Origin: Desulfocicer vacuolatum DSM 3385
GTDB lineage: Bacteria > Desulfobacterota > Desulfobacteria > Desulfobacterales > Desulfobacteraceae
Reading direction: 5' to 3'
DNA: 64,000 bases
Assembly: GCF_900176365.1 (NCBI RefSeq)
Contig: NZ_FWXY01000001.1
Span: 372,001-436,000, forward strand
The stretch's first letter is position 1. Every line of letters starts with the position of its first letter. This document shows positions 1 to 64,000 of the stretch, piece by piece. The notes under the pieces are model-generated. The model ran no database searches, was not told the origin of the DNA, and saw only the letters and a program-made list of their open reading frames with translations. The position numbers and the translations under genes were made by a program.

Positions 1-425
1 CCCTTGCCGTAAAAGGAGTGCCGATTCATGCCAATCTGACAGGCTCCGGGTTCAGATTCTCCAAGGAACCCGTACCCGGACATCTGCCCGTTCCCAAAAC
101 TTCCATAAAAAAACCGGTGAACAAAATCCGCTTTAATATGGATGAACTGGATACCCCGCCGGAAAAAATTTCTGCCATCCAGCCCATGTATCCCTACCGG
201 GCCAAACGGATGAATATTGAAGGTGTGGTATCGGTAAAATTTCTGGTGGACCGCTCAGGCGCAGTCCGGAAGCTGGCAGTCATCAAGGCTGATCCATCGA
301 ATATGTTTGAGGAGATCGTCATGAAAACTGTTAAAAAATGGCGGTTCAAGCCGGGAAAAAAGGACGGCAGGGCAGTGGAAACATGGATGAAAACCAGCAT
401 AGAATTTAAACTGGAGAAAAGCTGA
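1..425 (+). CDS. TonB C-terminal domain protein (5' end outside window)
   Basis: This is the C-terminal part of an energy-transducing TonB protein, which carries proton-motive force from an ExbBD complex to outer-membrane receptors. The frame is open to the first base of the window, so the membrane anchor and proline-rich linker lie upstream. The TonB fold is seen in QPMYPYRAKRMNIEG, VSVKFLVDRSG, a Phe-Glu pair, and VKKWRFKPG near the end. It ends in TGA, whose last base starts the ATG of the following TPR gene. The same TonB then TPR order occurs in the full cluster at 46196-51601, so this is probably the tail of a second such operon. Confidence 0.85.
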   Translation, partial: LAVKGVPIHANLTGSGFRFSKEPVPGHLPVPKTSIKKPVNKIRFNMDELDTPPEKISAIQPMYPYRAKRMNIEGVVSVKFLVDRSGAVRKLAVIKADPSNMFEEIVMKTVKKWRFKPGKKDGRAVETWMKTSIEFKLEKS

Positions 426-2914
426 TGACAGGCATTGCATGGGGTCTGAAAAAACAGGAAAGAATGGAAAATTCTAAAATAAAAAAAAATACTATTTTTT
501 TAAAATTTATTTTTGCCTTTGGCGCATCACTCCTGTTGACTCTGGGTCTGGGCCAACAGGCGACATGCATGTCCGGAACCCATGCCCCCTGCCCTGCAAT
601 CCAGGCACCCCTGCCAGCAGAGGTCCATGAAACCGTCATCCGGGCCGAAGAGCTGGACAAGGCCGGAAAGCACGGGCAGGCTGCCGCACTTTTATCAAAT
701 TTTCAAAAAAAACATCCAGAACATGTTTTTGCCTATATTGACTATAATATCGGGTTCTTTTTCTACAATGCCGGAAAACATAAGTCTGCGGTTTCGCACC
801 TGGAAAAAACAGTTAAACTCGCCCCCTGTTTTGCCGGGGGATGGCAGCTCCTGGCAGCTGCTGCCCAGGAGCTGAAGGATTTTAAGCTGGCAGCCCGGGC
901 CATGGAAAAAACTGCGGCCATGAACCATGATCCTGATTTGAAATACCAGGCAGCCCTGTTATGGATGGAATCCAAATCACCCCAAAAGGCCCTGCCCCTT
1001 TTGCGGGATCTGGAAAAAATAAAACCTGTTAAGTCCCAATGGCTGGTGGCCCTGTCCAATGTGCTGGGTACCATGGAGAAAAAAATAGAAATGGCCAGAA
1101 CCATGGAAAAAGCAGCCCGGGCCGGAAAATCCCCGGATCTCTGGTTCCATGCAGCCTGGCTCTGGGTGGATGCCCACCGCCCCCGGAATGCCCTGGGGCT
1201 TCTGGAGGTTCTGGCCCAACGGAAAAAGGTCAAGCCAGACTGGCTTTTGATGCTGTGCAATGTCTACATGGCACTGGACAAACCCCTTAAAGCTGCCCAG
1301 ACCATGGAGCATGCACTAACCCTTGATTCATCCCCCCAAAATCTGTATACGGCAGGGGTTCTATGGCTCCAGGTAAACAAGCCGGTGAACTCAAGGAAAC
1401 ATTTATTGAAATTAGTTGAATTAAATCCGCCCAAGGCCGACTGGTTTGTGGCCCTGGCCCAGTCATGGATCATGTCCAAACAAATTTCCAGGGCGGCCCA
1501 GCCCATGGAAAAGGCGTTTAAAATAAGCAGAAACCCCGACCATGCCTACCAGGCAGGCTTACTCCGGCTTCAACTGACCCAGCCAGACAAAGCCTTAAAC
1601 TCTCTTTTGTTTCTGACAAAGCAATCCCGGCCAAAACCCAAATGGATGAAGGCTGTTTCCGATGCATGGCTCATGAAAGAAAAATTCCCTCAAGCGGCCA
1701 GGGCCATGGAAAAGGCTGCCAATATCAGCCAAAAGAACAAGCATTATTACAGGGCCGCTCGGTTGTGGCTCCAGGCCCAGGCACCTGAAAAAGCTCTGCC
1801 TTTGCTTACACGGCTGGCAACGACCAAACATCCCAGGGCAAAATGGTGCATTACCCTGTCCAATACCCATCTGCTTTTGAAAAATAATCTCCAGGCGGCA
1901 AGGGCCATGGAACAGGGTGCCCGCATCTCAGGCAAGGGCAAGCATTTATACCGGGCAGCCATGCTCTGGGATCGGGAAAACAATCAGAAAAAAACCCTTT
2001 CCCTGCTCCGGCTGAGTATTGCCGCCAAACCCGCCAAGTCCCTCTGGTTCATTGAACTTGCCTCCCGTCTTCTGAGGTCCAAAGAAAAAACCGAGGCCCT
2101 TGCCGTCATGGAACAGGTCCATTTCACAGATGAGGCCCCGGCCCTCAAATACAGAGCAGTTCTTATCTGGCAAGGGCTTGACCGTCCTGAAAAAGCCCGG
2201 CCCATTTTGAAAAAATTGTGCCAAATGCCAAAGCCCGAATATCCATGGCTGGTTTCCATGGTCCGGCTGGACATGGAACTCAACCTTTGTAATGAAGGAT
2301 CTTCAATGTTGACAAAGCTTTTAAACTGTTACCCGGACAAGCCTGAATCCTGGAAACTTGCGGTGTGGGTGGCCCGGGAAAAATCAGATTATGCAGGGGC
2401 TGCAGCAGCCATGAATGTGGTCTTTCGCCTTGAGCCCCAAAAAGAGAAACAAAATTTAAAGGCCCTGGGACATTACTATCACATGGCCGGGGTTCCGGTG
2501 AAAGCAGCCCAAAGTTTCAGGGAGGCGGCCGGTTCCACCCCGTGCCCCAAGGATTTTGACCGGATAAAGGATGTGCTCCTTGGAGGAAAGCGCTACGATC
2601 TGGCCCTTGAGGCCGCTAAATCAGCCCTTGAATCCGAAAAAAACCCGGCCCGATGGGAGGCTGTGGGAGATATTGCCTTTCTAATGAGACAATATGATGA
2701 AAGCTCCCGGGCCTACCTTGAGGCCCTTGAATTGACGGACAAGCCCAGTCTGAGGATAAAATCAGCCTATGCCCTGATGAAACAGAAAAAGCTCACACTG
2801 GCCTGCCGGTATTTTCAAGAGGTGCTTGAACAGAAAAACATAGAGGAATCAATTATAACAGAGGCTTCCCAGGCCATGGCATATATCAAAAATATTCAAG
2901 CAATGATGCCGTGA
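425..2914 (+). CDS. Exported TPR-repeat protein of a TonB operon
   Basis: A long protein (829 residues) made almost wholly of helical TPR-like repeats. A motif like ARAMEKAA recurs about every 65-68 residues from roughly residue 155 to 520, each time followed by a segment resembling LWLQ...PEKALPLL. The N-terminus carries a basic stretch and a hydrophobic segment (FIFAFGASLLLTLGLG), so it is probably exported or anchored. The ATG overlaps the stop of the TonB gene (ATGA). An ATG at 464 with a good AGGAAAG site is an alternative start that gives a cleaner signal peptide. TPR proteins close TonB2/TtpC-type operons and are thought to act as periplasmic scaffolds; its partner is unknown. It ends convergent with the ECF ATPase gene, 74 bp away. 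Confidence 0.8.
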   Translation: MTGIAWGLKKQERMENSKIKKNTIFLKFIFAFGASLLLTLGLGQQATCMSGTHAPCPAIQAPLPAEVHETVIRAEELDKAGKHGQAAALLSNFQKKHPEHVFAYIDYNIGFFFYNAGKHKSAVSHLEKTVKLAPCFAGGWQLLAAAAQELKDFKLAARAMEKTAAMNHDPDLKYQAALLWMESKSPQKALPLLRDLEKIKPVKSQWLVALSNVLGTMEKKIEMARTMEKAARAGKSPDLWFHAAWLWVDAHRPRNALGLLEVLAQRKKVKPDWLLMLCNVYMALDKPLKAAQTMEHALTLDSSPQNLYTAGVLWLQVNKPVNSRKHLLKLVELNPPKADWFVALAQSWIMSKQISRAAQPMEKAFKISRNPDHAYQAGLLRLQLTQPDKALNSLLFLTKQSRPKPKWMKAVSDAWLMKEKFPQAARAMEKAANISQKNKHYYRAARLWLQAQAPEKALPLLTRLATTKHPRAKWCITLSNTHLLLKNNLQAARAMEQGARISGKGKHLYRAAMLWDRENNQKKTLSLLRLSIAAKPAKSLWFIELASRLLRSKEKTEALAVMEQVHFTDEAPALKYRAVLIWQGLDRPEKARPILKKLCQMPKPEYPWLVSMVRLDMELNLCNEGSSMLTKLLNCYPDKPESWKLAVWVAREKSDYAGAAAAMNVVFRLEPQKEKQNLKALGHYYHMAGVPVKAAQSFREAAGSTPCPKDFDRIKDVLLGGKRYDLALEAAKSALESEKNPARWEAVGDIAFLMRQYDESSRAYLEALELTDKPSLRIKSAYALMKQKKLTLACRYFQEVLEQKNIEESIITEASQAMAYIKNIQAMMP

Positions 2915-2988
2915 ACAGGGTCTGACAATAACCCAATCCATTATTGGACAAAGGAAGATAGACGCGAGTAATGAAAATGAAGCCAAGC

Positions 2989-4398
2989 TCATGGGGCAGG
3001 TCTGGCTGTAATGGGCAATCTCAGGGCTGCATCGCAGACCTTTGACAATAGTTCAAGGTCATGGGTGATGACCACCACACTGATGCCGTCATCTGAAGCG
3101 CTTTGAATCATATCGGCAATGCGCTTCATATTCCGGCCGTCAAGTCCTGATGTCGGTTCGTCAAGAATAAAAATATCCGGATTTGCAGCCAGACCGCAGG
3201 CAATGACCAGGCGCTGTTTTTCTCCACCGGACAGGGACTGGGGATGTCGCTCTGCCAGGTGCTTGAGCCCGAACCGCTCCAGAATTGCCATCAATCCCTC
3301 TTTTTTGACATTCCCGGGATTGAGTATGCCCGAGGCCATTGCGATTTCCTGGACCACGGAATTCATGTGAAGCTGGTGGTCAGTGTTCTGGAGAATAAGG
3401 GCGGATCGTTTCAAAACCTCTTTGCCCGGGACCGGCTTGCCGTTTATGAATATCTTTCCCTGCCTCATCCTGCTCAGACCGGTTAAGAGACGGGCCAGTG
3501 TGGTTTTTCCTGTACCATTGTCCCCGATAATAGCTGTAACCCCCTTACCCAGAGAAAAACTTATATTTTCATAGAGCAGGGGAGCATTTTTGTGGGCAAA
3601 GGTTAAATTTTCCACATGGATATGGCCGGTATCGGGAAGTGAAGGCAGTGTCTGGCGTACATCTTCAACCCGATGACTGCGCAATCCGTATTTTTCCTTA
3701 CATTCAGGCTCTTCCAGAATGGAGAAATTCCCCTGGGCTGCGATGGTACCTTTATCCATCACCAAAACCCGATCAACAACATCCTCAAGCCAGTAAAGGC
3801 GATGATCTGCCACAAGAACGGCAATATCCCGGGCTTTTAGTTCACGGATAAGCCGGGCCAGCTCCCGGGTACTTTCCGGGTCCAGGTTGGCCGAAGGTTC
3901 GTCCAGGACCAGAATGGAAGGTGCCAGGGAGAGCACCCCCCCAATGGCCACCTTTTGTTTTTGTCCTTCGGACAGCTCATGGATGGAGGCAGACAGGATA
4001 TCGGTTATGCCAAGGCGCCGGGCCGTTTTATCCACAATGTTTCGAATCTGTTCAGCGGATTTACCCAGCCATTCATGGGCAAAGGCAATTTCATCATCCA
4101 CGTTCATGGCAAAAAACTGAAGTTCCGGGTCCTGGAAAACCGTACCCACCAAGGTGGAAATTTCCTTAAGGGTCTGGGCCTCACAGGAGATTCCATTCCG
4201 ATGTATATCGCCCTCAAATTCCCCTAAGAAAAAATGGGGGCAAAGCCCATTGACAAGTCGTACCAGGGTGGATTTGCCGCAACCGCTGGCCCCGGTGACC
4301 AGGACAGCCTCTCCGGGGTTGACGGAAAAGGATATATCCCGAACAGCGGGTTGCTTTTGAAAGGGATAGGTGTAGGTTACTTTATTCAATTCAATCAT
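2989..4398 (-). CDS. ecfA: ECF transporter ATPase, two ABC domains fused
   Basis: Energising subunit of an energy-coupling-factor importer, located on the cytoplasmic face. Two complete ABC ATPase domains lie in one chain of 469 residues. The first has Walker A GASGCGKST, signature LSEGQKQKVAIGG and Walker B ILVLDEPSANLD. The second has GDNGTGKTT, LSGGEKQRLVIACG and IFILDEPTSGLD. Both sites look catalytically intact. Many ECF systems use two separate ATPases (EcfA1/A2); here they are fused. The ATG at 4398 is chosen because it overlaps the TGA of ecfT as ATGA; a longer reading from 4428 would run further back into ecfT. It is the last gene of the order binding protein, S, T, A. Confidence 0.9.
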   Translation of the reverse strand: MIELNKVTYTYPFQKQPAVRDISFSVNPGEAVLVTGASGCGKSTLVRLVNGLCPHFFLGEFEGDIHRNGISCEAQTLKEISTLVGTVFQDPELQFFAMNVDDEIAFAHEWLGKSAEQIRNIVDKTARRLGITDILSASIHELSEGQKQKVAIGGVLSLAPSILVLDEPSANLDPESTRELARLIRELKARDIAVLVADHRLYWLEDVVDRVLVMDKGTIAAQGNFSILEEPECKEKYGLRSHRVEDVRQTLPSLPDTGHIHVENLTFAHKNAPLLYENISFSLGKGVTAIIGDNGTGKTTLARLLTGLSRMRQGKIFINGKPVPGKEVLKRSALILQNTDHQLHMNSVVQEIAMASGILNPGNVKKEGLMAILERFGLKHLAERHPQSLSGGEKQRLVIACGLAANPDIFILDEPTSGLDGRNMKRIADMIQSASDDGISVVVITHDLELLSKVCDAALRLPITARPAP

Positions 4399-5192
4399 GG
4401 AAGCATTCCTGTTGTATCCGTGCCCCACACCGCTTGAATGCCCCCTGCTGCAATGAGCAGGAGCAAGGCAGCGACCAGGGTAACAGCGTCGTTAAATTTA
4501 AAAACCAGGGGAGTATAGCTTTCTATTCTGCTATTTTCTGTGGAGTAACCATATCCCACCCCCTTGAGTTCGGCAGCGATCCCTAAATCATCGGCGGAAC
4601 GCAGTGCCCGGAAAAGAATGGGAGCTGCCATGAGTCGCACCGCAAGCCTTGGGTGCCGCAAAATAAAAATTAGATTAAAGCTGTACCCCCGAATGCGCAT
4701 GGTTTCGTAAATCTGCCGGATATCTTTAATAAAAGAGGGAATAAAACGAATCATAACCGCCGAAGGAATATAAAGCCAGATGGGCAGCCTGAAGCTTTTT
4801 AGAGAAGTTAAAAGGGTTTGTATCCGAGAAGACAGAGCCAGGGCTAAAATCGTGTTAAACATCACCATGGTGCGCAAAAAAGGAACCAGCATTTTAACAG
4901 GTTCCGTCACCGGAATCATGGGGCTCATGCTATGTATCAAGCGCATAAAGGCCATGGATAACAGCCACATGAAACAAATGGCAAGATAGCACATTCCCAC
5001 CATCTTGTATCTGCCAATATCAAGCACATAAACCAGACTTGCCAGGGTAAGAAATGCCAAAGGCTCAAAGGATTTTAAAAAAACCACGGCAACGGACATG
5101 GACAGACAGAGCAAAATTTTGGTCCGTACATCCAGGCCGGACACAAAGCCGTGCCCTCCGGTTGGCGGCTCAGCTGCGGATAATACATGCAT
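4395..5192 (-). CDS. ecfT: ECF transporter transmembrane T component
   Basis: Membrane coupling subunit (265 residues) that links the ATPases to the substrate-binding S component. The family is recognised from several hydrophobic segments and from the cytoplasmic helix region with the two short Arg-containing motifs typical of EcfT/CbiQ proteins (around YETMRIRGY and LFRALRSADDLGIA). Its 5' end overlaps the S-component gene by 23 bp and its stop overlaps the ATPase start, so translation is probably coupled across all three. Substrate specificity lies in S and not here. Confidence 0.88.
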   Translation of the reverse strand: MHVLSAAEPPTGGHGFVSGLDVRTKILLCLSMSVAVVFLKSFEPLAFLTLASLVYVLDIGRYKMVGMCYLAICFMWLLSMAFMRLIHSMSPMIPVTEPVKMLVPFLRTMVMFNTILALALSSRIQTLLTSLKSFRLPIWLYIPSAVMIRFIPSFIKDIRQIYETMRIRGYSFNLIFILRHPRLAVRLMAAPILFRALRSADDLGIAAELKGVGYGYSTENSRIESYTPLVFKFNDAVTLVAALLLLIAAGGIQAVWGTDTTGMLP

Positions 5193-5712
5193 GGCGCAAC
5201 TCCTTTACAAAAAGAGCCCCTGTGAACAGCCCCATCAGGGCACCGATATATCCAATACCCACGATAATTGCAGACATGATAACCATCTCCTGCTGTTCCC
5301 GCATATATAACCAGGAAACACCTACGGAACCGATCTTAAACAGCAGATCATAAGATCCCACCCCAAACATGAGATTAACGCTTTTTTTATACCCACCCAG
5401 AGTCAGGATCAATCCTTCAGCTGCAAGTCCGGCAACGATCATGGGGGGAATAAGAAAAAGCCCGCCCCCCATGAGGAGCATGGATACTATGACATTGACC
5501 AGAAGAAAAAGGGTCAATGCACCAAATTTTCTTACTTTATATAAAAGGACTATGGTCAGGGTGGTAAACAGCATATTTTTAAGAATCAGGGTCAGGGGAT
5601 TCATTCCACCGCCCACCAGGGCCACAAGGAGAGTGGAAACTTTGGTTACAGCGGCAAAAACACCGATGACAACAAGTTCACGCATTTCCCAGTAGGGTTG
5701 TTTATTTTTCAT
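5170..5712 (-). CDS. ECF transporter substrate-specific S component, unknown substrate
   Basis: A small, very hydrophobic protein (180 residues, about six membrane segments) in the S-component position of an ECF importer. It resembles the Trep_Strep/MptD-like group of S components whose substrates are not settled. It carries a glycine-rich VALVGGGMNPLTLI stretch near the N-terminus and GLFTGALFVKEL at the end. The ATG at 5712 is preferred over an upstream start at 5748 because it has AAGGA 7-8 bases upstream. A periplasmic binding-protein-like gene lies directly upstream in the same direction, separated by a long hairpin, which is unusual because S components normally bind the substrate themselves. 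Confidence 0.75.
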   Translation of the reverse strand: MKNKQPYWEMRELVVIGVFAAVTKVSTLLVALVGGGMNPLTLILKNMLFTTLTIVLLYKVRKFGALTLFLLVNVIVSMLLMGGGLFLIPPMIVAGLAAEGLILTLGGYKKSVNLMFGVGSYDLLFKIGSVGVSWLYMREQQEMVIMSAIIVGIGYIGALMGLFTGALFVKELRHACIIRS

Positions 5713-5739
5713 GTGTGATTCCTTGAATTCCAGGTGCTC

Positions 5740-5817
5740 GATGTTCAAGTTTTTTTTGACCGGTTTTGCAAGACTTACCCCACCTCCATTTTATCAATAT
5801 AAAAAAACTTGAACATC
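5740..5817 (-). other. 17-bp-arm hairpin between binding-protein and S-component genes
   Basis: Two perfectly complementary arms, 5740-5756 (GATGTTCAAGTTTTTTT) and 5801-5817, enclose a 44-base loop. On the minus strand the hairpin lies after the stop of the binding-protein gene and about 28 bases before the S-component start. It may act as a partial terminator or as an mRNA-stabilising processing site, setting more binding protein than membrane complex. The A/T-rich base of the stem makes a full terminator less certain. Confidence 0.6.
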
Positions 5818-5834
5818 AAGAGATAAGTGGGGGA

Positions 5835-6809
5835 TCACAGGGCCAGAAAATCTGCCCATTGCTTAAGAACTCCGGGATATTCCATGACAGAAGCATCCAC
5901 ATATCCGGGCAGGCTGAACAGTGCATGCCCCTTAAGGGCGGGCACACCGGCCAAGGCCGGATTCTTTTTTACAGCCCGGTAAATGGCCTTTTGAACGGCC
6001 TGGGCATCCCCGGTCATGATAATGGCATCCGGGGCCGCAGCAATCAACCCGGTAAGCTTGCGCACCTGGATATGACCCTTTGAAGGGGTCTTACCCTGGG
6101 GAACGGCCAGTTGTCCCACATTGTTTATCCCCAGAGGATCGAGCATGAACTTATCTGCATACCCATTGGGACTTTCAATGCGTAAAAAGGTCTTGCCGCT
6201 GGCGGCCTGATATGTGCCCCGGATGATCACCACATTCTTTACAAAGGTTTTGTTTTTAATAAATTTCAGGGTTTTCTCCATGGCCTGCCGGTATTTTCCC
6301 ATGGCTGGGACGGCTTTGTTCTTTTGACCGATGAGTTCAGCGGTCCCCTGCACTGCATGGTCCAACCCCTGGGTGAAATCCACATAACTTACCTCATAAC
6401 CTCCGGCCTTGGCCAAATCTCCTATTTTTTCAAGGTCCAGGCCTTTTTTATAAGCACAAAATTCCATGCTTTTTTCGATGAAAACCTTTTTAATGCCATG
6501 TTTTTCTCCATACTTAAAAAGGGGATCTAATTTTTTCTTAAGCAGGCATTCGGGACAACCCAGAACCTGCACCGAAGATTTGAGTTTATCGCACATGGGC
6601 CACATGGAACATCGCACAACCATGGCTACAGGCACCACCCCCAGACTGTGGGCCGCATCCACCAAACGGTCTCCCACCATAATTACGGGAATCTGTTCAC
6701 CCACCTTTGACGGAGAAGCCATGGCCGAGGGTGTGGGCAGGGCAAGGGCTACGGCCAGGAGGAAAAGCAATCCTGTGACGATAAAAAGTTCAGCTCTTTT
6801 CTGTGACAT
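5835..6809 (-). CDS. Periplasmic ABC-type substrate-binding protein, Cys-rich
   Basis: A secreted protein of 324 residues with a clear signal peptide (LFIVTGLLFLLAVALALP, then SAMA). The rest has the character of a BtuF/FhuD-like helical-backbone binding protein: an N-terminal VIMVGDRLVDAAHSLGV, a central long helix, and a C-terminal lobe with APDAIIMTGDAQAV. Several cysteines stand out: RCSMWPMCD, GCPECLL and EFCAYKKG at roughly residues 66-122, possibly for metal or disulfide binding. It is the first gene of the ECF operon, so it may deliver a substrate to the S component. The substrate is unknown; a metal chelate or tetrapyrrole is a guess from its fold and cysteines. Confidence 0.65.
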   Translation of the reverse strand: MSQKRAELFIVTGLLFLLAVALALPTPSAMASPSKVGEQIPVIMVGDRLVDAAHSLGVVPVAMVVRCSMWPMCDKLKSSVQVLGCPECLLKKKLDPLFKYGEKHGIKKVFIEKSMEFCAYKKGLDLEKIGDLAKAGGYEVSYVDFTQGLDHAVQGTAELIGQKNKAVPAMGKYRQAMEKTLKFIKNKTFVKNVVIIRGTYQAASGKTFLRIESPNGYADKFMLDPLGINNVGQLAVPQGKTPSKGHIQVRKLTGLIAAAPDAIIMTGDAQAVQKAIYRAVKKNPALAGVPALKGHALFSLPGYVDASVMEYPGVLKQWADFLAL

Positions 6810-6884
6810 AACTATTTCCTTTTATTTATTATGGATTAATAATGACAGGTCAGGCAGCATCTAAAAAGATAAATCCCTGGCCGT

Positions 6885-6951
6885 TGCTACTCCCCTTGCG
6901 CATAGGCATTGTCAATATCGTTCAACCAGACTCCTGTCGTCAGAACCTATG
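6885..6951 (-). ncRNA. Candidate structured leader of the ECF operon
   Basis: On the minus strand, 80-140 bases ahead of the binding-protein start, a GC-richer stretch in AT-rich surroundings can close a stem CATAGG (6946-6951) with CCTATG (6900-6905). Inside is a small hairpin with CTGAC/GTC arms. The following TTGAAC, GACAATGCC and GCGCAAGGGGAG resemble the 3' half of a thiamine riboswitch, but the CUGAGA and AACCUGAU elements are not intact. It may be a regulatory leader; the class cannot be assigned. Confidence 0.3.
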
Positions 6952-7004
6952 TTATTTGAGATACTTTCTACAAAAAGAATCGGCAAGGCTAACACTCTTT
7001 CAAG

Positions 7005-7053
7005 CTTCGTTGTGGGCAAAGCGAGATCAGAATACGGTCTGCCCGTGGCAGTT
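7005..7053 (-). repeat. Repeat family A copy (GCCATGGGCAG-type)
   Basis: A minus-strand copy of a dispersed palindromic repeat: AACTGCCACGGGCAGACC, then ATTCTGAT, then TTTGCCCACAACGAAG. Other copies lie at 18511, 42502, 42584, 46031 and 57644. It fills the end of the 250-bp gap between the ECF operon and the GGDEF-EAL gene. Confidence 0.75.
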
Positions 7054-7056
7054 ATT

Positions 7057-8841
7057 TTAAGAATGCCTTGTTCTGCGGTTCATGGTTAAATACGTCTTAA
7101 TATCAGCAGGAGTATCTGCTCCAATATCAACAGGGTTTCTGAGTGGTATAAGTTTGTTGAGGTATTCAGTGGCCATTTTTTCCGGTACAGGCCGGGCAAA
7201 AAGATATCCCTGGGCCTTGTGGCATCCTAATTGTTCCAGGATATCCAGCTGCTCATCCTTTTCAACACCTTCGGCCACCACCTCCACTCCCAGACTTATG
7301 GACATCATAATGATGGATTTCACCACTTCCAGAGTTTGGGATCTTTCATTGATTTTTCCAATAAAGGAGCTGTCAATTTTCAATTGATCCATGGGAAACT
7401 CATGAACATAGGCCAGAGATGAATATCCGGTTCCAAAATCATCTATGGCAATTTGAACGCCTTTGTTTTTGATAAGATTTAATTTTTCCACAGCTTCCCT
7501 GGAATGCTTCATCAACAACGACTCGGTGATTTCCAATCGAATACATCGGGGAGGAACCCCGTATTTTGCAATCATTTTATCAATTATTTGAACAAAAGAA
7601 GGCTGTAAAAATTGATTGACAGAAACATTGATATTCATGCAAAGTGATTTTTCCGCTTCCCCCATGCCGTGCCATTGGGAAAGCTGTTGACACGCTTTTT
7701 CCAGCACCCAGGTACCAATGGGAACAATCAGCCCCGTCTCTTCGGCAATGGGGATAAATTTTTCTGGAGAGATGACTCCGTACTTGGGGTGGCACCACCG
7801 AATGAGTGCTTCAAATCCCGACAATTGATTCTTTTCAATGGAAATAATGGGTTGAAAATAGAGACAAAATTCATTTCGTTCCAGGGCAAAACGAAGTTCA
7901 TTTTCCACCTTGATCCGCTCCAGGGCTTGTTCATGCATGGAACTTTCATAGTGTCTGAAACAGGATTTCCCGGTATTTTTGGCGCGATACATGGCCATAT
8001 CCGCGTCCCGGAGCAACTCTTCCGGAGAGCGCCCAACAGCTGTTTGCCAGACAATCCCGATACTGGCACTCAAGGTCACTTCCACATCGTTGAAGGCAAC
8101 GGGCTTTTGGATCACCGTCTGCATGCGCCGGGCGATCTCCTCCACCTGCTGGATATCCTTTACGTCTTCAACAATTGCTACAAATTCATCCCCCCCCATA
8201 CGGGCCAGGGTATCCATGGATCTCAGACAGGACTGAATGGTTTTTGAAAGATGAATCAACATTTTATCCCCGGCCAGATGCCCCAGGGAATCATTGAGTT
8301 CTTTAAAGCGATCAAGATCAATCATCAACACGGCAAAAGGACAATTGGAATTTCTTTTCAATCGTTCCAAGGCCCTATTCAGACGTTCAGTCAAGAGAGT
8401 TCGGTTGGGTATATTTGTCAGGGGATCGTAAAGCGCCTGATATCGCAATTTTGCAAGTAATCTGTCCTGATGTTTTTTTAAAGCAAGATGAGAGCGCACC
8501 CGTGATTTTACCACCATTTTTTTCACCGGCTTTCTAATATAGTCCACTGCCCCCATGGCAAAACCCCTTATTTCGTCTTCATCATCACTTTTTGCCGAGA
8601 CAAAAATCACCGGTATATCCCGGGTCCGATGATCCTTTTTTAATTTCCGGCAAACCTCATATCCATCCATCTCCGGCATCATCACATCCAACAAAATCAG
8701 ATCCGGAGGATTGCTGAACGCCGCTTGCATTGCCTGGCAGCCGTCAATGGCGGCCAAAACCTGATATTCTTGACTGAGCATTCCCCACAATACATCAATA
8801 TTCTCAGGGGTATCATCCACAATCAACACCTTGTTCTTCAT
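7057..8841 (-). CDS. Response regulator with GGDEF and EAL domains
   Basis: A REC-GGDEF-EAL protein of 594 residues that probably makes and/or degrades cyclic di-GMP in response to phosphorylation. The REC domain (about 1-125) has VDDTPEN, the acceptor Asp in LLDVMMPEMDGYE and YIRKP. The GGDEF domain (about 160-320) has an intact RMGGDEF preceded five residues earlier by RSMD, which fits an inhibitory I-site. The EAL domain (about 335-580) has FEALIRW, EITES, DDFGTGYSSL and the Lys in DQLKIDSSF, so it also looks active. The ATG at 8841 starts exactly at the REC domain; an upstream TTG would add 46 residues. It lies 34 bp after a sensor kinase gene, its likely partner. Confidence 0.92.
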   Translation of the reverse strand: MKNKVLIVDDTPENIDVLWGMLSQEYQVLAAIDGCQAMQAAFSNPPDLILLDVMMPEMDGYEVCRKLKKDHRTRDIPVIFVSAKSDDEDEIRGFAMGAVDYIRKPVKKMVVKSRVRSHLALKKHQDRLLAKLRYQALYDPLTNIPNRTLLTERLNRALERLKRNSNCPFAVLMIDLDRFKELNDSLGHLAGDKMLIHLSKTIQSCLRSMDTLARMGGDEFVAIVEDVKDIQQVEEIARRMQTVIQKPVAFNDVEVTLSASIGIVWQTAVGRSPEELLRDADMAMYRAKNTGKSCFRHYESSMHEQALERIKVENELRFALERNEFCLYFQPIISIEKNQLSGFEALIRWCHPKYGVISPEKFIPIAEETGLIVPIGTWVLEKACQQLSQWHGMGEAEKSLCMNINVSVNQFLQPSFVQIIDKMIAKYGVPPRCIRLEITESLLMKHSREAVEKLNLIKNKGVQIAIDDFGTGYSSLAYVHEFPMDQLKIDSSFIGKINERSQTLEVVKSIIMMSISLGVEVVAEGVEKDEQLDILEQLGCHKAQGYLFARPVPEKMATEYLNKLIPLRNPVDIGADTPADIKTYLTMNRRTRHS

Positions 8842-8875
8842 AACTGCCTCGCACTTAGCGTGATATCCTTTATTA

Positions 8876-10369
8876 TCAGGACGTAAATCCATTGGTGGAA
8901 AAAGAGTGGATCTTCCTTCGAATCTGCGCCATGGTATTCCGGGCGCTGTTGAAATCAAACAATTTGATCTCTTTTTCAAGATCCATGATTTCCTCCTTGA
9001 GATCAGTGCCCTTTAATGGGGTTAAATGTTTATTTATAAAAATTTTGGCCGTCACTTGATTCTCTTCCAGCATCCGGCTGCATCTTTCCAGCAACACAGA
9101 CATTTGCGACCAATCCACATCACTATTATTAAAGGATATTGTCTGTTCTACATCTTGAGGCGACTGACCTGAAAAGGGTACCTTCTTTTCCTCCACGGTC
9201 TCCACGCTGCAAACTGGAAAGGTCACAGTAAAATAAAAGGAACTCCCTTTATTCTCTTCACTTTCCACCCAGATGCGCCCCCCCATCAGCTGGAGCAAAT
9301 GACGGGAAATGGCCAATCCCAGGCCGGTTCCACCGTATTTTCGAGTCACAGTGTTGTCAGCCTGGGAAAAAGGAGAAAAAATCGTATCAATGGCGTCTGG
9401 TGCAATGCCAATGCCTGTATCATGAACGGTAAACAAGAGCTTTTCCTCTTCCTTCCCATCCCCCGGCCCTATCTCAGTCGTTTGCTCCACCGAAATCTTC
9501 ACTCTTCCCTTTTCAGAAAATTTAATTGCATTGGACAGCAGATTATTCACAATCTGCTTTAAGCGAAATGGGTCACCGGAATGCTGAAGGGCCACTTTAT
9601 CGCCGATCTCCAATTCAAGGGTAAGTTTTTTTTGTCGTGCATTTTCACGGAATAACGCCACCGCATCCTCCACGACACTCTCCACGGAAAAAGGAATGAA
9701 CTCCAATGTCATTTTGTTGGCTGCAGCCTTGGAAAAATCAAGAATATCATCAATGATCCTCATCAAAGCAGCTGTGGCATCTGAAGCTGTCTGGAGATAC
9801 ATATTTTGGGTTATATCAAGATCGGTGGAGGATAAAACTTCTGTCATCCCGAGGATGGCATTCATGGGGGTTTTAATCTCATGGCTCATATTGGCCAAAA
9901 AGGTACTTTTTGCCTTGTCAGAAGCCACAGCCACCTCCTTGGCAACCCGTAGTTCATCAACAAGGGCCGCCAACTCCCGGGTTCTGCGGGCAACTTTTTC
10001 TTCCAGATCGCTTTCACGATTACGGATCTGCCGAATCATCCAGTTCATATCCCGCATCAACTGGTTTAACTCGTTTTCTTCATCCTTTTCCATGGGGGGA
10101 TTGGGGATCTCAAAAAACATGTAATTGCCCTTTTTGATTTCCCGGCATAGGGATGAAATAGTGTTTAATTGGTTTAAAACAATCCAATTAAGCCCGGGAA
10201 GAATGTGGGCAATCATTGGAAGAACCACGGCCAAGCCAATTCCAAGAATTAAGGCTGCCTGAAAATCATGCACTAAGAACATCTGGTGGCACCATCCATA
10301 CCAACCCAAGATCAAAACCGGAACAACGCTGTAAAAAAAAAGAACGATCCGAAACTTTGTTTTTAACAT
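8876..10369 (-). CDS. Membrane sensor histidine kinase
   Basis: A two-segment membrane protein kinase (497 residues). Two hydrophobic helices near the N-terminus ([20 protein letters not shown] and [20 protein letters not shown]) are followed by a HAMP-like linker and coiled coil. Then come HisKA ([19 protein letters not shown], with the phospho-His), and the HATPase with N box [13 protein letters not shown]1 DTGIGIAP and G2 GGTGLGL. The C-terminal ~90 residues form a helical tail often found after HATPase in hybrid kinases, but no receiver domain follows. There is almost no periplasmic loop, so it probably senses within the membrane or cytoplasm. The ATG at 10369 is preferred over a TTG at 10459. 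The next gene is the REC-GGDEF-EAL protein. Confidence 0.88.
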
Positions 10370-10460
10370 TATGGAAAACCACACAAATACATACCTCCAT
10401 ACCACCAGGTCAAGCAGGCACTTTATAAAAGGCAGGAATCCTCCTGCCCGAAAAATCAAA

Positions 10461-10868
10461 CTAAACCGCTATTTTTTCCAGTGGAACAACCCGTTTGCCC
10501 ACCTTTTTTTTCTTTCTGACGTTACATTTACAATTGACACAATTTCCTTTACAACCATGGCGTGATTTTTCAGCTATTTTGAGCACTTTACTCCCCGTCG
10601 GAGCCATTGCAAAACCGTTTTCGCCTTTAAAATAGAGAATTTCAGGAGGGACAATTCCTTTGTCTAAATAATTTTTAAAAATATCACATCCAAATGGAAA
10701 AACTTCCTGTAAGTGTCTGGTATCGACAAATATTCTTCCCTTTCCTTTATATGTGGCATGGAGCAGGTTGAGCAGTTCCCAGGCTGAATTTCCATTAAAA
10801 CTACCTTGAGCTCTCACATGAAGGTCTCCATTGCTTTTTTTGATATTCATCTGAAAGTGATTTTGCAT
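10461..10868 (-). CDS. Small STAS-like protein with Cys-rich tail
   Basis: A 135-residue protein of unknown function. The first ~95 residues look like a STAS/anti-sigma-antagonist-like fold ([28 protein letters not shown]). The tail carries [12 protein letters not shown] followed by a basic run, a possible Fe-S or zinc site. The ATG at 10868 is chosen for its strong AAGGAG site; the longest reading starts at 10943 without one. A TATCTAAC-like motif (11107-11114) lies in its upstream region, shared with the iron genes, so it may belong to the metal regulon. The upstream 390 bp otherwise holds only the porin terminator. Confidence 0.65.
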
Positions 10869-11106
10869 TACATTCTCCTTTTTCAATAAATCCCTGAATA
10901 AAAATTTGAACAAATCAGACTCAGGCCGTTTAACAATGGACATGGTTTTTCCCCCTTTAAGAACATTGTTTGATAAAAAACAACCGGCGCAAACCCACGA
11001 TTTTTTTTAACCTTGTTATTGACGGAACAAGTATTTTGTTACCCTTATCCCATGTGATGACTTTCATTTCACGCACCCCCCCCATAACGTCTATCATTGT
11101 TTTACA

Positions 11107-11114
11107 CATCTAAC
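11107..11114 (-). promoter_or_regulatory. Possible metal-regulator half-site (CATCTAAC)
   Basis: One of five (T/C)ATC(T/C)AAC motifs found upstream of minus-strand genes of the iron region. Here it lies about 240 bp ahead of the STAS-like gene. Read on the minus strand it is GTTAGATG followed by an AT-rich stretch. The DtxR-family protein at 18805 is the obvious candidate binder, by inference. Confidence 0.35.
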
Positions 11115-11122
11115 TTAAAGCT

Positions 11123-11151
11123 CAAAAAAAATCCGTTAATAAAAACGGATT
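11123..11151 (-). terminator. Intrinsic terminator after LbtU-like porin
   Basis: On the minus strand AATCCGTT and AACGGATT form an 8-bp stem that runs straight into seven or eight T residues. It lies about 105 bp after the porin stop. Confidence 0.8.
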
Positions 11152-11255
11152 GTCTGCCTGCACACTGAATATCCCCCCTCCCTGATTGATTGACCGGGGA
11201 GGGAAGAATAATTCAGGGTTAAATCAAATAAAAAGTGCCGGTGCTGTTTCAGATT

Positions 11256-12389
11256 TTAAAATTCAATGGCCAGCTGGGCGGTGATAACATCTGCCTCATC
11301 ATCAGACTCAAATTCGTCATGGAGATACTCAAGAGCAAGGGTGGTATTCTCCAGGATAGCCACGGCAACTGCACCCACCACGCGGGTTTCCGGAAGCTCG
11401 TCTTCCAGATTGTCTGTTCCCTGATAGGCAAGACCCACAACGGTTTCTTTTCCAGCCATCTCAAAGGTATAACCCACTTCTGCATTCCATGCACAAGGTT
11501 TTTCTCCCTCTCCTGTGGTACCATTGGCATAGTTCCATTCAGGCTCATCCGTTGCGCCGACATACTCACCGATGACGGTCAAGGGACCAAAATTGAAAAC
11601 GCCATGGAGGGCAACCCCCCCCACATACTCATCCAGAGCTGCTCCAGAACCATCCACAATATCGCCCATTCCATCGGAATCCAACAGATTGTTGATATAG
11701 CTGATACCCATATCCAGACTCATGGCATCGGTTTCCAGGGCATAACCGGCATTAAGACCGAAATTATCAACGTCGTTATCTCCATCAACTTCATCCACAT
11801 CCCCGTTAAAAAGATAAGCCGCACAATAAAATCCTGCTATTTCATACCCAACTTCCAACGCGGTCTCGCGGGTCTCCCCAATCTCCAAGGTCAGGGGATC
11901 TGAAATCATATTACTCTCAAATGAACCAAAAGGCACATACAATTCACCGGCCTTAAGGTAAAACGGCAAATTTTCTCCACCGGTCAAGGTGATAAAAGCT
12001 TCGTCAAATACAATGTCTTCACCGTCTTCATAGAGCAGAAGCAGAGAACCGCTTACATGCTCTGAGATTTCCCCCTCAATACCCAGTTCCACAGTGGCAA
12101 GGGAAAAATCACTGGAATCTTCATCTTCAGCAGCGGGATTATCAAAATCAAGACTTTCAAATCCTGCTTCCACCTCAATGACACCACTCATGCTGATACG
12201 ATCCAGCCAGCCGGGTAATGCCCCGCCACCACCTTTCATTTTTTCTTCAAGCTGGGTAATGCGTTCTCCAAGTGCGAAATTGGACAATTCTTCAGCCCAA
12301 CCCATGGAGGTAATACAAAAAAGCATTAATCCACAAAATAGTGCTTGGAACCATTTCACCGTCAATACATTCATCTTTTTAACTTTCAT
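11256..12389 (-). CDS. LbtU-like outer-membrane porin (iron region)
   Basis: A predicted outer-membrane beta-barrel of 377 residues, resembling LbtU-family siderophore porins. It has a signal peptide (FQALFCGLMLFCITSMGWA), a short coiled-coil stretch ahead of the barrel (ERITQLEEKM), many acidic loops, and a terminal aromatic (ending LAIEF) typical of barrel assembly. It is clearly paralogous to the protein at 53840: both share AEELY or GKLYVPFG-like segments, SNMISDPLTL, E(V/L)GYT, and EF at the end. The ATG at 12389 is chosen for its GAAGGAAAAAG site. Its neighbours (DUF4198 protein, FeoB/FeoA, DtxR regulator) suggest iron or other metal uptake. No TonB box was seen. Confidence 0.75.
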   Translation of the reverse strand: MKVKKMNVLTVKWFQALFCGLMLFCITSMGWAEELSNFALGERITQLEEKMKGGGGALPGWLDRISMSGVIEVEAGFESLDFDNPAAEDEDSSDFSLATVELGIEGEISEHVSGSLLLLYEDGEDIVFDEAFITLTGGENLPFYLKAGELYVPFGSFESNMISDPLTLEIGETRETALEVGYEIAGFYCAAYLFNGDVDEVDGDNDVDNFGLNAGYALETDAMSLDMGISYINNLLDSDGMGDIVDGSGAALDEYVGGVALHGVFNFGPLTVIGEYVGATDEPEWNYANGTTGEGEKPCAWNAEVGYTFEMAGKETVVGLAYQGTDNLEDELPETRVVGAVAVAILENTTLALEYLHDEFESDDEADVITAQLAIEF

Positions 12390-12516
12390 CTTTTTCCTTC
12401 GGCATCTTTCATTCCTGCTGTACACTTTTACAGTCAATTGACCATTTTCAGGTGCTCGTTTTTTTAAAACTCTAAAGTATCTTTGGGGTAACTGAAAGAT
12501 GCCTTTCCTTCTATGA

Positions 12517-13329
12517 TTATTTCATATCCACAGCCTTGATCCACATAACAGCATCCCGGGAACATTTTTTACCTTTATGGGTGTAATCCGGATCAAGATC
12601 CAGAGCTGCAAATCCCCACCATCCCTGTTTAGGGATACCAAAGGTGAAAACACCGTTAACGTCGGCAAAAATGGTCTGCAAAACAAAGGAGTCCTGGGGA
12701 GCTTTTGCTGCGGCTTCCTTGGCAAAGGCTTTTTTGTCCAGCAGAGGCTTGTGGTTCATGTATTCAATTTCAATTTCAGCACCGGGTACGGGCTTGCCGT
12801 TAAAAAGCACCTGGCCCTGGAAGACATTACCGGTCCAGCGATCATAGGGTTTGCAAAGGGGAACAATTTCGGTGGGAAGACCAACAGGCTCCATCCATGC
12901 TCCGGGCTCTCCGCCCACATTGATGATCACCTTGGTGTTTTGTTTGATAAAAAAGCCGTCACCCTCTTCCCAGTAAGGATCGGGAATCAGACAAAATGTG
13001 TGGTCCCCGCCCCGGGCAGTATAACCGGTTTCCCAGGCAGCACCTGAATTGGTCAGACTGGTCCAGATAACAGGCTTGAGAGTGGGAAGAAGGTCGGTCT
13101 TTTTAGGGGTGTTTTCACCCCTGGATCGCACCACAAAAAATTGTTCCGGTTTTCCCATATCCATTGTATGGCCTGCCTCAAAGGGATGGGTAAATACCAG
13201 GGCCAGGGGAATTTTTCCGCCTTTGTTTAAGGCCGCTTCAGGGGTGTAGATCATCTGGAAATGGGCCATGGCCGGCAGAGACATGGCAAGAAGCATCATC
13301 CCGGCAAACAGTACAATTTTCTTTTTCAT
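12517..13329 (-). CDS. DUF4198 periplasmic metal-uptake accessory protein
   Basis: A secreted protein (270 residues) with signal peptide FAGMMLLAMSLPAMA and a mature start at HFQMIYTPEAAL. The DUF4198 family is found beside nickel, cobalt and iron transport genes, and its mature N-terminal histidine is conserved in many members, which suggests metal contact. The C-terminal half contains an Ig-like segment (GQVLFNGKPVPGAEIEIEY and FTFGIPKQGWWGFAALD). It lies between the small exported protein and the porin in one orientation. The role in moving metal between porin and FeoB is inferred from context only. Confidence 0.75.
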   Translation of the reverse strand: MKKKIVLFAGMMLLAMSLPAMAHFQMIYTPEAALNKGGKIPLALVFTHPFEAGHTMDMGKPEQFFVVRSRGENTPKKTDLLPTLKPVIWTSLTNSGAAWETGYTARGGDHTFCLIPDPYWEEGDGFFIKQNTKVIINVGGEPGAWMEPVGLPTEIVPLCKPYDRWTGNVFQGQVLFNGKPVPGAEIEIEYMNHKPLLDKKAFAKEAAAKAPQDSFVLQTIFADVNGVFTFGIPKQGWWGFAALDLDPDYTHKGKKCSRDAVMWIKAVDMK

Positions 13330-13408
13330 CGAACAAACTCCTTAAATAGTATTAATTAATCGGCACGGGCAAATCCGGCTTTGAGTCGAATTTACCCACT
13401 ACACATCT

Positions 13409-13738
13409 TTATTCCACGATCTCATCACCGTCATTTTCCACAGCATGACCTTCACCACCATCAAAAATGACTTTATAAGGAACAGACGGCTTATCAAAGG
13501 AGAACTCGCTGTCCTCATTCATTTTTCCCTTGAGCAACTGCTTTCCGCTTTTATCCTCCACCCGCATCTCCACACCGGAGGCAGATGATCCATCAGAAAA
13601 TCCACCCTCACAGGTGATGGTGTTATCTCCGTTGTCATAGCAGGAGCAAAGGGGGGTGTGGGCATAAACAGCGCTTGAGAAACAAAGAGAAAGTCCCAGT
13701 AATCCAGTAGAAATAAACCTGGTGTTAAATCGAATCAT
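13409..13738 (-). CDS. Small exported protein with Cys motif, unknown function
   Basis: A 109-residue protein with a signal peptide (LLGLSLCFSSAVYA) and a predicted mature start HTPLCSCYDNGDNTI. It has three cysteines in the first twenty mature residues (CSC and TCEGGF), then a small beta-rich, acidic domain ending GHAVENDGDEIVE. I do not recognise a named family. It lies 79 bp before the DUF4198 gene and begins, like that protein, with histidine after cleavage. A palindromic TAGATATATCTA sits 126 bp upstream. A periplasmic metal carrier is a reasonable guess but is not shown. Confidence 0.65.
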   Translation of the reverse strand: MIRFNTRFISTGLLGLSLCFSSAVYAHTPLCSCYDNGDNTITCEGGFSDGSSASGVEMRVEDKSGKQLLKGKMNEDSEFSFDKPSVPYKVIFDGGEGHAVENDGDEIVE

Positions 13739-13863
13739 AACAGTTTCCTTTTTACCTTAAATTTATTGTATTGTTTTTGGTTCTGGACGGATGCACATAA
13801 TTGCCGCCCGATTTATTATCCCTGTTATAAATATCGCATTACATTAGTAACTATTAAAAATAA

Positions 13864-13877
13864 TAGATATATCTAAC
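13864..13877 (-). promoter_or_regulatory. Palindromic operator candidate TAGATATATCTA
   Basis: A perfect 12-bp palindrome (13864-13875) overlapping the motif TATCTAAC (13870-13877), upstream of the small exported protein and DUF4198 genes. The same half-site recurs ahead of feoA, the DUF2325 gene, the STAS-like gene and, in variant form, the dtxR-like gene itself. Confidence 0.45.
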
Positions 13878-13893
13878 TTGATAGCCCAATAAA

Positions 13894-13938
13894 AGGCGTA
13901 GCTTTATTTCAATAATAATTTGCTACGCCTGTTTTTTT
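13894..13938 (-). terminator. Intrinsic terminator after feoB
   Basis: AGGCGTAGC (13894-13902) pairs with GCTACGCCT (13922-13930). T-rich tracts follow on both strands (TTTTATT on minus, G then seven T on plus), so it could stop transcription from either side. It lies about 30 bp after the feoB stop. Confidence 0.75.
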
Positions 13939-13964
13939 ATATGAAGATCTTTAATTTTGAAAAA

Positions 13965-16529
13965 TTATTGTATAGATGCCCCGGGTGCTCCGCTAACCGG
14001 TGTCATTTTTTTCCCCCAATGCTTGAACAAACCCGTTGCAATGGTCAACAGCACCGTTAATCCGTAAAAGACCCCCATCATCTGAATACCGCTGAGCCCC
14101 ATGAGTCTGCCACCGGTGAAGATCCCCGATGCAACGACAAAACCCAGAATCGTTGGAAACACCATGGAAAACACCATCCACTTATAGGAAGCGGTCTGTA
14201 CCTTGATCATGATGGTGGTGGCCAGGCAGGGCGGATACATGGCAAAGAATACCATGATGGCCAATGCATGAAGAGGCGTAAAATTATCTCCACCTGTTTC
14301 AGCGGCCATGCGATCTTCAAGGCTTTTATTTTCATCGGCTCCCTGCTGATACAGGACACCAATGGTGGCCACACTGGACTCCCTGGCGGCAAAGGATGAT
14401 AAAATAGCCACATTTACTTTCCAGTCAAATCCTGCCCACTGGGTCAGGGGTTCCAGGGAGCGCCCCACCATACCCAGAAAACTGGTTTCAATCTGCTCTT
14501 CCTTGATCTGTCTGCGCAGACCTTTTCGTTTGGAGACAAGCTTGCGTAAACTCTTGTTAATTTTTTTGGCAGCCTTATCGCCCTTTGGCTTTAAGAATTT
14601 AAACAGGTCCGGATACCTGGATTGAAATTTAGCATCCAATGCCCTGGACCCTTCTGCCGTTTTAACGGTCAATTTGGCGGTCTTGTAATCAGTGTACACG
14701 TTCACAAGGGAGATAAGTGCAGCCTTGTCTTTAAATTGATGGGCATAACTGCTTGAAGCACTCTTTTCATGAAAAATTGTCACGGCCTGATCCATCTCAT
14801 TCTGAAATTGTGTCGCCTTTTCATGGCCGAGCCCCGGAAACTGCAACATGGTAAAAACACAGACGGAAACGGCAACAACAATGGACCCCACTTTTTTAAT
14901 GTATTGCCATGTCCGCTCAACGGCCCGTTGTCCTACGCCAAAAAAGGTGGGGGGATGGTATTTGGGAAGTTCCATGACAAAGGGGGCGGTTTCCATGGAG
15001 CTCAACAGGGTTGCCGTTAAAAATCGCGCCACCAAAAGTGCCACAAAAATTGTAAAGGTGGAGAGAAAAAGCATGGCCCACGATTTATAGGGCGCAAAAA
15101 ACACGTTGATAAGAAGGGTGTAAAAAGGCACCTTGGCCAGGCAGTTCATGTAAGGCACAGTCAATATGGTGGCCATGCGGGAACGCTCGTCTGGAATACC
15201 CTTGGTGGCCATGACACCGGGAACGGCACACCCCCCGGCAAAGACACCGCCCAGGATAAAAGGCAACGTAGACTGCCCATGGAGCCCGAATAAATTAAAG
15301 AGCCGATCCAGGATAAAGGCAATGCGGGCCATATATCCGCTGTCTTCAAGGATGGCAATAAGGGCAAAAAGAATCAAAAAAATGGGAATATAATTTAAAA
15401 GGGCATTGGCGGAATCCACCATCCAAAGCCCCATGGATCGCACATAGGGGTCTTGCAGCATGCCGGCATCGGGTAAAAAGCCTGCCACAATGGCCCTGAA
15501 TTTTGCCAGAACCGGCCACCAGTACCGGGTCAGTTCATACCCCTTGACAATGGAAAGCTGATAGATCATAAAAACGGTGAGCACAAGGAAAAAAGGGGCA
15601 GCAAAACGGTTTAGGACCACCGAATCAATCATTTCGGTGACCCTGTCCCTGCCGTCTTTTTTTTCAGTGACGCTTTCCTTGATAACCTTTGTGGCAAGCT
15701 TATCCCGGCATCCCATCATATAATCGGCCACATCCAGATCGTTCTGCGCCTCAAAGACATCCTTGATGCGACGGGCAGTCTGCAACTCATTACAAGACGC
15801 TCCCAGTGCCTGGGTGACAAGCCTCACAGCCTCGCTGTCTCCCTCCACAAGCTTGACAGCCAGCCATCGGCAGGGATATCTGCTTTCCAGGGTCGTCTGT
15901 GCCAAATCCTGTCTGAGATCCTCAATGGGTTTTTCAAGGGCATCGTAATTGATTTGCAAGGGGCTTTGAATTTTTCCATGATTTTTACCATTAAACACCT
16001 CAAGAATGGCATCCCTCAATTCCTTTTTACCAATACTTTTCCGCCCCACCGTGGGAATTACGGGCACTTTCAAATTTTTCCGCAATGCTTCAAAGTTAAT
16101 CTCTGTACCATTTCTGGCAGCCACATCCATCATATTAAGGGCAATCACCACAGGAAATCCCATCTCCAGCACCTGGAAAGAAAAATACAGACTTCGTTTA
16201 AGGGATGAGGCATCCACAACATTAACAACAACATCAGGTTTTTCCGTGATAAGAAAATCCCTTGCCACCCGCTCCTCAAGGGAAAAAGAGGTAAGACTGT
16301 ATGTTCCGGGCAGATCCACCGTTTCCACCTTCACATCTTTGTATCGATAAAATCCGGTCTTTTTATCAACGGTGACACCGGGATAGTTGGCAATGTGCTG
16401 ACCGGCTCCGGTCAACATGTTGAACGTGGTCGATTTTCCGGCATTTTGCTGACCGGCCAACCCAACGAGAATTTTATTATTTACAAACTCAGGTGATATT
16501 GACATCGTGTTTCCCATGAACTTTATCAT
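13965..16529 (-). CDS. feoB: Ferrous iron transporter FeoB
   Basis: Inner-membrane Fe(II) importer of 854 residues. The N-terminal G-protein domain has G1 GQQNAGKSTTFN, G3 DLPGTYSL and G4 NMMD, followed by a helical guanine-dissociation-like part. The membrane region has the two Gate domains (GCAVPGVMATKG and FAARESSVATIGVLYQQ) with their conserved cysteine and surrounding motifs. A charged cytoplasmic or periplasmic insertion of about 110 residues (around residues 590-690) sits between them, making it longer than the ~770 residues of E. coli FeoB. Three in-frame ATGs (16529, 16517, 16505) are possible starts; 16529 has GGAAG just upstream. FeoA lies 30 bp ahead. Confidence 0.95.
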   Translation of the reverse strand: MIKFMGNTMSISPEFVNNKILVGLAGQQNAGKSTTFNMLTGAGQHIANYPGVTVDKKTGFYRYKDVKVETVDLPGTYSLTSFSLEERVARDFLITEKPDVVVNVVDASSLKRSLYFSFQVLEMGFPVVIALNMMDVAARNGTEINFEALRKNLKVPVIPTVGRKSIGKKELRDAILEVFNGKNHGKIQSPLQINYDALEKPIEDLRQDLAQTTLESRYPCRWLAVKLVEGDSEAVRLVTQALGASCNELQTARRIKDVFEAQNDLDVADYMMGCRDKLATKVIKESVTEKKDGRDRVTEMIDSVVLNRFAAPFFLVLTVFMIYQLSIVKGYELTRYWWPVLAKFRAIVAGFLPDAGMLQDPYVRSMGLWMVDSANALLNYIPIFLILFALIAILEDSGYMARIAFILDRLFNLFGLHGQSTLPFILGGVFAGGCAVPGVMATKGIPDERSRMATILTVPYMNCLAKVPFYTLLINVFFAPYKSWAMLFLSTFTIFVALLVARFLTATLLSSMETAPFVMELPKYHPPTFFGVGQRAVERTWQYIKKVGSIVVAVSVCVFTMLQFPGLGHEKATQFQNEMDQAVTIFHEKSASSSYAHQFKDKAALISLVNVYTDYKTAKLTVKTAEGSRALDAKFQSRYPDLFKFLKPKGDKAAKKINKSLRKLVSKRKGLRRQIKEEQIETSFLGMVGRSLEPLTQWAGFDWKVNVAILSSFAARESSVATIGVLYQQGADENKSLEDRMAAETGGDNFTPLHALAIMVFFAMYPPCLATTIMIKVQTASYKWMVFSMVFPTILGFVVASGIFTGGRLMGLSGIQMMGVFYGLTVLLTIATGLFKHWGKKMTPVSGAPGASIQ

Positions 16530-16559
16530 TTGCTTCCAAAAGCAGGTTCTTTTGCTGGA

Positions 16560-16838
16560 TTAAGCATATTCAATTTCAATGAGATCTGCTTCCGATTTTC
16601 TAAGGGCCACCTTGTAGTTGGCCACACGACATTCAATGGGATCTCCCAGGGGGGCTCTGCGGATGACATCCACTTCTGCCTGGGGTACAAAGCCAAGATC
16701 AAGCAAGCGTTGCCTGACAGCGCCCTTGGCGTGATGGCAATGTATTTTTGCGCTGCACCCCGGCGGCACATCATTTAACATGCAACACTTTCCATGGCGT
16801 CGTCCCCTCATATTCTTTCCTTTTCCAAACCCTGGCAT
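16560..16838 (-). CDS. feoA: FeoA-like SH3-domain protein
   Basis: A 92-residue FeoA, a small cytoplasmic SH3-like protein that supports FeoB. The core has LNDVPPGCSAKI, RQRLLDLGFVPQAEVDVIRRAPLGDPIECRV and the closing VALRKSEADLIEIE. The N-terminus is extended by a basic, Cys-containing segment (RGRRHGKCCM) not needed for the fold. A strong GGAGG site supports the ATG at 16838. It shares an operon with feoB, and a TATCTAAC motif lies about 105 bp upstream. Confidence 0.93.
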   Translation of the reverse strand: MPGFGKGKNMRGRRHGKCCMLNDVPPGCSAKIHCHHAKGAVRQRLLDLGFVPQAEVDVIRRAPLGDPIECRVANYKVALRKSEADLIEIEYA

Positions 16839-16941
16839 TGCTTACCTCCAAATAAAAAACATTGATATCAGGTCCCATTACTTCATCAAAATCGAACTCA
16901 CATTACACAACTTCAATAACATTTTCAACAACAATTTTATA

Positions 16942-16949
16942 TATCTAAC
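16942..16949 (-). promoter_or_regulatory. Possible metal-regulator half-site upstream of feoA
   Basis: TATCTAAC in the very AT-rich 250-bp gap between feoA and the DUF2325 gene. The gap shows no other feature. See the matching sites at 13870, 18446, 19405 and 11107. Confidence 0.4.
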
Positions 16950-17087
16950 ATTTTTTAGCCACACGAACAAAAAAAACATAGACAAAACCTCTATTTTATT
17001 CCTTTTATTAACAGGGCGACCAAAATATTTTATTACAAATCCACTACAGGCTTTATTTCTATTTCTTGGACAAGCGTCCCTGCATGA

Positions 17088-18386
17088 TTAAAATCCAAAG
17101 GTCCCGACAATCTTTTCTTCGCCATATTCCGTGGCATCCCGGATCACCTGGGAAATGGCACTCACACTGTAATTATGAAGCATATGAACATTTTTTTTAT
17201 GTTTTTTACCCAGCTTTTTAACCACTGTACAGGCTGCATGGCTGTTACAGTTCACCGGGCACAGGACCATATCGGCACGTTTCATGCGATTTTCCAGGGG
17301 CTTGGAGCCTTTTCTCATATAGCCGTCATGGTAGTCAAATACCCCGCCATTCCCCTCGATGACCTCCCGATAAAGGGATTCCATGCGGGCAATGCCCCCC
17401 ACAATCAATACCCGCTTTTCACAAAGATCAAATGCCGGACAGGAAGGATCACAAACGCACGGGTCAGAATTTGCGCATCCACTCTGGTTTGAATCCACAA
17501 AGTGGCCAATCAGATTCTGGGCTTCCCGGATGACCTGCTCGGTCCGTTCTTTTTGCAGTTTCAATTCCATGACAAGTCGCTCCCGTCCTTCCTTTAAGGT
17601 GTGTAATCGGGCCTTGGCTGCTCCGTGGGATTCCAAAGCATGTTCCAGGGAATCCTCCAGGTCCCGATTTCTCCCTTGAAGTTTTATCACTTCTGCTTTC
17701 CCTTGCTGATTCTGTAATTTTTTTCCAAGGTCTTGATTTTCTTTTTGGAGCAATTTGTTCTCTTGCTCCAGGCGGGCAAATGCTCTTGCCATATCATCAT
17801 TCTTTTTTTGTAAGGATCGTCGGTGGGCCTTCCCTTTCTTGAGCTCATCGTTCATTTTTTCAATTAAGCCGTTCAAACGGGTAACCTGTTGCTTTATTTT
17901 CCGACTCTCGTCTCCCCCCCAGTGCATGGACATATGAATTTCACCAAACACCTTTCGTTTTGACTCCAGTGAAAGTTTAGGGTTGGCCGCAGCGGCCCAA
18001 AAAGAGATTAAATACTCACCGGCTTTAAAAGTTTTTTTAAAATGAGACATAAACGCCTTGTCATCCAGTTCAAAAAGCGGGGCTGCTGCTTTCATAAATT
18101 TTTTCTCCAGCAGGGCATCCACACGGCGGGAAATCTTGTTATCACTGTCCCCGCAAACCACCAGGGCCTCATGTATTTCGTAAAGGCCGGTCTTTTTCAA
18201 GGGGAAATCGGTCTTCTTTAAAACCTGCCTCTGCTCCGCCACCGTCAGGCACATCCCAACAATGGGACAGATAAAGCAAGTATCTACTTCCCAAAATTTC
18301 AACCGCTCCGGGGATTTAATCAAATCAATATTCAAAACCTGGTTGTTTTCATCTTTTACCCTGTTGGGTAAACTGGATTCCTGCAT
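17088..18386 (-). CDS. DUF2325 coiled-coil protein
   Basis: A cytoplasmic protein of 432 residues. The N-terminal ~145 residues include a CFICPIVGMC motif. The middle (about 160-285) is a long coiled coil rich in Lys/Glu/Gln. Then comes a Cys cluster (SGCANSDPCVCDPSCPAFDLC) and the C-terminal DUF2325 domain starting KRVLIVGGIARMESLY and containing DMVLCPVNCNSHAACTVVKKL. DUF2325 proteins often sit beside iron genes, and the cysteines suggest Fe-S or metal binding. The GGAGG-type site supports the start. It is placed between the DtxR-like regulator and feoA with its own upstream TATCTAAC motif. Its function is unknown. Confidence 0.8.
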   Translation of the reverse strand: MQESSLPNRVKDENNQVLNIDLIKSPERLKFWEVDTCFICPIVGMCLTVAEQRQVLKKTDFPLKKTGLYEIHEALVVCGDSDNKISRRVDALLEKKFMKAAAPLFELDDKAFMSHFKKTFKAGEYLISFWAAAANPKLSLESKRKVFGEIHMSMHWGGDESRKIKQQVTRLNGLIEKMNDELKKGKAHRRSLQKKNDDMARAFARLEQENKLLQKENQDLGKKLQNQQGKAEVIKLQGRNRDLEDSLEHALESHGAAKARLHTLKEGRERLVMELKLQKERTEQVIREAQNLIGHFVDSNQSGCANSDPCVCDPSCPAFDLCEKRVLIVGGIARMESLYREVIEGNGGVFDYHDGYMRKGSKPLENRMKRADMVLCPVNCNSHAACTVVKKLGKKHKKNVHMLHNYSVSAISQVIRDATEYGEEKIVGTFGF

Positions 18387-18445
18387 CGTGAGCCTCCTGA
18401 TTCTTAATTATCAATATAATTACACATAGCTACTATTGTTTTAAT

Positions 18446-18453
18446 TATCTAAC
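18446..18453 (-). promoter_or_regulatory. Possible metal-regulator half-site upstream of DUF2325 gene
   Basis: TATCTAAC about 60 bp ahead of the DUF2325 start, in an AT-rich promoter region just before the terminator at 18464-18505. Confidence 0.4.
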
Positions 18454-18463
18454 TTTACAAATT

Positions 18464-18505
18464 TAAAAAAATCGTCCATACCTGTTATTTTTCAGGTAGA
18501 CGATT
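18464..18505 (-). terminator. Intrinsic terminator downstream of dtxR-like gene
   Basis: On the minus strand AATCGTC-TACCTG pairs with CAGGTA-GGACGATT (one small bulge) and is followed by seven T. It lies about 300 bp past the regulator stop, just before the DUF2325 promoter region. Confidence 0.75.
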
Positions 18506-18510
18506 GGTTA

Positions 18511-18605
18511 TTTAATATAAACTGCCATGGACAAATCATATTGGGGTTCCAACGAAAATGGAACCCTAATTATTACAAGTCCTTGGCTGAAATTTTATAT
18601 AAAAT
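18511..18605 (+). repeat. Repeat family A copy, divergent
   Basis: It starts ATATAAACTGCCATGGACA and continues to AATTTTATATAAAATG. It matches the 42502 copy best (CATATTGGG, then CTAATTATTACA). An internal GGGGTTCC/GGAACCC hairpin is present. It fills the gap between the DUF2325 and dtxR-like genes; nothing else was seen there. Confidence 0.6.
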
Positions 18606-18804
18606 GATTAATGGAACATGGGCTTTGGACACAACCCACTCCACCGTGACACTGGGTAACACCATGACGACAGCCTTGTGTTGTAGCTATTGTTTAGAAC
18701 AAATCTTGCAGATCAAAGGCTGCACAAAAAATATTGTCAACGCAAAACAGAATTCAAACCAAAGCAGGGGCGTGATGAGCGCATCAGACAAATTAATACC
18801 CCGT

Positions 18805-19356
18805 TCAGGGCTTCACCTTAGACATGGTATCCACTTGATCTTGAATTTTGCATATTATTGTACCTGTGCGTTCACGGCACTTTTCAGGGCGGCATCCATG
18901 ATTCCGAAATTCTTGAAAAAAATCGAGCCACTCCTCCCCGGATCGGGGACATTTCTGGATAAAATCCATAAAATCGGCAAAGGCTTGCAAGGTTTCAGAA
19001 CTGAGAGTATGTTCCATCTTACAAGCTTCTTTGTCAGCATTCTTGTAATCCACATTCAAAATTTCACTCAAAAATTTAAAAAGCACCTCATGTCTGTGGC
19101 GCATCTCCTTACCTATTTTTCTCCCCTCTTTGGTCAATTCCACGTACTCATATTTTTCATAGTCCACCAATCCTTTGCTGCCAAGATTTTTCAACATACT
19201 GGTTACGGTGGGCATTTTGACGTCCATCTCTTTTGCTATATCTTTGACCCGCACCACTTTTTTTTTCATACCCAGATTAAAAATAGCTTCCAGGTAATCT
19301 TCCATAACTGAGGTCAATTTTTTCTTGGACTTGCCGGGTGCAGCTGCTGCCACCAT
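18805..19356 (-). CDS. DtxR/MntR-family metal-dependent repressor
   Basis: A 183-residue transcription factor. The N-terminal winged helix (about 15-75) has TSVMEDYLEAIFNLG, the recognition helix region KEMDVKMPTVTSMLKNLGSKGLVDYEKYEYVELTKEG split over it, and GRKIGKEMRHRHEVLFKFL leading into the metal-binding dimerisation domain with EACKMEHTLSSETLQAFADFM. Extra Cys residues occur near the end (CRPEKC). In this family Fe(II) or Mn(II) triggers DNA binding. Its place next to feoA/feoB suggests an iron sensor. A strong GGAGGG site supports the ATG. A TATCCAAC motif about 50 bp upstream could be autoregulatory. Confidence 0.9.
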   Translation of the reverse strand: MVAAAAPGKSKKKLTSVMEDYLEAIFNLGMKKKVVRVKDIAKEMDVKMPTVTSMLKNLGSKGLVDYEKYEYVELTKEGRKIGKEMRHRHEVLFKFLSEILNVDYKNADKEACKMEHTLSSETLQAFADFMDFIQKCPRSGEEWLDFFQEFRNHGCRPEKCRERTGTIICKIQDQVDTMSKVKP

Positions 19357-19404
19357 GCCGCCCTCCTATCAATATTAGAGTAATAAAATTATTTTTTATA
19401 CTAT

Positions 19405-19412
19405 TATCCAAC
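19405..19412 (-). promoter_or_regulatory. Variant metal-regulator half-site upstream of dtxR-like gene
   Basis: TATCCAAC, one base different from the motif found ahead of feoA and its neighbours, about 50 bp before the regulator start. It may mark autoregulation. Confidence 0.3.
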
Positions 19413-19560
19413 CGAGTGCCAATTGTCAAGCACTTTACCATTTTGATCCTTTATATGACCGCAAAAATACTTTACAATTTTTTGGGAAAAGCCCCTCCAA
19501 ATGGGGAAGAAGCACAGCCAGAAAATGAGCGGTCATGGAAAGCTTACATCAAACGGAATG

Positions 19561-19649
19561 GGCTTGGTCATAACGTCGGCCATTTTGTTATAAAATTTTG
19601 GTGTCAGAAATTAATACTTGTAATTACAACCTCTTGTAGCTAATAAAAT
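19561..19649 (+). repeat. ~89-bp direct repeat, left copy (flanks chemosensory operon)
   Basis: It begins GGCTTGGTCATAACGTCGGC and ends AATAAAAT; the other copy is at 30650-30738. The first 28 bases differ at one position and the rest is about two-thirds identical. It lies between the dtxR-like gene and the end of the chemosensory operon. Confidence 0.7.
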
Positions 19650-19731
19650 ATTATTATCTCTCCATAAAAAAGGAGTTCATCCGAATGGCCCGTTTTTGTA
19701 CACCCCAGATGTAAAGGCCTGATTGAGAAGT

Positions 19732-22047
19732 CTACTCATCTATAACCTTTCTAACAATTCTTGCCAGATCTTTTTTGGAGAATGGTTTCTGAATAAAGTT
19801 CACCCCTTCGTCAAGAACACCATGCCGGGCAATGGCATTACTTGTATAGCCGGACATGAAGATGCACTTGAGGTTCGGGTAAATGGATTGCAGACTGTTG
19901 GCCAGTTCAAGGCCGTTCATTTCAGGCATGATTACGTCCGTTAAGAGCAGATCTATTTTACCGGTATATTCTTCAGCCAGCCGGATTGCTCCCGCCGAAG
20001 TGTTTTGTGTCAACACAATATAACCCAATCCGTCAAGCATTTGTCGGGCAAGTTTCAGGATTGATCGATCATCTTCCACAATCAAGACAATTTCCCCATG
20101 ACCTGCCATGATCTCTTCTCTATTCTCCATTTGGATCTCAACAGCGTTGCCTTTATGCCGGGCCAGGTAGATCTTGACGGTCGTTCCTATACCGGGCTCA
20201 CTGTAGACGTTAATGAAACCGTTGTTTTGTTTTACAATACCGTACACCGTGGATAATCCAAGCCCAGTACCTTTATCCAAACCCTTTGTGGTGAAAAAGG
20301 GCTCAAAAATATTGTCCAATATTTTTTTATCAATGCCGCAACCATTGTCGCTTACAGCCAGCATAACAAACTCCCCTGGAATAAAACCGTGATGTTCCGC
20401 ACAATAAATCGCATCAAAAGATACTTTTTTTGTTTCTATGCTCACTTTGCCAACTCCGGAAATGGCGTCCCGGGCGTTAACACAAAGGTTGGCCAGGATC
20501 TGGTCGATCTGGGATGGGTCCATCTTAATGGGCCACATTGCAGCCCCCGGGCACCAGGACAAATCGATATCCTCACCGATAAGGCGCCGGAGCATCTTAA
20601 TCATACTATCCACACTCTTGTTAAGGTCAAGCACCTTTGGGGCAATGGTCTGCTTGCGGGCAAAGGCCAGCAACTGACGGGTAATGTCCGTTGCACGCTT
20701 TGCAGCCTTTAGGATTTCTTTGAGGTCCACACGCAATGGTTCGGTCAGATCCTTCTCCTCCATGGCCAGTTCGGTGAACCCCATGATAACGCTGAGTACA
20801 TTGTTGTAATCATGTGCCACCCCGCCTGCCAGACGTCCCACAGATTCCATCTTTTGAGCTTGGCGGAGTTGATCTTCGATGCTTTGACGCTTTTTTATCT
20901 GTTTATCTCTTTGCAACCTTGCATTCAGAAGGGGCGCAAGATGGCTGGCAATGGCCTCCATTAACCGAACATCGCTCTTATCATAGTCCGTCTCCTTATT
21001 GCCAACCAGCAGATTTCCAATGACTTCTCCATTGTAAATAATGGGAACACTCAGCGTTCTTGTTATTTGAATATGCCCTTCCGGCACCTGTGAGGGCTGG
21101 TTGGAATACAAGGATTTTCCCTCCATAAGAGATTGACCCCAGATCCCTGTCCATGACTTACGGGGAAATCTGATATCCTTGTCATGGACCTTGCACTCCT
21201 CCCATATATCCTTTGTCATGGAGGGGCAGACCAATGCCCCATCCTCGTCAATGTAACCCAAGATACCATACTTGCTGATTAAGGCCTTTAATACAATGTC
21301 TAAAAGGTCCTTGAAAACTTCGTCGTCAGGGGAAGTAATAAATACCCGGGAAATATGATTTTTAATGGCCAGCTCATTCTCGGAACGCCGCAACGCTTTT
21401 TCAATGCTTTTTCTCTCTTCGATTTCCTTTTGCAAATAAAGATTGGATTTTGACAGCTCGTGGGTTCGTTCCAATACCCGTTTTTCCAGTTCATCCTTGA
21501 TTTGCTCAAGTTCCAGGTTAGCCTTTTTAAAGTCATTATTTTTTTGAATGGCAGCTTCATAGGTGGAAAGCAAAAGATCAATCATCTGTATTCGTTCGGA
21601 AGATAAAAAATATTCTTTTTCCCTGAAAAATATTTTAACTCCCACCTGGGAAGTGACACATTTTCTCATCTCCATGTTTATAATTGTGTATTTGATTCGG
21701 GACAGCATTACTTTTTTATCAAAGGGTTTGATGATAAAATTATTGGCCCCGCAAACCAGTCCGTTGATAACGTCTTCCGGTTCGGAAAGACTTGTTAAAA
21801 GGATCACCGGGATATCTTTGAGCTCATCATTCTTCTTGACCTTTTCACAGAGTTCATACCCATTCATCCTTGGCATGACAATGTCGGATATAATTATGTC
21901 GGGCCTGAAATCACTCAACATGCCAAAAGCTTGTTCACCATCTTCAGCGATTAAAACATTGTATCCGTTCTGTTCCAGAAAATATTGAATCTCCATAGCC
22001 TGGGTGGGGCTGTCCTCTACTACCAATAAAGAGACATTATTTTTCAT
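19732..22047 (-). CDS. Hybrid REC-GAF-histidine kinase-REC protein
   Basis: The last gene of the chemosensory operon (771 residues, no membrane segment). The order is REC (about 1-125; ILIISDIVMPRMNGYEL with the acceptor Asp), coiled coil, GAF domain (about 255-385), HisKA (AGGVAHDYNNVLSVIMGFTE with the phospho-His), HATPase (NLCVNARDAI, DNGCGID, GTGLGLSTVYG), and a second REC (about 650-771; LLLTDVIMPEMNGLEL). In Wsp operons this position is taken by WspR, a REC-GGDEF enzyme; here the output is a kinase. Its first REC may accept phosphate from CheA. The ATG at 22047 has AAAGGAA upstream and starts at the REC. Confidence 0.9.
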   Translation of the reverse strand: MKNNVSLLVVEDSPTQAMEIQYFLEQNGYNVLIAEDGEQAFGMLSDFRPDIIISDIVMPRMNGYELCEKVKKNDELKDIPVILLTSLSEPEDVINGLVCGANNFIIKPFDKKVMLSRIKYTIINMEMRKCVTSQVGVKIFFREKEYFLSSERIQMIDLLLSTYEAAIQKNNDFKKANLELEQIKDELEKRVLERTHELSKSNLYLQKEIEERKSIEKALRRSENELAIKNHISRVFITSPDDEVFKDLLDIVLKALISKYGILGYIDEDGALVCPSMTKDIWEECKVHDKDIRFPRKSWTGIWGQSLMEGKSLYSNQPSQVPEGHIQITRTLSVPIIYNGEVIGNLLVGNKETDYDKSDVRLMEAIASHLAPLLNARLQRDKQIKKRQSIEDQLRQAQKMESVGRLAGGVAHDYNNVLSVIMGFTELAMEEKDLTEPLRVDLKEILKAAKRATDITRQLLAFARKQTIAPKVLDLNKSVDSMIKMLRRLIGEDIDLSWCPGAAMWPIKMDPSQIDQILANLCVNARDAISGVGKVSIETKKVSFDAIYCAEHHGFIPGEFVMLAVSDNGCGIDKKILDNIFEPFFTTKGLDKGTGLGLSTVYGIVKQNNGFINVYSEPGIGTTVKIYLARHKGNAVEIQMENREEIMAGHGEIVLIVEDDRSILKLARQMLDGLGYIVLTQNTSAGAIRLAEEYTGKIDLLLTDVIMPEMNGLELANSLQSIYPNLKCIFMSGYTSNAIARHGVLDEGVNFIQKPFSKKDLARIVRKVIDE

Positions 22048-22147
22048 AACTAATTCCTTTTTTGGAGGATCATATCGCTGTATTTTCATCAGGCATCAGA
22101 TAGTTTCTATTTGAAACTCATTTTTTAAAACCCGGGACAGAAACTCT

Positions 22148-23248
22148 TCAGCCGAATTTGCAGGTGATTTGATTTGCGTTTGCGTTTGCGTCCTTATTAA
22201 CCAAATCTATCAATACTTTGGCTATATTTTCCGGAGAAAGTTCATACATTACAGCATTACCTTTCATCGCCTCGCCCGCCATGCCGTGCACCAATGAACT
22301 GTCTTTATCCTGGGCAAAGGTAACTGCCCCTTTATCTTTCATAAATTTCAACCCGTCAGCCCCATCTTTCCCCATGCCCGTAAGCAGAATGCCTGCCGCA
22401 GATGGCCCATATACCTTTGCGACACTTCGAAATAAAAAAGAGATGGAGGGGCGGGAGCTGTTTTCCGGCTTGGCTTTGCTCAAGAGTATCCTCTTTGAGT
22501 GCTGAACTCCCATGTGGTAACCGTCCGGTGCAAAATAGACATGGCCCGGAAGTAAAATCTCTCCGTGGGAGGCAAGGTGAATGGCACAACCCGTGGTCTG
22601 GCCAAGCCAATTTATCAAGCAGTCTATGAAGCCTCTTGATATGTGCTGGACAATCAATATGGGTATGGGAAAAGTGTCAGGTATTTTTAAAAGAATTTCT
22701 TTTAATACAGGAGGTCCGCCTGCGGACGCGCCCATGGCTATAATGCCTATGTCAGCAGATCTTGCCACAGACCCGCCCCCAGGTACTCTCGGCATTGGCT
22801 GCCTTGGCTTTTTTGTCATATCCGTTACGTGTTTATGACGCTTGACCATGGTTATTTCCGACATCAGCTTTACATTTTGAAGCAATTCTTCATAATCACG
22901 CTCATGGTCCGGGTGGTTTACCCCCCATGGTTTATTTAAAATGCTGACCGCACCCGCTTCCATGGCGCGAAATATCACAGCAGTCTCTTTAACATCGTGA
23001 ATTGCACTCATAATAATGATGGGCACGGGATTGTTTTCCATAATTATGCGGGTTGCCTCGAAACCATTCATTTTGGGCATATGAATGTCCATTAAGATCA
23101 CATCTGGATGCTTTTTTTTTGATAATGCCACCGCCTCTTTGCCGTTTTCGGCAATTCCCACGATGGTGGTTTCATCGTCTGAATCCAGTAGATATTTCAG
23201 ATATTCCATGGTTGTATGCGAATCATCGGCTATTAAAACTTTAATCAT
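22148..23248 (-). CDS. cheB: Chemotaxis response regulator protein-glutamate methylesterase
   Basis: CheB (366 residues), which removes methyl groups from receptor glutamates when phosphorylated. The REC domain (about 1-125) has VLIADDSHT, VILMDIHMPKMNG and a Lys in LNKPWG. The methylesterase domain (about 170-355) shows the Ser site GASAGGPPVLKEIL, the His site VQHISRGF and the Asp site TGMGKDGADGL. It corresponds to WspF in Wsp systems and lies directly after the CheA gene. Confidence 0.93.
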   Translation of the reverse strand: MIKVLIADDSHTTMEYLKYLLDSDDETTIVGIAENGKEAVALSKKKHPDVILMDIHMPKMNGFEATRIIMENNPVPIIIMSAIHDVKETAVIFRAMEAGAVSILNKPWGVNHPDHERDYEELLQNVKLMSEITMVKRHKHVTDMTKKPRQPMPRVPGGGSVARSADIGIIAMGASAGGPPVLKEILLKIPDTFPIPILIVQHISRGFIDCLINWLGQTTGCAIHLASHGEILLPGHVYFAPDGYHMGVQHSKRILLSKAKPENSSRPSISFLFRSVAKVYGPSAAGILLTGMGKDGADGLKFMKDKGAVTFAQDKDSSLVHGMAGEAMKGNAVMYELSPENIAKVLIDLVNKDANANANQITCKFG

Positions 23249-23264
23249 GGTAATTTCCTGACTG

Positions 23265-25619
23265 CTAAATATATTTTTGAACTACTTCCAATAGGTTGCT
23301 CTGGTCAAAGCTGCTTTTAACAATGTATGCGTTGGCACCAACATCAATTCCCCGCTCACGATCTTCCCGGGAATGAAGCGCCGTCACCAGTATTACGGGT
23401 AAATCGCCAAGCGTTTTATCTTTACGAATTTTTTCGGTGAGAACAAATCCGTTCATCCTTGGCATGTCAACATCAGATACTAACAAGTTATATTTTGTTT
23501 GCTTGAGCTCTGTTAAGGCTTCAAGGCCGTCAATTACTGTTTTTACCCGGTACCCTGCTGACTCCAAAATGGTTTTCAAGAGCATGCGTGAAGTAATGGA
23601 ATCCTCGGCAACCAACACAGATATCTGTGCTGCTTTCTTGCCAACGGCACCCCTTGCAACCATGGGCCTCACGTGCATTGCAGATTTTATCAAATCCGTA
23701 ACATTCAAAATGGATACCACCTTCCTGTTTCCCAGAACCGTTGCGCCGTATATGTTCCTGACCCGGGAGAGCTGATTTCCAAGACTCTTAAACAAAATCT
23801 CTTCCTCATCCAGGACATTGTCCAGGCTGAATGCAATCCGTTTTTCCCGGGTTCCCAGAACCAGGGCCGGAATTTTAGATGCAAATGTTTGTTCCTTAGG
23901 CGGAATTTCCAGGACGTCGTCAAGGCGAACCAAAGGAATTCTATGTCCGTTTAAGGGAATGGTCTTTCTGTTTTCAACGGTTTTAACATCATCCGGATTG
24001 ATTCTCACCACCTGGTTAACACTTGCCGTGGGCACAACAAACTGCTGATTGCCTGCCTCCACCAGAACGCCTCTAAAGGTGGCAAGGGTTATGGGAAGAA
24101 GCGCCCGGATTATCGTCCCTTGACCCAAACGGCTTTCAATAGACACCTTTCCGCCAAGCCGTTCAATTTTCTCACGCACAATGGCCATACCCAGGCCCCT
24201 TCCGGAAATGTCCGTTACTATTGAACTTGTGGTCACCTCTGATTGAAAAATAAGATCAAAGACCTCCTTGTCAGAAAGTCCGCTTGCCTCCTGCCTGGAT
24301 ACAACGTTTTTCTCAATGGCCGCTTCTTTTACTTTTTCTAAGTCAATTCCCGCGCCATCATCAGAGATGGAAATCTCTATCCTGTCACCGTTCACCTGGC
24401 TGACCATGACCTTAATAGTTCCCATTGGCGGCTTTTGATTTTTTTTTCTCAACGCCTGTTTTTCAATTCCGTGATCCACACAGTTGCGCAATACATGTAT
24501 GAGCGGATCTTTCATCTCTTCCAGGATTTTCCTGTCAATTTCAATCTCTCCTCCCTCCATTGATACCTTGACGTTTTTCCCTTGATCCCGGGAAAGATCC
24601 CGCACTATTTTGGGAATAATCTCAAGAAAAGTTGAAAAAGGCAACATCAACACATCTTTCATATCTTTGAGCAACCTCTCCACCAGCTCACTGATCACCC
24701 GCTTATCCCGGTGCGCTGACCTGACAAGGGAAATGAGCCTGGATTCAAATATTCTGGATTGATCCTGGTTGGACGCCACAAGCGCCATCAACTTGGATAC
24801 AGAGTTCAAAGCTGATCTCTCCCGGTTACCTGATTCTCCTTTTTTTTTAATAATCTGTGTTAAAATACGCGTAGTATCGGCAACCCTGCCCCACTCCTTC
24901 TGCAATAACTCCAGCATTTCAATGATGTGCTCAAGTTCGTTCTTGTGCTGATTTGCCAGAAGTTTTACCTGAAGCATTTCCTCGGCTTGCAGCATGAGCA
25001 GATCCAATTTTTTTAACGACACCCTTACCGTTTGCGTCTTATCTTTGGAGCGATCCGACTTTGTTAAAGTATCTTCAGCAAATTCTTTGGGGGGAGGAAT
25101 TTCTTTTTTATGACTTTCTTCTTCTTTAATGATCGCAATCGCTTCTTTCACAGGCTCTGGTTTTTTTTTAACAAATTTAGTTTTCCCCGGGCTTTCCCCT
25201 GAACTGAGCGCATTGATTTGTTCCACAATTTCACAAACCTGATTTTTATGATCACTTGGCTGATTATTGCCAAGCGTGTCAGCAAAATCAGCCAATGTGT
25301 CGGTTGCGTGATGGAGCACATCCATCATTTCAGGCATAATTTTAATTTGTTTTCTTTTCAACGCTGAAAAAACATTCTCAAGGGCTTTTATGATTTTTTC
25401 TATCTCCCTCAGACCGGCCGAGCGGGAGGCACCTTTCAGGCTGTGGACCTGTCGGAACATGGATTCAATCACCTCATCGCAGCCGTCACCGCCAGGATTT
25501 TTTTCCAGCTTGATCAGATCAGAACTCAGCTCTCTAAGGCGTTCTTTGGCTTCTGTTTTAAATGCCGCCTGGAGCTTTCTTATCAAATCAACATTATTCA
25601 TGGGGTTTCCCCGTTTCAT
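23265..25619 (-). CDS. cheA: Hybrid chemotaxis kinase CheA with C-terminal receiver
   Basis: CheA-REC kinase (784 residues) of WspE type. The N-terminal Hpt has the phospho-His in [14 protein letters not shown]. Then come a P2-less linker, dimerisation helices, an HATPase ([35 protein letters not shown]), a CheW-like P5 (about 520-650) and a REC (about 665-784; [14 protein letters not shown]). The ATG at 25619 overlaps the MCP stop as ATGA; an ATG at 25601 with GGGGAA just upstream is an equally good start. The fused receiver may act as a phosphate sink or an extra output. Confidence 0.93.
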
Positions 25620-27799
25620 GCGGTAACTTTATACCATTCCATTACCTGTTTTAGTTTCTGGCCCAGCTCGCTCAAATTCTGGACCGCTGTTTCAAGCTGC
25701 CTGGTGCCAGCGTCATTTTGGGCGCAGGCCTCTTTTATGTCCATCATTATCGTTCCTACCTGGTCCATCCCCACCAATTGCTGCTGGCTGGACGCCGCAA
25801 TCTGAATCGCTGCCTGAGTCGCTTCGGTGATACTGGTGGTGAGAGTAGAGATCGCCCCCCCTGACTGCTTGGCCTGCTTCACTCCCGCTTCAACAGTCTT
25901 ACTGCCCTCTTCGGTCACCATGACCGCCTTTCCTGTGGCCCTTTGAATCTCATTGAGTATGGCTCGCACCCTTTTTGTTCCCTGCTTGGATTGTTTTGCC
26001 AAATCCTTGATTTCCTGGGCCACAACGGAAAACCCCTTGCCCATTTCACCGGCCTTAACCGCTTCAATGGAGGCGTTAACCGACAGCAGGTTTGCCTGCT
26101 CGGCAATGTCGTCCACCGTGGCGATAATTTCCCCGATGGCCTGGCTCTGCTCGCTCAAAATCACAATGGATTCAGCAATGGAAGTCATTTGGATTTTTAT
26201 CCGACCCATTCCCTCAATGGCTTCATCTGTGGCCTTTTTACCGTCAATAGATATTTGCTGGGCCTTTTGTGCGCCCTCGGAAACGGCCTTTGATTTTTTA
26301 CTGGTGAGATCCGCAGTCTGTCTTACCTCTTCCACTGTGGTGGTGGTTTCATTGGCAGAGGTTGCCGTCTCAGACACACTGGCGGCAAGCTGGGTGACCG
26401 TGGTGGCAATTTCAGAAGTGGAAGAGGACAAAACATTAACCGCTTCCTTTAATGCGCCGGTCTGTTCCTGAAGGTTCCGGGTCATGGCGGCCAGGGCATT
26501 TCCCAACACATCTTTTGTTGATTTGGGTATCACTTCAATATTCAAATTGCCTTGGGATATCTTCTGGGCCACGTCAGCCTGCTCCTGAAGATTCTTGATC
26601 ATGGCCACAAGGGCATTTCCCAGCACATCCTTTGTTGATTTGGGTATCACTTCAATGTTCAAATCGCCCTGGGATATTTTTTGGGCCACCACAGCCTGTT
26701 CCTGCATACTTTCCTTCATATTTCTAAAGGCATCTGCCAGTTGCCCGATTTCATCTTTTTGTACAATTTCCACCTCATGGCCAAGGTCGCCGCTGGAGAT
26801 TTCTTTTGCGATCACCGTGATCCGGTCGATGGGAACAGTGATGGCTCTGATAATTGCAAATGAAATGAATACTCCTAAAACAATGATGGCAATTGTGCCG
26901 CCTAACATCAGATTGATTGACAAATTCATCTCGTTTAACATCTTAGCCTTCTGGTCAGTTCTTGCATCACCACAAGTATTTTCCACGGATCTTGCAGCTT
27001 CCACCATTTTTTCCAAATTTACGTTGAGCCCGTTATTCAGTTCATTGTAGGTGAGAAATGCCTTTTGATAACTCTCGGCATCAACAATAATTTGCTGGGC
27101 CATTTTCTTATTTTCTTCCTTAGTGAAATGATTTTTAAGATCATTTGCCTGGTTGATGATCTTTTTTATATTTTTAGTCACCTGCTGAGACGATACTATA
27201 TCGTTGCGCAAAATAAAATTTTTCTCATCCTGTCTGCATTCAAGCATCCACTTGATCATCCGGTTGGCAGCATCCGCCTTATTCAACTTATCGTCCAGGT
27301 CAGCCTCGTTTGCATTTTGTGTGCGTAACTGGGTGTACTCTTTTTTTTCGTTTTGTCTTAATGCAATGGCTATTTTCTCAAGTTCACGGGCCACCCTGAC
27401 CATATTGGCTTCTTGTTCTTTCTGCTTTACTTCAATATCCAGGTATTCATAAAAGGAATTGGCATAATCATCTACGGCAGTTGCCACGTCATCCATCTGG
27501 ATTTTGTTGACATCCTGTGTAAATTTTGTCTTGGTCTCCCTGACCTGTTTTCTCATCTCCTCCAGTTTAGCAAGGACATCATCTGAGTGCTGCTGATCCT
27601 GTCTCAGGATATAGTTCTTTTCTGATCTGCGCACCTCAAGAATATATTTGACCAGACGGTTGACGTCGTCCGCCTTGCCAACCCGGTCCTTCACGGCAAT
27701 CAGTCCGGAAGACCCTAAATACGCCACCCCCGCCGCCAGAAGCATAATAACGAAAAAACCAAATCCGATTTTCATGCTTATTTTCATGTTTTTGAGCAT
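25616..27799 (-). CDS. Methyl-accepting chemotaxis protein with helical bimodular sensor
   Basis: A membrane chemoreceptor of 727 residues. TM1 is at about 10-30, and a long periplasmic helical bundle (about 35-290) has two similar halves, each with (R/Q)xEKN(Y/F)ILR, which points to an HBM-type sensor. TM2 is at about 296-318, followed by HAMP and then two near-identical 39-residue modules (about 367-405 and 406-444, each with AQKISQG(D/N)LNIEV). The signalling domain follows, with the hairpin tip [21 protein letters not shown] split by [15 protein letters not shown]. No C-terminal tethering pentapeptide is present, which fits CheR being delivered by its own TPR domain. HBM sensors known elsewhere bind small acids; the ligand here is unknown. 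Confidence 0.93.
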
Positions 27800-27830
27800 T
27801 TGCGCCTCTCCATTTAAAAATATTTAACAC

Positions 27831-28454
27831 TTAATTTCCAACCTCTTCGTGTACGATTATTTTGGGGTCAGATATGATTTTTGCCGCATCAAGAACAATA
27901 GTGCTATCCTCTAAAACTCCCTTGAGATAGGCCTTGCGCTTTCCGGTTAAAGTTGGCAGCGGGGGATTAATTTCATCTGTCCGAATGAATCGAACGCCTA
28001 TGATGCTATCTGATAAAATACCGAATTTATTAAATTCTGAATTTATGACGATAATTTTATTCAAATCAGCAATTCCCTTGTCGGGCAGATCAAAGAATTT
28101 TTTGAAGTCTAAAATTGAAAGAATGCTTCCGCGCAGATTGATGACCCCCAAAACAAAGTCCGGCGTGCACGGTATGGGGGTAAATTCTTTTAACGGATAA
28201 ACCTCGCTGATGTATTTGGATTCAATCACATAATTTTCATGCGCCAGAACAAATTCCACCATTGAAATCTGCTCATCTTTTTCCACAATGGAGCTTGACT
28301 CCCTGGAAAGCAGTAAAGCCCTTTTTTTAAGAATTTTGATCTTTTCCTCCGGGTTCGATGATACCCCTTGTTCAATGGCGGCTTTTGACACTTCCAGGCG
28401 ACGGTGGACCCGGTCCCAGTCTATTTGTTTAAAAATTCTCCCATTATCAGTCAT
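27831..28454 (-). CDS. cheW: CheW-like coupling protein with N-terminal extension
   Basis: A coupling protein (207 residues) that links the receptor array to CheA. About 65 N-terminal residues form a charged helical extension, and the CheW domain (about 66-200) has FVLAHENYVIESKYISEVYP, GVINLRGSILSILDFKKFF and VRFIRTDEI. The extension matches the WspD-type CheW. It overlaps the CheR stop by 8 bp, and the MCP gene follows 31 bp later. Confidence 0.88.
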   Translation of the reverse strand: MTDNGRIFKQIDWDRVHRRLEVSKAAIEQGVSSNPEEKIKILKKRALLLSRESSSIVEKDEQISMVEFVLAHENYVIESKYISEVYPLKEFTPIPCTPDFVLGVINLRGSILSILDFKKFFDLPDKGIADLNKIIVINSEFNKFGILSDSIIGVRFIRTDEINPPLPTLTGKRKAYLKGVLEDSTIVLDAAKIISDPKIIVHEEVGN

Positions 28455-29982
28455 CTACGCCTCCCTGACTGGATAAAGAGTTTATAATCTCTTTGAGTCG
28501 GCCTGCTGTTATTCCTCCTGATTCAGGTAATATTTCCTTTGTTTGCAGTTTACTCAAAATTGAAGTGGCATTATCAAAATTCTTTTTTGATTCTTCCAGT
28601 TTACCCAATTGACGGTTGATATTTCCCAAGGAAAAATAAGCAATCACAAAGTTATAGTCGAGATAGAGAACCCTCTTCAGCGCATCCACCGCATCCTCCA
28701 TCCGGCCCTGTTCAGCCATGATGGTTGACAGTAGATAATGGAAGGATGGATTGAGTTTATCAATTTGAATTGCTCTCTCACACCACTTGGCGGCCTTGGC
28801 AAGATTGCCTTTATTAGCATATGTTCTGGCTAACAAAATCATGGCGTTTGTGTCGTCTTGATTGTGCGACAATAATCCATGGAGGGATTCCACGGCCTCA
28901 CCATAATAGCCATTTTCAAATAATTCCAGACAGTGCCCATGGGAATTACCAGGCATTCCTATGGATTTGGAAGATTCCCGAGGAGCTTCCAGAGGCTGGG
29001 ATGCGACCTTATCAAAAGTATCTTTTTGATCTAAAAAGACAGTTTGCTGCTGTAAATTGTTTTGAAAATCAAGGACTTTTTCCGGTACAAGAGGTATTTG
29101 TTTTGTTTTAATATTTTTTTCTAAAGGAACTTGAGATCTACCTTTTCTGTATAGGATAGCACCGCAAAGGTGAATAGTGGCGAATCGTGATTGAAATTTA
29201 TGCGGCATTTCTCCCGGACTTATCACCAGCCATCCACCATTGGCCTGGGCTTGGTATATACGTCTGATGACCTTTTTGGTATATTCCAGGGGAAAATACA
29301 TGAGCACGTTTCGACAAAAAATCACATCCATGGTATTGGTATTGTTTATCATTGAAGGATAACAATCATCCATGAGGTTAAGGTTTGAAAATTTGACCAT
29401 ATTTTTGATCAGCGAATTGATTTTACGATGACCATCTTCTGTTTTTGTGAAATATTTTTTTTTGATCCACTCGGGAGTACTCCGGAATGACCACTTGGTG
29501 TAGACTCCATTTGAAGCCATTTTCAAAGATCGAGGGTTGATATCTGTGGCCAAAATAGTAACATTCCAATCATTCAGATCAGGTATCATTTTTGAAAGCA
29601 ATATGGCAAGGGAGTATGGTTCCTCACCTGTTGCGCATCCTGCGCTCCAAAATCGCAACCGCTTACCGGTATTGCGCCGCATCTGTATCAGTTCAGGAAG
29701 GATGTGCATTTCAAGCGCATTAAAAACATTTTTATCTCGAAAAAAATAGGTTTCCCCCACGGTGAAGTGTCTTGCCAGTATGCCAACCTGATCTTTTGTA
29801 AGGGTTGATGAGGTAAGCCAGCGAATGAAAGATTCTGGGTCTTTATGGTTGAATTCAAGGCTGACGGCCGCGATACCCCTTGTAAGATCATGCCACCGTT
29901 CTTTGGGAAAAGATATCCCCATGTTAGCGGAGAGAAACTCACTAACCAGAAAAAGGGATGAATTTGAAATCGAGTGTGTCAT
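28447..29982 (-). CDS. cheR: CheR methyltransferase with C-terminal TPR domain
   Basis: SAM-dependent methyltransferase of chemoreceptors (511 residues), WspC type. The N-terminal helical part and catalytic domain (about 1-285) contain TYFFRDKNVF, the SAM loop WSAGCATGEEPYSLA, DINPRSL and VIFCRNVLMYF. After a variable linker, three or more TPRs follow (about 360-480; LLARTYANKGNLAKAAKWCE, YLLSTIMAEQGRMEDAVDAL). The TPR likely tethers the enzyme, since the receptor lacks a pentapeptide. It lies 14 bp after the first cheW and overlaps the second. Confidence 0.92.
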   Translation of the reverse strand: MTHSISNSSLFLVSEFLSANMGISFPKERWHDLTRGIAAVSLEFNHKDPESFIRWLTSSTLTKDQVGILARHFTVGETYFFRDKNVFNALEMHILPELIQMRRNTGKRLRFWSAGCATGEEPYSLAILLSKMIPDLNDWNVTILATDINPRSLKMASNGVYTKWSFRSTPEWIKKKYFTKTEDGHRKINSLIKNMVKFSNLNLMDDCYPSMINNTNTMDVIFCRNVLMYFPLEYTKKVIRRIYQAQANGGWLVISPGEMPHKFQSRFATIHLCGAILYRKGRSQVPLEKNIKTKQIPLVPEKVLDFQNNLQQQTVFLDQKDTFDKVASQPLEAPRESSKSIGMPGNSHGHCLELFENGYYGEAVESLHGLLSHNQDDTNAMILLARTYANKGNLAKAAKWCERAIQIDKLNPSFHYLLSTIMAEQGRMEDAVDALKRVLYLDYNFVIAYFSLGNINRQLGKLEESKKNFDNATSILSKLQTKEILPESGGITAGRLKEIINSLSSQGGVDD

Positions 29983-29996
29983 TAAGCCCTATTTGC

Positions 29997-30452
29997 TTAT
30001 TCTTTCATTGCATTTTCCAAGGATTTTTCTTCATCAAGAGATAAAAATGTATCAAGATCATGAATTAGGATCATGCCATCCTTGCATTTAACTACACCTT
30101 CAATGTATTCCATACCCGGGATGATTTTTTGGGCCTTGGTAACCTCATGCTCCGAACATTCCATGATTCCGCTGACACTGTCCACTAAAAGAACCACCGT
30201 CCTGCTTACCGTGGAAGCAACAATCAGCTGGTCTGTCAGATCAATCTCCTTGGCTGGAATCCCAAAACGCTTTCTAATATTAAAGACTGGCAAAATTTGG
30301 CCCTGAACATCAACGACACCAATGACATTGGCAGGAGCCTTGGGCAATGGAGTGGGTTCCACCGAGCGTACTACTCTGTCGACTGAGTCAAGGTGTAAGG
30401 CATATTGAAGACCGGCAAGGGAAAACCTAAGTAGTTGAATAAGATCGCTCAT
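29997..30452 (-). CDS. cheW: CheW-like coupling protein
   Basis: The first gene of the chemosensory operon, a 151-residue CheW with little beyond the coupling fold: LLRFSLAGLQYALHLDSVDRVV, GVVDVQGQILPVFNIRKRFG and VLLVDSVSGIME. It equals WspB by position. Upstream, 30453-30649 holds no gene and no clear promoter box; the second ~89-bp direct repeat follows. Confidence 0.9.
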   Translation of the reverse strand: MSDLIQLLRFSLAGLQYALHLDSVDRVVRSVEPTPLPKAPANVIGVVDVQGQILPVFNIRKRFGIPAKEIDLTDQLIVASTVSRTVVLLVDSVSGIMECSEHEVTKAQKIIPGMEYIEGVVKCKDGMILIHDLDTFLSLDEEKSLENAMKE

Positions 30453-30649
30453 GATTTTATCCTTTTAAACCAGTATGGATTGTCTGTATCCCCCAAAATG
30501 ATTTCATTTTTTTGGGGAAATATTCCTGAAAAATGGAATTGGCGTAAAAGTCCATTTCATTAGACTAAAAAGCTCCCCCTGCAAGGGATAGGATCATGGA
30601 AATGTGATATATTGAGAGATGTCGACTATTTTAGTCTTAAATATTCTTG

Positions 30650-30738
30650 GGCTTGGTCATAATGTCGGCCATTTTGCGATAGAACATTAGTGGTAAATAT
30701 TAACATTTTTAATTACAGCATGTTGCGATCAATAAAAT
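30650..30738 (+). repeat. ~89-bp direct repeat, right copy
   Basis: It begins GGCTTGGTCATAATGTCGGC and ends AATAAAAT. It is the partner of 19561-19649, in the same orientation, and lies about 200 bp upstream of the first chemosensory gene. Confidence 0.7.
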
Positions 30739-30913
30739 TTTATCCCACATATAGTGGCCCAGCTTATAATCAACCCCATATTTTTATTATATGATATAGA
30801 GTAAAACAAATCAAATGTAAATATCCCGGTTCCACCAAATGAAGTGCTAACCTCCGAATGTTCCCAAGACAATCCCCCTGAAAAGAGAAGTTAAAGACTT
30901 AAAAAGCATTTTT

Positions 30914-31070
30914 TATAACGGACATCTCCTATCGGACACAACGAATATAGAAGATAGTGCCATGCCCCCCCCCGAGGAGCAATGGGCTGGCCCGGCCCGG
31001 AACTCTGTAGACAGCTCAATTGACCGGTTCCTATTTCCCCTCGGGGAGGGCGCTCTGCTGGGGTAATCTT
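30914..31070 (+). repeat. Repeat family B copy (long palindromic element)
   Basis: A leader ATAACGGACATCTCCTATCG is followed by GGACACAACG, then an imperfect palindrome with CCCCCCCCGAGGAGCAATGG on the left and CCTATTTCCCCTCGGGGAGG on the right. Between them lies GTAGACAGCTCAATT. The tail is CTCTGCTGGGG. Other copies are at 42313 and 55107, and a partial one at 35702. Confidence 0.75.
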
Positions 31071-31184
31071 GAAGCTTACCTTTTCATGTAAAAATGATAA
31101 TGGCTTTACGACAACATTATACATTCAGCTCACATGTTTATAGTGGACACCGTATGTTGTAATAAAATCTCAAAAATGTAAGCG

Positions 31185-31213
31185 TTGACAGGAATAATTT
31201 ATTGAGTTAGTTA
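31185..31213 (+). promoter_or_regulatory. Probable sigma-70 promoter of the first B12 operon
   Basis: TTGACA (31185-31190), a 17-bp spacer, and TAGTTA (31208-31213), about 70 bp ahead of the cobalamin riboswitch. Confidence 0.55.
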
Positions 31214-31284
31214 GAACCAATATTTTTCAGATATAGATCCAGCTGAAAATTCTGAAAACCGGCACACGGTTTTCCGGAAAACAG

Positions 31285-31455
31285 CCAAAACAGATTGTGG
31301 GAAAGCTGGACAAGGGAATCCCGTGAAATTCGGGAACGAGCCCGTCGCTGTAACCGGGGACGAACACGGCAAAATGCCACTGATTGTTTTTAAACTTAAA
31401 GATTGGGAAGGCGCCGTCAGTAGAAGGATCCGGAAGTCAGAAAACCTGTCTGAAA
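31285..31455 (+). promoter_or_regulatory. Cobalamin riboswitch 1
   Basis: Shows the class landmarks in order: GGGAATCCCGTGAAATTCGG, GAGCCCGTCGCTGTAA, GCCACTG, GGGAAGGCG and a B12 box AGTCAGAAAACCTGTC (31435-31450). An intrinsic terminator follows at 31521, so B12 probably ends transcription early. It controls the DUF2162/TonB receptor/CobN-like operon. Confidence 0.93.
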
Positions 31456-31520
31456 AATGAACCCGTAATCGCGTGGATGGCGTGTGTGGTTCAAGATCTG
31501 ATGGATAAAAAGGGATTTCC

Positions 31521-31553
31521 AGGATCGGCACTTTATGTCGATCCTTTTTTTTT
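31521..31553 (+). terminator. Terminator of riboswitch 1 expression platform
   Basis: GGATCG (31522-31527) pairs with CGATCC (31539-31544), followed by nine T. It stands between the aptamer and the first gene at 31680. Confidence 0.8.
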
Positions 31554-31679
31554 GCTCAAAATCTGAACAAAATCCATCACCTCACCCGCCTCCCTTTTTT
31601 CATGGATGGTCTGGATCTTTCGGGACGCTCACGCCCCTGCTGCCCCGCCCCATGATTACACCTTGTTCCGGAGGATACA

Positions 31680-32489
31680 ATGGCCCTGAAGAGCCTGTTT
31701 CTGGGAGTTCTTTTTTCCATGGGAATCTTTGCCGTTAAAAGCGGTTTTGGCCTTAATTATTATTTGGGAACCTGTAGTGGTATCCCTAAAAGGGTCTGGG
31801 GCACAACACTCTTTACAGTGCTCTATGGTCTGATTTTTATTGCTTGCACTATTTTGGTTACCACCACCGACCTCATGGCCTGGTTTCCGCTGTTTCAAAT
31901 CATTATTTCCCATGCCATGACCCTTCATTTTTTTTTGGCGGTTCTCATGTGCATCTGGAGCCTGGCCCTGATACGAAAGAAAAAAGGCAACAAAAACAAA
32001 ACCCGGGGCTGGATGCTGCTGGCACTGCCCTGCCCCGTTTGCATGGTGGTTATTTTTTTATCTGTGGCATTTTTCGCAGCCTATGTCCCTGAGCACGTAA
32101 AAGAAACAATTTCCCTGCTTTTTCTGGGATTTATGATCCTGAACCTTTCCACCCTGGGAGCCCTGTATAGACTGGGCAAACGCACCCACACCCCACCGGA
32201 CCATCTGTTGGGAGGAGCCATGTTGTTCATTGCGCTTTATTTTTTGCTGTCCGTGATCATCATGCCCCAGTTTTCAGGTATTGAAGAGATTTACAGCCTC
32301 TCTTTGCATGGCAGTCCCCCAGGACAAGATCTTTTAATGGAAAAGCGATGGACCTTCACCCTGCTGACCCTTTTGTTCATGGGCGGCACCCTCACAGCAA
32401 TGTCCCAGATGAGCCCATCTTCTTTTTTCCATTCCCTGGTCCCAGCCCCTTTACCCTGGAAACGTCACAAAAATATTTATAAAAAATAG
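31680..32489 (+). CDS. DUF2162 multi-pass membrane protein
   Basis: A polytopic inner-membrane protein (269 residues, six to seven segments) of the DUF2162 predicted-transporter family. Notable features are SGFGLNYYLGTC near the N-terminus and the Cys motif LPCPVCMVVIF in a central helix. A GGAGG site supports the ATG. As the first gene under a B12 riboswitch, ahead of a TonB receptor, ExbB-like, DUF2149 and CobN-like genes, it fits the membrane part of an Hmu-type chelatase operon. It may move metal or tetrapyrrole; this is inferred. Confidence 0.8.
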   Translation: MALKSLFLGVLFSMGIFAVKSGFGLNYYLGTCSGIPKRVWGTTLFTVLYGLIFIACTILVTTTDLMAWFPLFQIIISHAMTLHFFLAVLMCIWSLALIRKKKGNKNKTRGWMLLALPCPVCMVVIFLSVAFFAAYVPEHVKETISLLFLGFMILNLSTLGALYRLGKRTHTPPDHLLGGAMLFIALYFLLSVIIMPQFSGIEEIYSLSLHGSPPGQDLLMEKRWTFTLLTLLFMGGTLTAMSQMSPSSFFHSLVPAPLPWKRHKNIYKK

Positions 32490-32559
32490 TACTTTCAATG
32501 TTTGTTGTGTTCCACAGGACATGCCCGTTATTAACAAATCACCCAGGAGAACAATTAAA

Positions 32560-34539
32560 ATGATACCCTCTCAAACAATTCACATCCCCGGCTTCCGGCC
32601 CGGCCTCACCCTGTGGCAGATAAGGATCTGCCCCGTGGATATTGTCACCCTTTTATTGACAGTATTATTCATATTGGGGCCAATCACAGTCCGGGCGGAC
32701 CACAGTCAAACAAAGAACCCAAAAGCCTCCACAACAAAGGCAAACACCGCCATGACGCCTGCGGTCACCCTGGAAGCGGTCACCGTGGTGAGCCGGAAAA
32801 TAGACGATTACATCCATAAAAATCCCAATCAGGTGGTGAGCATGGATGCAAAGGAAATGGCCCAGAGAAATTTCCTGGAGGCCTATGATGTATTGAGCAG
32901 CATGCCCGGCGTGGACGTCAGAAGAGGGTCCAGCGGCATGGGGGCCCGCATATCCATCCGGGGCGGCGGCGGTTCCGGCAGTGTACTGGTACTGGTGGAT
33001 GGTCGTCCCATGAACACCGGTCAATTCAGTGGTGTGGATCTGGGCAGCATTCCCATGGATATTATCAAAAAAATAACCGTATTCAAGCCCCCGGCACCGG
33101 TGTGGCTGGGTCCAGGCAGCAGTGCCGGAGCCATATACATTGAAACCAAACAGGGAAAAGCCGCCAAAACGGCCACATCCAGCGGACGACTGAGAACCGG
33201 TGCCGGTTCCTTTGGCCGTTTTGATCTCAACGGGTCCTGGAAAACCAGCTGGGAAAAAAGCAACCTTCTTTTGGCCGCAGGCTACGGCCACAGGGATGGC
33301 AAACGGGAAAACAGCCAGCGGGATAAAGGCCACTTCAGCTTTAACTGGGACAAAGAGACCCAAAGCCTTGTCAATGTCCAGGTGAACGGCAAGTATTATC
33401 TGTCCAACCATGGCATATCCGGCCCCACCTACAATCCCACCCCCCATGCCCACCAGCGCTATGAAAAGGGAGGGCTTGACATGAAAATCAAGGGATTCAT
33501 GGGAGATACACTGGATTATGAACTTAAGGCTTTCGGGGATTTCACAGATCTTGAAGACACCTCCAACACAGGGGAAAAGGCCAACCTGGATTCATTTTCC
33601 ACCGGCGGGGGTGGAGAAATCTTCTGGAACAATGAAGCCGGAGACAAAGAACTTCGCATGGGAACCTTGATTAAAACCGAACAGGTTGATCAAACCCTCA
33701 CAGGAGAACATGACCGCACCCAGGTATCGCTGCATGCCATGCACACCATGAAGTTCAATCCATTTATTTTAACCATGGGGGCCCGGGGGGATTATTCCAA
33801 TGATTTTGATTTCTCACCGGCAGGCAACCTGGGCCTGAGTTATGAAATCATGCCCGATCTTCTGATGAAAACCAGCCTGGGTTATACCACCAATCTTCCC
33901 AGCTTTGGCCAGCTTTACCAGCCCAGCCACGGCTCCATTGATCAGGTCCGGGGCAATCCTGATCTCAAGGAAGAAAAAATCACCTCCTGGACCCTGGGCA
34001 TCCAGAAAAATTTTAAGAAAAAAAGTTACATGGAACTTGTCGCCTTTCGCACAGACAGCAGGGATCTTATCAAATACCAGCGGGGGGCAGATCTTATCAG
34101 CCGACCGGAAAATGTGGACAAAGCCTGGAAACAGGGAGTGGAAGTCACCTTTAAATATAAATTGGGCAAAGGCCTTTCCCTGGATCTGAACCATGTATGG
34201 CAGGACACAGAAAACGAAGACAACGGCAAAGAGTTAAGTTACGCGCCGGACCACTCCTTTAAAGCAACGCTGAAGTCCAAATTAAAGCGGGGGACCCGCC
34301 TGGAAAGCTCCCTGCGGGCCTATTCCTGCCAGTTTACGGATACGGATAACACAGAGGCCGAGGCCATTCACGGCTATGCCACTGTGGATGCCAAGGTGAT
34401 CGAACCCATTCATATATGCAAGCGTTCCGGTGAGGTGTATCTGCATCTCATGAACCTTCTGGATCGCGACTACTCATCCCATTATGGCTACCCCGACGAC
34501 GGCTTTCGCTTTGTCTGTGGTTTAAATCTTAATTTTTAA
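32560..34539 (+). CDS. TonB-dependent outer-membrane receptor
   Basis: An outer-membrane receptor (659 residues). A signal segment (VTLLLTVLFILGPITVRA) is followed by a possible TonB box (LEAVTVVSR). The plug has DVLSSMPGVDVRR, ISIRGGGGSGSVLVLVDGRP and PVWLGPGSSAGAIYIETKQG. The barrel ends with strands and a terminal Phe (FVCGLNLNF). The start at 32560 is preferred for its AGGAG site; an ATG at 32521 lacks one. It belongs to the riboswitch 1 operon with its own ExbB-like partner next door. The likely substrate is a corrinoid or another metal tetrapyrrole, from context. Confidence 0.92.
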   Translation: MIPSQTIHIPGFRPGLTLWQIRICPVDIVTLLLTVLFILGPITVRADHSQTKNPKASTTKANTAMTPAVTLEAVTVVSRKIDDYIHKNPNQVVSMDAKEMAQRNFLEAYDVLSSMPGVDVRRGSSGMGARISIRGGGGSGSVLVLVDGRPMNTGQFSGVDLGSIPMDIIKKITVFKPPAPVWLGPGSSAGAIYIETKQGKAAKTATSSGRLRTGAGSFGRFDLNGSWKTSWEKSNLLLAAGYGHRDGKRENSQRDKGHFSFNWDKETQSLVNVQVNGKYYLSNHGISGPTYNPTPHAHQRYEKGGLDMKIKGFMGDTLDYELKAFGDFTDLEDTSNTGEKANLDSFSTGGGGEIFWNNEAGDKELRMGTLIKTEQVDQTLTGEHDRTQVSLHAMHTMKFNPFILTMGARGDYSNDFDFSPAGNLGLSYEIMPDLLMKTSLGYTTNLPSFGQLYQPSHGSIDQVRGNPDLKEEKITSWTLGIQKNFKKKSYMELVAFRTDSRDLIKYQRGADLISRPENVDKAWKQGVEVTFKYKLGKGLSLDLNHVWQDTENEDNGKELSYAPDHSFKATLKSKLKRGTRLESSLRAYSCQFTDTDNTEAEAIHGYATVDAKVIEPIHICKRSGEVYLHLMNLLDRDYSSHYGYPDDGFRFVCGLNLNF

Positions 34540-34627
34540 CGCTTGTTTAAAAATCAGGGGATCGGCTGCAATCCCATTAGATTGCAGCTGACTCATCTAT
34601 TTTTAAACTGACCTTTAAGGACGTTCA

Positions 34628-35254
34628 ATGGCTTTTGATGCAATTTTAAAAACTTTTATTTACATTGTTTCCGCTTCTTTATTTTATCCTGTTCTATTTC
34701 TTCTGGTACTGGCTTTTTTGTGGGTCATTGTGTTCAGTGGCGGCTTTTTCGGCCAATGGCTCCAGCGTACCCGCCTGGAAAAATCCCGGCCCGAGGACCT
34801 GCCCGACATCATTCTTAACAAAAAAGAAGCAGCATACCTGCCCCGGAACATCCAGACCTTTATCAGCCGCTTGCGCACCGTGGTCCATGACCCGGCATAT
34901 TCCGAGCTTGCCATAGAAAATTTCATCCAGGACACCACCTTGAACCTGTGGAAAAAAATCGACCGCCTGCGGATTCTGGTGCGTGCGGCCCCTTCACTGG
35001 GGCTCATCGGCACCCTTATTCCCATGGGCACCGGTCTTGCCGCATTGGGCCAGGGGGATTTAAGCCGGCTCTCCTCGGATCTTGTCATTGCCTTTACCAC
35101 CACGGTGGTGGGCATGACCGTGGGCATCACGGCATTTTTCATGTACACCGTCAAACGCCGTTGGATTGAAGAGGATGTCAAGAACCTGGAACTTGCCGCA
35201 GAACTCATTGCAGGGGTAACAGAAGAAAAGGAAGACACCGGTGAAGTATTATAA
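34628..35254 (+). CDS. MotA/TolQ/ExbB proton-channel protein
   Basis: A three-helix proton channel (208 residues). The N-terminal helix is YIVSASLFYPVLFLLVLAFL; the conserved pair of helices is in LVRAAPSLGLIGTLIPMGTG and VIAFTTTVVGMTVGITAFFM. It energises the neighbouring receptor or chelatase with the DUF2149 protein, which replaces ExbD here. Overlap with the next gene (14 bp) suggests coupled expression. AAGGA precedes the ATG. Confidence 0.9.
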   Translation: MAFDAILKTFIYIVSASLFYPVLFLLVLAFLWVIVFSGGFFGQWLQRTRLEKSRPEDLPDIILNKKEAAYLPRNIQTFISRLRTVVHDPAYSELAIENFIQDTTLNLWKKIDRLRILVRAAPSLGLIGTLIPMGTGLAALGQGDLSRLSSDLVIAFTTTVVGMTVGITAFFMYTVKRRWIEEDVKNLELAAELIAGVTEEKEDTGEVL

Positions 35255-35600
35255 AAAAAGACGTCACAGCGGGGTACACAAACCCCTTGGCAATCCTGCA
35301 TTCAGCGATGACGATCCCCTTTCCGGGGTGGCCAACCTCTTTGATGTGGGGCTGGTGTTTATTGTGGGACTCATTGTGACCTTGTTTTCCGCCTATTCCA
35401 TGCAGGATCTGTTTGATGAAAAAAAGAACATGACCATCATGAAGCAGTCGGACAGCGGTGAGATGGAGATCATCACCAAAAAAGGCAATAAGATCAAGGC
35501 CGTGAAGATGTCCAAAAGTAAAATGACGGGCCAGGGTACCCGCCTGGGGGTGGCCTATCAGCTCCAGGATGGTTCCATGGTGTATGTACCGGAAAAATAG
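35241..35600 (+). CDS. DUF2149 membrane protein (ExbD-like partner)
   Basis: A 119-residue protein with one membrane helix (VANLFDVGLVFIVGLIVTLF) whose Asp sits at the membrane edge as in ExbD, followed by a short basic periplasmic part (ITKKGNKIKAVKMSKSKMTG). DUF2149 proteins pair with ExbB-like channels in operons with CobN-like chelatases. Its TAG stop overlaps the first base of a GTAAATATTCGGT repeat end. Confidence 0.85.
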   Translation: MKYYKKRRHSGVHKPLGNPAFSDDDPLSGVANLFDVGLVFIVGLIVTLFSAYSMQDLFDEKKNMTIMKQSDSGEMEIITKKGNKIKAVKMSKSKMTGQGTRLGVAYQLQDGSMVYVPEK

Positions 35601-35645
35601 TAAATATTCGGTGAGTTTTTGTAAATCCGGGGTATTGCAACCAGC
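35600..35645 (+). repeat. Partial end of the GTAAATATTCGGT element
   Basis: GTAAATATTCGGT (35600-35612) followed by a short weakly matching stretch. It is a solo end of the MITE seen whole at 45550-45680 and lies between the DUF2149 and CobN-like genes. Confidence 0.5.
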
Positions 35646-35669
35646 AAAAAAAAGGGATTAATCACAGAA

Positions 35670-38600
35670 ATGAACGTCCAGATGTCTCCCAACAAAAATC
35701 CCTATAAAGGGCATGTCCTTCCGCACACAACGAAGATAGAAAATGGCATTACGCCGCCCCCGACGGCTGCCCTGTCTGGAACAAAAACGCCGAAGGAATT
35801 TCTTATCAAGGCCACCACCCTGATAAAAATGTTGGTGATTGTTTTTCTTCTCATGTCAGGGGCAACGCCCTTGCTTTCAGATGCCCGGGCAGATGAAAAC
35901 GTGGCCATCCTGGATGCAGATACCAACAGTGTCCAGCTGAACCTGGCCCTGCAAAAACTACAACTGCCTGACAGCATTCATACCCGTTTTTTTACCCTGG
36001 CAGACATCAGGGATACCGGAGAAAAGGCAAAAGAGGCAAAAGCCTTTATTGATAAAGCAAAGGTGGTTTTTGTCAATGTCATGCTTTCCGATCTTGCCCA
36101 ATACATGGTCACAGAAAAGCTCATGGCCCGGAAAACCGTTTACGGCATGAGCCGGGGCCGGGACATGGATACCCTGAAACAACAAGGGTTTATTTTTGAT
36201 GAAACCATGGAAGGCTATTATGGCAATCTTTGTGTTTACAATATCATCCAAATGGTGCGCATGGCTGTCCATCGCCATGTGGACGACGCTATTACATTTG
36301 CCCCGGCCCGGCAAAAACCCCATGACATCATTTATCACCCCCATGCACCGGACAAATTCCAGCAGGTAAAAGCGTTTCAGGCATGGTATGAAAACCGTGG
36401 AGATTTCAACCCCAAAGCCCCATGGATGGCCATGCTTTTTTATGCATCCACCCTGCAACAGGGGCAAAGGACGGCTGTGGATGAAATGATTTTGAAGATG
36501 GAACATGAAGGCTTCAACGTCATGCCCTGTTTTGGCACATTAAAAACCGTGTTCAGCCGCTTTCTTCTTCCTGCACGCCCCAAGTTGGACATGGTACTGG
36601 CCTTTACCATGAAATTTTCCTCTTCCATCAACCCGGAAATCCATAAAGCCGTGAACCACCTTAATGTTCCCATATTTAATGTAATAAGGCCCTATGGTAC
36701 CACCATTGAAGAATGGCGAAACAGCGACCTTGGCCTCACCCCTTTTGAATCCACCTGGGCATTGTCCGTGCCTGAATGTTCCGGTGCCATTGAACCCACG
36801 GTGGTGGCCGGTAAAAAACAGATATGGGACGAAACCACGGGAAAACGCCTTTATATTTATGAAAACATTGATGAAACCCTCTCTTTTCTCATTGCCCGCC
36901 TGAAAAAATTGGCCATTCTGCAAAAAAAGCCCAACCCGGAAAAAAAAGTGGCCATTCTCTATTATAACCACAGCCAGGGCAAGCAGAACATCGGTGCCAG
37001 TTATCTCAATGTGTTCCGGAGCCTCCAGGAGATGCTGGGGCGTATGGCAAAGGAGGGATACAGGGTCGACAACGTTGAAAGCCTTTGTGAAACCGGTATC
37101 CAGAAACTGATCATGGCCACCGGCCGCAACATCGGCTCCTGGGCTCCGGGGGAGCTGGATGCCATGATGGCATCGGGTCATGTGGAAACAATTCCCCTGG
37201 CCACCTATGAAAAATGGTTCAAGGCCCTGCCCCCGGATTTTCAGGAAAAGGTAACAGCCCAGTGGGGCCCCCCTGCCAATTGTGCCATCATGGTGAAAGA
37301 CGGGCAGTTGATTTTTCCCATGGTAAAACTTGGCAACCTTGTACTATTGCCGGAACCGGCCCGGGGATACAGTGATGATCCCATGAAACTCTACCACGAT
37401 CCCACCCTCTATCCCCACCACCAGTACATTGCCGCCTATCAGTGGCTTAATCATGTGTTCCATGCCGATGCCATGGTGCATCTGGGTACCCATGCCACCT
37501 ATGAATGGCTTCCGGGCAAACAGACCTGTCTTGCCCCCTGGGATCCTCCGGAAATCATGGTGGGGGACATCCCCAACATCTACCCTTACATTGTGGATGA
37601 TGTGGGTGAGGGCATCCAGGCCAAACGCCGGGGCCGGGCCGTGATCATTGACCACCTCACCCCGCCCATGGCCCAGGCCGATCTGTACAACGAATACGCA
37701 GAGCTCAAGGTGATCATGGGAAAATATGAGCTGTCCCACAGCATGGGCAGCGACACCGCAGGGCAATATCTCATCCGCTTGGAAGAGATGGCCAGAGCGC
37801 TTGGCCTGTTAACAGATCTTGGCCTTGAAGCCTTTGACCATGATGCCGTGGAAGCACTGGATCTCTATCTCCATGAAATGGAAACCAACTCCCTGCCCCA
37901 CGGCCTTCACACCTTTGGTACCGCCTGGTCCCGGGAGGCGGTTAAGGAAACCCTGGCGCTCATTGCACATCAGAACCCCAATGAAGACAAGGGCCTCATC
38001 CGGCAAAACCTTGAGAACTCACCTGTCCGGGAAATGGACAATTTCATCCGGGCCCTGGATGGTGAATACATCCCGGCAGGAGAAGGAAATGATCCGGTAA
38101 GAAACCTTGCCGCCATTCCCACAGGGAAAAATTTCTACGGATTTTCACCGGCCAGGGTACCTTCCAGGGCTGCCTGGGAAATGGGCAAAAAGGCAGCAGA
38201 GGCCCTGATCCGGGATCGCCTGAAAAAGGATGGCACCTACCCCCAAAAGGTGGGGGTGGTGCTGTGGGCCACGGAAACCACCAGAAATGAGGGGGTCCAT
38301 GAAAGCACCATTTTATATCTCATGGGCATGGAACCGGTGTGGGATGCCACGGGCAGGGTCACAGACAGCCGGGTGATCCCGGGCAGGGTTCTGAGCCGTC
38401 CCCGCATTGACGTGTTGATCAACCCTTCAGGGCTCTACCGGGACATGTTCCCGGACAAGCTTTTGTTCCTGGACAAGGCCGTGCAAAAAGCCATGGCCCA
38501 GACGGACATGGAAAATTTCCTGGCAAAAAATAAAAACAGGATAAAAGCCGCTCTCATGGAGTCAGGTCTGGATGAAGCCGGGGCCGAGGAGCAATCCCGA

Positions 38601-39818
38601 TTTCGTATTTTTACGGAAAACACCGGATCTTACGGAAACGGGGTGGCGGAAATGGCCGGCAACTCCGGGGTGTGGGAATCTGATGAAGAGATCTCCCGGG
38701 TGTACATGAACCGCACCCAGTTTGCCGTGGGACAGGGGAAATGGAGCACCCCCGTCAAACAGGCCCTTAAAGAAAATTTAAGGGATGTGGACATTACGGT
38801 CCATTCACGCTCCAGCAATGTTTACGGCCTCATTGATACGGATGATTTTTTCATGTATCTGGGGGGCATGTCCCTTGCTGTTAAAAATATTAACGGAAAA
38901 GCACCAGATACCCGGGTCACCCTGAACCGCCAAAAAAATGAAGTCATTGTGGAAGATGCGGCAAGGACAATCGGCCGGGAGATGCGTACCCGTTATCTCA
39001 ATCCCCAATGGATCGGGGCCATGAAAAAAGAAAACTATGCCGGGGCCCGTCAAATGTCTGAATTTGTGGAAAACTTCTGGGGCTGGCAGGTGACGGTGCC
39101 CGATGCTGTGGGCCAGGCCCAGTGGCAACAGATCAATGAGGTTTATGTTGAGGATAAGTACGGCCGGAATGTTAAGGCATTTTTAAATGAACACAACCCC
39201 TGGGCCTATCAATCCATGACGGCCCGCATGCTGGAAGCTGTGCGCAAGGGGTATTGGCAGGCAGATAAAAAAGTAACGTCGAAACTTGCCGTGGAATATG
39301 CCGTGAACGCCGTGGAAAAAGGGGTGGCCTGCTGTGATCACACCTGCAATAATCCTTTGCTCAATCAGATGGTGGTGAATCTTATTTCCGTGCCCGGGGT
39401 ATTGTCCCCGGAGGTGGTGGAACAATTTAAGATGGCCATTGAAAAAATGGCAAAAAAATCCCTTGAAAAGCAGGTGGCTGAGCGAAAGGCCCTTCAAAAG
39501 GCCCTCAATGCCGACCTTGCCCAATCTGCCCGGCCGGAGGCACCGTCAAATAAGACAAACGCCCAAAAGGAAGCGGTGAATCCACCGGCTGCCACCATGG
39601 ACAATGCAGTTAAATCATCTGACATGGAAAAACCCAGTCACACAGGTGAAGAAGAGCCGGACACCCAAAGTGTTGAAGGGTATAAAATGGAGGAGATGAA
39701 ATCCCAGGATACCCAGACCACAGTGAGTTCCTCCGGGGTTCAATGGTTTGCCGCTGTGTTCATTCTGGTGATGATGGCGCTTTTCGCATGGGGTATTGGC
39801 AGAGGAAAAAGGGGGTAA
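35670..39818 (+). CDS. CobN-like membrane-anchored chelatase (HmuS-like)
   Basis: A very large protein (1382 residues) of the CobN/magnesium-chelatase H family. The family core is seen in MVHLGTHATYEWLPGKQTCL (about 600-620), GVVLWATETTRNEGVHEST and NPQWIGAMKKENYAGARQM. A signal-like helix (about 48-70, LIKMLVIVFLLMSGATPLLS then ADE) and a C-terminal helix (VQWFAAVFILVMMALFAWGIG) after a Pro/Lys/Glu-rich linker indicate a periplasmic enzyme anchored at its C-terminus. This differs from the cytoplasmic CobN of B12 synthesis and matches Hmu-type dechelatases. Residues about 12-34 come from repeat family B, so the true start may be ATG 35829. Confidence 0.88.
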   Translation: MNVQMSPNKNPYKGHVLPHTTKIENGITPPPTAALSGTKTPKEFLIKATTLIKMLVIVFLLMSGATPLLSDARADENVAILDADTNSVQLNLALQKLQLPDSIHTRFFTLADIRDTGEKAKEAKAFIDKAKVVFVNVMLSDLAQYMVTEKLMARKTVYGMSRGRDMDTLKQQGFIFDETMEGYYGNLCVYNIIQMVRMAVHRHVDDAITFAPARQKPHDIIYHPHAPDKFQQVKAFQAWYENRGDFNPKAPWMAMLFYASTLQQGQRTAVDEMILKMEHEGFNVMPCFGTLKTVFSRFLLPARPKLDMVLAFTMKFSSSINPEIHKAVNHLNVPIFNVIRPYGTTIEEWRNSDLGLTPFESTWALSVPECSGAIEPTVVAGKKQIWDETTGKRLYIYENIDETLSFLIARLKKLAILQKKPNPEKKVAILYYNHSQGKQNIGASYLNVFRSLQEMLGRMAKEGYRVDNVESLCETGIQKLIMATGRNIGSWAPGELDAMMASGHVETIPLATYEKWFKALPPDFQEKVTAQWGPPANCAIMVKDGQLIFPMVKLGNLVLLPEPARGYSDDPMKLYHDPTLYPHHQYIAAYQWLNHVFHADAMVHLGTHATYEWLPGKQTCLAPWDPPEIMVGDIPNIYPYIVDDVGEGIQAKRRGRAVIIDHLTPPMAQADLYNEYAELKVIMGKYELSHSMGSDTAGQYLIRLEEMARALGLLTDLGLEAFDHDAVEALDLYLHEMETNSLPHGLHTFGTAWSREAVKETLALIAHQNPNEDKGLIRQNLENSPVREMDNFIRALDGEYIPAGEGNDPVRNLAAIPTGKNFYGFSPARVPSRAAWEMGKKAAEALIRDRLKKDGTYPQKVGVVLWATETTRNEGVHESTILYLMGMEPVWDATGRVTDSRVIPGRVLSRPRIDVLINPSGLYRDMFPDKLLFLDKAVQKAMAQTDMENFLAKNKNRIKAALMESGLDEAGAEEQSRFRIFTENTGSYGNGVAEMAGNSGVWESDEEISRVYMNRTQFAVGQGKWSTPVKQALKENLRDVDITVHSRSSNVYGLIDTDDFFMYLGGMSLAVKNINGKAPDTRVTLNRQKNEVIVEDAARTIGREMRTRYLNPQWIGAMKKENYAGARQMSEFVENFWGWQVTVPDAVGQAQWQQINEVYVEDKYGRNVKAFLNEHNPWAYQSMTARMLEAVRKGYWQADKKVTSKLAVEYAVNAVEKGVACCDHTCNNPLLNQMVVNLISVPGVLSPEVVEQFKMAIEKMAKKSLEKQVAERKALQKALNADLAQSARPEAPSNKTNAQKEAVNPPAATMDNAVKSSDMEKPSHTGEEEPDTQSVEGYKMEEMKSQDTQTTVSSSGVQWFAAVFILVMMALFAWGIGRGKRG
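35702..35772 (+). repeat. Partial repeat family B copy inside the CobN-like 5' end
   Basis: GGGCATGTCCTTCCGCACAC, AACGAAGATAGAAAATGGC and CCGCCCCCGACGG match the left part of the copies at 30914 and 42313; the right arm is missing. It is read through in the annotated frame. Confidence 0.65.
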
Positions 39819-39869
39819 TTACCCAATTACTTAAACTATATTTTTATTTATCAAGGTGCATAAAGGTTA

Positions 39870-40040
39870 TTTTCTATCCGTCAATAGCCTGATTTGCCGA
39901 ACAGGGAACCCCGTTAAAATCGGGGACGGGCCCGCCGCTGTGACCAGGGACGAACGCCGCAGATAAACCACTGTTTCAAAGATTGAAATGGGAAGGTGCG
40001 GAAAACGGATGATCTGGAAGTCAGAAGACCTGCCTTGATA
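39870..40040 (+). promoter_or_regulatory. Cobalamin riboswitch 2
   Basis: Landmarks: CAGGGAACCCCGTTAAAATC, GGGCCCGCCGCTGTGA, CCACTG, ATGGGAAGGTGCGG and B12 box AGTCAGAAGACCTGCC (40019-40034). Downstream, GGGACATCCCGGGTCG and a GGTCCGG/CCGGACC hairpin (40125-40146) precede the receptor start and may form the expression platform. It controls the BtuB-like gene. Confidence 0.93.
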
Positions 40041-40175
40041 ATCAACAGGATATTTTTCGTGGACAGAAAGATATCCAATAAACATCCGTGGATAAAACAG
40101 GGACATCCCGGGTCGATACCCATCGGTCCGGGAATTTTTCCGGACCCATTGTTTATTTCAGTAGAGGAAGGAAAA

Positions 40176-42197
40176 ATGAAAAAGATTTTTATTACAACCA
40201 TGCTGGCCCTGGCCTGTTTCAACCCGGCATGGGCAACCACGGAAGAGGTGGCTCAGGTGGGAGAAATGGTGGTAACAGCCACCCGAGAAGATGCCAGAGC
40301 CATTGATGTCCCCACCCATGTGGAAGTGATCTCCCAGATGCAAATTGAACAGTCCGGTGCACTGAACCTGGGAGATCTTCTGGGAAAATTTACCACAGGC
40401 CATCTGCACAAGTACAACGGCATGCTCACCTCCATCGGCATCCGGGGATTCAGAACCGAGGCCCACGGAGATGACTTAAAAGGCTATGTTCTGCTGCTGG
40501 TGGACGGCCACCGCCTGGGAACAGGTAATGCTGCCAAGATCGATATCGCCCGCATCGAAAAAATCGAAATCATCAAGGGGCCCTCTTCGGCATTGTATGG
40601 CTCTGCTGCCATGGGCGGTGTGGTCAACGTGATCACCAAAAAAAGCACCGGAGACATTAAAACCACCCTGACCCAGGAATTTGGCAGTTTTGACTGGTCT
40701 GAAACCAGCATCTACAGCGGGGGCGGTATCAATGAAAAATGGGGGTATGACCTGTCTGGATCATATTCCGACGTGGATGACTATGATGACCCCGAATTCG
40801 GCACTGTTTACAATACATCGGAGATGCAGAAAAAAATCGGCGGTAACATCACCTTTGCCCCGGCAGACAACCACATGTTCCGTCTGGGGTTTGACATGGC
40901 AGACCTCACCGGGACCTACCCTTCCTGGGACAATTACACCACCTACTCCAACTATGTAAAAGATGCTGTTTCAAAATATGATAAAAGTCATAGATTCTTT
41001 GACCTGGAATATAACGGCGCCTATCTTGACGGCAAACTGAAATGGAAAGCCATGGGCTATTATCTATGGGACAAAAACCACTGGTACTATGGATCTCCTG
41101 ATCCGGATCTGTCCCAGTCAGAATACACCGATGACACCTGGGGAACAGATCAGCAGTTCACCTATGCCCTTGCTTCGTGGAATACCCTTTTAATGGGCTT
41201 TACCCTGGAAACTTTGGAAAAAGAATCAAAGGGCGTTTCCGGCGGTTCCCCTTCCCTGCCCTATACACCGGGCATGGAGTACGATACCCAGGCATTGTTC
41301 CTCCAGGACTCCATGGATTTCATGGACAATCGACTCAACGTGATTCTGGCAGCCCGGTATGACAATTTTGATTTGACCACCAAATCCCCGGAAACCGGTA
41401 CCCTGCTCAGCATCAACGAAAGAAGCGAAAGCTTTGATCATATTTCTCCCAAAGCCGGTGTTTCCATGAAATTCATGGATGAAATGCTCAAGGTGCGCAC
41501 CAATGTAGGGGTAGGGTTCAAGGCGCCCTCAGCAGATCAACTGTCTGCCATGTATGAAAAAGAATCATGGGGATCTGTTTCCCGGTATCTGGGAAATCCG
41601 GATCTGGACCCGGAAACCAGTCTTACCTGGGATGTGGGATTTGATCTTTTCTTCCATGCTGCGGACCTGAGTGTCACCTGGTTCCACACCGATTACAAAG
41701 ATAAAATCGTCACCACCTCCACAGAGTATGACAACAAAACCTGGACCACCTGGGAAAACAGCGGAGAAGCTGAACTCCAGGGATTTGATATCAACCTCAA
41801 GTGCAATCTCAGCCAATTATTCAACTGGGACCCCTTAGTGAGCCTTTATTCCAACATTACCTTTAACACTGATTTTGAGGATAAAGACACCCATGAGGAC
41901 TTGCTCTACATTTCTGACTATGAAATCAAATCAGGTATGAACATTAACCACAAAGGCTGGGGCATGGCCCTGTCCCATGTGCTGGTGGGGCCCCAGATGA
42001 TCACCAATTATGATACCTATGTGGACGAAGAAAAGGGTTCCTTTAGTTTCTGGGATCTGAATCTGAAGTATGACTTCATGGATAATTACGGTATTGAGGT
42101 TAATGTGTTGAATATGTTTGATCAGACCTATGAATGGGTCCGGGGATATATTATGCCGGAAAGAACCTTTAAGGTGGCACTATCCTATACATTCTAA
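40176..42197 (+). CDS. btuB: TonB-dependent receptor, BtuB-like
   Basis: An outer-membrane receptor (673 residues), directly under a cobalamin riboswitch and thus the best candidate for corrinoid uptake. It has a signal peptide (FITTMLALACFNPAWA), TonB box (EMVVTATRED), plug motifs SIGIRGFRTEAHGD, VLLLVDGHR and IEIIKGPSSALYGSAAMGG, and a C-terminal strand ending RTFKVALSYTF. The ATG at 40176 has GAGGAAGG upstream; the open frame extends back to 39996 into the riboswitch but this is not coding. A CbiZ-like gene follows after a repeat-filled gap. The substrate is inferred from regulation and neighbours. Confidence 0.88.
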   Translation: MKKIFITTMLALACFNPAWATTEEVAQVGEMVVTATREDARAIDVPTHVEVISQMQIEQSGALNLGDLLGKFTTGHLHKYNGMLTSIGIRGFRTEAHGDDLKGYVLLLVDGHRLGTGNAAKIDIARIEKIEIIKGPSSALYGSAAMGGVVNVITKKSTGDIKTTLTQEFGSFDWSETSIYSGGGINEKWGYDLSGSYSDVDDYDDPEFGTVYNTSEMQKKIGGNITFAPADNHMFRLGFDMADLTGTYPSWDNYTTYSNYVKDAVSKYDKSHRFFDLEYNGAYLDGKLKWKAMGYYLWDKNHWYYGSPDPDLSQSEYTDDTWGTDQQFTYALASWNTLLMGFTLETLEKESKGVSGGSPSLPYTPGMEYDTQALFLQDSMDFMDNRLNVILAARYDNFDLTTKSPETGTLLSINERSESFDHISPKAGVSMKFMDEMLKVRTNVGVGFKAPSADQLSAMYEKESWGSVSRYLGNPDLDPETSLTWDVGFDLFFHAADLSVTWFHTDYKDKIVTTSTEYDNKTWTTWENSGEAELQGFDINLKCNLSQLFNWDPLVSLYSNITFNTDFEDKDTHEDLLYISDYEIKSGMNINHKGWGMALSHVLVGPQMITNYDTYVDEEKGSFSFWDLNLKYDFMDNYGIEVNVLNMFDQTYEWVRGYIMPERTFKVALSYTF

Positions 42198-42261
42198 TTT
42201 AGCGTGATATTGCGGGCGGCATCTTCTGTCACCTGCTACTGAAGAAATGCGTATAACGCCC

Positions 42262-42282
42262 AGGGGACAGATTTTTAAATCT
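42262..42282. repeat. GACAGATTT palindrome
   Basis: GACAGATTT and AAATCTGTC arms with a few bases between, within GGGGACAG...CTGTCTCC. The pattern is like REP palindromes tied to RAYT transposases. It lies in the gap after the receptor gene and may also act as its terminator stem, though no T-run follows. Confidence 0.45.
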
Positions 42283-42312
42283 GTCTCCGCCTCCACAGAT
42301 TTACGGAGTGAA

Positions 42313-42490
42313 TATAACGGGCATGTCCTGTCGGACACAAGAAATGGAGGGTCGTAGACGCGGAGCCAAATGGTACTATACCGCCGCCCCCCGACGGGCA
42401 ATGGGCCCGGACCGGAACTGTAGACAGCTCAATTGTCCGGTTCCTATTGCCCGTCGGGGGGCGGCTCTGCTGAGGTTGATTTGAGGCTGC
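42313..42490 (+). repeat. Repeat family B copy with perfect 19-bp arms
   Basis: The leader is ATAACGGGCATGTCCTGTCG. The arms CCGCCCCCCGACGGGCAAT (42385-42403) and its exact complement (42447-42465) enclose GGAACTGTAGACAGCTCAAT and TGTCCGGTTCC. It is the clearest copy of the family. Confidence 0.85.
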
Positions 42491-42501
42491 ATTTTCTAAT
42501 A

Positions 42502-42690
42502 ATTGCCATGGGCAGATCATATTGGGATTTGGCCTGCCCACAACGAAAAATAAAACTCTAATTATTACAGATCTTTGGACGGAGTTTCATATAAAACCGC
42601 CACGGGCGGACCGTAGTCTGATCCAGCTCTGCCCACAACGAAGTTTGAAATACACCCCTGGTTTGCGGAGTATTTCATATAACGGTCATG
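42502..42690 (+). repeat. Two tandem repeat family A copies
   Basis: Copy one (42502-42593) starts ATTGCCATGGGCAGATC with CTGCCCACAACG. Copy two (42584-42690) has CCGCCACGGGCGGACC, CTGCCCACAACGAAG, TTTGAAATAC and AGTATTTCATATAACGG. The second hairpin pairs GAAATAC with GTATTTC. With family B they fill the 620-bp gap between the receptor and the CbiZ-like gene. Confidence 0.7.
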
Positions 42691-42817
42691 ATGCGCTGCA
42701 TCACAACAAATAATGAAAGTCTATTATAAAAATATCCGAATGGTTCTACCGTTCTGTATATGTCTGAAATTATGATATTTAAAATTACTTTCTTATAAAA
42801 AAAAACAGGAGATAAAA

Positions 42818-43972
42818 GTGCTATTGGGTACCTATTACGATGCATTGACCCTTCACAGGAACAACAAAAAAGTATACGCGCGGTTCAATATACCCCACGC
42901 CGTGGTCTCCACCTGCCGGATCAACGGCGGTCTTCGGGATGACATCACCACATTGCTCAACCACCAATCCTGTGAACCCTGCAATCACACCCTGGCCCGG
43001 GCCGCTTCCGTTGTCCGGGAGCCGGAAGCCTATCTTGAACGCATCTGCAGGGAAGAAGATCTGGATCACACCACCTGCGCATCATTGGGAACAGCCGCCA
43101 ATATGAATTACACCGCAGTGGAATCCCTGGAATTCAAGGAACTCACCGTGGTTGCCGTTGCCACCGGAGGTGTGGAAGCCAATGCAGGAAGAGCCGGTGA
43201 CCCAGCCCACTATCATGAAACAGACGGCACCTTTATCCATGAATCCCATCCAGATAAAAAGCCCACCCCCGGCACCATCAACATCATGGTCTTTATCAAT
43301 CGCACCCTTAACCGGGGCGCCCTTGTCCGGGCCATAATCACAGCCACGGAAGCCAAAAGTGCCGCCTTGCAGGAACTGTCCGTTAATTCCCGGTATTCAC
43401 CGGAACTTGCCACCGGTACCGGAACGGATCAGATGGGTATAGCCTGCCAACAGGGGGATGAAATACCCCTGACCAGTTCAGGCAAACACACAAAACTTGG
43501 AGAACTCATCGGCAAAACCGTTAAAAAAGCGGTGAAAAGAACACTGAAACTTCAAAATGAATTGACACCCCAGGGCCAACGGTCCATAAAGATTCATATT
43601 GAACGCCTGGGTACGGATAAGACAAAAATGCTGGAAGGAATCAGCAAATTTCTGGATGAAAAAACAGCCACCCTGCTGAAAAATAATTTTGACAGTGTCA
43701 ACCGGGACCCCCTTGCCGTGGCTGCTGCTGCAGCCCTGATGCACCTGCGGGACAAGTGGGCCTGGGGCATTTTGCCCAAAGGATGCATGAAAGAGATATG
43801 GTCCAGCCAGGGTGCACAGCTGGCAGCGGCTGTTTCTGGAAATATCCATCAAATTCCAGATTATTACCAACGTCTTTCCCAAACCCTTATCACAGTGGAT
43901 GATATCCATCTGCTGCAACTGCTTTACCAGGCCATGGCCATGGGATTTAAAGAGAAATGGAAAAACAACTGA
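42818..43972 (+). CDS. cbiZ: CbiZ-like adenosylcobinamide amidohydrolase
   Basis: A protein of 384 residues. The first ~235 match the CbiZ family, which cuts the amide bond of corrinoid side chains so that the nucleotide loop can be rebuilt: NGGLRDDITTLLNH, GGVEANAGRAGDP, GTINIMVFINRTL, TATEAKSAALQELS and GTGTDQMGIA. About 140 further residues at the C-terminus (helical, LAVAAAAALMHLRDKWAWG) are beyond the usual family length. It starts with GTG at 42818, with AGGAG placed six bases upstream. Its stop overlaps the nitrilase-like gene by 16 bp. With the B12-regulated receptor upstream, it fits corrinoid salvage and remodelling. Confidence 0.85.
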   Translation: MLLGTYYDALTLHRNNKKVYARFNIPHAVVSTCRINGGLRDDITTLLNHQSCEPCNHTLARAASVVREPEAYLERICREEDLDHTTCASLGTAANMNYTAVESLEFKELTVVAVATGGVEANAGRAGDPAHYHETDGTFIHESHPDKKPTPGTINIMVFINRTLNRGALVRAIITATEAKSAALQELSVNSRYSPELATGTGTDQMGIACQQGDEIPLTSSGKHTKLGELIGKTVKKAVKRTLKLQNELTPQGQRSIKIHIERLGTDKTKMLEGISKFLDEKTATLLKNNFDSVNRDPLAVAAAAALMHLRDKWAWGILPKGCMKEIWSSQGAQLAAAVSGNIHQIPDYYQRLSQTLITVDDIHLLQLLYQAMAMGFKEKWKNN

Positions 43973-45519
43973 AAATCGGACTGGTTCACCTGGATGTCCG
44001 GTATAAAAATCCAGAACTGAACCGCAAAACACTTTTACAACTCAATGAAAAAGCTGCCCAAAAAGGCCATCAACTCATCGTTAACACGGAAATGGCCATT
44101 CCCGGATATAGTTTCCAATCCCTGGAAGACATTGCCCCCCATGTGGAAACAGACAGCGGCCCCACCATGACCGGATTGCAGGCCATTGCCCAAAAATATG
44201 GTGTATTCATCTGCCTGGGATTTGCAGAAAAAGACGCTGAAAGCGGCATTTATTACAACTCTGCCCTGGTTCTGGACCCCGGGGGTAATATTGTGTGTAG
44301 ATACCATAAAATCAATGCAGAAACCCGATGGGCCTGCCCGGGTAACGGCGTGCAGGATAATTTTTTTGAGACCCCCTGGGGAAGAATTGGTGTGTTGATC
44401 TGTTCAGATACCTACCATGGACTCATGCCTCGTCAGACCGCCCTTAAAGGAGCCGACCTCATCATTGCCCCGGCCAACTGGCCCCGGGGGGGGCTGGATC
44501 CTGCAGAACTGTGGCGGGTCCGGGCTTTGGAAAATGGTGTTTACATGGTGGGTTGCAATCGGGGGGGAAGGGATCGCACCATGTCCTGCAAAAACGCCCC
44601 TTCCTGCGCCTTTGATCCCCATGGCCGCACCCTTCTGAACCGGGAATCATCAAGCTCTGCCTTGATGACCGTGAATATTCCCCTGGAAAAGGGGCGCCTG
44701 GCCCGGACAAAGCGCTTTGAAAGACTCAAACAGCGCCATCCGGAACGATACCGGCCCATCTATCTGGACATGCGGCATGTCACCTATGGTGGTGGCGATT
44801 ACACCTCCTACTACGATCTTGCCCCTCCGGGCCTTTATGAAATATCCTGCTACACCCAGGTTGCCACGCTTCAGTCCATCCTGAATATTGTGCAAAAACA
44901 CCAAATCCCGGAAAAATCCAATCTTGGCGTGCTGCTTTTTCCAGAACTTCCCCACCAAAAAAATGTCATGGCACTGCTTCCCGTTATTAAACAGCAAATC
45001 CAGGACTCAAAAAAAGCGGTGTGCCTGGGATTCAGAGATGAAGCCGGGGCCTCCAGACAAATTTTCATGACCCCGGACGGCATGGTGTACCACCACGGAA
45101 ACAACTGGACAAAGGAGTGCATCAGCAAGGCAAACGCCCTTCCCGGTGGAGATTGTTACCGCACCATTGTGGACATGGGACCCATCCGTGCCGGTATCTG
45201 CACCCCTGACGAATTGACCCACCCGGAGGTGGCCGTGGCCCATGCCAAACTGGGATGTGATGTACTTTTTTCCTGTGCCGGGCACATTGAACCCTCCTGG
45301 CAGATCGTGGCAGCAGCCAAAACCCTGGAGCGCATCAACATTGCCGTGGCCGGCCATAATATGGGGTTTATCTGCCAGCCCCCGGAATCCCATGACCGAT
45401 GGAAGGAAAACCTGAACACCGCCTCTGGTGTTTGCCGGGCAATGCTTGACTCAAATGAAACCCGGTCCAAAAAATTCCAGGACCGGCTGGATTTTATGAC
45501 CTTGTTGTGCCAGACCTGA
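43957..45519 (+). CDS. Tandem nitrilase-superfamily amidohydrolase
   Basis: A cytoplasmic protein (520 residues) with two carbon-nitrogen hydrolase domains. The first (about 1-265) has the complete Glu-Lys-Cys triad: NTEMAIPGYSF, CRYHKINAE and LICSDTYHGLMPRQ. The second (about 285-510) keeps the frame of the fold (LFPELPHQ, GICTPDELTHPE, LFSCAGHIEPSWQI) and could be active or degenerate. Such enzymes hydrolyse amides and nitriles. It overlaps the cbiZ-like gene and so probably acts on the same pathway, possibly on corrinoid side-chain amides or products of CbiZ. That role is inferred and the real substrate is unknown. Confidence 0.8.
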   Translation: MEKQLKIGLVHLDVRYKNPELNRKTLLQLNEKAAQKGHQLIVNTEMAIPGYSFQSLEDIAPHVETDSGPTMTGLQAIAQKYGVFICLGFAEKDAESGIYYNSALVLDPGGNIVCRYHKINAETRWACPGNGVQDNFFETPWGRIGVLICSDTYHGLMPRQTALKGADLIIAPANWPRGGLDPAELWRVRALENGVYMVGCNRGGRDRTMSCKNAPSCAFDPHGRTLLNRESSSSALMTVNIPLEKGRLARTKRFERLKQRHPERYRPIYLDMRHVTYGGGDYTSYYDLAPPGLYEISCYTQVATLQSILNIVQKHQIPEKSNLGVLLFPELPHQKNVMALLPVIKQQIQDSKKAVCLGFRDEAGASRQIFMTPDGMVYHHGNNWTKECISKANALPGGDCYRTIVDMGPIRAGICTPDELTHPEVAVAHAKLGCDVLFSCAGHIEPSWQIVAAAKTLERINIAVAGHNMGFICQPPESHDRWKENLNTASGVCRAMLDSNETRSKKFQDRLDFMTLLCQT

Positions 45520-45541
45520 CTGATCCAGAATAAACCCATAA

Positions 45542-45688
45542 ATCCCAAGGTAAATATTCGGTCAGCACCCCATATTCACCTGTTTTGGCCTGCTCACATA
45601 GCAATAGTATGCTACGCAGTCCCAAACAGGTGAATATGGAGCACTGTCCAAACATTTACATACCCAAACCGAATATTTACATCCCAAG
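45542..45688 (+). mobile_element. IS66-type MITE with 8-bp target duplication
   Basis: The terminal inverted repeats GTAAATATTCGGT (45550-45562) and ACCGAATATTTAC (45668-45680) are perfect. An inner pair, CCATATTCACCTGTTT (45570-45585) and its complement (45624-45639), makes it nearly all hairpin. The 131-bp element is flanked by direct ATCCCAAG on both sides (45542-45549, 45681-45688). Ends starting GTAA with 8-bp duplications are the hallmark of the IS66 family. No transposase is encoded, so it would depend on one in trans. Confidence 0.82.
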
Positions 45689-45701
45689 GAACAAAACGCC
45701 A

Positions 45702-46034
45702 ATGAAACGAATCGTTTACAAAGATAAACTGGTTGAAATCACACAGGATACCATCCTGTTCCGACATTATTATTTTCCCCTGGGTGACAAACAAATTGAT
45801 ATCAGCAACATCAAAAAGCTGGAAACATTAAAGCCCACCTTAATGAGCGGCAAGTGGCGCATCCATGGTACCGGCGATTTTACGACCTGGTTTCCCTGGG
45901 ATTCGGGCAGACCCAAGCGAGACATGATTTTTCGTATCACCCTTCACAAGGGATGGTGCCGTATTGGGTTTACTGTGGAGGATTCTGCTGCGGTTACTGC
46001 TATTTTTGAAAAATGGAAGTTAATTTCTAAATAA
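45702..46034 (+). CDS. Small hypothetical protein
   Basis: A 110-residue protein with no recognised family. It is rich in beta-strand patterns and aromatic residues (ILFRHYYFPLG, GKWRIHGTGDFTTWFPWD, RITLHKGWCRIGF), somewhat like a bacterial PH-domain fold, which is only a guess. The ATG at 45702 is chosen for its AAGGA site; longer readings run back into the MITE. The MITE's right target duplication ends 13 bp before it, so its expression may have been altered by that insertion. Confidence 0.6.
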   Translation: MKRIVYKDKLVEITQDTILFRHYYFPLGDKQIDISNIKKLETLKPTLMSGKWRIHGTGDFTTWFPWDSGRPKRDMIFRITLHKGWCRIGFTVEDSAAVTAIFEKWKLISK

Positions 46035-46168
46035 CCGCCACGGGCGGACCGTATTCTGATCCGGCTCCGCCCACAACAAAGTTTGAAATACCCCCCCGGT
46101 TTGTGGAGTATTTCATATAAACTGCCATGGGCAGGCCTTATTCTGACCTCGGTCTGCCCATGGCAGTT
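46031..46168 (+). repeat. Repeat family A, double copy with perfect hairpin
   Basis: The first unit has CCGCCACGGGCGGACC, ATTCTGAT and CCGCCCACAACAAAG. The second ends in a hairpin AACTGCCATGGGCAGGCC / GGTCTGCCCATGGCAGTT (46120-46168). It lies between convergent genes and may stop transcription from both. Confidence 0.75.
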
Positions 46169-46195
46169 ACAGGAAAAAAGACTGCTTTCTTAGGA

Positions 46196-47554
46196 TCACT
46201 TAACCATCTTTGATAATTGCGCAATGGCCAGCAAGGCTGATTTTTTCTGTTTATCAAATTTAGCGGCCCTTTCAAAGGCCTTCTTTGCCCGATCCATCTG
46301 CTCCAGGTTCCAGGCACAATAGCCCAAAAGCAAAAAATATTCACCTGGTCTTTTGGAGCGCCCGGCCAGTTGTTCGTACACCGAGGCGGCCTTGTCATAC
46401 TGCTCCAGCTCATAAAGAAAGGCGGCCTTTTGCTTTAAAAGATCAAAATCTGACTTCCAAGCCAGGCCCCTGTCAATCCAGGCCAGGGCTTTTTCAGGTT
46501 CATGGGATGCGGTGTAAGCCTGTATGATGCGCTTTATCTTTGTGAGATCCTCTTTGTCCTTGAGAATTTTCTCATAAAAAACCGATGCCCGGGCCGGAAT
46601 ACCCAGGGAAAGATAAAGATCGGCCATGAGAATTTTTTCTTCCCGGGTGGGAGGGGTCAAATAAGAATAAATCAGTAAATTACTCAGCCCGTTTTTCATG
46701 TCATTACGATTAAGATAAAGATGGGATACGGCCTTCCACCACTTGGGTTCCGTGGGGTCGGTGCGGGTGAGCATTTTTCCATATGCCAGGGCTTTTTTGC
46801 TCATTTTAAGGTTCAAATACTGGTACAACAAAATTTCCTGCCACTTTTTCTTTTTCTCACCGGTGAACTTTCCGGCCAGAATCTCCACATGGGGAAGGGC
46901 TGTTTTGTTTTTATCCATGGCAAAAAGGATGCTCACATAATTTTCCCGCCATGCCGGGGAAAACGATTTGGGATGTTTTTTTATGAGACGGTTAAAGGTC
47001 TTTAAGGCCCTTGAATGGTCATTGGCCTGGAAATAGCAGATGGCCCCATAATAAAGGTGACTGGCGTTTTTTTCCGGGCTTGCATCATACCCTTTTACAA
47101 AGGCCCGGGCCGCTTTGTTCATTTGATCCAGATCGTAGCGGCATTTGGCCAGATTAAGCCAGGCCGGTGAAAGATCCGGCTTTTTTTTCACGGCCTGATC
47201 ATAGGCCCGGGCCGCTCGTTTCAGCCAGGTCCCGGTCTTTCCCGTACCCTTTTTTTCAGAACACATTAAACAGGTGTTGCCAAGCAGAAAATCAATATAA
47301 TAGTGGGTATACCCTTTTTTCTCAGCCGTCCCGGGATCAACACCCTTTTGTTTGGCCTTAAAATTCTCAAGAACGATAACAGCTTCCTGTAATTTTCCCT
47401 TTTGAATCAGGGATTCCACTTTATTGATGCACATGGCGGCCCCCAGGGGAAGCTGTTCTCCGGCACCGGCCCCCAGAGGCAACCCTGCCATGATCACCAG
47501 TAAAATAATAAGACTCGCAAATAAGGACCATCTGTCTTTGGGGTGTATCATCAT
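46196..47554 (-). CDS. Exported TPR protein of the TonB2 operon
   Basis: A periplasmic TPR protein (452 residues) with a signal peptide (LFASLIILLVIMAGLPLGAGA). It has at least eight TPR-like pairs, for example SPAWLNLAKCRYDLDQMNKA, NDHSRALKTFNRLIKKHP and PGEYFLLLGYCAWNLEQMDR. It is the last gene of the operon and overlaps the TonB stop by 4 bp. It matches the 829-residue TPR protein at 425 in position but is shorter. TPR partners of TonB2 systems are thought to organise the periplasmic complex. Confidence 0.82.
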   Translation of the reverse strand: MMIHPKDRWSLFASLIILLVIMAGLPLGAGAGEQLPLGAAMCINKVESLIQKGKLQEAVIVLENFKAKQKGVDPGTAEKKGYTHYYIDFLLGNTCLMCSEKKGTGKTGTWLKRAARAYDQAVKKKPDLSPAWLNLAKCRYDLDQMNKAARAFVKGYDASPEKNASHLYYGAICYFQANDHSRALKTFNRLIKKHPKSFSPAWRENYVSILFAMDKNKTALPHVEILAGKFTGEKKKKWQEILLYQYLNLKMSKKALAYGKMLTRTDPTEPKWWKAVSHLYLNRNDMKNGLSNLLIYSYLTPPTREEKILMADLYLSLGIPARASVFYEKILKDKEDLTKIKRIIQAYTASHEPEKALAWIDRGLAWKSDFDLLKQKAAFLYELEQYDKAASVYEQLAGRSKRPGEYFLLLGYCAWNLEQMDRAKKAFERAAKFDKQKKSALLAIAQLSKMVK

Positions 47555-48306
47555 TTCTCCAACTCAAATCGAATGGTGGTTTCCGCCATGGTATTCACAG
47601 GTTCCCCCTCCACAGTGCCGGGTTTAAATTTCCACTGGGAAACACAATTGATGACACTTTTCTCAAATACACCTTTGGGGTCCGCTTCAACCACCTTCAC
47701 CTGCTCCACCCTGCCCCGGCTGTTAACCAGAAATCTCACTGTTACCCAGCCTTCAATGCCCCGACGCATGGCCCGCATGGGATAAATGGGAGGAATTTTT
47801 GCAAGGGGAGTCAACGGACTGTCCAGCTCTCCCATTTCGTAAAGCCCCTTTAATGTGGGTGCTTCCATGGAAAAACTTTCCATGGGCGGCATGGTAAGGC
47901 TGGTGGCGGTGGCTGGCAGTTTGGGATTGAGTTTAAAGGGCAGTCGGGGTTTGAGTTGCAGTTTTTTCTGCTGCACCACCTTGGTGGGGGTGGTGGTTTT
48001 CACCCGTTTGGGTTCCTGTTTGGGCTTGGGTTTTTTAAGTTCTTTTTTACGGGGCGGCGTTTCCTGGCGCTTTATGCGAATCACCTGGATGGCGTTGATA
48101 TCTTCAAGGGCATCCTGATCCTTGGGAATCATATGAATGAGTCCGGGCATGAGGCCAAATAAGGTGATATTTAAAAGGGCAGACACTGCAATGGCAAGCC
48201 CCCAGCCCACAAAGGAGGTCCATAACGATCTGTCCACTTTTTTCCCGGGTGGAACCCCTACAGACTCCGGTGTGGACGGGGTATCAATATAATGGGTTGA
48301 ATTCAT
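47551..48306 (-). CDS. tonB: TonB energy transducer
   Basis: TonB (251 residues). It has one N-terminal membrane helix (WGLAIAVSALLNITLFGLM) and a Pro/Lys-rich periplasmic linker with PPRKKELKKPKPKQEPKR. The C-terminal domain has PPIYPMRAMRRGIEG, VTVRFLVNSRG and VSQWKFKPGTVEG. The ATG at 48306 lies 10 bp after exbD; a longer frame from 48363 lacks support. It closely resembles the partial TonB at the window start. Confidence 0.9.
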   Translation of the reverse strand: MNSTHYIDTPSTPESVGVPPGKKVDRSLWTSFVGWGLAIAVSALLNITLFGLMPGLIHMIPKDQDALEDINAIQVIRIKRQETPPRKKELKKPKPKQEPKRVKTTTPTKVVQQKKLQLKPRLPFKLNPKLPATATSLTMPPMESFSMEAPTLKGLYEMGELDSPLTPLAKIPPIYPMRAMRRGIEGWVTVRFLVNSRGRVEQVKVVEADPKGVFEKSVINCVSQWKFKPGTVEGEPVNTMAETTIRFELEK

Positions 48307-48316
48307 GGGTAACGGC

Positions 48317-48736
48317 CTATCCCCCCTGGGGCAGACTGGCTGCCAGGGCCACATTTTCCGCACCGGCCAGTTTGCAGTTGTCCATCACATTGATCACAAG
48401 CCCGGTGACACTGTCTTTATCTGCCACAATAACCACACTGGCCTCGGGATTTTCCGCCAGGGCACGTTCCACATTGGCCCTGACAGCCCTGGGATCTATT
48501 TCCCGTTTATCCATGTGCACGGTATTGTCCCGGGTAACGCCAATGAGAATGGTGGTGCCTGTTTTACTCACCGCAGTGCTGGCTGCCGGGCGGGAGATAT
48601 CCACACCGGTTTCTTTGACAAAGGAGGTTGTCACCAGAAAGAAAATCAATAAAATGAACACCATGTCAATGAGAGGGGCAATGTTGAGTTCCAGATTCCC
48701 CTTTTTGCCCCGCCGGGCTGCTGATATATTTAACAT
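48317..48736 (-). CDS. exbD: ExbD biopolymer transport protein
   Basis: A 139-residue ExbD with a single N-terminal helix carrying the proton-relay Asp in APLIDMVFILLIFFLVTTSF, and a periplasmic domain (ISRPAASTAVS, ILIGVTRDNTVHMDKREI, VVIVADKDSVTGLVINVMD). It forms the channel core with the ExbB proteins encoded just upstream. Confidence 0.93.
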   Translation of the reverse strand: MLNISAARRGKKGNLELNIAPLIDMVFILLIFFLVTTSFVKETGVDISRPAASTAVSKTGTTILIGVTRDNTVHMDKREIDPRAVRANVERALAENPEASVVIVADKDSVTGLVINVMDNCKLAGAENVALAASLPQGG

Positions 48737-48747
48737 GAGTTATTTCC

Positions 48748-49344
48748 TTATAAAAATCGCCTCAGATACATGCCTGTGGCTGAAATACGGTGTTTCAGGT
48801 TATGTGCCCGCCGGTTGAGAAAACCGCTCATGTAAAGCCCGGGGATGGACACCAGAAGACCTGTCTGGGTGGTGATTAAGGCAACGGAAATCCCCCCGGC
48901 CATGGCCTTGGCATTGCCGGTGCCAAACACAGTGATGACATCAAAGGTGGCCATCATCCCCACCACAGTGCCCAACAGGCCCAAAAGAGGGGCCACACCG
49001 GACAACACGGCAATGAGGGCCAGATATCGATCCATTTCCATGACAAGCCGGAGTACGGTTTCATCCAGTATGTAGCCGTCCAGCTGCCGATCACCGGTTC
49101 TGCTGGACAAAAACTCCCTCACCAGAAGGGAGTTGGCTCCCTGGTACTTTTTGGGGGGCATGCGGTTCTCTTTCACCAGTTCACCGGCCTCGGCCCGGGG
49201 AATATTCTTAACAAACAACTTTCGCATCACATAGACCCGGTTGATAATGAGCATCCACATGATAAAGGAGACCCCCAGAATGGGAACCATCACCACCCCG
49301 CCGGACCGTATGTAGCTTTCCATGTGAAATAAAAATTCATCCAT
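48748..49344 (-). CDS. exbB: ExbB/TolQ-type proton channel
   Basis: An ExbB of 198 residues with three helices: VVMVPILGVSFIMWMLIINR, IAVLSGVAPLLGLLGTVVGM and GISVALITTQTGLLVSIPGL. The ATG at 49344 has AGGGA upstream; an upstream TTG would overlap the previous gene. In TonB2 systems this smaller ExbB works with TtpC, ExbD and TonB. Confidence 0.92.
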   Translation of the reverse strand: MDEFLFHMESYIRSGGVVMVPILGVSFIMWMLIINRVYVMRKLFVKNIPRAEAGELVKENRMPPKKYQGANSLLVREFLSSRTGDRQLDGYILDETVLRLVMEMDRYLALIAVLSGVAPLLGLLGTVVGMMATFDVITVFGTGNAKAMAGGISVALITTQTGLLVSIPGLYMSGFLNRRAHNLKHRISATGMYLRRFL

Positions 49345-49349
49345 GGGGT

Positions 49350-50801
49350 CTATTCCCTGCAACTATTACGATTTTTAAATACCATATTCACAAAGGAAAC
49401 AGCCTTTTCTTCCATTTTACTGATCTGCATCTCCACCCTTCGGTTTAAAAGGGTGTGAAAAAGCATGATGGGAATGGCAACGCTCAGGCCTAACATGGTG
49501 GTGACCAGGGCCTCGGAAATACCGCCGGACATCATGCGGGGGTCCCCTGTGCCGTAATAGGTGATCACATGGAAGGTATTGATCATGCCGGTAACAGTGC
49601 CCAAGAGCCCCAGAAGCGGTGCAATGGCCGCCAGCATGCCCAGGGTGGATAAAAAGCGTTCAATGTGGGGAATCTCACCCAATATGGCCTCCTGCAGGGC
49701 ATTTTCCATATCCACCCGCTCCCGGTCCTTGAACTCCAGGGCCGTGAGCAACACCTTGGGAATTAATTTTTTCCGTTTGGATTCCAGCAGTACACGGCAC
49801 TCGTCCCATCGATCTTCATTGATGAGCTTCTGGATTTTAAGCATAAAGGCATCTGCATTCATTCGTTTTCTCAACATAAAAAAGAGACGTTCCAGCAGAA
49901 TCAGAAAAGCCAGGCCCAAAATGCCCACAATGGGCCACACAATGGGCCCCCCCTTGGGAATCTGTTCCCACAGACTCAACTCATGGGTCAGCTGTCTTAA
50001 AGCCCCCCCCTTGGAGATATCCATGACAACATCTCCACTTTCTTTATTCATATATGCCTTTATATTGGCAATCATTCGAGCAGAAGGCAGTTTGGACAAA
50101 GCAAAAAAGCGCCGACTCTGGTCGGAATAAAGCAAAAAACCGGTCTCATCATCCAAGGTATACATACCTGTAAAATTTCCAATGAGCAAAAGATCTGCCA
50201 TGCGTTCTTTGCCCTGCCGATCAACAATGCTCCCCCGGGTAAGCTTCACCTCCCCGGATGCTTGAATCTCTGTGAACAAAAGAGAGACCATGTGCCGGAT
50301 ATCTTCCATGGAGGGAAATTTTTCCTGGTTGATCAAAGGGGCAAGAAAAGTATGACGTTCCAAATCCAGGGCACTCTGGAGGCTCTGGATAAGCATGCTT
50401 TCAAGATCCTTGGCATTGCTGCGAATAAATCCGGACAACTCCCGGTTAACGGCCTGGGTTTCTGCCAATGATTCTCTGACCTCGTCTGCCCGGGATTTGG
50501 TCTGTTCAATATCTGCCAGAAGATCGGCGTTGGCCTTTTTCAAGCGTTGATTTTTTGCTTTAATGGCGTTGATGGCTGCCATCAGTGAGGCGCGATCCTG
50601 TTTAATCTTTTCTTCCTGGGCAATGGCCTCCCGGCGTGCCGCTTTTAACTCCTGGGCAGCCTTTTCCTGCATTACCTTTTTTTGCCGGGCAAGGGTCACA
50701 TGGGTCTGCCTCATATCCTGGGCCCCGGCCGGAACAAAGGTGCAGCAGATCACAAGGGCAATTAACACCATGCCTTTATGGATAATGTACGGGTGTTTCA
50801 T
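49350..50801 (-). CDS. TtpC-like large ExbB with periplasmic coiled coil
   Basis: A 483-residue protein. It has a signal peptide (GMVLIALVICCTFVPAGAQ), a long periplasmic coiled coil (about 30-140), and a beta-rich middle (GSIVDRQGKERMADLLLIGN), then an ExbB/TolQ channel at the C-terminus (about 285-470; AAIAPLLGLLGTVTGMINTF and GISEALVTTMLGLSVAIPIM). This is the layout of TtpC from Vibrio-type TonB2 systems. It lies between a DUF3450 gene and exbB. Confidence 0.88.
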   Translation of the reverse strand: MKHPYIIHKGMVLIALVICCTFVPAGAQDMRQTHVTLARQKKVMQEKAAQELKAARREAIAQEEKIKQDRASLMAAINAIKAKNQRLKKANADLLADIEQTKSRADEVRESLAETQAVNRELSGFIRSNAKDLESMLIQSLQSALDLERHTFLAPLINQEKFPSMEDIRHMVSLLFTEIQASGEVKLTRGSIVDRQGKERMADLLLIGNFTGMYTLDDETGFLLYSDQSRRFFALSKLPSARMIANIKAYMNKESGDVVMDISKGGALRQLTHELSLWEQIPKGGPIVWPIVGILGLAFLILLERLFFMLRKRMNADAFMLKIQKLINEDRWDECRVLLESKRKKLIPKVLLTALEFKDRERVDMENALQEAILGEIPHIERFLSTLGMLAAIAPLLGLLGTVTGMINTFHVITYYGTGDPRMMSGGISEALVTTMLGLSVAIPIMLFHTLLNRRVEMQISKMEEKAVSFVNMVFKNRNSCRE

Positions 50802-50827
50802 TATAAAAAGTCCTCGGGAAAATAGTG

Positions 50828-51601
50828 TTAGTTCGCCAGTTGCCCGATGGGCAGGGACATGACTTCAACGGTGCGTTGTTTTTTACCCATCTCCACGGCG
50901 GCAGCCACTGATTGAAGATGCTCTTTTGACAGTGCATCCCATCTGTTTTCCGCCACATTGAACACCCCGGCCGACTGCTGATCCAGAGTAAGGGCAAACA
51001 GAGAAATTCTACCCAGGCGAAAGATATCTGCCAGGACCTCACTGCCGGAAAGCTCTATTTTATCCTGGGTAACTTCAATGGTGTTGCCATATTCAGCTTC
51101 CACACAAAGCGCTTCCATCACCTTTCGGTACTTTTCTGCAATGGAGATATCAACATCATCCATGAGAAGGGCCAATTTTTGAAGACGGTTCCGGCGCTCT
51201 TCCCTTAGAAAAGGAGCATCATTGAGCACCATCTCCTCAAGGGCGGCATACACCTCTTTTAAAAAGGGCAGCATCTCTTTTTGAATTTTTAAATTGGCCT
51301 CTTTTCTGGCCATAAGCTCATCCAGGGCAAGGCGATGGGCCTTGGCCTGGGTGATTAATTCAACATTGGCCGCTGCCAAAAGTTCCTGCTGTTGTTTTAA
51401 TTGTTCATATTCAGCCACCAGCCCTGCCTTTTGCTGTTCCCAGCGGTCCAGTTGCTTCTGGGTTTTCTGCCGGGTGGCAATGGAACTGTCCACTTTCTTT
51501 TTTACCTTTTCAGCGGTCTGGGAACAAAAAGCAACCCATGGACCTGTCAGTAAAAAAAAGAGGCTGAAAAAGAGCACAGGTTTTAATAAGAAAAGCTTCA
51601 T
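50828..51601 (-). CDS. DUF3450 exported coiled-coil protein
   Basis: A 257-residue periplasmic protein with signal peptide (PVLFFSLFFLLTGPWVAFC) and a helical coiled coil in the first half (QTAEKVKKKVDSSIATRQKT, LAAANVELITQAKAHR). DUF3450 proteins open TtpC-type TonB operons. It is the first gene of the six-gene cluster. Its 325-bp upstream region contains a partial MITE end and no obvious riboswitch of its own. Confidence 0.82.
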   Translation of the reverse strand: MKLFLLKPVLFFSLFFLLTGPWVAFCSQTAEKVKKKVDSSIATRQKTQKQLDRWEQQKAGLVAEYEQLKQQQELLAAANVELITQAKAHRLALDELMARKEANLKIQKEMLPFLKEVYAALEEMVLNDAPFLREERRNRLQKLALLMDDVDISIAEKYRKVMEALCVEAEYGNTIEVTQDKIELSGSEVLADIFRLGRISLFALTLDQQSAGVFNVAENRWDALSKEHLQSVAAAVEMGKKQRTVEVMSLPIGQLAN

Positions 51602-51663
51602 TTGTCTATCCTGTTCGATGTTTCAGTTTTTATTGATTTTATTGATTTGATTTTCATTCCGGC

Positions 51664-51727
51664 GTAAATATTCGGCTTGATAATGTAAATGTCTGGGCAA
51701 TGCCCCATATTTACATTCTGGCTGATG
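51664..51727 (+). repeat. Partial MITE end, GTAAATATTCGG type
   Basis: GTAAATATTCGGCTTG, then ATGTAAATGTCTGG and GCCCCATATT follow the right end of the 45550 MITE read backwards. No opposite end is present. It lies upstream of the DUF3450 gene. Confidence 0.6.
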
Positions 51728-51867
51728 TTCACAGCCATACATGGTGTAAAAACTTAAAGACACATATACCCTTAAATTATGTTGCCCCCTTTATACCCAT
51801 GACGCTTCATTCCTGCAAGGTATTTTGGGGGGAATAAAATTATGGGCATAGAATTTGACGGGAGATG

Positions 51868-51911
51868 AAAAAATGCTGATGAGGGGCATTGAAACGAGGT
51901 TTCAATGCCCC
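51868..51911 (-). terminator. Probable terminator after the riboswitch 3 transcript
   Basis: GGGGCATTGAAAC (51883-51895) pairs perfectly with GTTTCAATGCCCC (51899-51911). On the minus strand six T follow after a 9-base gap. It lies 15 bp past the stop of the orphan reading frame. Confidence 0.55.
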
Positions 51912-51925
51912 CATACGCAAAGTCA

Positions 51926-52786
51926 TCAGCTACTTGAGGAGAAAACAACGGCACTTCCGATAAAGTTCTTGAAAAATTTAGACATTTTCCAAATGATCTT
52001 GTCAAAAGCTATGGTCCGAACAGCCGGTATTCCGTTCTTCGCCGTTTTATGTGATATCAGGGATAAAGTCGGACCCATGTCACTAAATCCAACTTGTCCT
52101 GTTGTCACCCAATGGAAATCAGGTAAGCGTCCGGGGAAAAAATCAATTCCTGGTTGAACAAACTTTTTCTGCCTGTTTGATTCCTTCCTGTGGATAATAG
52201 GAAAAAAAATTTTTTTAAGATGGGCTAACAGAAAAACAGGCGGCCCAGAAAGTGTTTCTTCCCCAGACGATGGAGGAGGGAGATACTCAGAACTACCAGG
52301 CGGGAAACTCACATGACCTGTTTGATGGTCATGATTTATTATTTTGGGAAATCTCCGGAAAAAATCAGTAACGGTTTTTAAGGGATTTCCAGAAAAGCTC
52401 CGGGACATATTAACCATAATCAAGTTTTTCCCCCACAGCGTCGCACCGCCGACGTTTACAGGTGCCGCCGTTTTCAGGGGAGAAACCACATTGTCACAAC
52501 ATTTAATAAACGCGCCCGCAACGCGATCCCGGAGCCTTTCAGGAAAAGCAGGTATAGAGATATATTCATGTTTTTTTGTATTGGCAGCAGGGGTGCAAAA
52601 AAGAAAAGTACCCTTTTGGCGATTGATGCGCCAGAAGGACGAAAAACCCCATGGCAATTTCATCCGGCATCCATGATCTTGGACCATGGCGCACACAGAT
52701 AAAAACCAAAGGGCAATATTTTTTTCCCGGTATTCCATATAAAAAAACCCCACAAACGCAAAAAATCCACGAATTAATTTAATCAT
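51926..52786 (-). CDS. Orphan reading frame under cobalamin riboswitch 3
   Basis: A 286-codon open frame with no recognisable family, signal peptide or motif. The codons look mixed and less biased than in neighbouring genes. Its first ATG (52786) falls inside the riboswitch terminator, so a later ATG (52738 or 52690) would have to be used, and none has a convincing ribosome site. In favour of a real gene: it is the only long frame downstream of riboswitch 3, it is unbroken, and a hairpin closes it. Against: the low-complexity N-terminus and absence of a start signal. It may be a diverged, acquired or decaying gene. Confidence 0.35.
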   Translation of the reverse strand: MIKLIRGFFAFVGFFYMEYREKNIALWFLSVCAMVQDHGCRMKLPWGFSSFWRINRQKGTFLFCTPAANTKKHEYISIPAFPERLRDRVAGAFIKCCDNVVSPLKTAAPVNVGGATLWGKNLIMVNMSRSFSGNPLKTVTDFFRRFPKIINHDHQTGHVSFPPGSSEYLPPPSSGEETLSGPPVFLLAHLKKIFFPIIHRKESNRQKKFVQPGIDFFPGRLPDFHWVTTGQVGFSDMGPTLSLISHKTAKNGIPAVRTIAFDKIIWKMSKFFKNFIGSAVVFSSSS

Positions 52787-52794
52787 CCGTGGAT
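52760..52794 (-). terminator. Terminator of riboswitch 3 expression platform
   Basis: On the minus strand ATCCACG (52788-52794) pairs with CGTGGAT (52765-52771) and is followed by six T. It stands about 205 bases after the aptamer. Confidence 0.7.
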
Positions 52795-52999
52795 TTCCCT
52801 TTTTTATCCATGGGATCTATGGGCAATGCTGCATTCCCATGCAATGTGCCCTGAGATAATTATTTTTAAAAAAATTTGTCACCATGCACATGTCAGCCTG
52901 GAGTCACAAATCAAACAAACTTGCATTTCACAGGTAAATGTGGAGGACATTGAGCTGTTACTTTTAAGTCCCGTAACAAATAAATCATCTCTGTTCATC

Positions 53000-53160
53000 A
53001 GGCAGGTCTTCTGACTTTCGGATCATTCTACTGACTGCGCCTTCCCGGATATTAAATCCAGTGGCATATATTGCAGTGTTCGTCCTCGATCACAGCGGTG
53101 GGCCCGTTTCCGATTTTCACGGAATTCCCTATTGAGCAATAGCACCTAATAACACTGGAA
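53000..53160 (-). promoter_or_regulatory. Cobalamin riboswitch 3 (minus strand)
   Basis: Read on the minus strand: AGGGAATTCCGTGAAAATCG, GGGCCCACCGCTGTGA, GCCACTG, CCGGGAAGGCGCAG and B12 box AGTCAGAAGACCTGCC (53001-53016). It points to the left, toward the orphan frame at 51926-52786. Confidence 0.93.
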
Positions 53161-53163
53161 AGC

Positions 53164-53192
53164 AAAATACAAAGTAAAAATGGGAATGTCAA
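53164..53192 (-). promoter_or_regulatory. Promoter of riboswitch 3
   Basis: TTGACA (53187-53192 on minus), a 17-bp spacer and TATTTT (53164-53169), just ahead of the aptamer. Confidence 0.6.
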
Positions 53193-53260
53193 GCCAAAAA
53201 TTACTTTTTTTATAGAAATTTTCTCCGAAATTTACGAAAAACTTCTTACAAAAAAATATA

Positions 53261-53290
53261 TTGACTAAACAAAGAAAGAGTGCTTAAAGT
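53261..53290 (+). promoter_or_regulatory. Promoter of riboswitch 4
   Basis: TTGACT (53261-53266) with TTAAAG or TAAAGT 17-18 bp later. It is divergent from the riboswitch 3 promoter 70 bp away. Confidence 0.5.
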
Positions 53291-53349
53291 TGCTGCCAAA
53301 ATTGTCTGAGTGCTTTGTAAGCATAGAAAATTCAGGATGGCCCTGCCCT

Positions 53350-53600
53350 TGACAGCACGGCTTTTTTGTTCTGGATTTTTGAACAGGGAACCCCGTGAAA
53401 CTCGGGGACGGGCCCGCCGCTGTAATCCTTTTTTCCATTATGTTCAATGGGAAAATCGCTTCGGCATGAAATGCCACTGTTTTGTGTTTTTATGCATATT
53501 TGAGCTGTCTCCTGTACCTGTGGCGACTGCAAAAAACAATAAAAACACAAAATGGGAAGGCTGCTGAAGGGGACGGAAAGTCAGAAGACCTGCCCAGACA
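53350..53600 (+). promoter_or_regulatory. Cobalamin riboswitch 4
   Basis: Landmarks: CAGGGAACCCCGTGAAACTC, GGGCCCGCCGCTGTAAT, GCCACTG, ATGGGAAGGCTGC and B12 box AGTCAGAAGACCTGCC (53579-53594). Between GCCACTG and GGGAAGG lies an enlarged arm with complementary TTTTGTGTTTTTAT and ATAAAAACACAAAA. The region after the box resembles that of riboswitch 2. It controls the porin gene at 53840. Confidence 0.92.
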
Positions 53601-53839
53601 AATAAAGCTGTTTCCCGTGGACAAAGAAACAGTTCAAATGATCCCTCCGGATAAAAAATGGGACATCCCGGATCGTTAGTATTACGGTTTGGGGTGTTGT
53701 CTTTATTTGTAAATTTTCACCTCCCCTTATGTTTGATACCCGGCGTTTTATCAACAAAATTTTTGCGCCGCATCATCATTGGCCGTAATTTTCATTTATT
53801 GTCCAAATTATTTTTTAAAAGGAGTTAAGGAGAATTAAG

Positions 53840-54901
53840 ATGAAAAACAGAACAAAAGATGCATGCAGCAAAAAGGGATTCGCCGCCATGGTGACAGCGC
53901 TTTTTATGGCAATCTGTATGTGCAGTACAGGGTTTGCCATGGATCTGGGCGATATTAATCTGGGTAAAATTGATCTGTCCGGTTGCATTGAGATTGAAGT
54001 AGGGTTTGAGGACAATGGAGTGGATGATGAAGACAGCAGCGATATCTCCCTTGCCACGGCAGAGGTGGGCCTGGAAGCCACTCCCACTGACTGGCTAACG
54101 GGTTTTGTGCTTTTTTCCTGGGATGACGATGAAGAAGAGATGATTTTTGACGAAGCCCATATCACACTGGGCGGATCAGACAGCATCCCCTACTATCTCC
54201 AGGCCGGAAAACTGTATCTCCCCTTTGGTGTGTATGAAACAAACATGATTTCAGATCCCCTGACCCTGGATCTGGGAGAAACCGTGGACAATGCCATTCA
54301 AGTGGGGGTTGACATGGGCGGTGTCAGTGCTGCCGCATACATCTTCAACGGTGACTCCGATGAAGTTGATGAAGACGATGCCATCCGTTGCTTTGGTGCA
54401 TCCCTTGCTTATGAATATTCCTCCGATACATTTTCCCTGGCTGTTGGTGCAGACTGGATGAATAACCTTTTTGAATCCGATGGACTCATTGACGTGGCAG
54501 AAGATCATTCCGGAATTGTGGATTATGTGGACGGTTACGCCCTTCACACCCTTGCATGCATGGGACCTGTCGCTTTCATGGCAGAGTATGTTGCAGCAAG
54601 TGATGATATTTCCTTTGCTGACAAGACTGAAATAGATGCCCCTGCCGCCTGGGCCCTTGAACTGGGGTACACCGTTGAACTGGCAGGAAAAGAGACCACC
54701 TTTGCCCTGGGATATCAGGGATCTGAAGATGCTGTGGACATTTTACCGGAATCCAAGCTTCTCTGCTCTGTGGGCATGGGATTCAATGACTACTTTTCCG
54801 CTGCAGTGGAATACGCCACTGCTGAAGATTATGACACCTCTGACGGTGGCAGCGGCGAAGACGTTGACACCGTGACCCTGCAACTGGCCCTGGAGTTTTA
54901 A
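53840..54901 (+). CDS. LbtU-like outer-membrane porin under a B12 riboswitch
   Basis: A beta-barrel protein (353 residues) paralogous to the porin at 11256. It has a signal peptide (AAMVTALFMAICMCSTGFA), very acidic loops (NGVDDEDSSDISLATAE, WDDDEEEMIFDEAHITLGG), GKLYLPFGVYETNMISDPL, LELGYTVELAGKETTFALGY, and a terminal LALEF. The start has GGAG motifs upstream. LbtU-type proteins are linked to siderophore uptake, but control by cobalamin here argues for a corrinoid, cobalt chelate or cobalt-related substrate. A strong terminator follows. Confidence 0.82.
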   Translation: MKNRTKDACSKKGFAAMVTALFMAICMCSTGFAMDLGDINLGKIDLSGCIEIEVGFEDNGVDDEDSSDISLATAEVGLEATPTDWLTGFVLFSWDDDEEEMIFDEAHITLGGSDSIPYYLQAGKLYLPFGVYETNMISDPLTLDLGETVDNAIQVGVDMGGVSAAAYIFNGDSDEVDEDDAIRCFGASLAYEYSSDTFSLAVGADWMNNLFESDGLIDVAEDHSGIVDYVDGYALHTLACMGPVAFMAEYVAASDDISFADKTEIDAPAAWALELGYTVELAGKETTFALGYQGSEDAVDILPESKLLCSVGMGFNDYFSAAVEYATAEDYDTSDGGSGEDVDTVTLQLALEF

Positions 54902-54985
54902 AAATTTAACGAAATGATCCCACAAAAGGTTTGCCAGGCGCCCAGCTTCCTGCAAGCTTTGACCAATGGGATCAATCTTGTTCTA

Positions 54986-55020
54986 TTGGAACCTGAGTTT
55001 TCTCAGGTTCCAAATGTTTT
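54986..55020 (+). terminator. Intrinsic terminator after the B12-controlled porin
   Basis: TTGGAACCTGAG pairs perfectly with CTCAGGTTCCAA around a TTTT loop (54986-55013), followed by ATGTTTT. It separates the porin from the LarA-like gene, so the latter probably has its own promoter. Confidence 0.8.
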
Positions 55021-55106
55021 ACTTTACACGAGCCGGCCACAGTGCTAAAGGGACCAAAGAAAGACTGGTAAATAGAAGTTGCAAGCTTATTTGGCCGGAT
55101 ATGCAA

Positions 55107-55224
55107 GGCACCGGACATCCCACCGCCCCTCCGACGGACAATGGGTGCCCGCCCGGAACCGTAGACGGCCACGGCCCAATTGTCCGGTTCCCATTGCCCC
55201 TCGGGGGGCTCTGCTGGGGGTACT
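55107..55224 (+). repeat. Repeat family B copy
   Basis: CACCGCCCCTCCGACGGACA, GCCCGGAACCGTAGACGG, AATTGTCCGGTTCCCATTGC and CCCTCGGGGGG with the CTCTGCTGGGG tail. It ends about 35 bp before the LarA-like start. Confidence 0.75.
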
Positions 55225-55260
55225 TGAATACTACCCAATATCCGTTGCCCAGGAGAAGTA

Positions 55261-56544
55261 ATGCGCTATCCTGCCTATCTTGAAAAAAAATTTATCTTTC
55301 CAGATTTTTATCGTGTAAAGACAAATCATCTGCCCCGGGGCCTTAAAGACCCTGTCTCTGTTTTAAATGAAAAGTTAAAACAGGCGCTTTTGCAATCGGA
55401 CATCAAACCGGGCCACCGTGTGGCCATTGGCGTGGGCAGTCGAGGCATCGCCAACATATCCTCACTGGTAACGGCGCTTTGCCGGGGCATCCGGGAAATG
55501 GGTGCATCGCCTTTTATTATTCCTGCCATGGGCAGCCACGGAGGTGCCACCGCCACCGGCCAGACCCGGGTCCTTAAAAGATTGGGTATCACAGAAACCC
55601 TGTGCGGTGCCCCTGTTATATCTTCCATGGATGCGGATAAAATAGGAACGGTCATGGGCGATGTTCCAGTGTATTTTTCCCGGGATGCCCTTGCCATGGA
55701 CCACACCGTATGCATCAACCGCATCAAACCCCATACTAAATTCAAAGGTCCGGTGGAAAGCGGGCTGTACAAAATGCTGTGCATTGGTATGGGAAAGCAT
55801 AAAGGGGCGCTGGCCTACCACAATATGGCCTTGAAACATGGATTTTTCCCCTTGCTCAAGGCCATGGGCGATGAAATTATCCGTCAGAGCAATATCAGGT
55901 TTGGTGTGGCTGTGGTGGAGGATTGTTTTGACAATACCATGGCTGTTGAAACCGTTATGTCACCAAATTTTTTTGCAAGGGAAAGCAAGTTGCTGAATCT
56001 GGCCCGGAACAACTTTCCCCATCTTCCCTTTAAAGAACTTGATGTGCTTGTAATTGAACAGATCGGCAAGGAGATCAGCGGCTCAGGCATGGACCCCAAT
56101 GTTACGGGCCGAACATTTGATTTAATGGAGGATGATTTTTCAGAAAGTCTCCGGGTGGGACGCATTGCCATTTTAAATCTTTCCCAAAAAACCGCCGGCA
56201 ATGCCATTGGTCTTGGCAATGCCGACATCATCACAGAAAAGGTATTTCAATCTCTGGATTATGAGAGTACCATCATGAACGCCATGACCAGCATTTCATT
56301 GCGAAAGGCTTTTATTCCTGTTCGCCTTCCCAGCGATGAGAAGGCCATCCAGGCAGCCTTCAGCACCCTGGGGCCCATTGATCCTGTGGATGTGCGGGCT
56401 GTCATCATAAAGGATACCCTGCACGTGCAGGAGTTCCGGGCAAGCCAGGCCCTTTTACAAGATCTTGGGGCCATGGACAATGTCGACATATTGGAAAAAA
56501 CCCCTTTGCTGTTTGATGAAAATGAAAATATCCAAAACCACTGA
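55261..56544 (+). CDS. LarA-like (DUF2088) protein
   Basis: A cytoplasmic protein (427 residues, close to the length of lactate racemase LarA) with the DUF2088 N-terminal domain: AIGVGSRGIANISSLV, IIPAMGSHGGATATGQ and RIKPHTKFKGPVESG followed by LYKMLCIGMGKHKGALAYH. LarA itself uses a nickel-pincer cofactor, but many family members have other or unknown substrates and the Ni ligands cannot be confirmed here. AGGAG precedes the ATG. The Fe-S/LuxR gene follows 26 bp later and may be cotranscribed. Confidence 0.75.
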   Translation: MRYPAYLEKKFIFPDFYRVKTNHLPRGLKDPVSVLNEKLKQALLQSDIKPGHRVAIGVGSRGIANISSLVTALCRGIREMGASPFIIPAMGSHGGATATGQTRVLKRLGITETLCGAPVISSMDADKIGTVMGDVPVYFSRDALAMDHTVCINRIKPHTKFKGPVESGLYKMLCIGMGKHKGALAYHNMALKHGFFPLLKAMGDEIIRQSNIRFGVAVVEDCFDNTMAVETVMSPNFFARESKLLNLARNNFPHLPFKELDVLVIEQIGKEISGSGMDPNVTGRTFDLMEDDFSESLRVGRIAILNLSQKTAGNAIGLGNADIITEKVFQSLDYESTIMNAMTSISLRKAFIPVRLPSDEKAIQAAFSTLGPIDPVDVRAVIIKDTLHVQEFRASQALLQDLGAMDNVDILEKTPLLFDENENIQNH

Positions 56545-56570
56545 TAGTAGTTAAAGCCGTTGGAGAGTCT

Positions 56571-57422
56571 ATGAATAAAATAAAAATCAATTCTTCCGAC
56601 ATCTTCATAGATGGGAATATGGCCAAACCGGGATCGGGAAACAAAGATTCAATCATGGCTGTTTTCTACTTTGAAAACGATCTTGCTTTTTTATTTCCTT
56701 ATATCAATGCCGTTGCAACGGGTGCTGAACTTTATGAAAATCCGGCGTTCATTCGATTCATATTAAATAAAGTGCATTGTGTTGTTTATCCTGGGCGCTG
56801 TCTTGTAACCCCTTTGAAAAATCGAGAACATGTAGAAAAAATCAAAAAGGACATTCTTTTTTTTTTAAATGATATCTTTGAGAAAAAGAACAAGATTACC
56901 CCCAAATTTAAACTATTCCAGCCCATACCCATAACCACTATTTTAAAACTTCTACCAAAGACCAATTGCGGAGACTGTGGATTTAACACCTGCGTGGCCT
57001 TTGCCGCCATGGTTTCCAGGCAGAGAACAGCGCCCTCCAGATGCCCGCATATCGGTTTACCGTTAAAAGAGCAGGTAACCTATCCGGTCTATGATGATAC
57101 CGGCACCCGGGTTTCCTCCATCACCATAGATGTTGACACATCAAATGCCCATGATGATTCCCCCCTCCCCTATAAAAAGACAACTATTCTTCAAACTAAA
57201 ACACTTAATGCCGCAAATTCATCCTTGCCGTCTGCCCTCACAAAAAGAGAACTTCAAGTATTATCCATGATAGGAGCCGGTCTTACAAATAAGGAAATCT
57301 CAAACCGGCTGCATATAAGCGCTCACACGGTTAAAAGCCATGTTGTCAATATCTTTAACAAACTGGGGGTGAACCATAGAACCCAGGCAGTGGTATGGGC
57401 GGCTCGCAATGAATTAATTTAA
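56571..57422 (+). CDS. Fe-S domain and LuxR-type HTH fusion regulator
   Basis: A 283-residue protein joining three parts. An N-terminal domain (about 25-110) is unassigned. A corrinoid-type four-cysteine Fe-S motif (about 130-160) reads LPKTNCGDCGFNTCVAFA and then RCPHIG, as in the 4Fe-4S domain of corrinoid Fe-S proteins. A C-terminal LuxR helix-turn-helix (about 220-283) reads LTKRELQVLSMIGAGLTNKE, ISNRLHISAHTVKSH and NKLGVNHRTQAVVWAA. No receiver domain is present, so the signal is probably redox or metal at the cluster. GGAGAG supports the start. Its targets may include the neighbouring DUF3786 and LarA-like genes. Confidence 0.85.
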   Translation: MNKIKINSSDIFIDGNMAKPGSGNKDSIMAVFYFENDLAFLFPYINAVATGAELYENPAFIRFILNKVHCVVYPGRCLVTPLKNREHVEKIKKDILFFLNDIFEKKNKITPKFKLFQPIPITTILKLLPKTNCGDCGFNTCVAFAAMVSRQRTAPSRCPHIGLPLKEQVTYPVYDDTGTRVSSITIDVDTSNAHDDSPLPYKKTTILQTKTLNAANSSLPSALTKRELQVLSMIGAGLTNKEISNRLHISAHTVKSHVVNIFNKLGVNHRTQAVVWAARNELI

Positions 57423-57437
57423 CTTCAGATAATTTTT

Positions 57438-57640
57438 ACTCAACTTTCGGTGTTCGCATTTCGTGGTGGGGTCAGTTTCGTGGTGGGGTCAGGCTTTCGT
57501 TATTGACATTATCGAGGCTTTTTTCGCTGGCAAAGGCCTTGGTCGATAACATCAATAACAAAAGCCTGACCCCGTCGGCACACTGAGCCCATCGGTACAT
57601 TTAAAAATGCCGGCTTTGAAATGAAGCCCGAAAGTTGAAA
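57438..57640 (+). mobile_element. RAYT/REP-like MITE, left copy
   Basis: It starts CAACTTTCGGTG and ends CCGAAAGTTG as inverted ends, with an inner palindrome GGGGTCAGGCTTTCG / AAAAGCCTGACCCC around GTTATTGAC and ATAACATCAATAAC. It differs from the 58742 copy by a short extra GTGGGGTCAG duplication. GGGGTCAGGC palindromes are typical of repeats moved by RAYT transposases; none is encoded here. Confidence 0.75.
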
Positions 57641-57643
57641 TTT

Positions 57644-57732
57644 TTATATGAAATACTCCGCAAACCGGGGATGTATTTCAAGCTTTGTTGGGGGTAGAGC
57701 CGGATCAAAATACAGCCTGCCCATGACAGTTA
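57644..57732 (-). repeat. Repeat family A copy next to the MITE
   Basis: On the minus strand: AACTGTCATGGGCAGGC, then GATCCGGCTCTACCCCC, then GAAATACAT and GGTTTGCGGAGTATTTCATA. It abuts the right end of the 57438 element, completing a 480-bp gap made wholly of repeats. Confidence 0.65.
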
Positions 57733-57903
57733 ATTTCTGACATCTCTTATTCCCGTTTGACACCTTCCAGCGCAATAATGAATTTTTCATTTTTTTTATC
57801 TCCCCCCCCTTTTGGGTGATGTTTTTTAACCCAATCTCTTTTATTTTGTAATCCTGAGCAGCTGTTGGGCAAAACAATTTTTAATTTTGACCAAGGAGTG
57901 AAT

Positions 57904-58719
57904 ATGCGTTCTTTTGCAAATGCCATGGATGTCTTCAGGCTTCTTGAAAAAACCAATTGCAGGAAATGTAATGAAAAAACATGTCTTGCCTTTGCCTCCA
58001 AAGTTTTCCTGGGACAAAAAACTTTGGATTTATGCCCTTTCATAAATCAGGAAATCCTGGGGCAATACCAAGAACAACAAAGCAAAACAAATGGAATTGA
58101 GACAGAGTTCACGCTGTTTGACCTTAAAAATGAAATCAAAAAATGTAATTTGGAATTATCAGCAAAAAGAGTGGGAGGTATTTTCTCAAACGACAGGCTC
58201 ACCATCAAAATATTTGGTAAACCTTTTTCCATTGCATCCAATGGTAAAATGTTTTCGGATATCCATATCAATTCTTTTATCGCGGCGCCTATTTTGGAAT
58301 ATGTACTTCATTGTAAAGGAGTTCCTTTGACAAACAAGTGGATATCGTTCCGGGAACTTCAAGGTGGTCAGGAAATGAATGGTTTGTTTGTAAAAACATC
58401 GGAAGAACCATTGAAAAAAATAGCAGATAGATATCCCAGTCTATTTGAAGATTTAATGGTCATCTTTAATGGCAAAAAGATCGAAAACGGTTATGAATCT
58501 GATATTTCACTGGTACTATACCCCTTACCCAGACTTCCCATACGCATATCTTACTGGAAGCCTGAAGACGGAATGTCCTCGGATTTGCGCATATTTTTTG
58601 ATTCATCTGCTGATATGAACGCCAAGTTGAATGTTGTTTACAGATTAAGCGCCGGTATCGTAAGAATGTTTGAAAAAATTTCCAAGAAACACGGTATCCC
58701 GGAATCAGTGGTGGCTTAG
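57904..58719 (+). CDS. DUF3786 protein with N-terminal Fe-S domain
   Basis: A 271-residue protein. The N-terminus (about 5-50) has a corrinoid-type four-cysteine motif KTNCRKCNEKTCLAFA with a fourth Cys in LDLCPF. The rest is DUF3786 (GGIFSNDRLTIKIFGKPF, WISFRELQGGQEMN, DISLVLYPLPRLPIRISYW). The ATG at 57904 has AAGGAG upstream. DUF3786 is often seen near corrinoid or one-carbon genes; its role is unknown. The gene is bracketed by two copies of the same MITE. Confidence 0.8.
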   Translation: MRSFANAMDVFRLLEKTNCRKCNEKTCLAFASKVFLGQKTLDLCPFINQEILGQYQEQQSKTNGIETEFTLFDLKNEIKKCNLELSAKRVGGIFSNDRLTIKIFGKPFSIASNGKMFSDIHINSFIAAPILEYVLHCKGVPLTNKWISFRELQGGQEMNGLFVKTSEEPLKKIADRYPSLFEDLMVIFNGKKIENGYESDISLVLYPLPRLPIRISYWKPEDGMSSDLRIFFDSSADMNAKLNVVYRLSAGIVRMFEKISKKHGIPESVVA

Positions 58720-58741
58720 AAATTAACTTACATTGGATTTA

Positions 58742-58918
58742 AAACTCAACTTTCGGTGTTCGCATTTCGTGGTGGGGTCAGGCTTTCGTTATTGACATTA
58801 TCGAGGCTTTTTTCGTTGGCAAAGGCCTTGGTCGATAACATCAATAACAAAAGCCTGACCCCGTCGGCACACTGAGCCCATCGGTACATTTAAAAATAAA
58901 GCCCGAAAGTTGAGTTTA
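58742..58918 (+). mobile_element. RAYT/REP-like MITE, right copy
   Basis: Perfect 15-bp inverted ends AAACTCAACTTTCGG (58742-58756) and CCGAAAGTTGAGTTT (58903-58917). The inner palindrome GGGGTCAGGCTTTCG / AAAAGCCTGACCCC is nearly identical to that of the 57438 copy, in the same orientation. Confidence 0.8.
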
Positions 58919-58944
58919 AAAGATAAGTCCAAGGAGAGGAACTC

Positions 58945-59577
58945 ATGCTTCAACGCTCTGCAATATTTGATCAAAATTATGACAGCTATGTGGAACAACT
59001 CGCCAAAATAAATTTTAAATCCATTAAGACAATACTTGGGATAGCATGTCATGGTGACCAGGCCCAAATTCATTTTTTAAATCACAAATATCTGATTTCA
59101 AAAAATGGAATTAAAAATTCTTCCGGTAACAGACCTGACTATCGAATCTGTGTTATACTTGCAAAATATATTTTATTATGCCCCAGCCAAATACACCTTG
59201 ACACAAAATGGGTATCTTTTAAGGATTTCAAACGAACCTCTCACTTTACAAACACAAATTTTTTTGCCAGCGACACACAGTCTGTAATGGTCAAACATTT
59301 TTCAGGCAGACTTAAAGCACTTTTTAATATAAGTAAAAAACTGGGTGGTGTTCCCCATAAAATGGAGACACCATATGATCTGTCAGTGCAATTTAACGTC
59401 CTCCCCCGGATGTCTCTGCTTCTGCTTTTCAATGACAGTGATGAGGATTTTCCGGCCCATTGCAATGTGCTTTTCCCCAAACATGCGGAATTCTACCTTG
59501 ACCCGGAGTCACTGGCCGTGACAAGTGCAGTACTTGCAAACAGTTTGATCGAAACCGACCAGACGTGGAGCGACTAA
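58945..59577 (+). CDS. DUF3786 protein without Fe-S domain
   Basis: A 210-residue DUF3786 protein related to the C-terminal part of the preceding gene product. Both have the AKYILLCPSQ/EYVLHCKG-like, WVSFKDF/WISFRELQ and LPRMSLLLLF/LPRLPIRI blocks. No cysteine motif at the N-terminus. GGAGAGG lies ahead of the ATG. It is probably a paralogue that lost, or never had, the Fe-S part; the function is unknown. Confidence 0.78.
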   Translation: MLQRSAIFDQNYDSYVEQLAKINFKSIKTILGIACHGDQAQIHFLNHKYLISKNGIKNSSGNRPDYRICVILAKYILLCPSQIHLDTKWVSFKDFKRTSHFTNTNFFASDTQSVMVKHFSGRLKALFNISKKLGGVPHKMETPYDLSVQFNVLPRMSLLLLFNDSDEDFPAHCNVLFPKHAEFYLDPESLAVTSAVLANSLIETDQTWSD

Positions 59578-59687
59578 ATCATCCACTTCTGTTTACCGGA
59601 TTTTGCAGGGATCCGGGATCGTAATTTGAATATTTTGTAAGCCTGTGCGGTTAAGCATGAACTTTGCATCCGCACAGGCTGAACCTA

Positions 59688-60584
59688 TCAGATAATAAGC
59701 CGTTCCATTTCAAAAAACAACTCCTGCTCCCGGATAATACCGCCGGTTTTACCGGATATCGTTACAATGAGACGTCTCTGATTTGCTTCCAGCATGAGAT
59801 AGGCCGCTTCCATTAAATTTGCCTGACCGTCAATGGAGGCAGGGGAAGGTGACATCACCTGAGAGAGACTGGTATTCCCCATCTGTTGGATACCCATGGT
59901 GAACATGCCTTTCCAAAACATGGGAGAATATTCAATGCTGTCTGCCAGGGAGGGTTTGGGGGCGGAAAGATACCCCGGCATCACCATTTCCATGAGATCC
60001 CGGATGGTGAGAATGCCCTTGACCTGTTCATTACTGTCCACCACAAGAATGGAGCGATGCCCTGTCTCCATAAGACGACTGGTGGCCATCTGGGTAATAA
60101 ACGATCTTTTAAGGCGAATAACGGCCTCTTTAACGCTTTTGTCCTCCCGGATGGTGGAATACTCTGCAATGGGAATCATGATATCTGCCACACTGCGCTC
60201 CCGGGGAAGTTTGTTCTTATCTTTAAGGTGATGGGCTTCCTTTATTTTTTCAGCCAAAAGATTGATGTCACAGGGTTTGCTCAAATAGTCAAAGGCCCCC
60301 CCGGCCAGGGCTTCCTTTGCCGAGGGCATGGCACCGTGGCCAGTGAGCATGATCACCGGCAGATGGGGGTTTATCTCCTTGATTTTTGCCAGGGTTTCAT
60401 GACCGTCCATGCCGGGCATTTTAATATCCAGAATCACCACATCCGGGGCCTGGTCCATTTTTGCCAGGGCATCTTCTCCACTGTCTGCCAGAATGGTTTC
60501 AAATCCCTTGCCATTGAGAATTTTTTTGGTGGTGTCACGAAATCGTTTTTCGTCATCCACCATTAATACTTTTATCTGACTCAT
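59688..60584 (-). CDS. Response regulator with CBS-domain output
   Basis: A 298-residue protein with REC (about 1-120; VLMVDDEKRF, VVILDIKMPGMDGHE, YLSKP) followed by a pair of CBS domains (about 140-295; VADIMIPIAEYSTI, HRSILVVDSNEQVKGILTIR, LSQVMSPSPASIDGQ). CBS pairs usually bind adenine nucleotides, so this may combine phosphorylation with energy state. It has no DNA-binding domain. The ATG at 60584 has AAGGAG upstream. It is the last gene of the anion-transport cluster. Confidence 0.88.
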   Translation of the reverse strand: MSQIKVLMVDDEKRFRDTTKKILNGKGFETILADSGEDALAKMDQAPDVVILDIKMPGMDGHETLAKIKEINPHLPVIMLTGHGAMPSAKEALAGGAFDYLSKPCDINLLAEKIKEAHHLKDKNKLPRERSVADIMIPIAEYSTIREDKSVKEAVIRLKRSFITQMATSRLMETGHRSILVVDSNEQVKGILTIRDLMEMVMPGYLSAPKPSLADSIEYSPMFWKGMFTMGIQQMGNTSLSQVMSPSPASIDGQANLMEAAYLMLEANQRRLIVTISGKTGGIIREQELFFEMERLII

Positions 60585-60635
60585 CGTTACCGTCTCCTTG
60601 ATGTTCACTTGATGATTAAATTGTCCACCGCTTCC

Positions 60636-61166
60636 CTACCCCGTGGCTCCAAAGGCCACAATGGCTGAATATAAAAGGCAAACTTGTATAAAAACCGACA
60701 CTGAAACCACCCAGAAGGCCCTTTTGCCAGTGAGGCCAAAGCTGTGTTTAAACCCTGTGTACAGCAGCCACCATCGCCATGGCTCTGTGAACCACAACAT
60801 AAAAGGAAGCCAGGAAAGAAAAAACGTAATGCCCGAAGAAAATGCATAGATACTGAGCACCCCGGAAAAAACTTCTTTTTTCCCTGCCAGCATCATCAGG
60901 GTCACATGGCCGATGACGGCAGAAATCAAAACGATTCCCAGGGCATTCATGAAAAACACCATGCCCATAATCCCCACCGACTGCCCATGGGTCCCGGTGA
61001 GGAGGCTTGCCGCTGCATAAAACAAACTGCTGAGCACCATGAAGCCCCAGGTGGTTCTTTTTGTGGATTTCTTTGGCAATTCCATGAAAAATTGTCCAGG
61101 CTCGATCAACAGCTGAACAATGGCATAAGCATAGAACTGATAATTTTTGATGCTGAAGTTAAACAT
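60636..61166 (-). CDS. Yip1-like membrane protein
   Basis: A 176-residue polytopic protein with about five helices and the Yip1-family pattern: an N-terminal amphipathic LIEPGQFFMELPKK, the core VFFMNALGIVLISAVIGHVT and LSIYAFSSGITFFLSWLPFM. The function in bacteria is unclear. It sits between the 49-residue membrane protein and the REC-CBS gene, in the same orientation. Confidence 0.7.
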   Translation of the reverse strand: MFNFSIKNYQFYAYAIVQLLIEPGQFFMELPKKSTKRTTWGFMVLSSLFYAAASLLTGTHGQSVGIMGMVFFMNALGIVLISAVIGHVTLMMLAGKKEVFSGVLSIYAFSSGITFFLSWLPFMLWFTEPWRWWLLYTGFKHSFGLTGKRAFWVVSVSVFIQVCLLYSAIVAFGATG

Positions 61167-61235
61167 TGTCCTGCACCTTTTCCCATTATTCCAGCCTGAA
61201 CAGATGAAGTGCCGTCTCCGTCAGGGCATGGCTGT

Positions 61236-61385
61236 TTAAGTTATTTTTACAATAATGCCGGCCAGAAGCATCATGACGGTCATGTAAAAGAAGAATTTAC
61301 GTTCTGCCTCTCTGGAAAATCTTATTTCTCCATTTGCAAACAGTTTTTTCCATGAACCGCCGAGGTTGCTTTGTTGTTTTTTCAT
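61236..61385 (-). CDS. 49-residue single-pass membrane protein
   Basis: A small frame with a basic, polar N-terminal half (MKKQQSNLGG, then SWKKLFANGEIRFSREAERK) and one C-terminal helix (FFFYMTVMMLLAGIIVKIT). It lies between the DASS transporter (132 bp upstream) and the Yip1-like gene in one direction, which makes a subunit or regulator of the transporter plausible. The ribosome site is weak. Confidence 0.55.
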   Translation of the reverse strand: MKKQQSNLGGSWKKLFANGEIRFSREAERKFFFYMTVMMLLAGIIVKIT

Positions 61386-61517
61386 GATTTAATTCCATTC
61401 TCATGAGTCCGAAGTTCTCATTTCCCATACCACATGGGAAATGTTCAATTTCAAAATAACAGATTATGTGGCGTCAAACTGGAAAACTTATGACCGACGC
61501 GTCCCGTTCAAAAAGGG

Positions 61518-63365
61518 TTAAAAACCGGGCATACCGCCAAATCCCCTGAAGGTCCAGTAAACACCGGTGAGCAGCAGCAACACCACATTGGCAAAAAAGA
61601 ACAGCGGGATGCCGGCCCTGAGATAATCCTTGGGCTCAAGATAACCGCTGGCATAAACAATGGCATTGGGCGGTGTGCCGATGATCAGACAATAGGCAAA
61701 GGAAGAAGAGATGGCCGTTGCCATGGCCATGAAGGGCAGATAAGTGGTGCCGGGATGCACCATACCGGCCATGTTAAGGGTTATGGGACCCACAGATGCC
61801 GCAGCAGGACCGTCGGCCATGAGGTTGGTTAAAATGGAGGTTAAGCCGTTACTGACGGCAAGAAGAGGAAGCCCGCCTTCCATGCCAAATTGAGACAGAA
61901 AATCAATGACAGATCGTGCCAGCCAATAGGCAGCCCCGGTTTGATCCAGCACCCGGCCAAAAATAATGGCACCGGCATAGAGCCACACAACCCCCCAGTC
62001 CACTTTTTCCTGGTAATCCCGCCAATTCACCACACCGGTGAGGATATATCCCACAGCACCGGCAACGGCAATGACGCCAATCCCCAGACGAACGGGGTAG
62101 ATACCCAGATTGTAAAAGGATTTTTCTGTGAACCACCCAAACACCATGATGATAAAAATTATCAAGGCCCAGATCTGCTGCTTGTTCCATCCCCCCATCT
62201 TACCGATTTCCGTCCTTAAATGTTCCATGGCCGGGGCCAGGGACACCACCCGGGGTTTAAACCTGAAATTAATAACAATCCAGGACACCGGAATCATGAG
62301 AATGAGAAAGGGAAAACAATAGGTGACCCACTGGAAATAACCGATATCCACGCCAAACATATCCGTTAGATAGGTCATCATGATCACGTTTCTGGCACCC
62401 CCTGAAGGAGCACCGGGGCCGCCGATGTTACAGGCCATGGCAATGCTGATCATGAGCATTTTGGCAAGCTCTGTATCCTCCGGCACCTCCCGGGTGAGGC
62501 TGTTCTGGTATAAAAGCATGCCAATGGGAAGAAACATGGCTGCCAGGGCATGGTCGGAAATAAATGCGGCCAGGGGGCTGATGATGAGAAAAAATATCAG
62601 GGTGATCCACTTAATATTGGGCACGGCCAGTTTTTTAAACATCATCAAACACACCCGTTTATCCACCCCGGTTTTGACAAAAGCCGCTGCAAACATCAAG
62701 CTTCCCATGATAAACCAGCAGGCATCACTCCAATAGAGCATGGCCACTTCTTTTCTGGAAAGCACGCCTGTGAACACAAGAATCAGCCCAATGCAAAAGG
62801 CCACGGCAGGCAGGGGAATGCATTCGGTTAAGAAGCAAAACACCACAAAGAGCCCCATGGCAATGGCCACCTTGATCTCCCATGCGCCTTTATCTGCGGC
62901 TTTTTTGTCACTTCCGGTCTGATCTTCGTATTTGAGCCCATCCTTTCGCAGCACCAGGGCACTTTTCATGATGGTGTGAAAATCCTTATCTGTGACATGA
63001 TCCTTGATATAGGCCCGGGCCTTGTCAAAGTTGGTTTCATTTACCTCTATTTTATATTTATTACACCATTTGGCATTTCGCTTGAGAAAGCGATCTTTTT
63101 GCAATGCACCAATGCGCATGTTCTGTTCCATGATTTTGGCCGTGAGCAGCTGCCATTGTTCCACCTCTGTGCTTTTTTGCTGGAACAACACCATGGTAAG
63201 ATGGTTAACCACTGCCTTGGGACCCACATTGTACTCCATGCCCACATCTTTCATGCCATGGGGAGTTGGCATCACCAGAACCACGAAAAAGAGAATAACC
63301 GGGATGATAAACAGCTTCCAGTTGATGTACTTGTCATATCCGGTGACCGGCTTTGATTTTTTCAT
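61518..63365 (-). CDS. DASS/SLC13-family anion:sodium symporter
   Basis: A 615-residue polytopic inner-membrane transporter of the divalent anion:Na+ symporter family. The two helical-hairpin sites are recognisable: IGGPGAPSGGARNVIMM in the first half and MADGPAAASVGPITLNMAG with IIGTPPNAIVYASGY in the second. It has an unusual ~110-residue soluble insertion after the first helix (about 35-150, charged, NHLTMVLFQQKSTEVEQW). The likely substrates are dicarboxylates or sulfate; which one is not shown. It follows a response regulator and partial kinase, its probable regulators. Confidence 0.88.
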   Translation of the reverse strand: MKKSKPVTGYDKYINWKLFIIPVILFFVVLVMPTPHGMKDVGMEYNVGPKAVVNHLTMVLFQQKSTEVEQWQLLTAKIMEQNMRIGALQKDRFLKRNAKWCNKYKIEVNETNFDKARAYIKDHVTDKDFHTIMKSALVLRKDGLKYEDQTGSDKKAADKGAWEIKVAIAMGLFVVFCFLTECIPLPAVAFCIGLILVFTGVLSRKEVAMLYWSDACWFIMGSLMFAAAFVKTGVDKRVCLMMFKKLAVPNIKWITLIFFLIISPLAAFISDHALAAMFLPIGMLLYQNSLTREVPEDTELAKMLMISIAMACNIGGPGAPSGGARNVIMMTYLTDMFGVDIGYFQWVTYCFPFLILMIPVSWIVINFRFKPRVVSLAPAMEHLRTEIGKMGGWNKQQIWALIIFIIMVFGWFTEKSFYNLGIYPVRLGIGVIAVAGAVGYILTGVVNWRDYQEKVDWGVVWLYAGAIIFGRVLDQTGAAYWLARSVIDFLSQFGMEGGLPLLAVSNGLTSILTNLMADGPAAASVGPITLNMAGMVHPGTTYLPFMAMATAISSSFAYCLIIGTPPNAIVYASGYLEPKDYLRAGIPLFFFANVVLLLLTGVYWTFRGFGGMPGF

Positions 63366-63388
63366 TTATCAACCTCCAAAAATAAATT

Positions 63389-63841
63389 TTATGCTTCATC
63401 GTCCTTGAGAATTTCCCGGGGGGATCGCATGAATTTCTTGGTCTGGGCCGCCCGGATTTTCTCTTCCAGACGCTGTCTTTTCTCATAGGCTTCTTCTGCT
63501 TTTTCAATGATCTCATCAATGTCAGCCGGTTTCATGAGATAATCCGTGGCCCCGGATTTCAACCCGTCAATGGCAGAATCCACTGTGGCATGCCCTGTGA
63601 GCATCACCACCTCCACCAGGGGATGGTGCTGTTTGATGGCCTTTAAGGTTTGGTTACCGTCCATGCCGGGCATTTTAACATCCAGTATCACCACATGAAT
63701 AATTCGTTTTTGAAGTGTTTCCAAAGCTTCCTGACCACTGCTTGCCACGGCCACGGCATACCCTTTTTTTTCCATGAGCCGTTTGGTTGTTTTCAGGTAT
63801 CTTTCTTCGTCATCCACCAATAAAAGTTTCATTTTTTCCAA
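63389..63841 (-). CDS. Single-domain response regulator
   Basis: A 150-residue CheY-like receiver (LLLVDDEERYLKTTKR, VVILDVKMPGMDGNQ, VVMLTGHATVDSA and YLMKP), then a short charged helical tail, with no output domain. A TTG start at 63841 has a strong GGAGG site at good spacing; ATG 63832 is the alternative. It lies between a histidine kinase end and the transporter, so it is probably the kinase's partner. Confidence 0.88.
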   Translation of the reverse strand: MEKMKLLLVDDEERYLKTTKRLMEKKGYAVAVASSGQEALETLQKRIIHVVILDVKMPGMDGNQTLKAIKQHHPLVEVVMLTGHATVDSAIDGLKSGATDYLMKPADIDEIIEKAEEAYEKRQRLEEKIRAAQTKKFMRSPREILKDDEA

Positions 63842-63913
63842 AACTATTCCCTCCTGTTTTTCATATGAAAATCCCGATAAATCTGAAAAATTTTCATACG
63901 TTATTAAGGCAAA

Positions 63914-64000
63914 TCACACCATGGCCGGCAGGGTGATCACAAAGGTGGTTCCCTTGCCTTGTTCGCTTTTCACCGTCATGGTGCCGCCAAGATTTTTTAT
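63914..64000 (-). CDS. Sensor histidine kinase, C-terminal end only
   Basis: The last 28 codons of a kinase HATPase domain (LGGTMTVKSEQGKGTTFVIT, then LPAMV and stop). This is the typical closing strand of a two-component sensor. The rest lies beyond the window. It is transcribed toward the response regulator 72 bp away. Confidence 0.85.
   Translation of the reverse strand: MKNLGGTMTVKSEQGKGTTFVITLPAMV

Follow-up and report, generated by a model that had tools for sequence, protein, structure and literature searches.

A riboswitch-led operon of Desulfocicer vacuolatum encodes an anchored CobN-like protein that may be a periplasmic corrinoid de-chelatase

The window analyzed here, a 64,000-nucleotide stretch of the Desulfocicer vacuolatum DSM 3385 genome, contains an operon of five genes, all on the + strand, preceded by a cobalamin riboswitch. 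The riboswitch aptamer (RF00174; 31277–31467, +) scores 85.9 bits with Rfam against a gathering score of 31.5; our own riboswitch model, R1, gave 132 bits for this copy, which was itself among the R1 input sequences. An intrinsic terminator with a 10-pair stem and a T8 tail (31521–31545, +) lies between the riboswitch and the first gene. The hairpin region has a folding energy of −14.9 kcal/mol (z −3.6), and a scan for the terminator pattern alone performed at chance level (1 found versus 0.8 expected in shuffles). The genes that follow code for a DUF2162 membrane protein (31680–32489; Pfam PF09930, 127 bits), a TonB-dependent outer-membrane receptor with Pfam barrel and plug (32521–34539), a MotA/TolQ/ExbB-family protein (34628–35254; PF01618, 51.6 bits versus a cut-off of 22.9), DUF2149 (35241–35600; PF09919, 113 bits) and a membrane-anchored CobN-like protein of 1382 aa (35670–39818; PF02514, CobN-Mg_chel, 1036 bits in two stretches). 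They are spaced by 31, 88, −14 and 69 nt. The top NCBIfam match of the receptor is TonB-B12 at 122.7 bits, far under the cut-off of 599.7. Hydrophobic segments are found near both ends of the CobN-like protein (residues ~44–62 and ~1359–1377). An earlier note on this DNA had described a riboswitch with terminator, this gene order, and a signal helix and C-terminal anchor on the CobN-like protein, and the Rfam, folding, reading-frame, Pfam and hydropathy results confirm this arrangement.

A second cobalamin riboswitch (39837–40051, +; 111.6 bits), absent from the earlier note, begins 18 nt past the CobN-like gene and leads the next operon. Downstream of it are a second TonB-dependent receptor with Pfam barrel and plug (40158–42197 from an internal start, +; open frame from 39996), which matches TonB-hemin best (224 bits, under the cut-off of 317), and the adenosylcobinamide amidohydrolase CbiZ (42818–43972, +; PF01955, 209.9 bits), whose gene is overlapped by that of a carbon-nitrogen hydrolase (43957–45519, +; PF00795, 129 bits). 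No signal peptide is apparent on this CbiZ (N-terminal hydropathy 1.11), and it looks cytoplasmic. On the opposite strand, a conventional Ton system (46196–52786, −) sits behind its own riboswitch (52984–53163, −; 105.7 bits). It consists of a 286-aa ORF lacking a Pfam match, DUF3450, DUF3450-ExbB, ExbB, ExbD, TonB and TPR proteins assigned with Pfam, the ExbD (48317–48736) being found by phmmer at 30 bits. A further cobalamin riboswitch (RF00174) is located at 53356–53611 (+). Genome-wide, at least 17 cobalamin riboswitches score above the cut-off, with 150 of 271 first-look candidates scored, and another riboswitch locus encodes a BtuF-CbiZ-BtuF protein.

Phylogenetic analysis placed the CobN-like protein in an anchored group that is split from cytoplasmic CobN/BchH (11 rows) with support of 100/99. 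The three HmuY-linked HmuS rows form a 100/100 clade, and the clade of the window protein falls outside it. The tree against HmuS and CobN proposed as a check in the earlier note thus gave no firm grouping with cytoplasmic CobN, and that identity was rejected because the protein lies on the other side of the 100/99 branch. Identity as HmuS proper was likewise rejected, based on the position outside the HmuS clade and the lack of equivalents of HmuS His254 and His1209. This protein also missed the NCBIfam equivalog cut-offs for CobN (967 bits versus 1619 and 633 versus 822, with the remaining CobN models similarly under cut-off), and PDB HmuS is its best-scoring solved relative. No AAA+ partners (CobS/CobT or ChlI/ChlD) were recognized in the window using ChlI and ChlD-like queries. 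Elsewhere, the genome has three cytoplasmic CobN copies, only one of which (L174, not L172 or L173) has AAA+ subunits alongside. The window protein is an anchored CobN-like type apart from both cytoplasmic CobN/BchH and HmuY-linked HmuS. Its likeness to the BtuS family is by description (CobN domain, hydrophobic ends, separate clade), the tree having been built without the BtuS1 sequence.

Cleft residues were compared across the alignment. The HxGxH motif is kept (HLGTHA in the window protein), and its histidine, corresponding to the catalytic His538 in the HFG(T/A)HG motif of HmuS, is found in 99/99 aligned rows. The residue that follows is Trp throughout the 85 non-HmuS rows of the anchored group and the 9 rows on the CobN side, and Phe in 3/3 HmuS and 2/2 BchH. 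The HmuS motif LSLDHxxEFMGG, which contains His1209, reads LIDTDDFFMYLGG in the window protein, with Asp in place of the histidine. Asp occupies this position in 65 of the 67 rows of the window protein's clade (Gly in 2) and in 5/5 CobN; His does so in 3/3 HmuS and 2/2 BchH. As aligned, two cleft positions of the window protein thus match CobN, which handles a corrin, and not the porphyrin enzymes HmuS and BchH, the porphyrin side of the comparison being five rows plus PDB chains. The column of HmuS His254 (heme ligand, site 1) is only loosely aligned: the window residue is Ser by MAFFT and Phe by the phmmer alignment, and His is present in 3/3 HmuS and also in 2/67 rows of the window's clade. 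We propose Trp/Asp for corrin and Phe/His for porphyrin as a checkable code. However, outside HmuS every anchored branch has the Trp and nearly every one the Asp, including those beside nickel genes, so these residues may be ancestral states and no readout of substrate. The Azospirillum protein has His where the window's clade has Asp.

A survey of riboswitch-linked homologues, the second check suggested in the earlier note, covered 74 CobN-DUF2149 clusters for which 600 bp or more of sequence was available upstream, the window's own among them. A riboswitch was found directly upstream in 48 of them, versus 0.9 expected from how densely riboswitches occur in the remainder of these loci, and at none of three HmuY operons, whose upstream regions were covered. 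Another 24 clusters had none, either inside the cluster or up to 900 nt away, and 9 of these carry a same-strand riboswitch at a greater distance upstream. A BtuF-CbiZ fusion (labelled ORF of at least 600 aa), which links a corrinoid-binding part to a corrinoid amidohydrolase, is encoded in 38/74 clusters. Pfam identified both domains in 9/9 fusions run, and 53 of 59 BtuF-CbiZ ORFs have a hydrophobic N-terminus, as in an export signal. ExbB of this type is present in every cluster, DUF2162 in 64, a TonB receptor in 54 and a BtuC-type permease in just one (search with one BtuC exemplar). Overall, BtuC-type genes were detected in seven loci (L059, L099, L104, L113, L115, L121 and L163), mostly next door on the opposite strand. 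Two relatives sit inside hyp genes (Runella) and beside nikR (Azospirillum). The connection to corrinoids, drawn earlier from the riboswitch alone, is strengthened by the riboswitch count, the frequency of BtuF-CbiZ and the two CobN-type cleft residues.

Several published systems resemble this operon (papers given by PMC number are cited from excerpts). In the Bacteroidota operon hmuYRSTUV, HmuS is a demonstrated heme de-chelatase (PMC12583661). This operon shares with that of the window an anchored periplasmic CobN relative on a neighboring tree branch, a TonB receptor, an ExbB-like protein and DUF2149, and it has a membrane protein where the window operon has DUF2162. The window operon differs in its riboswitch, the separate clade of its CobN-like protein and the BtuF-CbiZ of its relatives. 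The hmu operons are iron-regulated (PMC10434189), and one HmuY exemplar (from L162) found no match in the window, which as a single-exemplar search is weak evidence. BtuS, a third type of CobN-related protein attributed to Rodionov 2003 (via PMC6460266), is described as exported and anchored and was predicted there to serve metalloporphyrin salvage. The role probed for Bacteroides fragilis BtuS1 and BtuS2 was, in contrast, heme iron, which the btuS1 btuS2 mutants implicated even though PPIX release was retained (PMC6460266). A riboswitch ahead of B. fragilis Hmu-like operons, perhaps for cobalamin rather than heme, was published in 2023 (PMC10100974); the excerpt contains no CbiZ, residue comparison, non-Bacteroidota survey or mechanism. 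The T. lovleyi pSZ77 cobN-exbB-exbD-tonB cluster (PMC3403914) is the same operon, with riboswitches, TonB receptor, DUF2162, ExbB, DUF2149 and CobN. It was seen there as a transport cluster, its CobN being judged functionally distinct because CobS/CobT were not found; the excerpt gives no biochemical role for this CobN and does not use the names DUF2149 and DUF2162. The class I chelatases CobNST and ChlHID belong to the same family, and CobN has the cleft Trp/Asp, whereas the window operon has no recognized AAA+ partner and its protein has hydrophobic segments near both ends and lies across the 100/99 branch. The earlier note held that a periplasmic corrinoid chelatase would be new. The bare arrangement was already published; our literature search turned up no report of an enzyme taking cobalt out of a corrin and no biochemistry for this CobN-like branch. 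Added here are the clade placement, the riboswitch and BtuF-CbiZ counts, the CobN-type cleft residues and the pairing with ExbB-DUF2149 as opposed to AAA+ subunits.

From the observed gene content, riboswitch, conservation, tree, residues and hydrophobic ends, we infer an order of events, a reaction direction, a substrate, an energy coupling and a role for DUF2162. The operon would serve cobalt salvage under B12 shortage, with the anchored CobN-like protein as a periplasmic corrinoid de-chelatase, a tentative reading that we regard as close to evenly balanced. When adenosylcobalamin is scarce, transcription would read past the riboswitch terminator, and the TonB receptor, energized by the separate riboswitch-led Ton system, would take corrinoid into the periplasm. 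There, in many relatives, BtuF-CbiZ would bind the corrinoid and remove the nucleotide loop, a task that could fall in this genome to the BtuF-CbiZ-BtuF protein from the other locus. The anchored CobN-like protein would then pull cobalt from the corrin ring, with ExbB-DUF2149 as a possible energy supply (the weakest step), and the ion would pass in via DUF2162 for new B12 synthesis. A need for cobalt is plausible because CbiC, a single marker, suggests de novo corrinoid synthesis in this genome. De-chelation is favored by HmuS on the neighboring branch and by DUF2162 being common while the BtuC-type permease is rare. Counting against it, Ni-corrins are described as exceptionally stable to metal removal (PMC7693184), and the protein lacks His1209, a residue with a suspected part in HmuS de-chelation. 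The window operon also has no BtuF-CbiZ of its own, the adjoining CbiZ appears cytoplasmic, and sequence gives no reaction direction. Cobalt is generally held to stay once inside the corrin. If a cobalt-removing enzyme exists, it would change the view of cobalt and B12 cycling in anoxic communities, and could account for corrinoid import by bacteria that apparently make their own B12. Also counting against the salvage reading, the BtuC-type genes in seven loci mean that an importer for intact corrinoid may exist.

CobN, which has the same Trp and Asp, inserts cobalt, and the reaction might run that way here as well, with cobalt being loaded in the periplasm into corrins that have no metal or the wrong one, to make salvaged rings usable. 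A riboswitch that calls for more B12 when it is short suits such repair as well as salvage, as does the pairing with corrinoid-trimming BtuF-CbiZ in relatives, and the seven loci with BtuC-type genes could supply import. We nonetheless consider insertion or exchange unlikely: HmuS, the nearest characterized branch, removes metal (PMC12583661), and a permease for the finished corrinoid occurs in a single cluster, although the genome has eight FecCD genes above cut-off outside the operon. Somewhat less likely still is a non-catalytic role, in which the protein holds corrinoid in the periplasm and hands it from receptor to importer while ExbB-DUF2149 energizes the receptor. This would agree with the heme site of HmuS lying away from the proposed catalytic cleft and with the published view that HmuU/HmuV energize the receptor HmuR (PMC12583661), but the invariant HxGxH histidine argues for catalysis. 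Moreover, ExbB is universal in the clusters and the receptor is not, 10 of 96 clusters additionally have a conventional ExbD, and a Ton system is located near the window operon.

The substrate could finally be heme or a cobalt porphyrin, with B12 control mirroring cobalt or methionine economy. The TonB-hemin match of the second receptor, HmuS as best solved relative and the poor growth of the B. fragilis btuS1 btuS2 double mutant on heme iron (PMC6460266) are in line with this. It is nevertheless improbable given the missing equivalents of HmuS His254 and His1209, the CobN-type Trp/Asp, the BtuF-CbiZ partners and the three HmuY operons devoid of a cobalamin riboswitch.

Returning to the de-chelatase, its energy source may lie in the ExbB-family protein, proposed as the motor part, and DUF2149, its proposed ExbD-like partner. 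DUF2149 has a single transmembrane helix followed by a small beta domain (AlphaFold pLDDT 74.7), and D35 in the helix is invariant in 48 sequences. It has no Pfam ExbD match and no PDB match at E 0.001, and hhalign against ExbD/TolR placed the transmembrane Asp in register, at a probability of 5.8%. Genes of the window type come with ExbB-DUF2149, whereas of the three cytoplasmic CobN copies in this genome, one is accompanied by AAA+ subunits. It is possible, though doubtful, that this pair forms a proton-driven motor and takes the place that AAA+ subunits, driven by ATP, hold in class I chelatases. It would act on the anchored CobN-like protein via that protein's C-terminal membrane helix and supply the force to pull out tightly held metal beyond the cytoplasm, in a compartment lacking ATP. 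A single machine would then handle heme iron (HmuY operons), corrinoid cobalt (riboswitch operons, as here) and perhaps nickel complexes (Runella, Azospirillum). This would explain why the pair is kept in all these versions, namely as energy to pull the metal out, and would give HmuU/HmuV a role different from the published receptor energization.

DUF2162 gave no informative structural match. Its operon place, invariant His and Cys, and replacement in Runella lead us to propose it as a permease for the released metal (Co2+, Ni2+ or Fe2+). The residues invariant in 45 sequences are G24, F53, H83, P117, P119, C121 and M181, and the Runella replacement has NicO and DsbD_2 matches, both under cut-off.

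The operon leader was found to carry a cobalamin riboswitch (31277-31467) followed by an intrinsic terminator (31521-31545), and downstream of the terminator lie five closely spaced genes for DUF2162, a TonB receptor, an ExbB family protein, DUF2149, and a CobN-family protein of 1382 residues with hydrophobic segments near both ends. All elements of the arrangement described in the earlier note were therefore present in the window. The operon is real, conserved, and linked to a B12 riboswitch, and it is probably a variant of the HmuS/BtuS kind with ties to corrinoids. Riboswitch-led Hmu-like operons with a suggested role in cobalamin metabolism have already been published (PMC10100974, in the part available), the BtuS family name is in use and credited to Rodionov 2003 (excerpt of PMC6460266), and the cluster of T. 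lovleyi has also appeared previously (PMC3403914, in part).

A DUF2149 search of 297 genomes of the phylum identified 38 with a match at E 0.001, 34 of them above the cut-off. By hand count, and with at most two candidates scored per genome, a CobN-family match was detected in 32 of the 34 genomes with DUF2149 above the cut-off versus 54 of the 263 others; in both genomes lacking the CobN match, DUF2149 is partial and contains stops. Genome contigs were also searched with a profile of the DUF2149 alignment, and because the best 80 of 534 relatives were kept, the resulting set is biased towards near relatives. Plasmid records contributed Bacteroidota, T. lovleyi, and Proteobacteria. Together these gave 122 DUF2149 genes, or 113 once identical C-termini were dropped, and 96 of them have a CobN gene in the same cluster, defined as recognised genes on the same strand with gaps of at most 800 nt and labelled by phmmer with a few exemplars each. 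Sequence of at least 600 bp was available upstream of 74 of the 96 clusters, the window's among them, and these make up the testable set. Because DUF2149 was the search handle, its position beside CobN arises by construction, which is not so for the other genes.

Survey of the testable set for riboswitch-linked homologues, the check proposed in the earlier note, revealed a cobalamin riboswitch directly upstream (within 900 nt) of 48 of the 74 clusters versus 0.9 predicted by background density, using a search model built from 13 of these riboswitches that had each first been detected with Rfam. When riboswitches within clusters are included, the count rises to 50; nine of the 24 clusters without one are preceded on their own strand by a riboswitch at a distance of 1 to 6 kb. 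No cobalamin riboswitch was detected at the three HmuY operons, the upstream stretches of which were scanned too. ExbB is encoded in all 74 clusters, DUF2162 in 64, a TonB receptor in 54, TonB in 9, and a BtuF-CbiZ fusion of at least 600 aa in 38, with a riboswitch found in 29 of these 38 and in 21 of the 36 lacking the fusion. A BtuC-type permease is part of one cluster, and BtuC-type genes were found at seven loci in all (L059, L099, L104, L113, L115, L121, and L163), mostly adjoining on the opposite strand.

Phylogenetic placement of the CobN-like protein was based on a tree of 99 CobN-family proteins without near-copies and a second tree of a carefully chosen 43-protein subset with ultrafast bootstrap/SH-aLRT support. 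The DUF2149-linked proteins and HmuS, the heme de-chelatase of HmuY-linked operons, fall on one side with support of 100/99, and cytoplasmic CobN, BchH, and the genome's three other CobN proteins on the other, under a model that assumes constant amino-acid make-up while the make-up varies among many rows. Both trees thus rule out membership of the window protein in the cytoplasmic CobN group. Its own clade (17 rows in the 43-protein tree, 100/100; 67 rows in the large tree) excludes the three HmuS rows, which form a clade of their own (100/100). In the larger set, transmembrane-like segments were predicted at the N-terminus of 73/88 and the C-terminus of 83/88 proteins on the anchored side versus 1/11 and 0/11 on the cytoplasmic side. 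One protein pre-labelled BchH/ChlH (L167) grouped with CobN in the tree and is taken as CobN in the residue counts. Two separate stretches (about 2-610 and 677-1088) match the CobN Pfam profile in many of the CobN-like proteins linked to DUF2149, and a single stretch does so in most others; with exceptions on both sides, the two-stretch pattern marks the anchored type only roughly. At one locus of Desulfosarcina cetonica (L079), the CobN-like gene reads as three ORFs of 228, 725, and 396 residues, reflecting either decay or sequence errors.

Residues of the cleft also set the window protein apart from HmuS. The equivalent of HmuS His538 is conserved in all 99 rows, and in the cleft motif HmuS (3/3) and BchH (2/2) have Phe at one position where the remaining 94 rows have Trp. 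The position of HmuS His1209 is His in HmuS (3/3), BchH (2/2), and the Azospirillum protein, as well as in the PDB structures of HmuS and ChlH (6ytn). It is Asp in 65 and Gly in 2 of the 67 rows of the window's clade, and Asp in CobN (5/5) and in 20 of 22 other rows, the exceptions being Azospirillum and one Gly. In the window protein, the site-1 ligand His254 of HmuS is replaced by Ser or Phe, in a loosely aligned column with His in 2/67 rows of the clade. Tree and residues together rule out that this is an hmu operon. The window protein shares its Trp/Asp pair with corrin enzymes, and because the same pair is seen in branches near nickel genes, it may be an ancestral state.

What points most strongly to corrinoids as the substrate is the apparent export of CbiZ joined to a corrinoid-type binder within the operon, as judged from domain and signal predictions. 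Pfam identified a periplasmic binding domain plus CbiZ in all nine BtuF-CbiZ proteins run, and 53 of 59 BtuF-CbiZ ORFs of 600-740 residues (near-copies counted) have a hydrophobic N-terminus. CbiZ converts adenosylcobinamide to adenosylcobyric acid, and the bacterial type also hydrolyses adenosyl-pseudo-B12 (both from the accessible part of PMC3541065). Along with the riboswitch linkage and the Trp/Asp residues, the fusion supports the proposal that corrinoids are the substrate class. The operon is likely to handle corrinoids, and removal of cobalt from a corrinoid by the CobN-like protein is the best single reading among the predicted activities. Two plasmids point to other metals. In Runella slithyformis (L157:4332-12366), genes for the TonB receptor, ExbB, DUF2149, and CobN are embedded in hypABF/CDE, and the place of DUF2162 is taken by an annotated urease accessory protein; this hydrogenase maturation context points to nickel. 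In Azospirillum brasilense (L163:3569-15527), the neighbours of CobN-ExbB-DUF2149 include nikR, an iron-type ABC transporter, and a TonB receptor, and a cobalamin riboswitch follows DUF2149. These two loci suggest one machine serving several metal sources. No clue to the metal came from the Comamonadaceae plasmid match, an isolated ExbB-DUF2149-CobN set with a Crp/Fnr regulator nearby, or from the Paracoccus match, around which no ExbB/DUF2149/CobN-type genes are annotated.

The anchored CobN-like proteins are accompanied by ExbB and by DUF2149, the single helix of which contains an invariant Asp. Conventional ExbD is additionally encoded in 10 of the 96 clusters, a conventional DUF3450/ExbB/ExbD/TonB/TPR Ton system lies further on in the window (46196-53163, minus strand, including a riboswitch of its own), and the DUF2149, DUF2162, ExbB, and CobN families co-occur (co-occurrence only) in the genome of Methanosarcina acetivorans, an archaeon with no outer membrane. 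For these reasons we doubt that energising the receptor, the published view for HmuU/HmuV (PMC12583661, in part), is the whole story, and propose that ExbB-DUF2149 would drive the anchored chelatase as a proton-powered motor. The cytoplasmic class I cobaltochelatase relies on CobS/CobT and ATP (excerpt of PMC7689651). This motor is our boldest reading and a doubtful one. Among 140 loci searched, high ChlI/ChlD-type scores were obtained only for L118, L164, and L169, with a weak match in L100. The genes of L164 and L169 accompany cytoplasmic CobN, but none was found in the stretches fetched around two of the genome's three cytoplasmic copies, and at L118, an anchored locus, ChlI and ChlD-like genes are located ahead of the riboswitch, at a distance of about 3.6 kb. 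A clean rule of AAA+ with cytoplasmic CobN versus ExbB with anchored CobN is thereby weakened, and our estimate for the motor was lowered slightly as a result. Profile and structure comparisons did not establish that DUF2149 is homologous to ExbD; such a relationship is favoured only by gene order and by the register in which the transmembrane Asp aligns. A juxtamembrane SSGxxW motif at the CobN-like C-terminus, considered as a motor contact common with HmuS, is restricted to the window's clade (60/67 rows versus 0/32 others) and has no bearing. Among the titles listed by literature searches that covered few subscription papers and no preprints, none concerned a proton-driven chelatase, an ExbB-DUF2149 motor, a corrinoid de-chelatase, or a periplasmic CbiZ. 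For DUF2162, Foldseek returned no match at E 0.001 with the AlphaFold model (pLDDT 86), and the top VIA-align hit (Z 9.5, SLC33A1) may reflect merely a general helical-protein arrangement.

A second riboswitch starts 18 nt past the CobN-like gene and heads genes for a TonB receptor, CbiZ, and a carbon-nitrogen hydrolase. The standalone CbiZ gene overlaps that of the 520-residue hydrolase in this operon (42818-45519, plus strand), and the hydrolase is possibly a second amidase for corrin side chains. Pfam gives no match for the 286-residue first ORF of the Ton system (51926-52786). Beyond it, a cobalamin riboswitch that is interrupted internally by a long insertion precedes a porin-like gene (region 53356-56544, plus strand); the porin-like gene at 53840 scores slightly under the Pfam cut-off, and the product of 55261-56544 (+) marginally matches the lactate racemase N-terminal domain. 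As a whole, the genome contains at least 17 cobalamin riboswitches, one CbiC, and two CbiZ proteins. One riboswitch (L172:1466-7242, plus strand; riboswitch 1466-1631) is followed by two ABC-transporter-like ORFs and a cytoplasmic CobN, for which no AAA+ partner was found within the stretch fetched. A cytoplasmic counterpart of the window system is a cluster (L174:3768-16695, minus strand) in which cytoplasmic CobN is accompanied by a TonB receptor, a binding protein, a FecCD permease, two Mg-chelatase-type AAA+ proteins, and a product judged by eye to be probably an ATPase. Between a riboswitch-led TonB receptor gene and a BtuC-type gene lies the gene for the second CbiZ (L203:3052-5988, minus strand), a BtuF-CbiZ-BtuF triple fusion of 978 residues whose N-terminus resembles a signal peptide.
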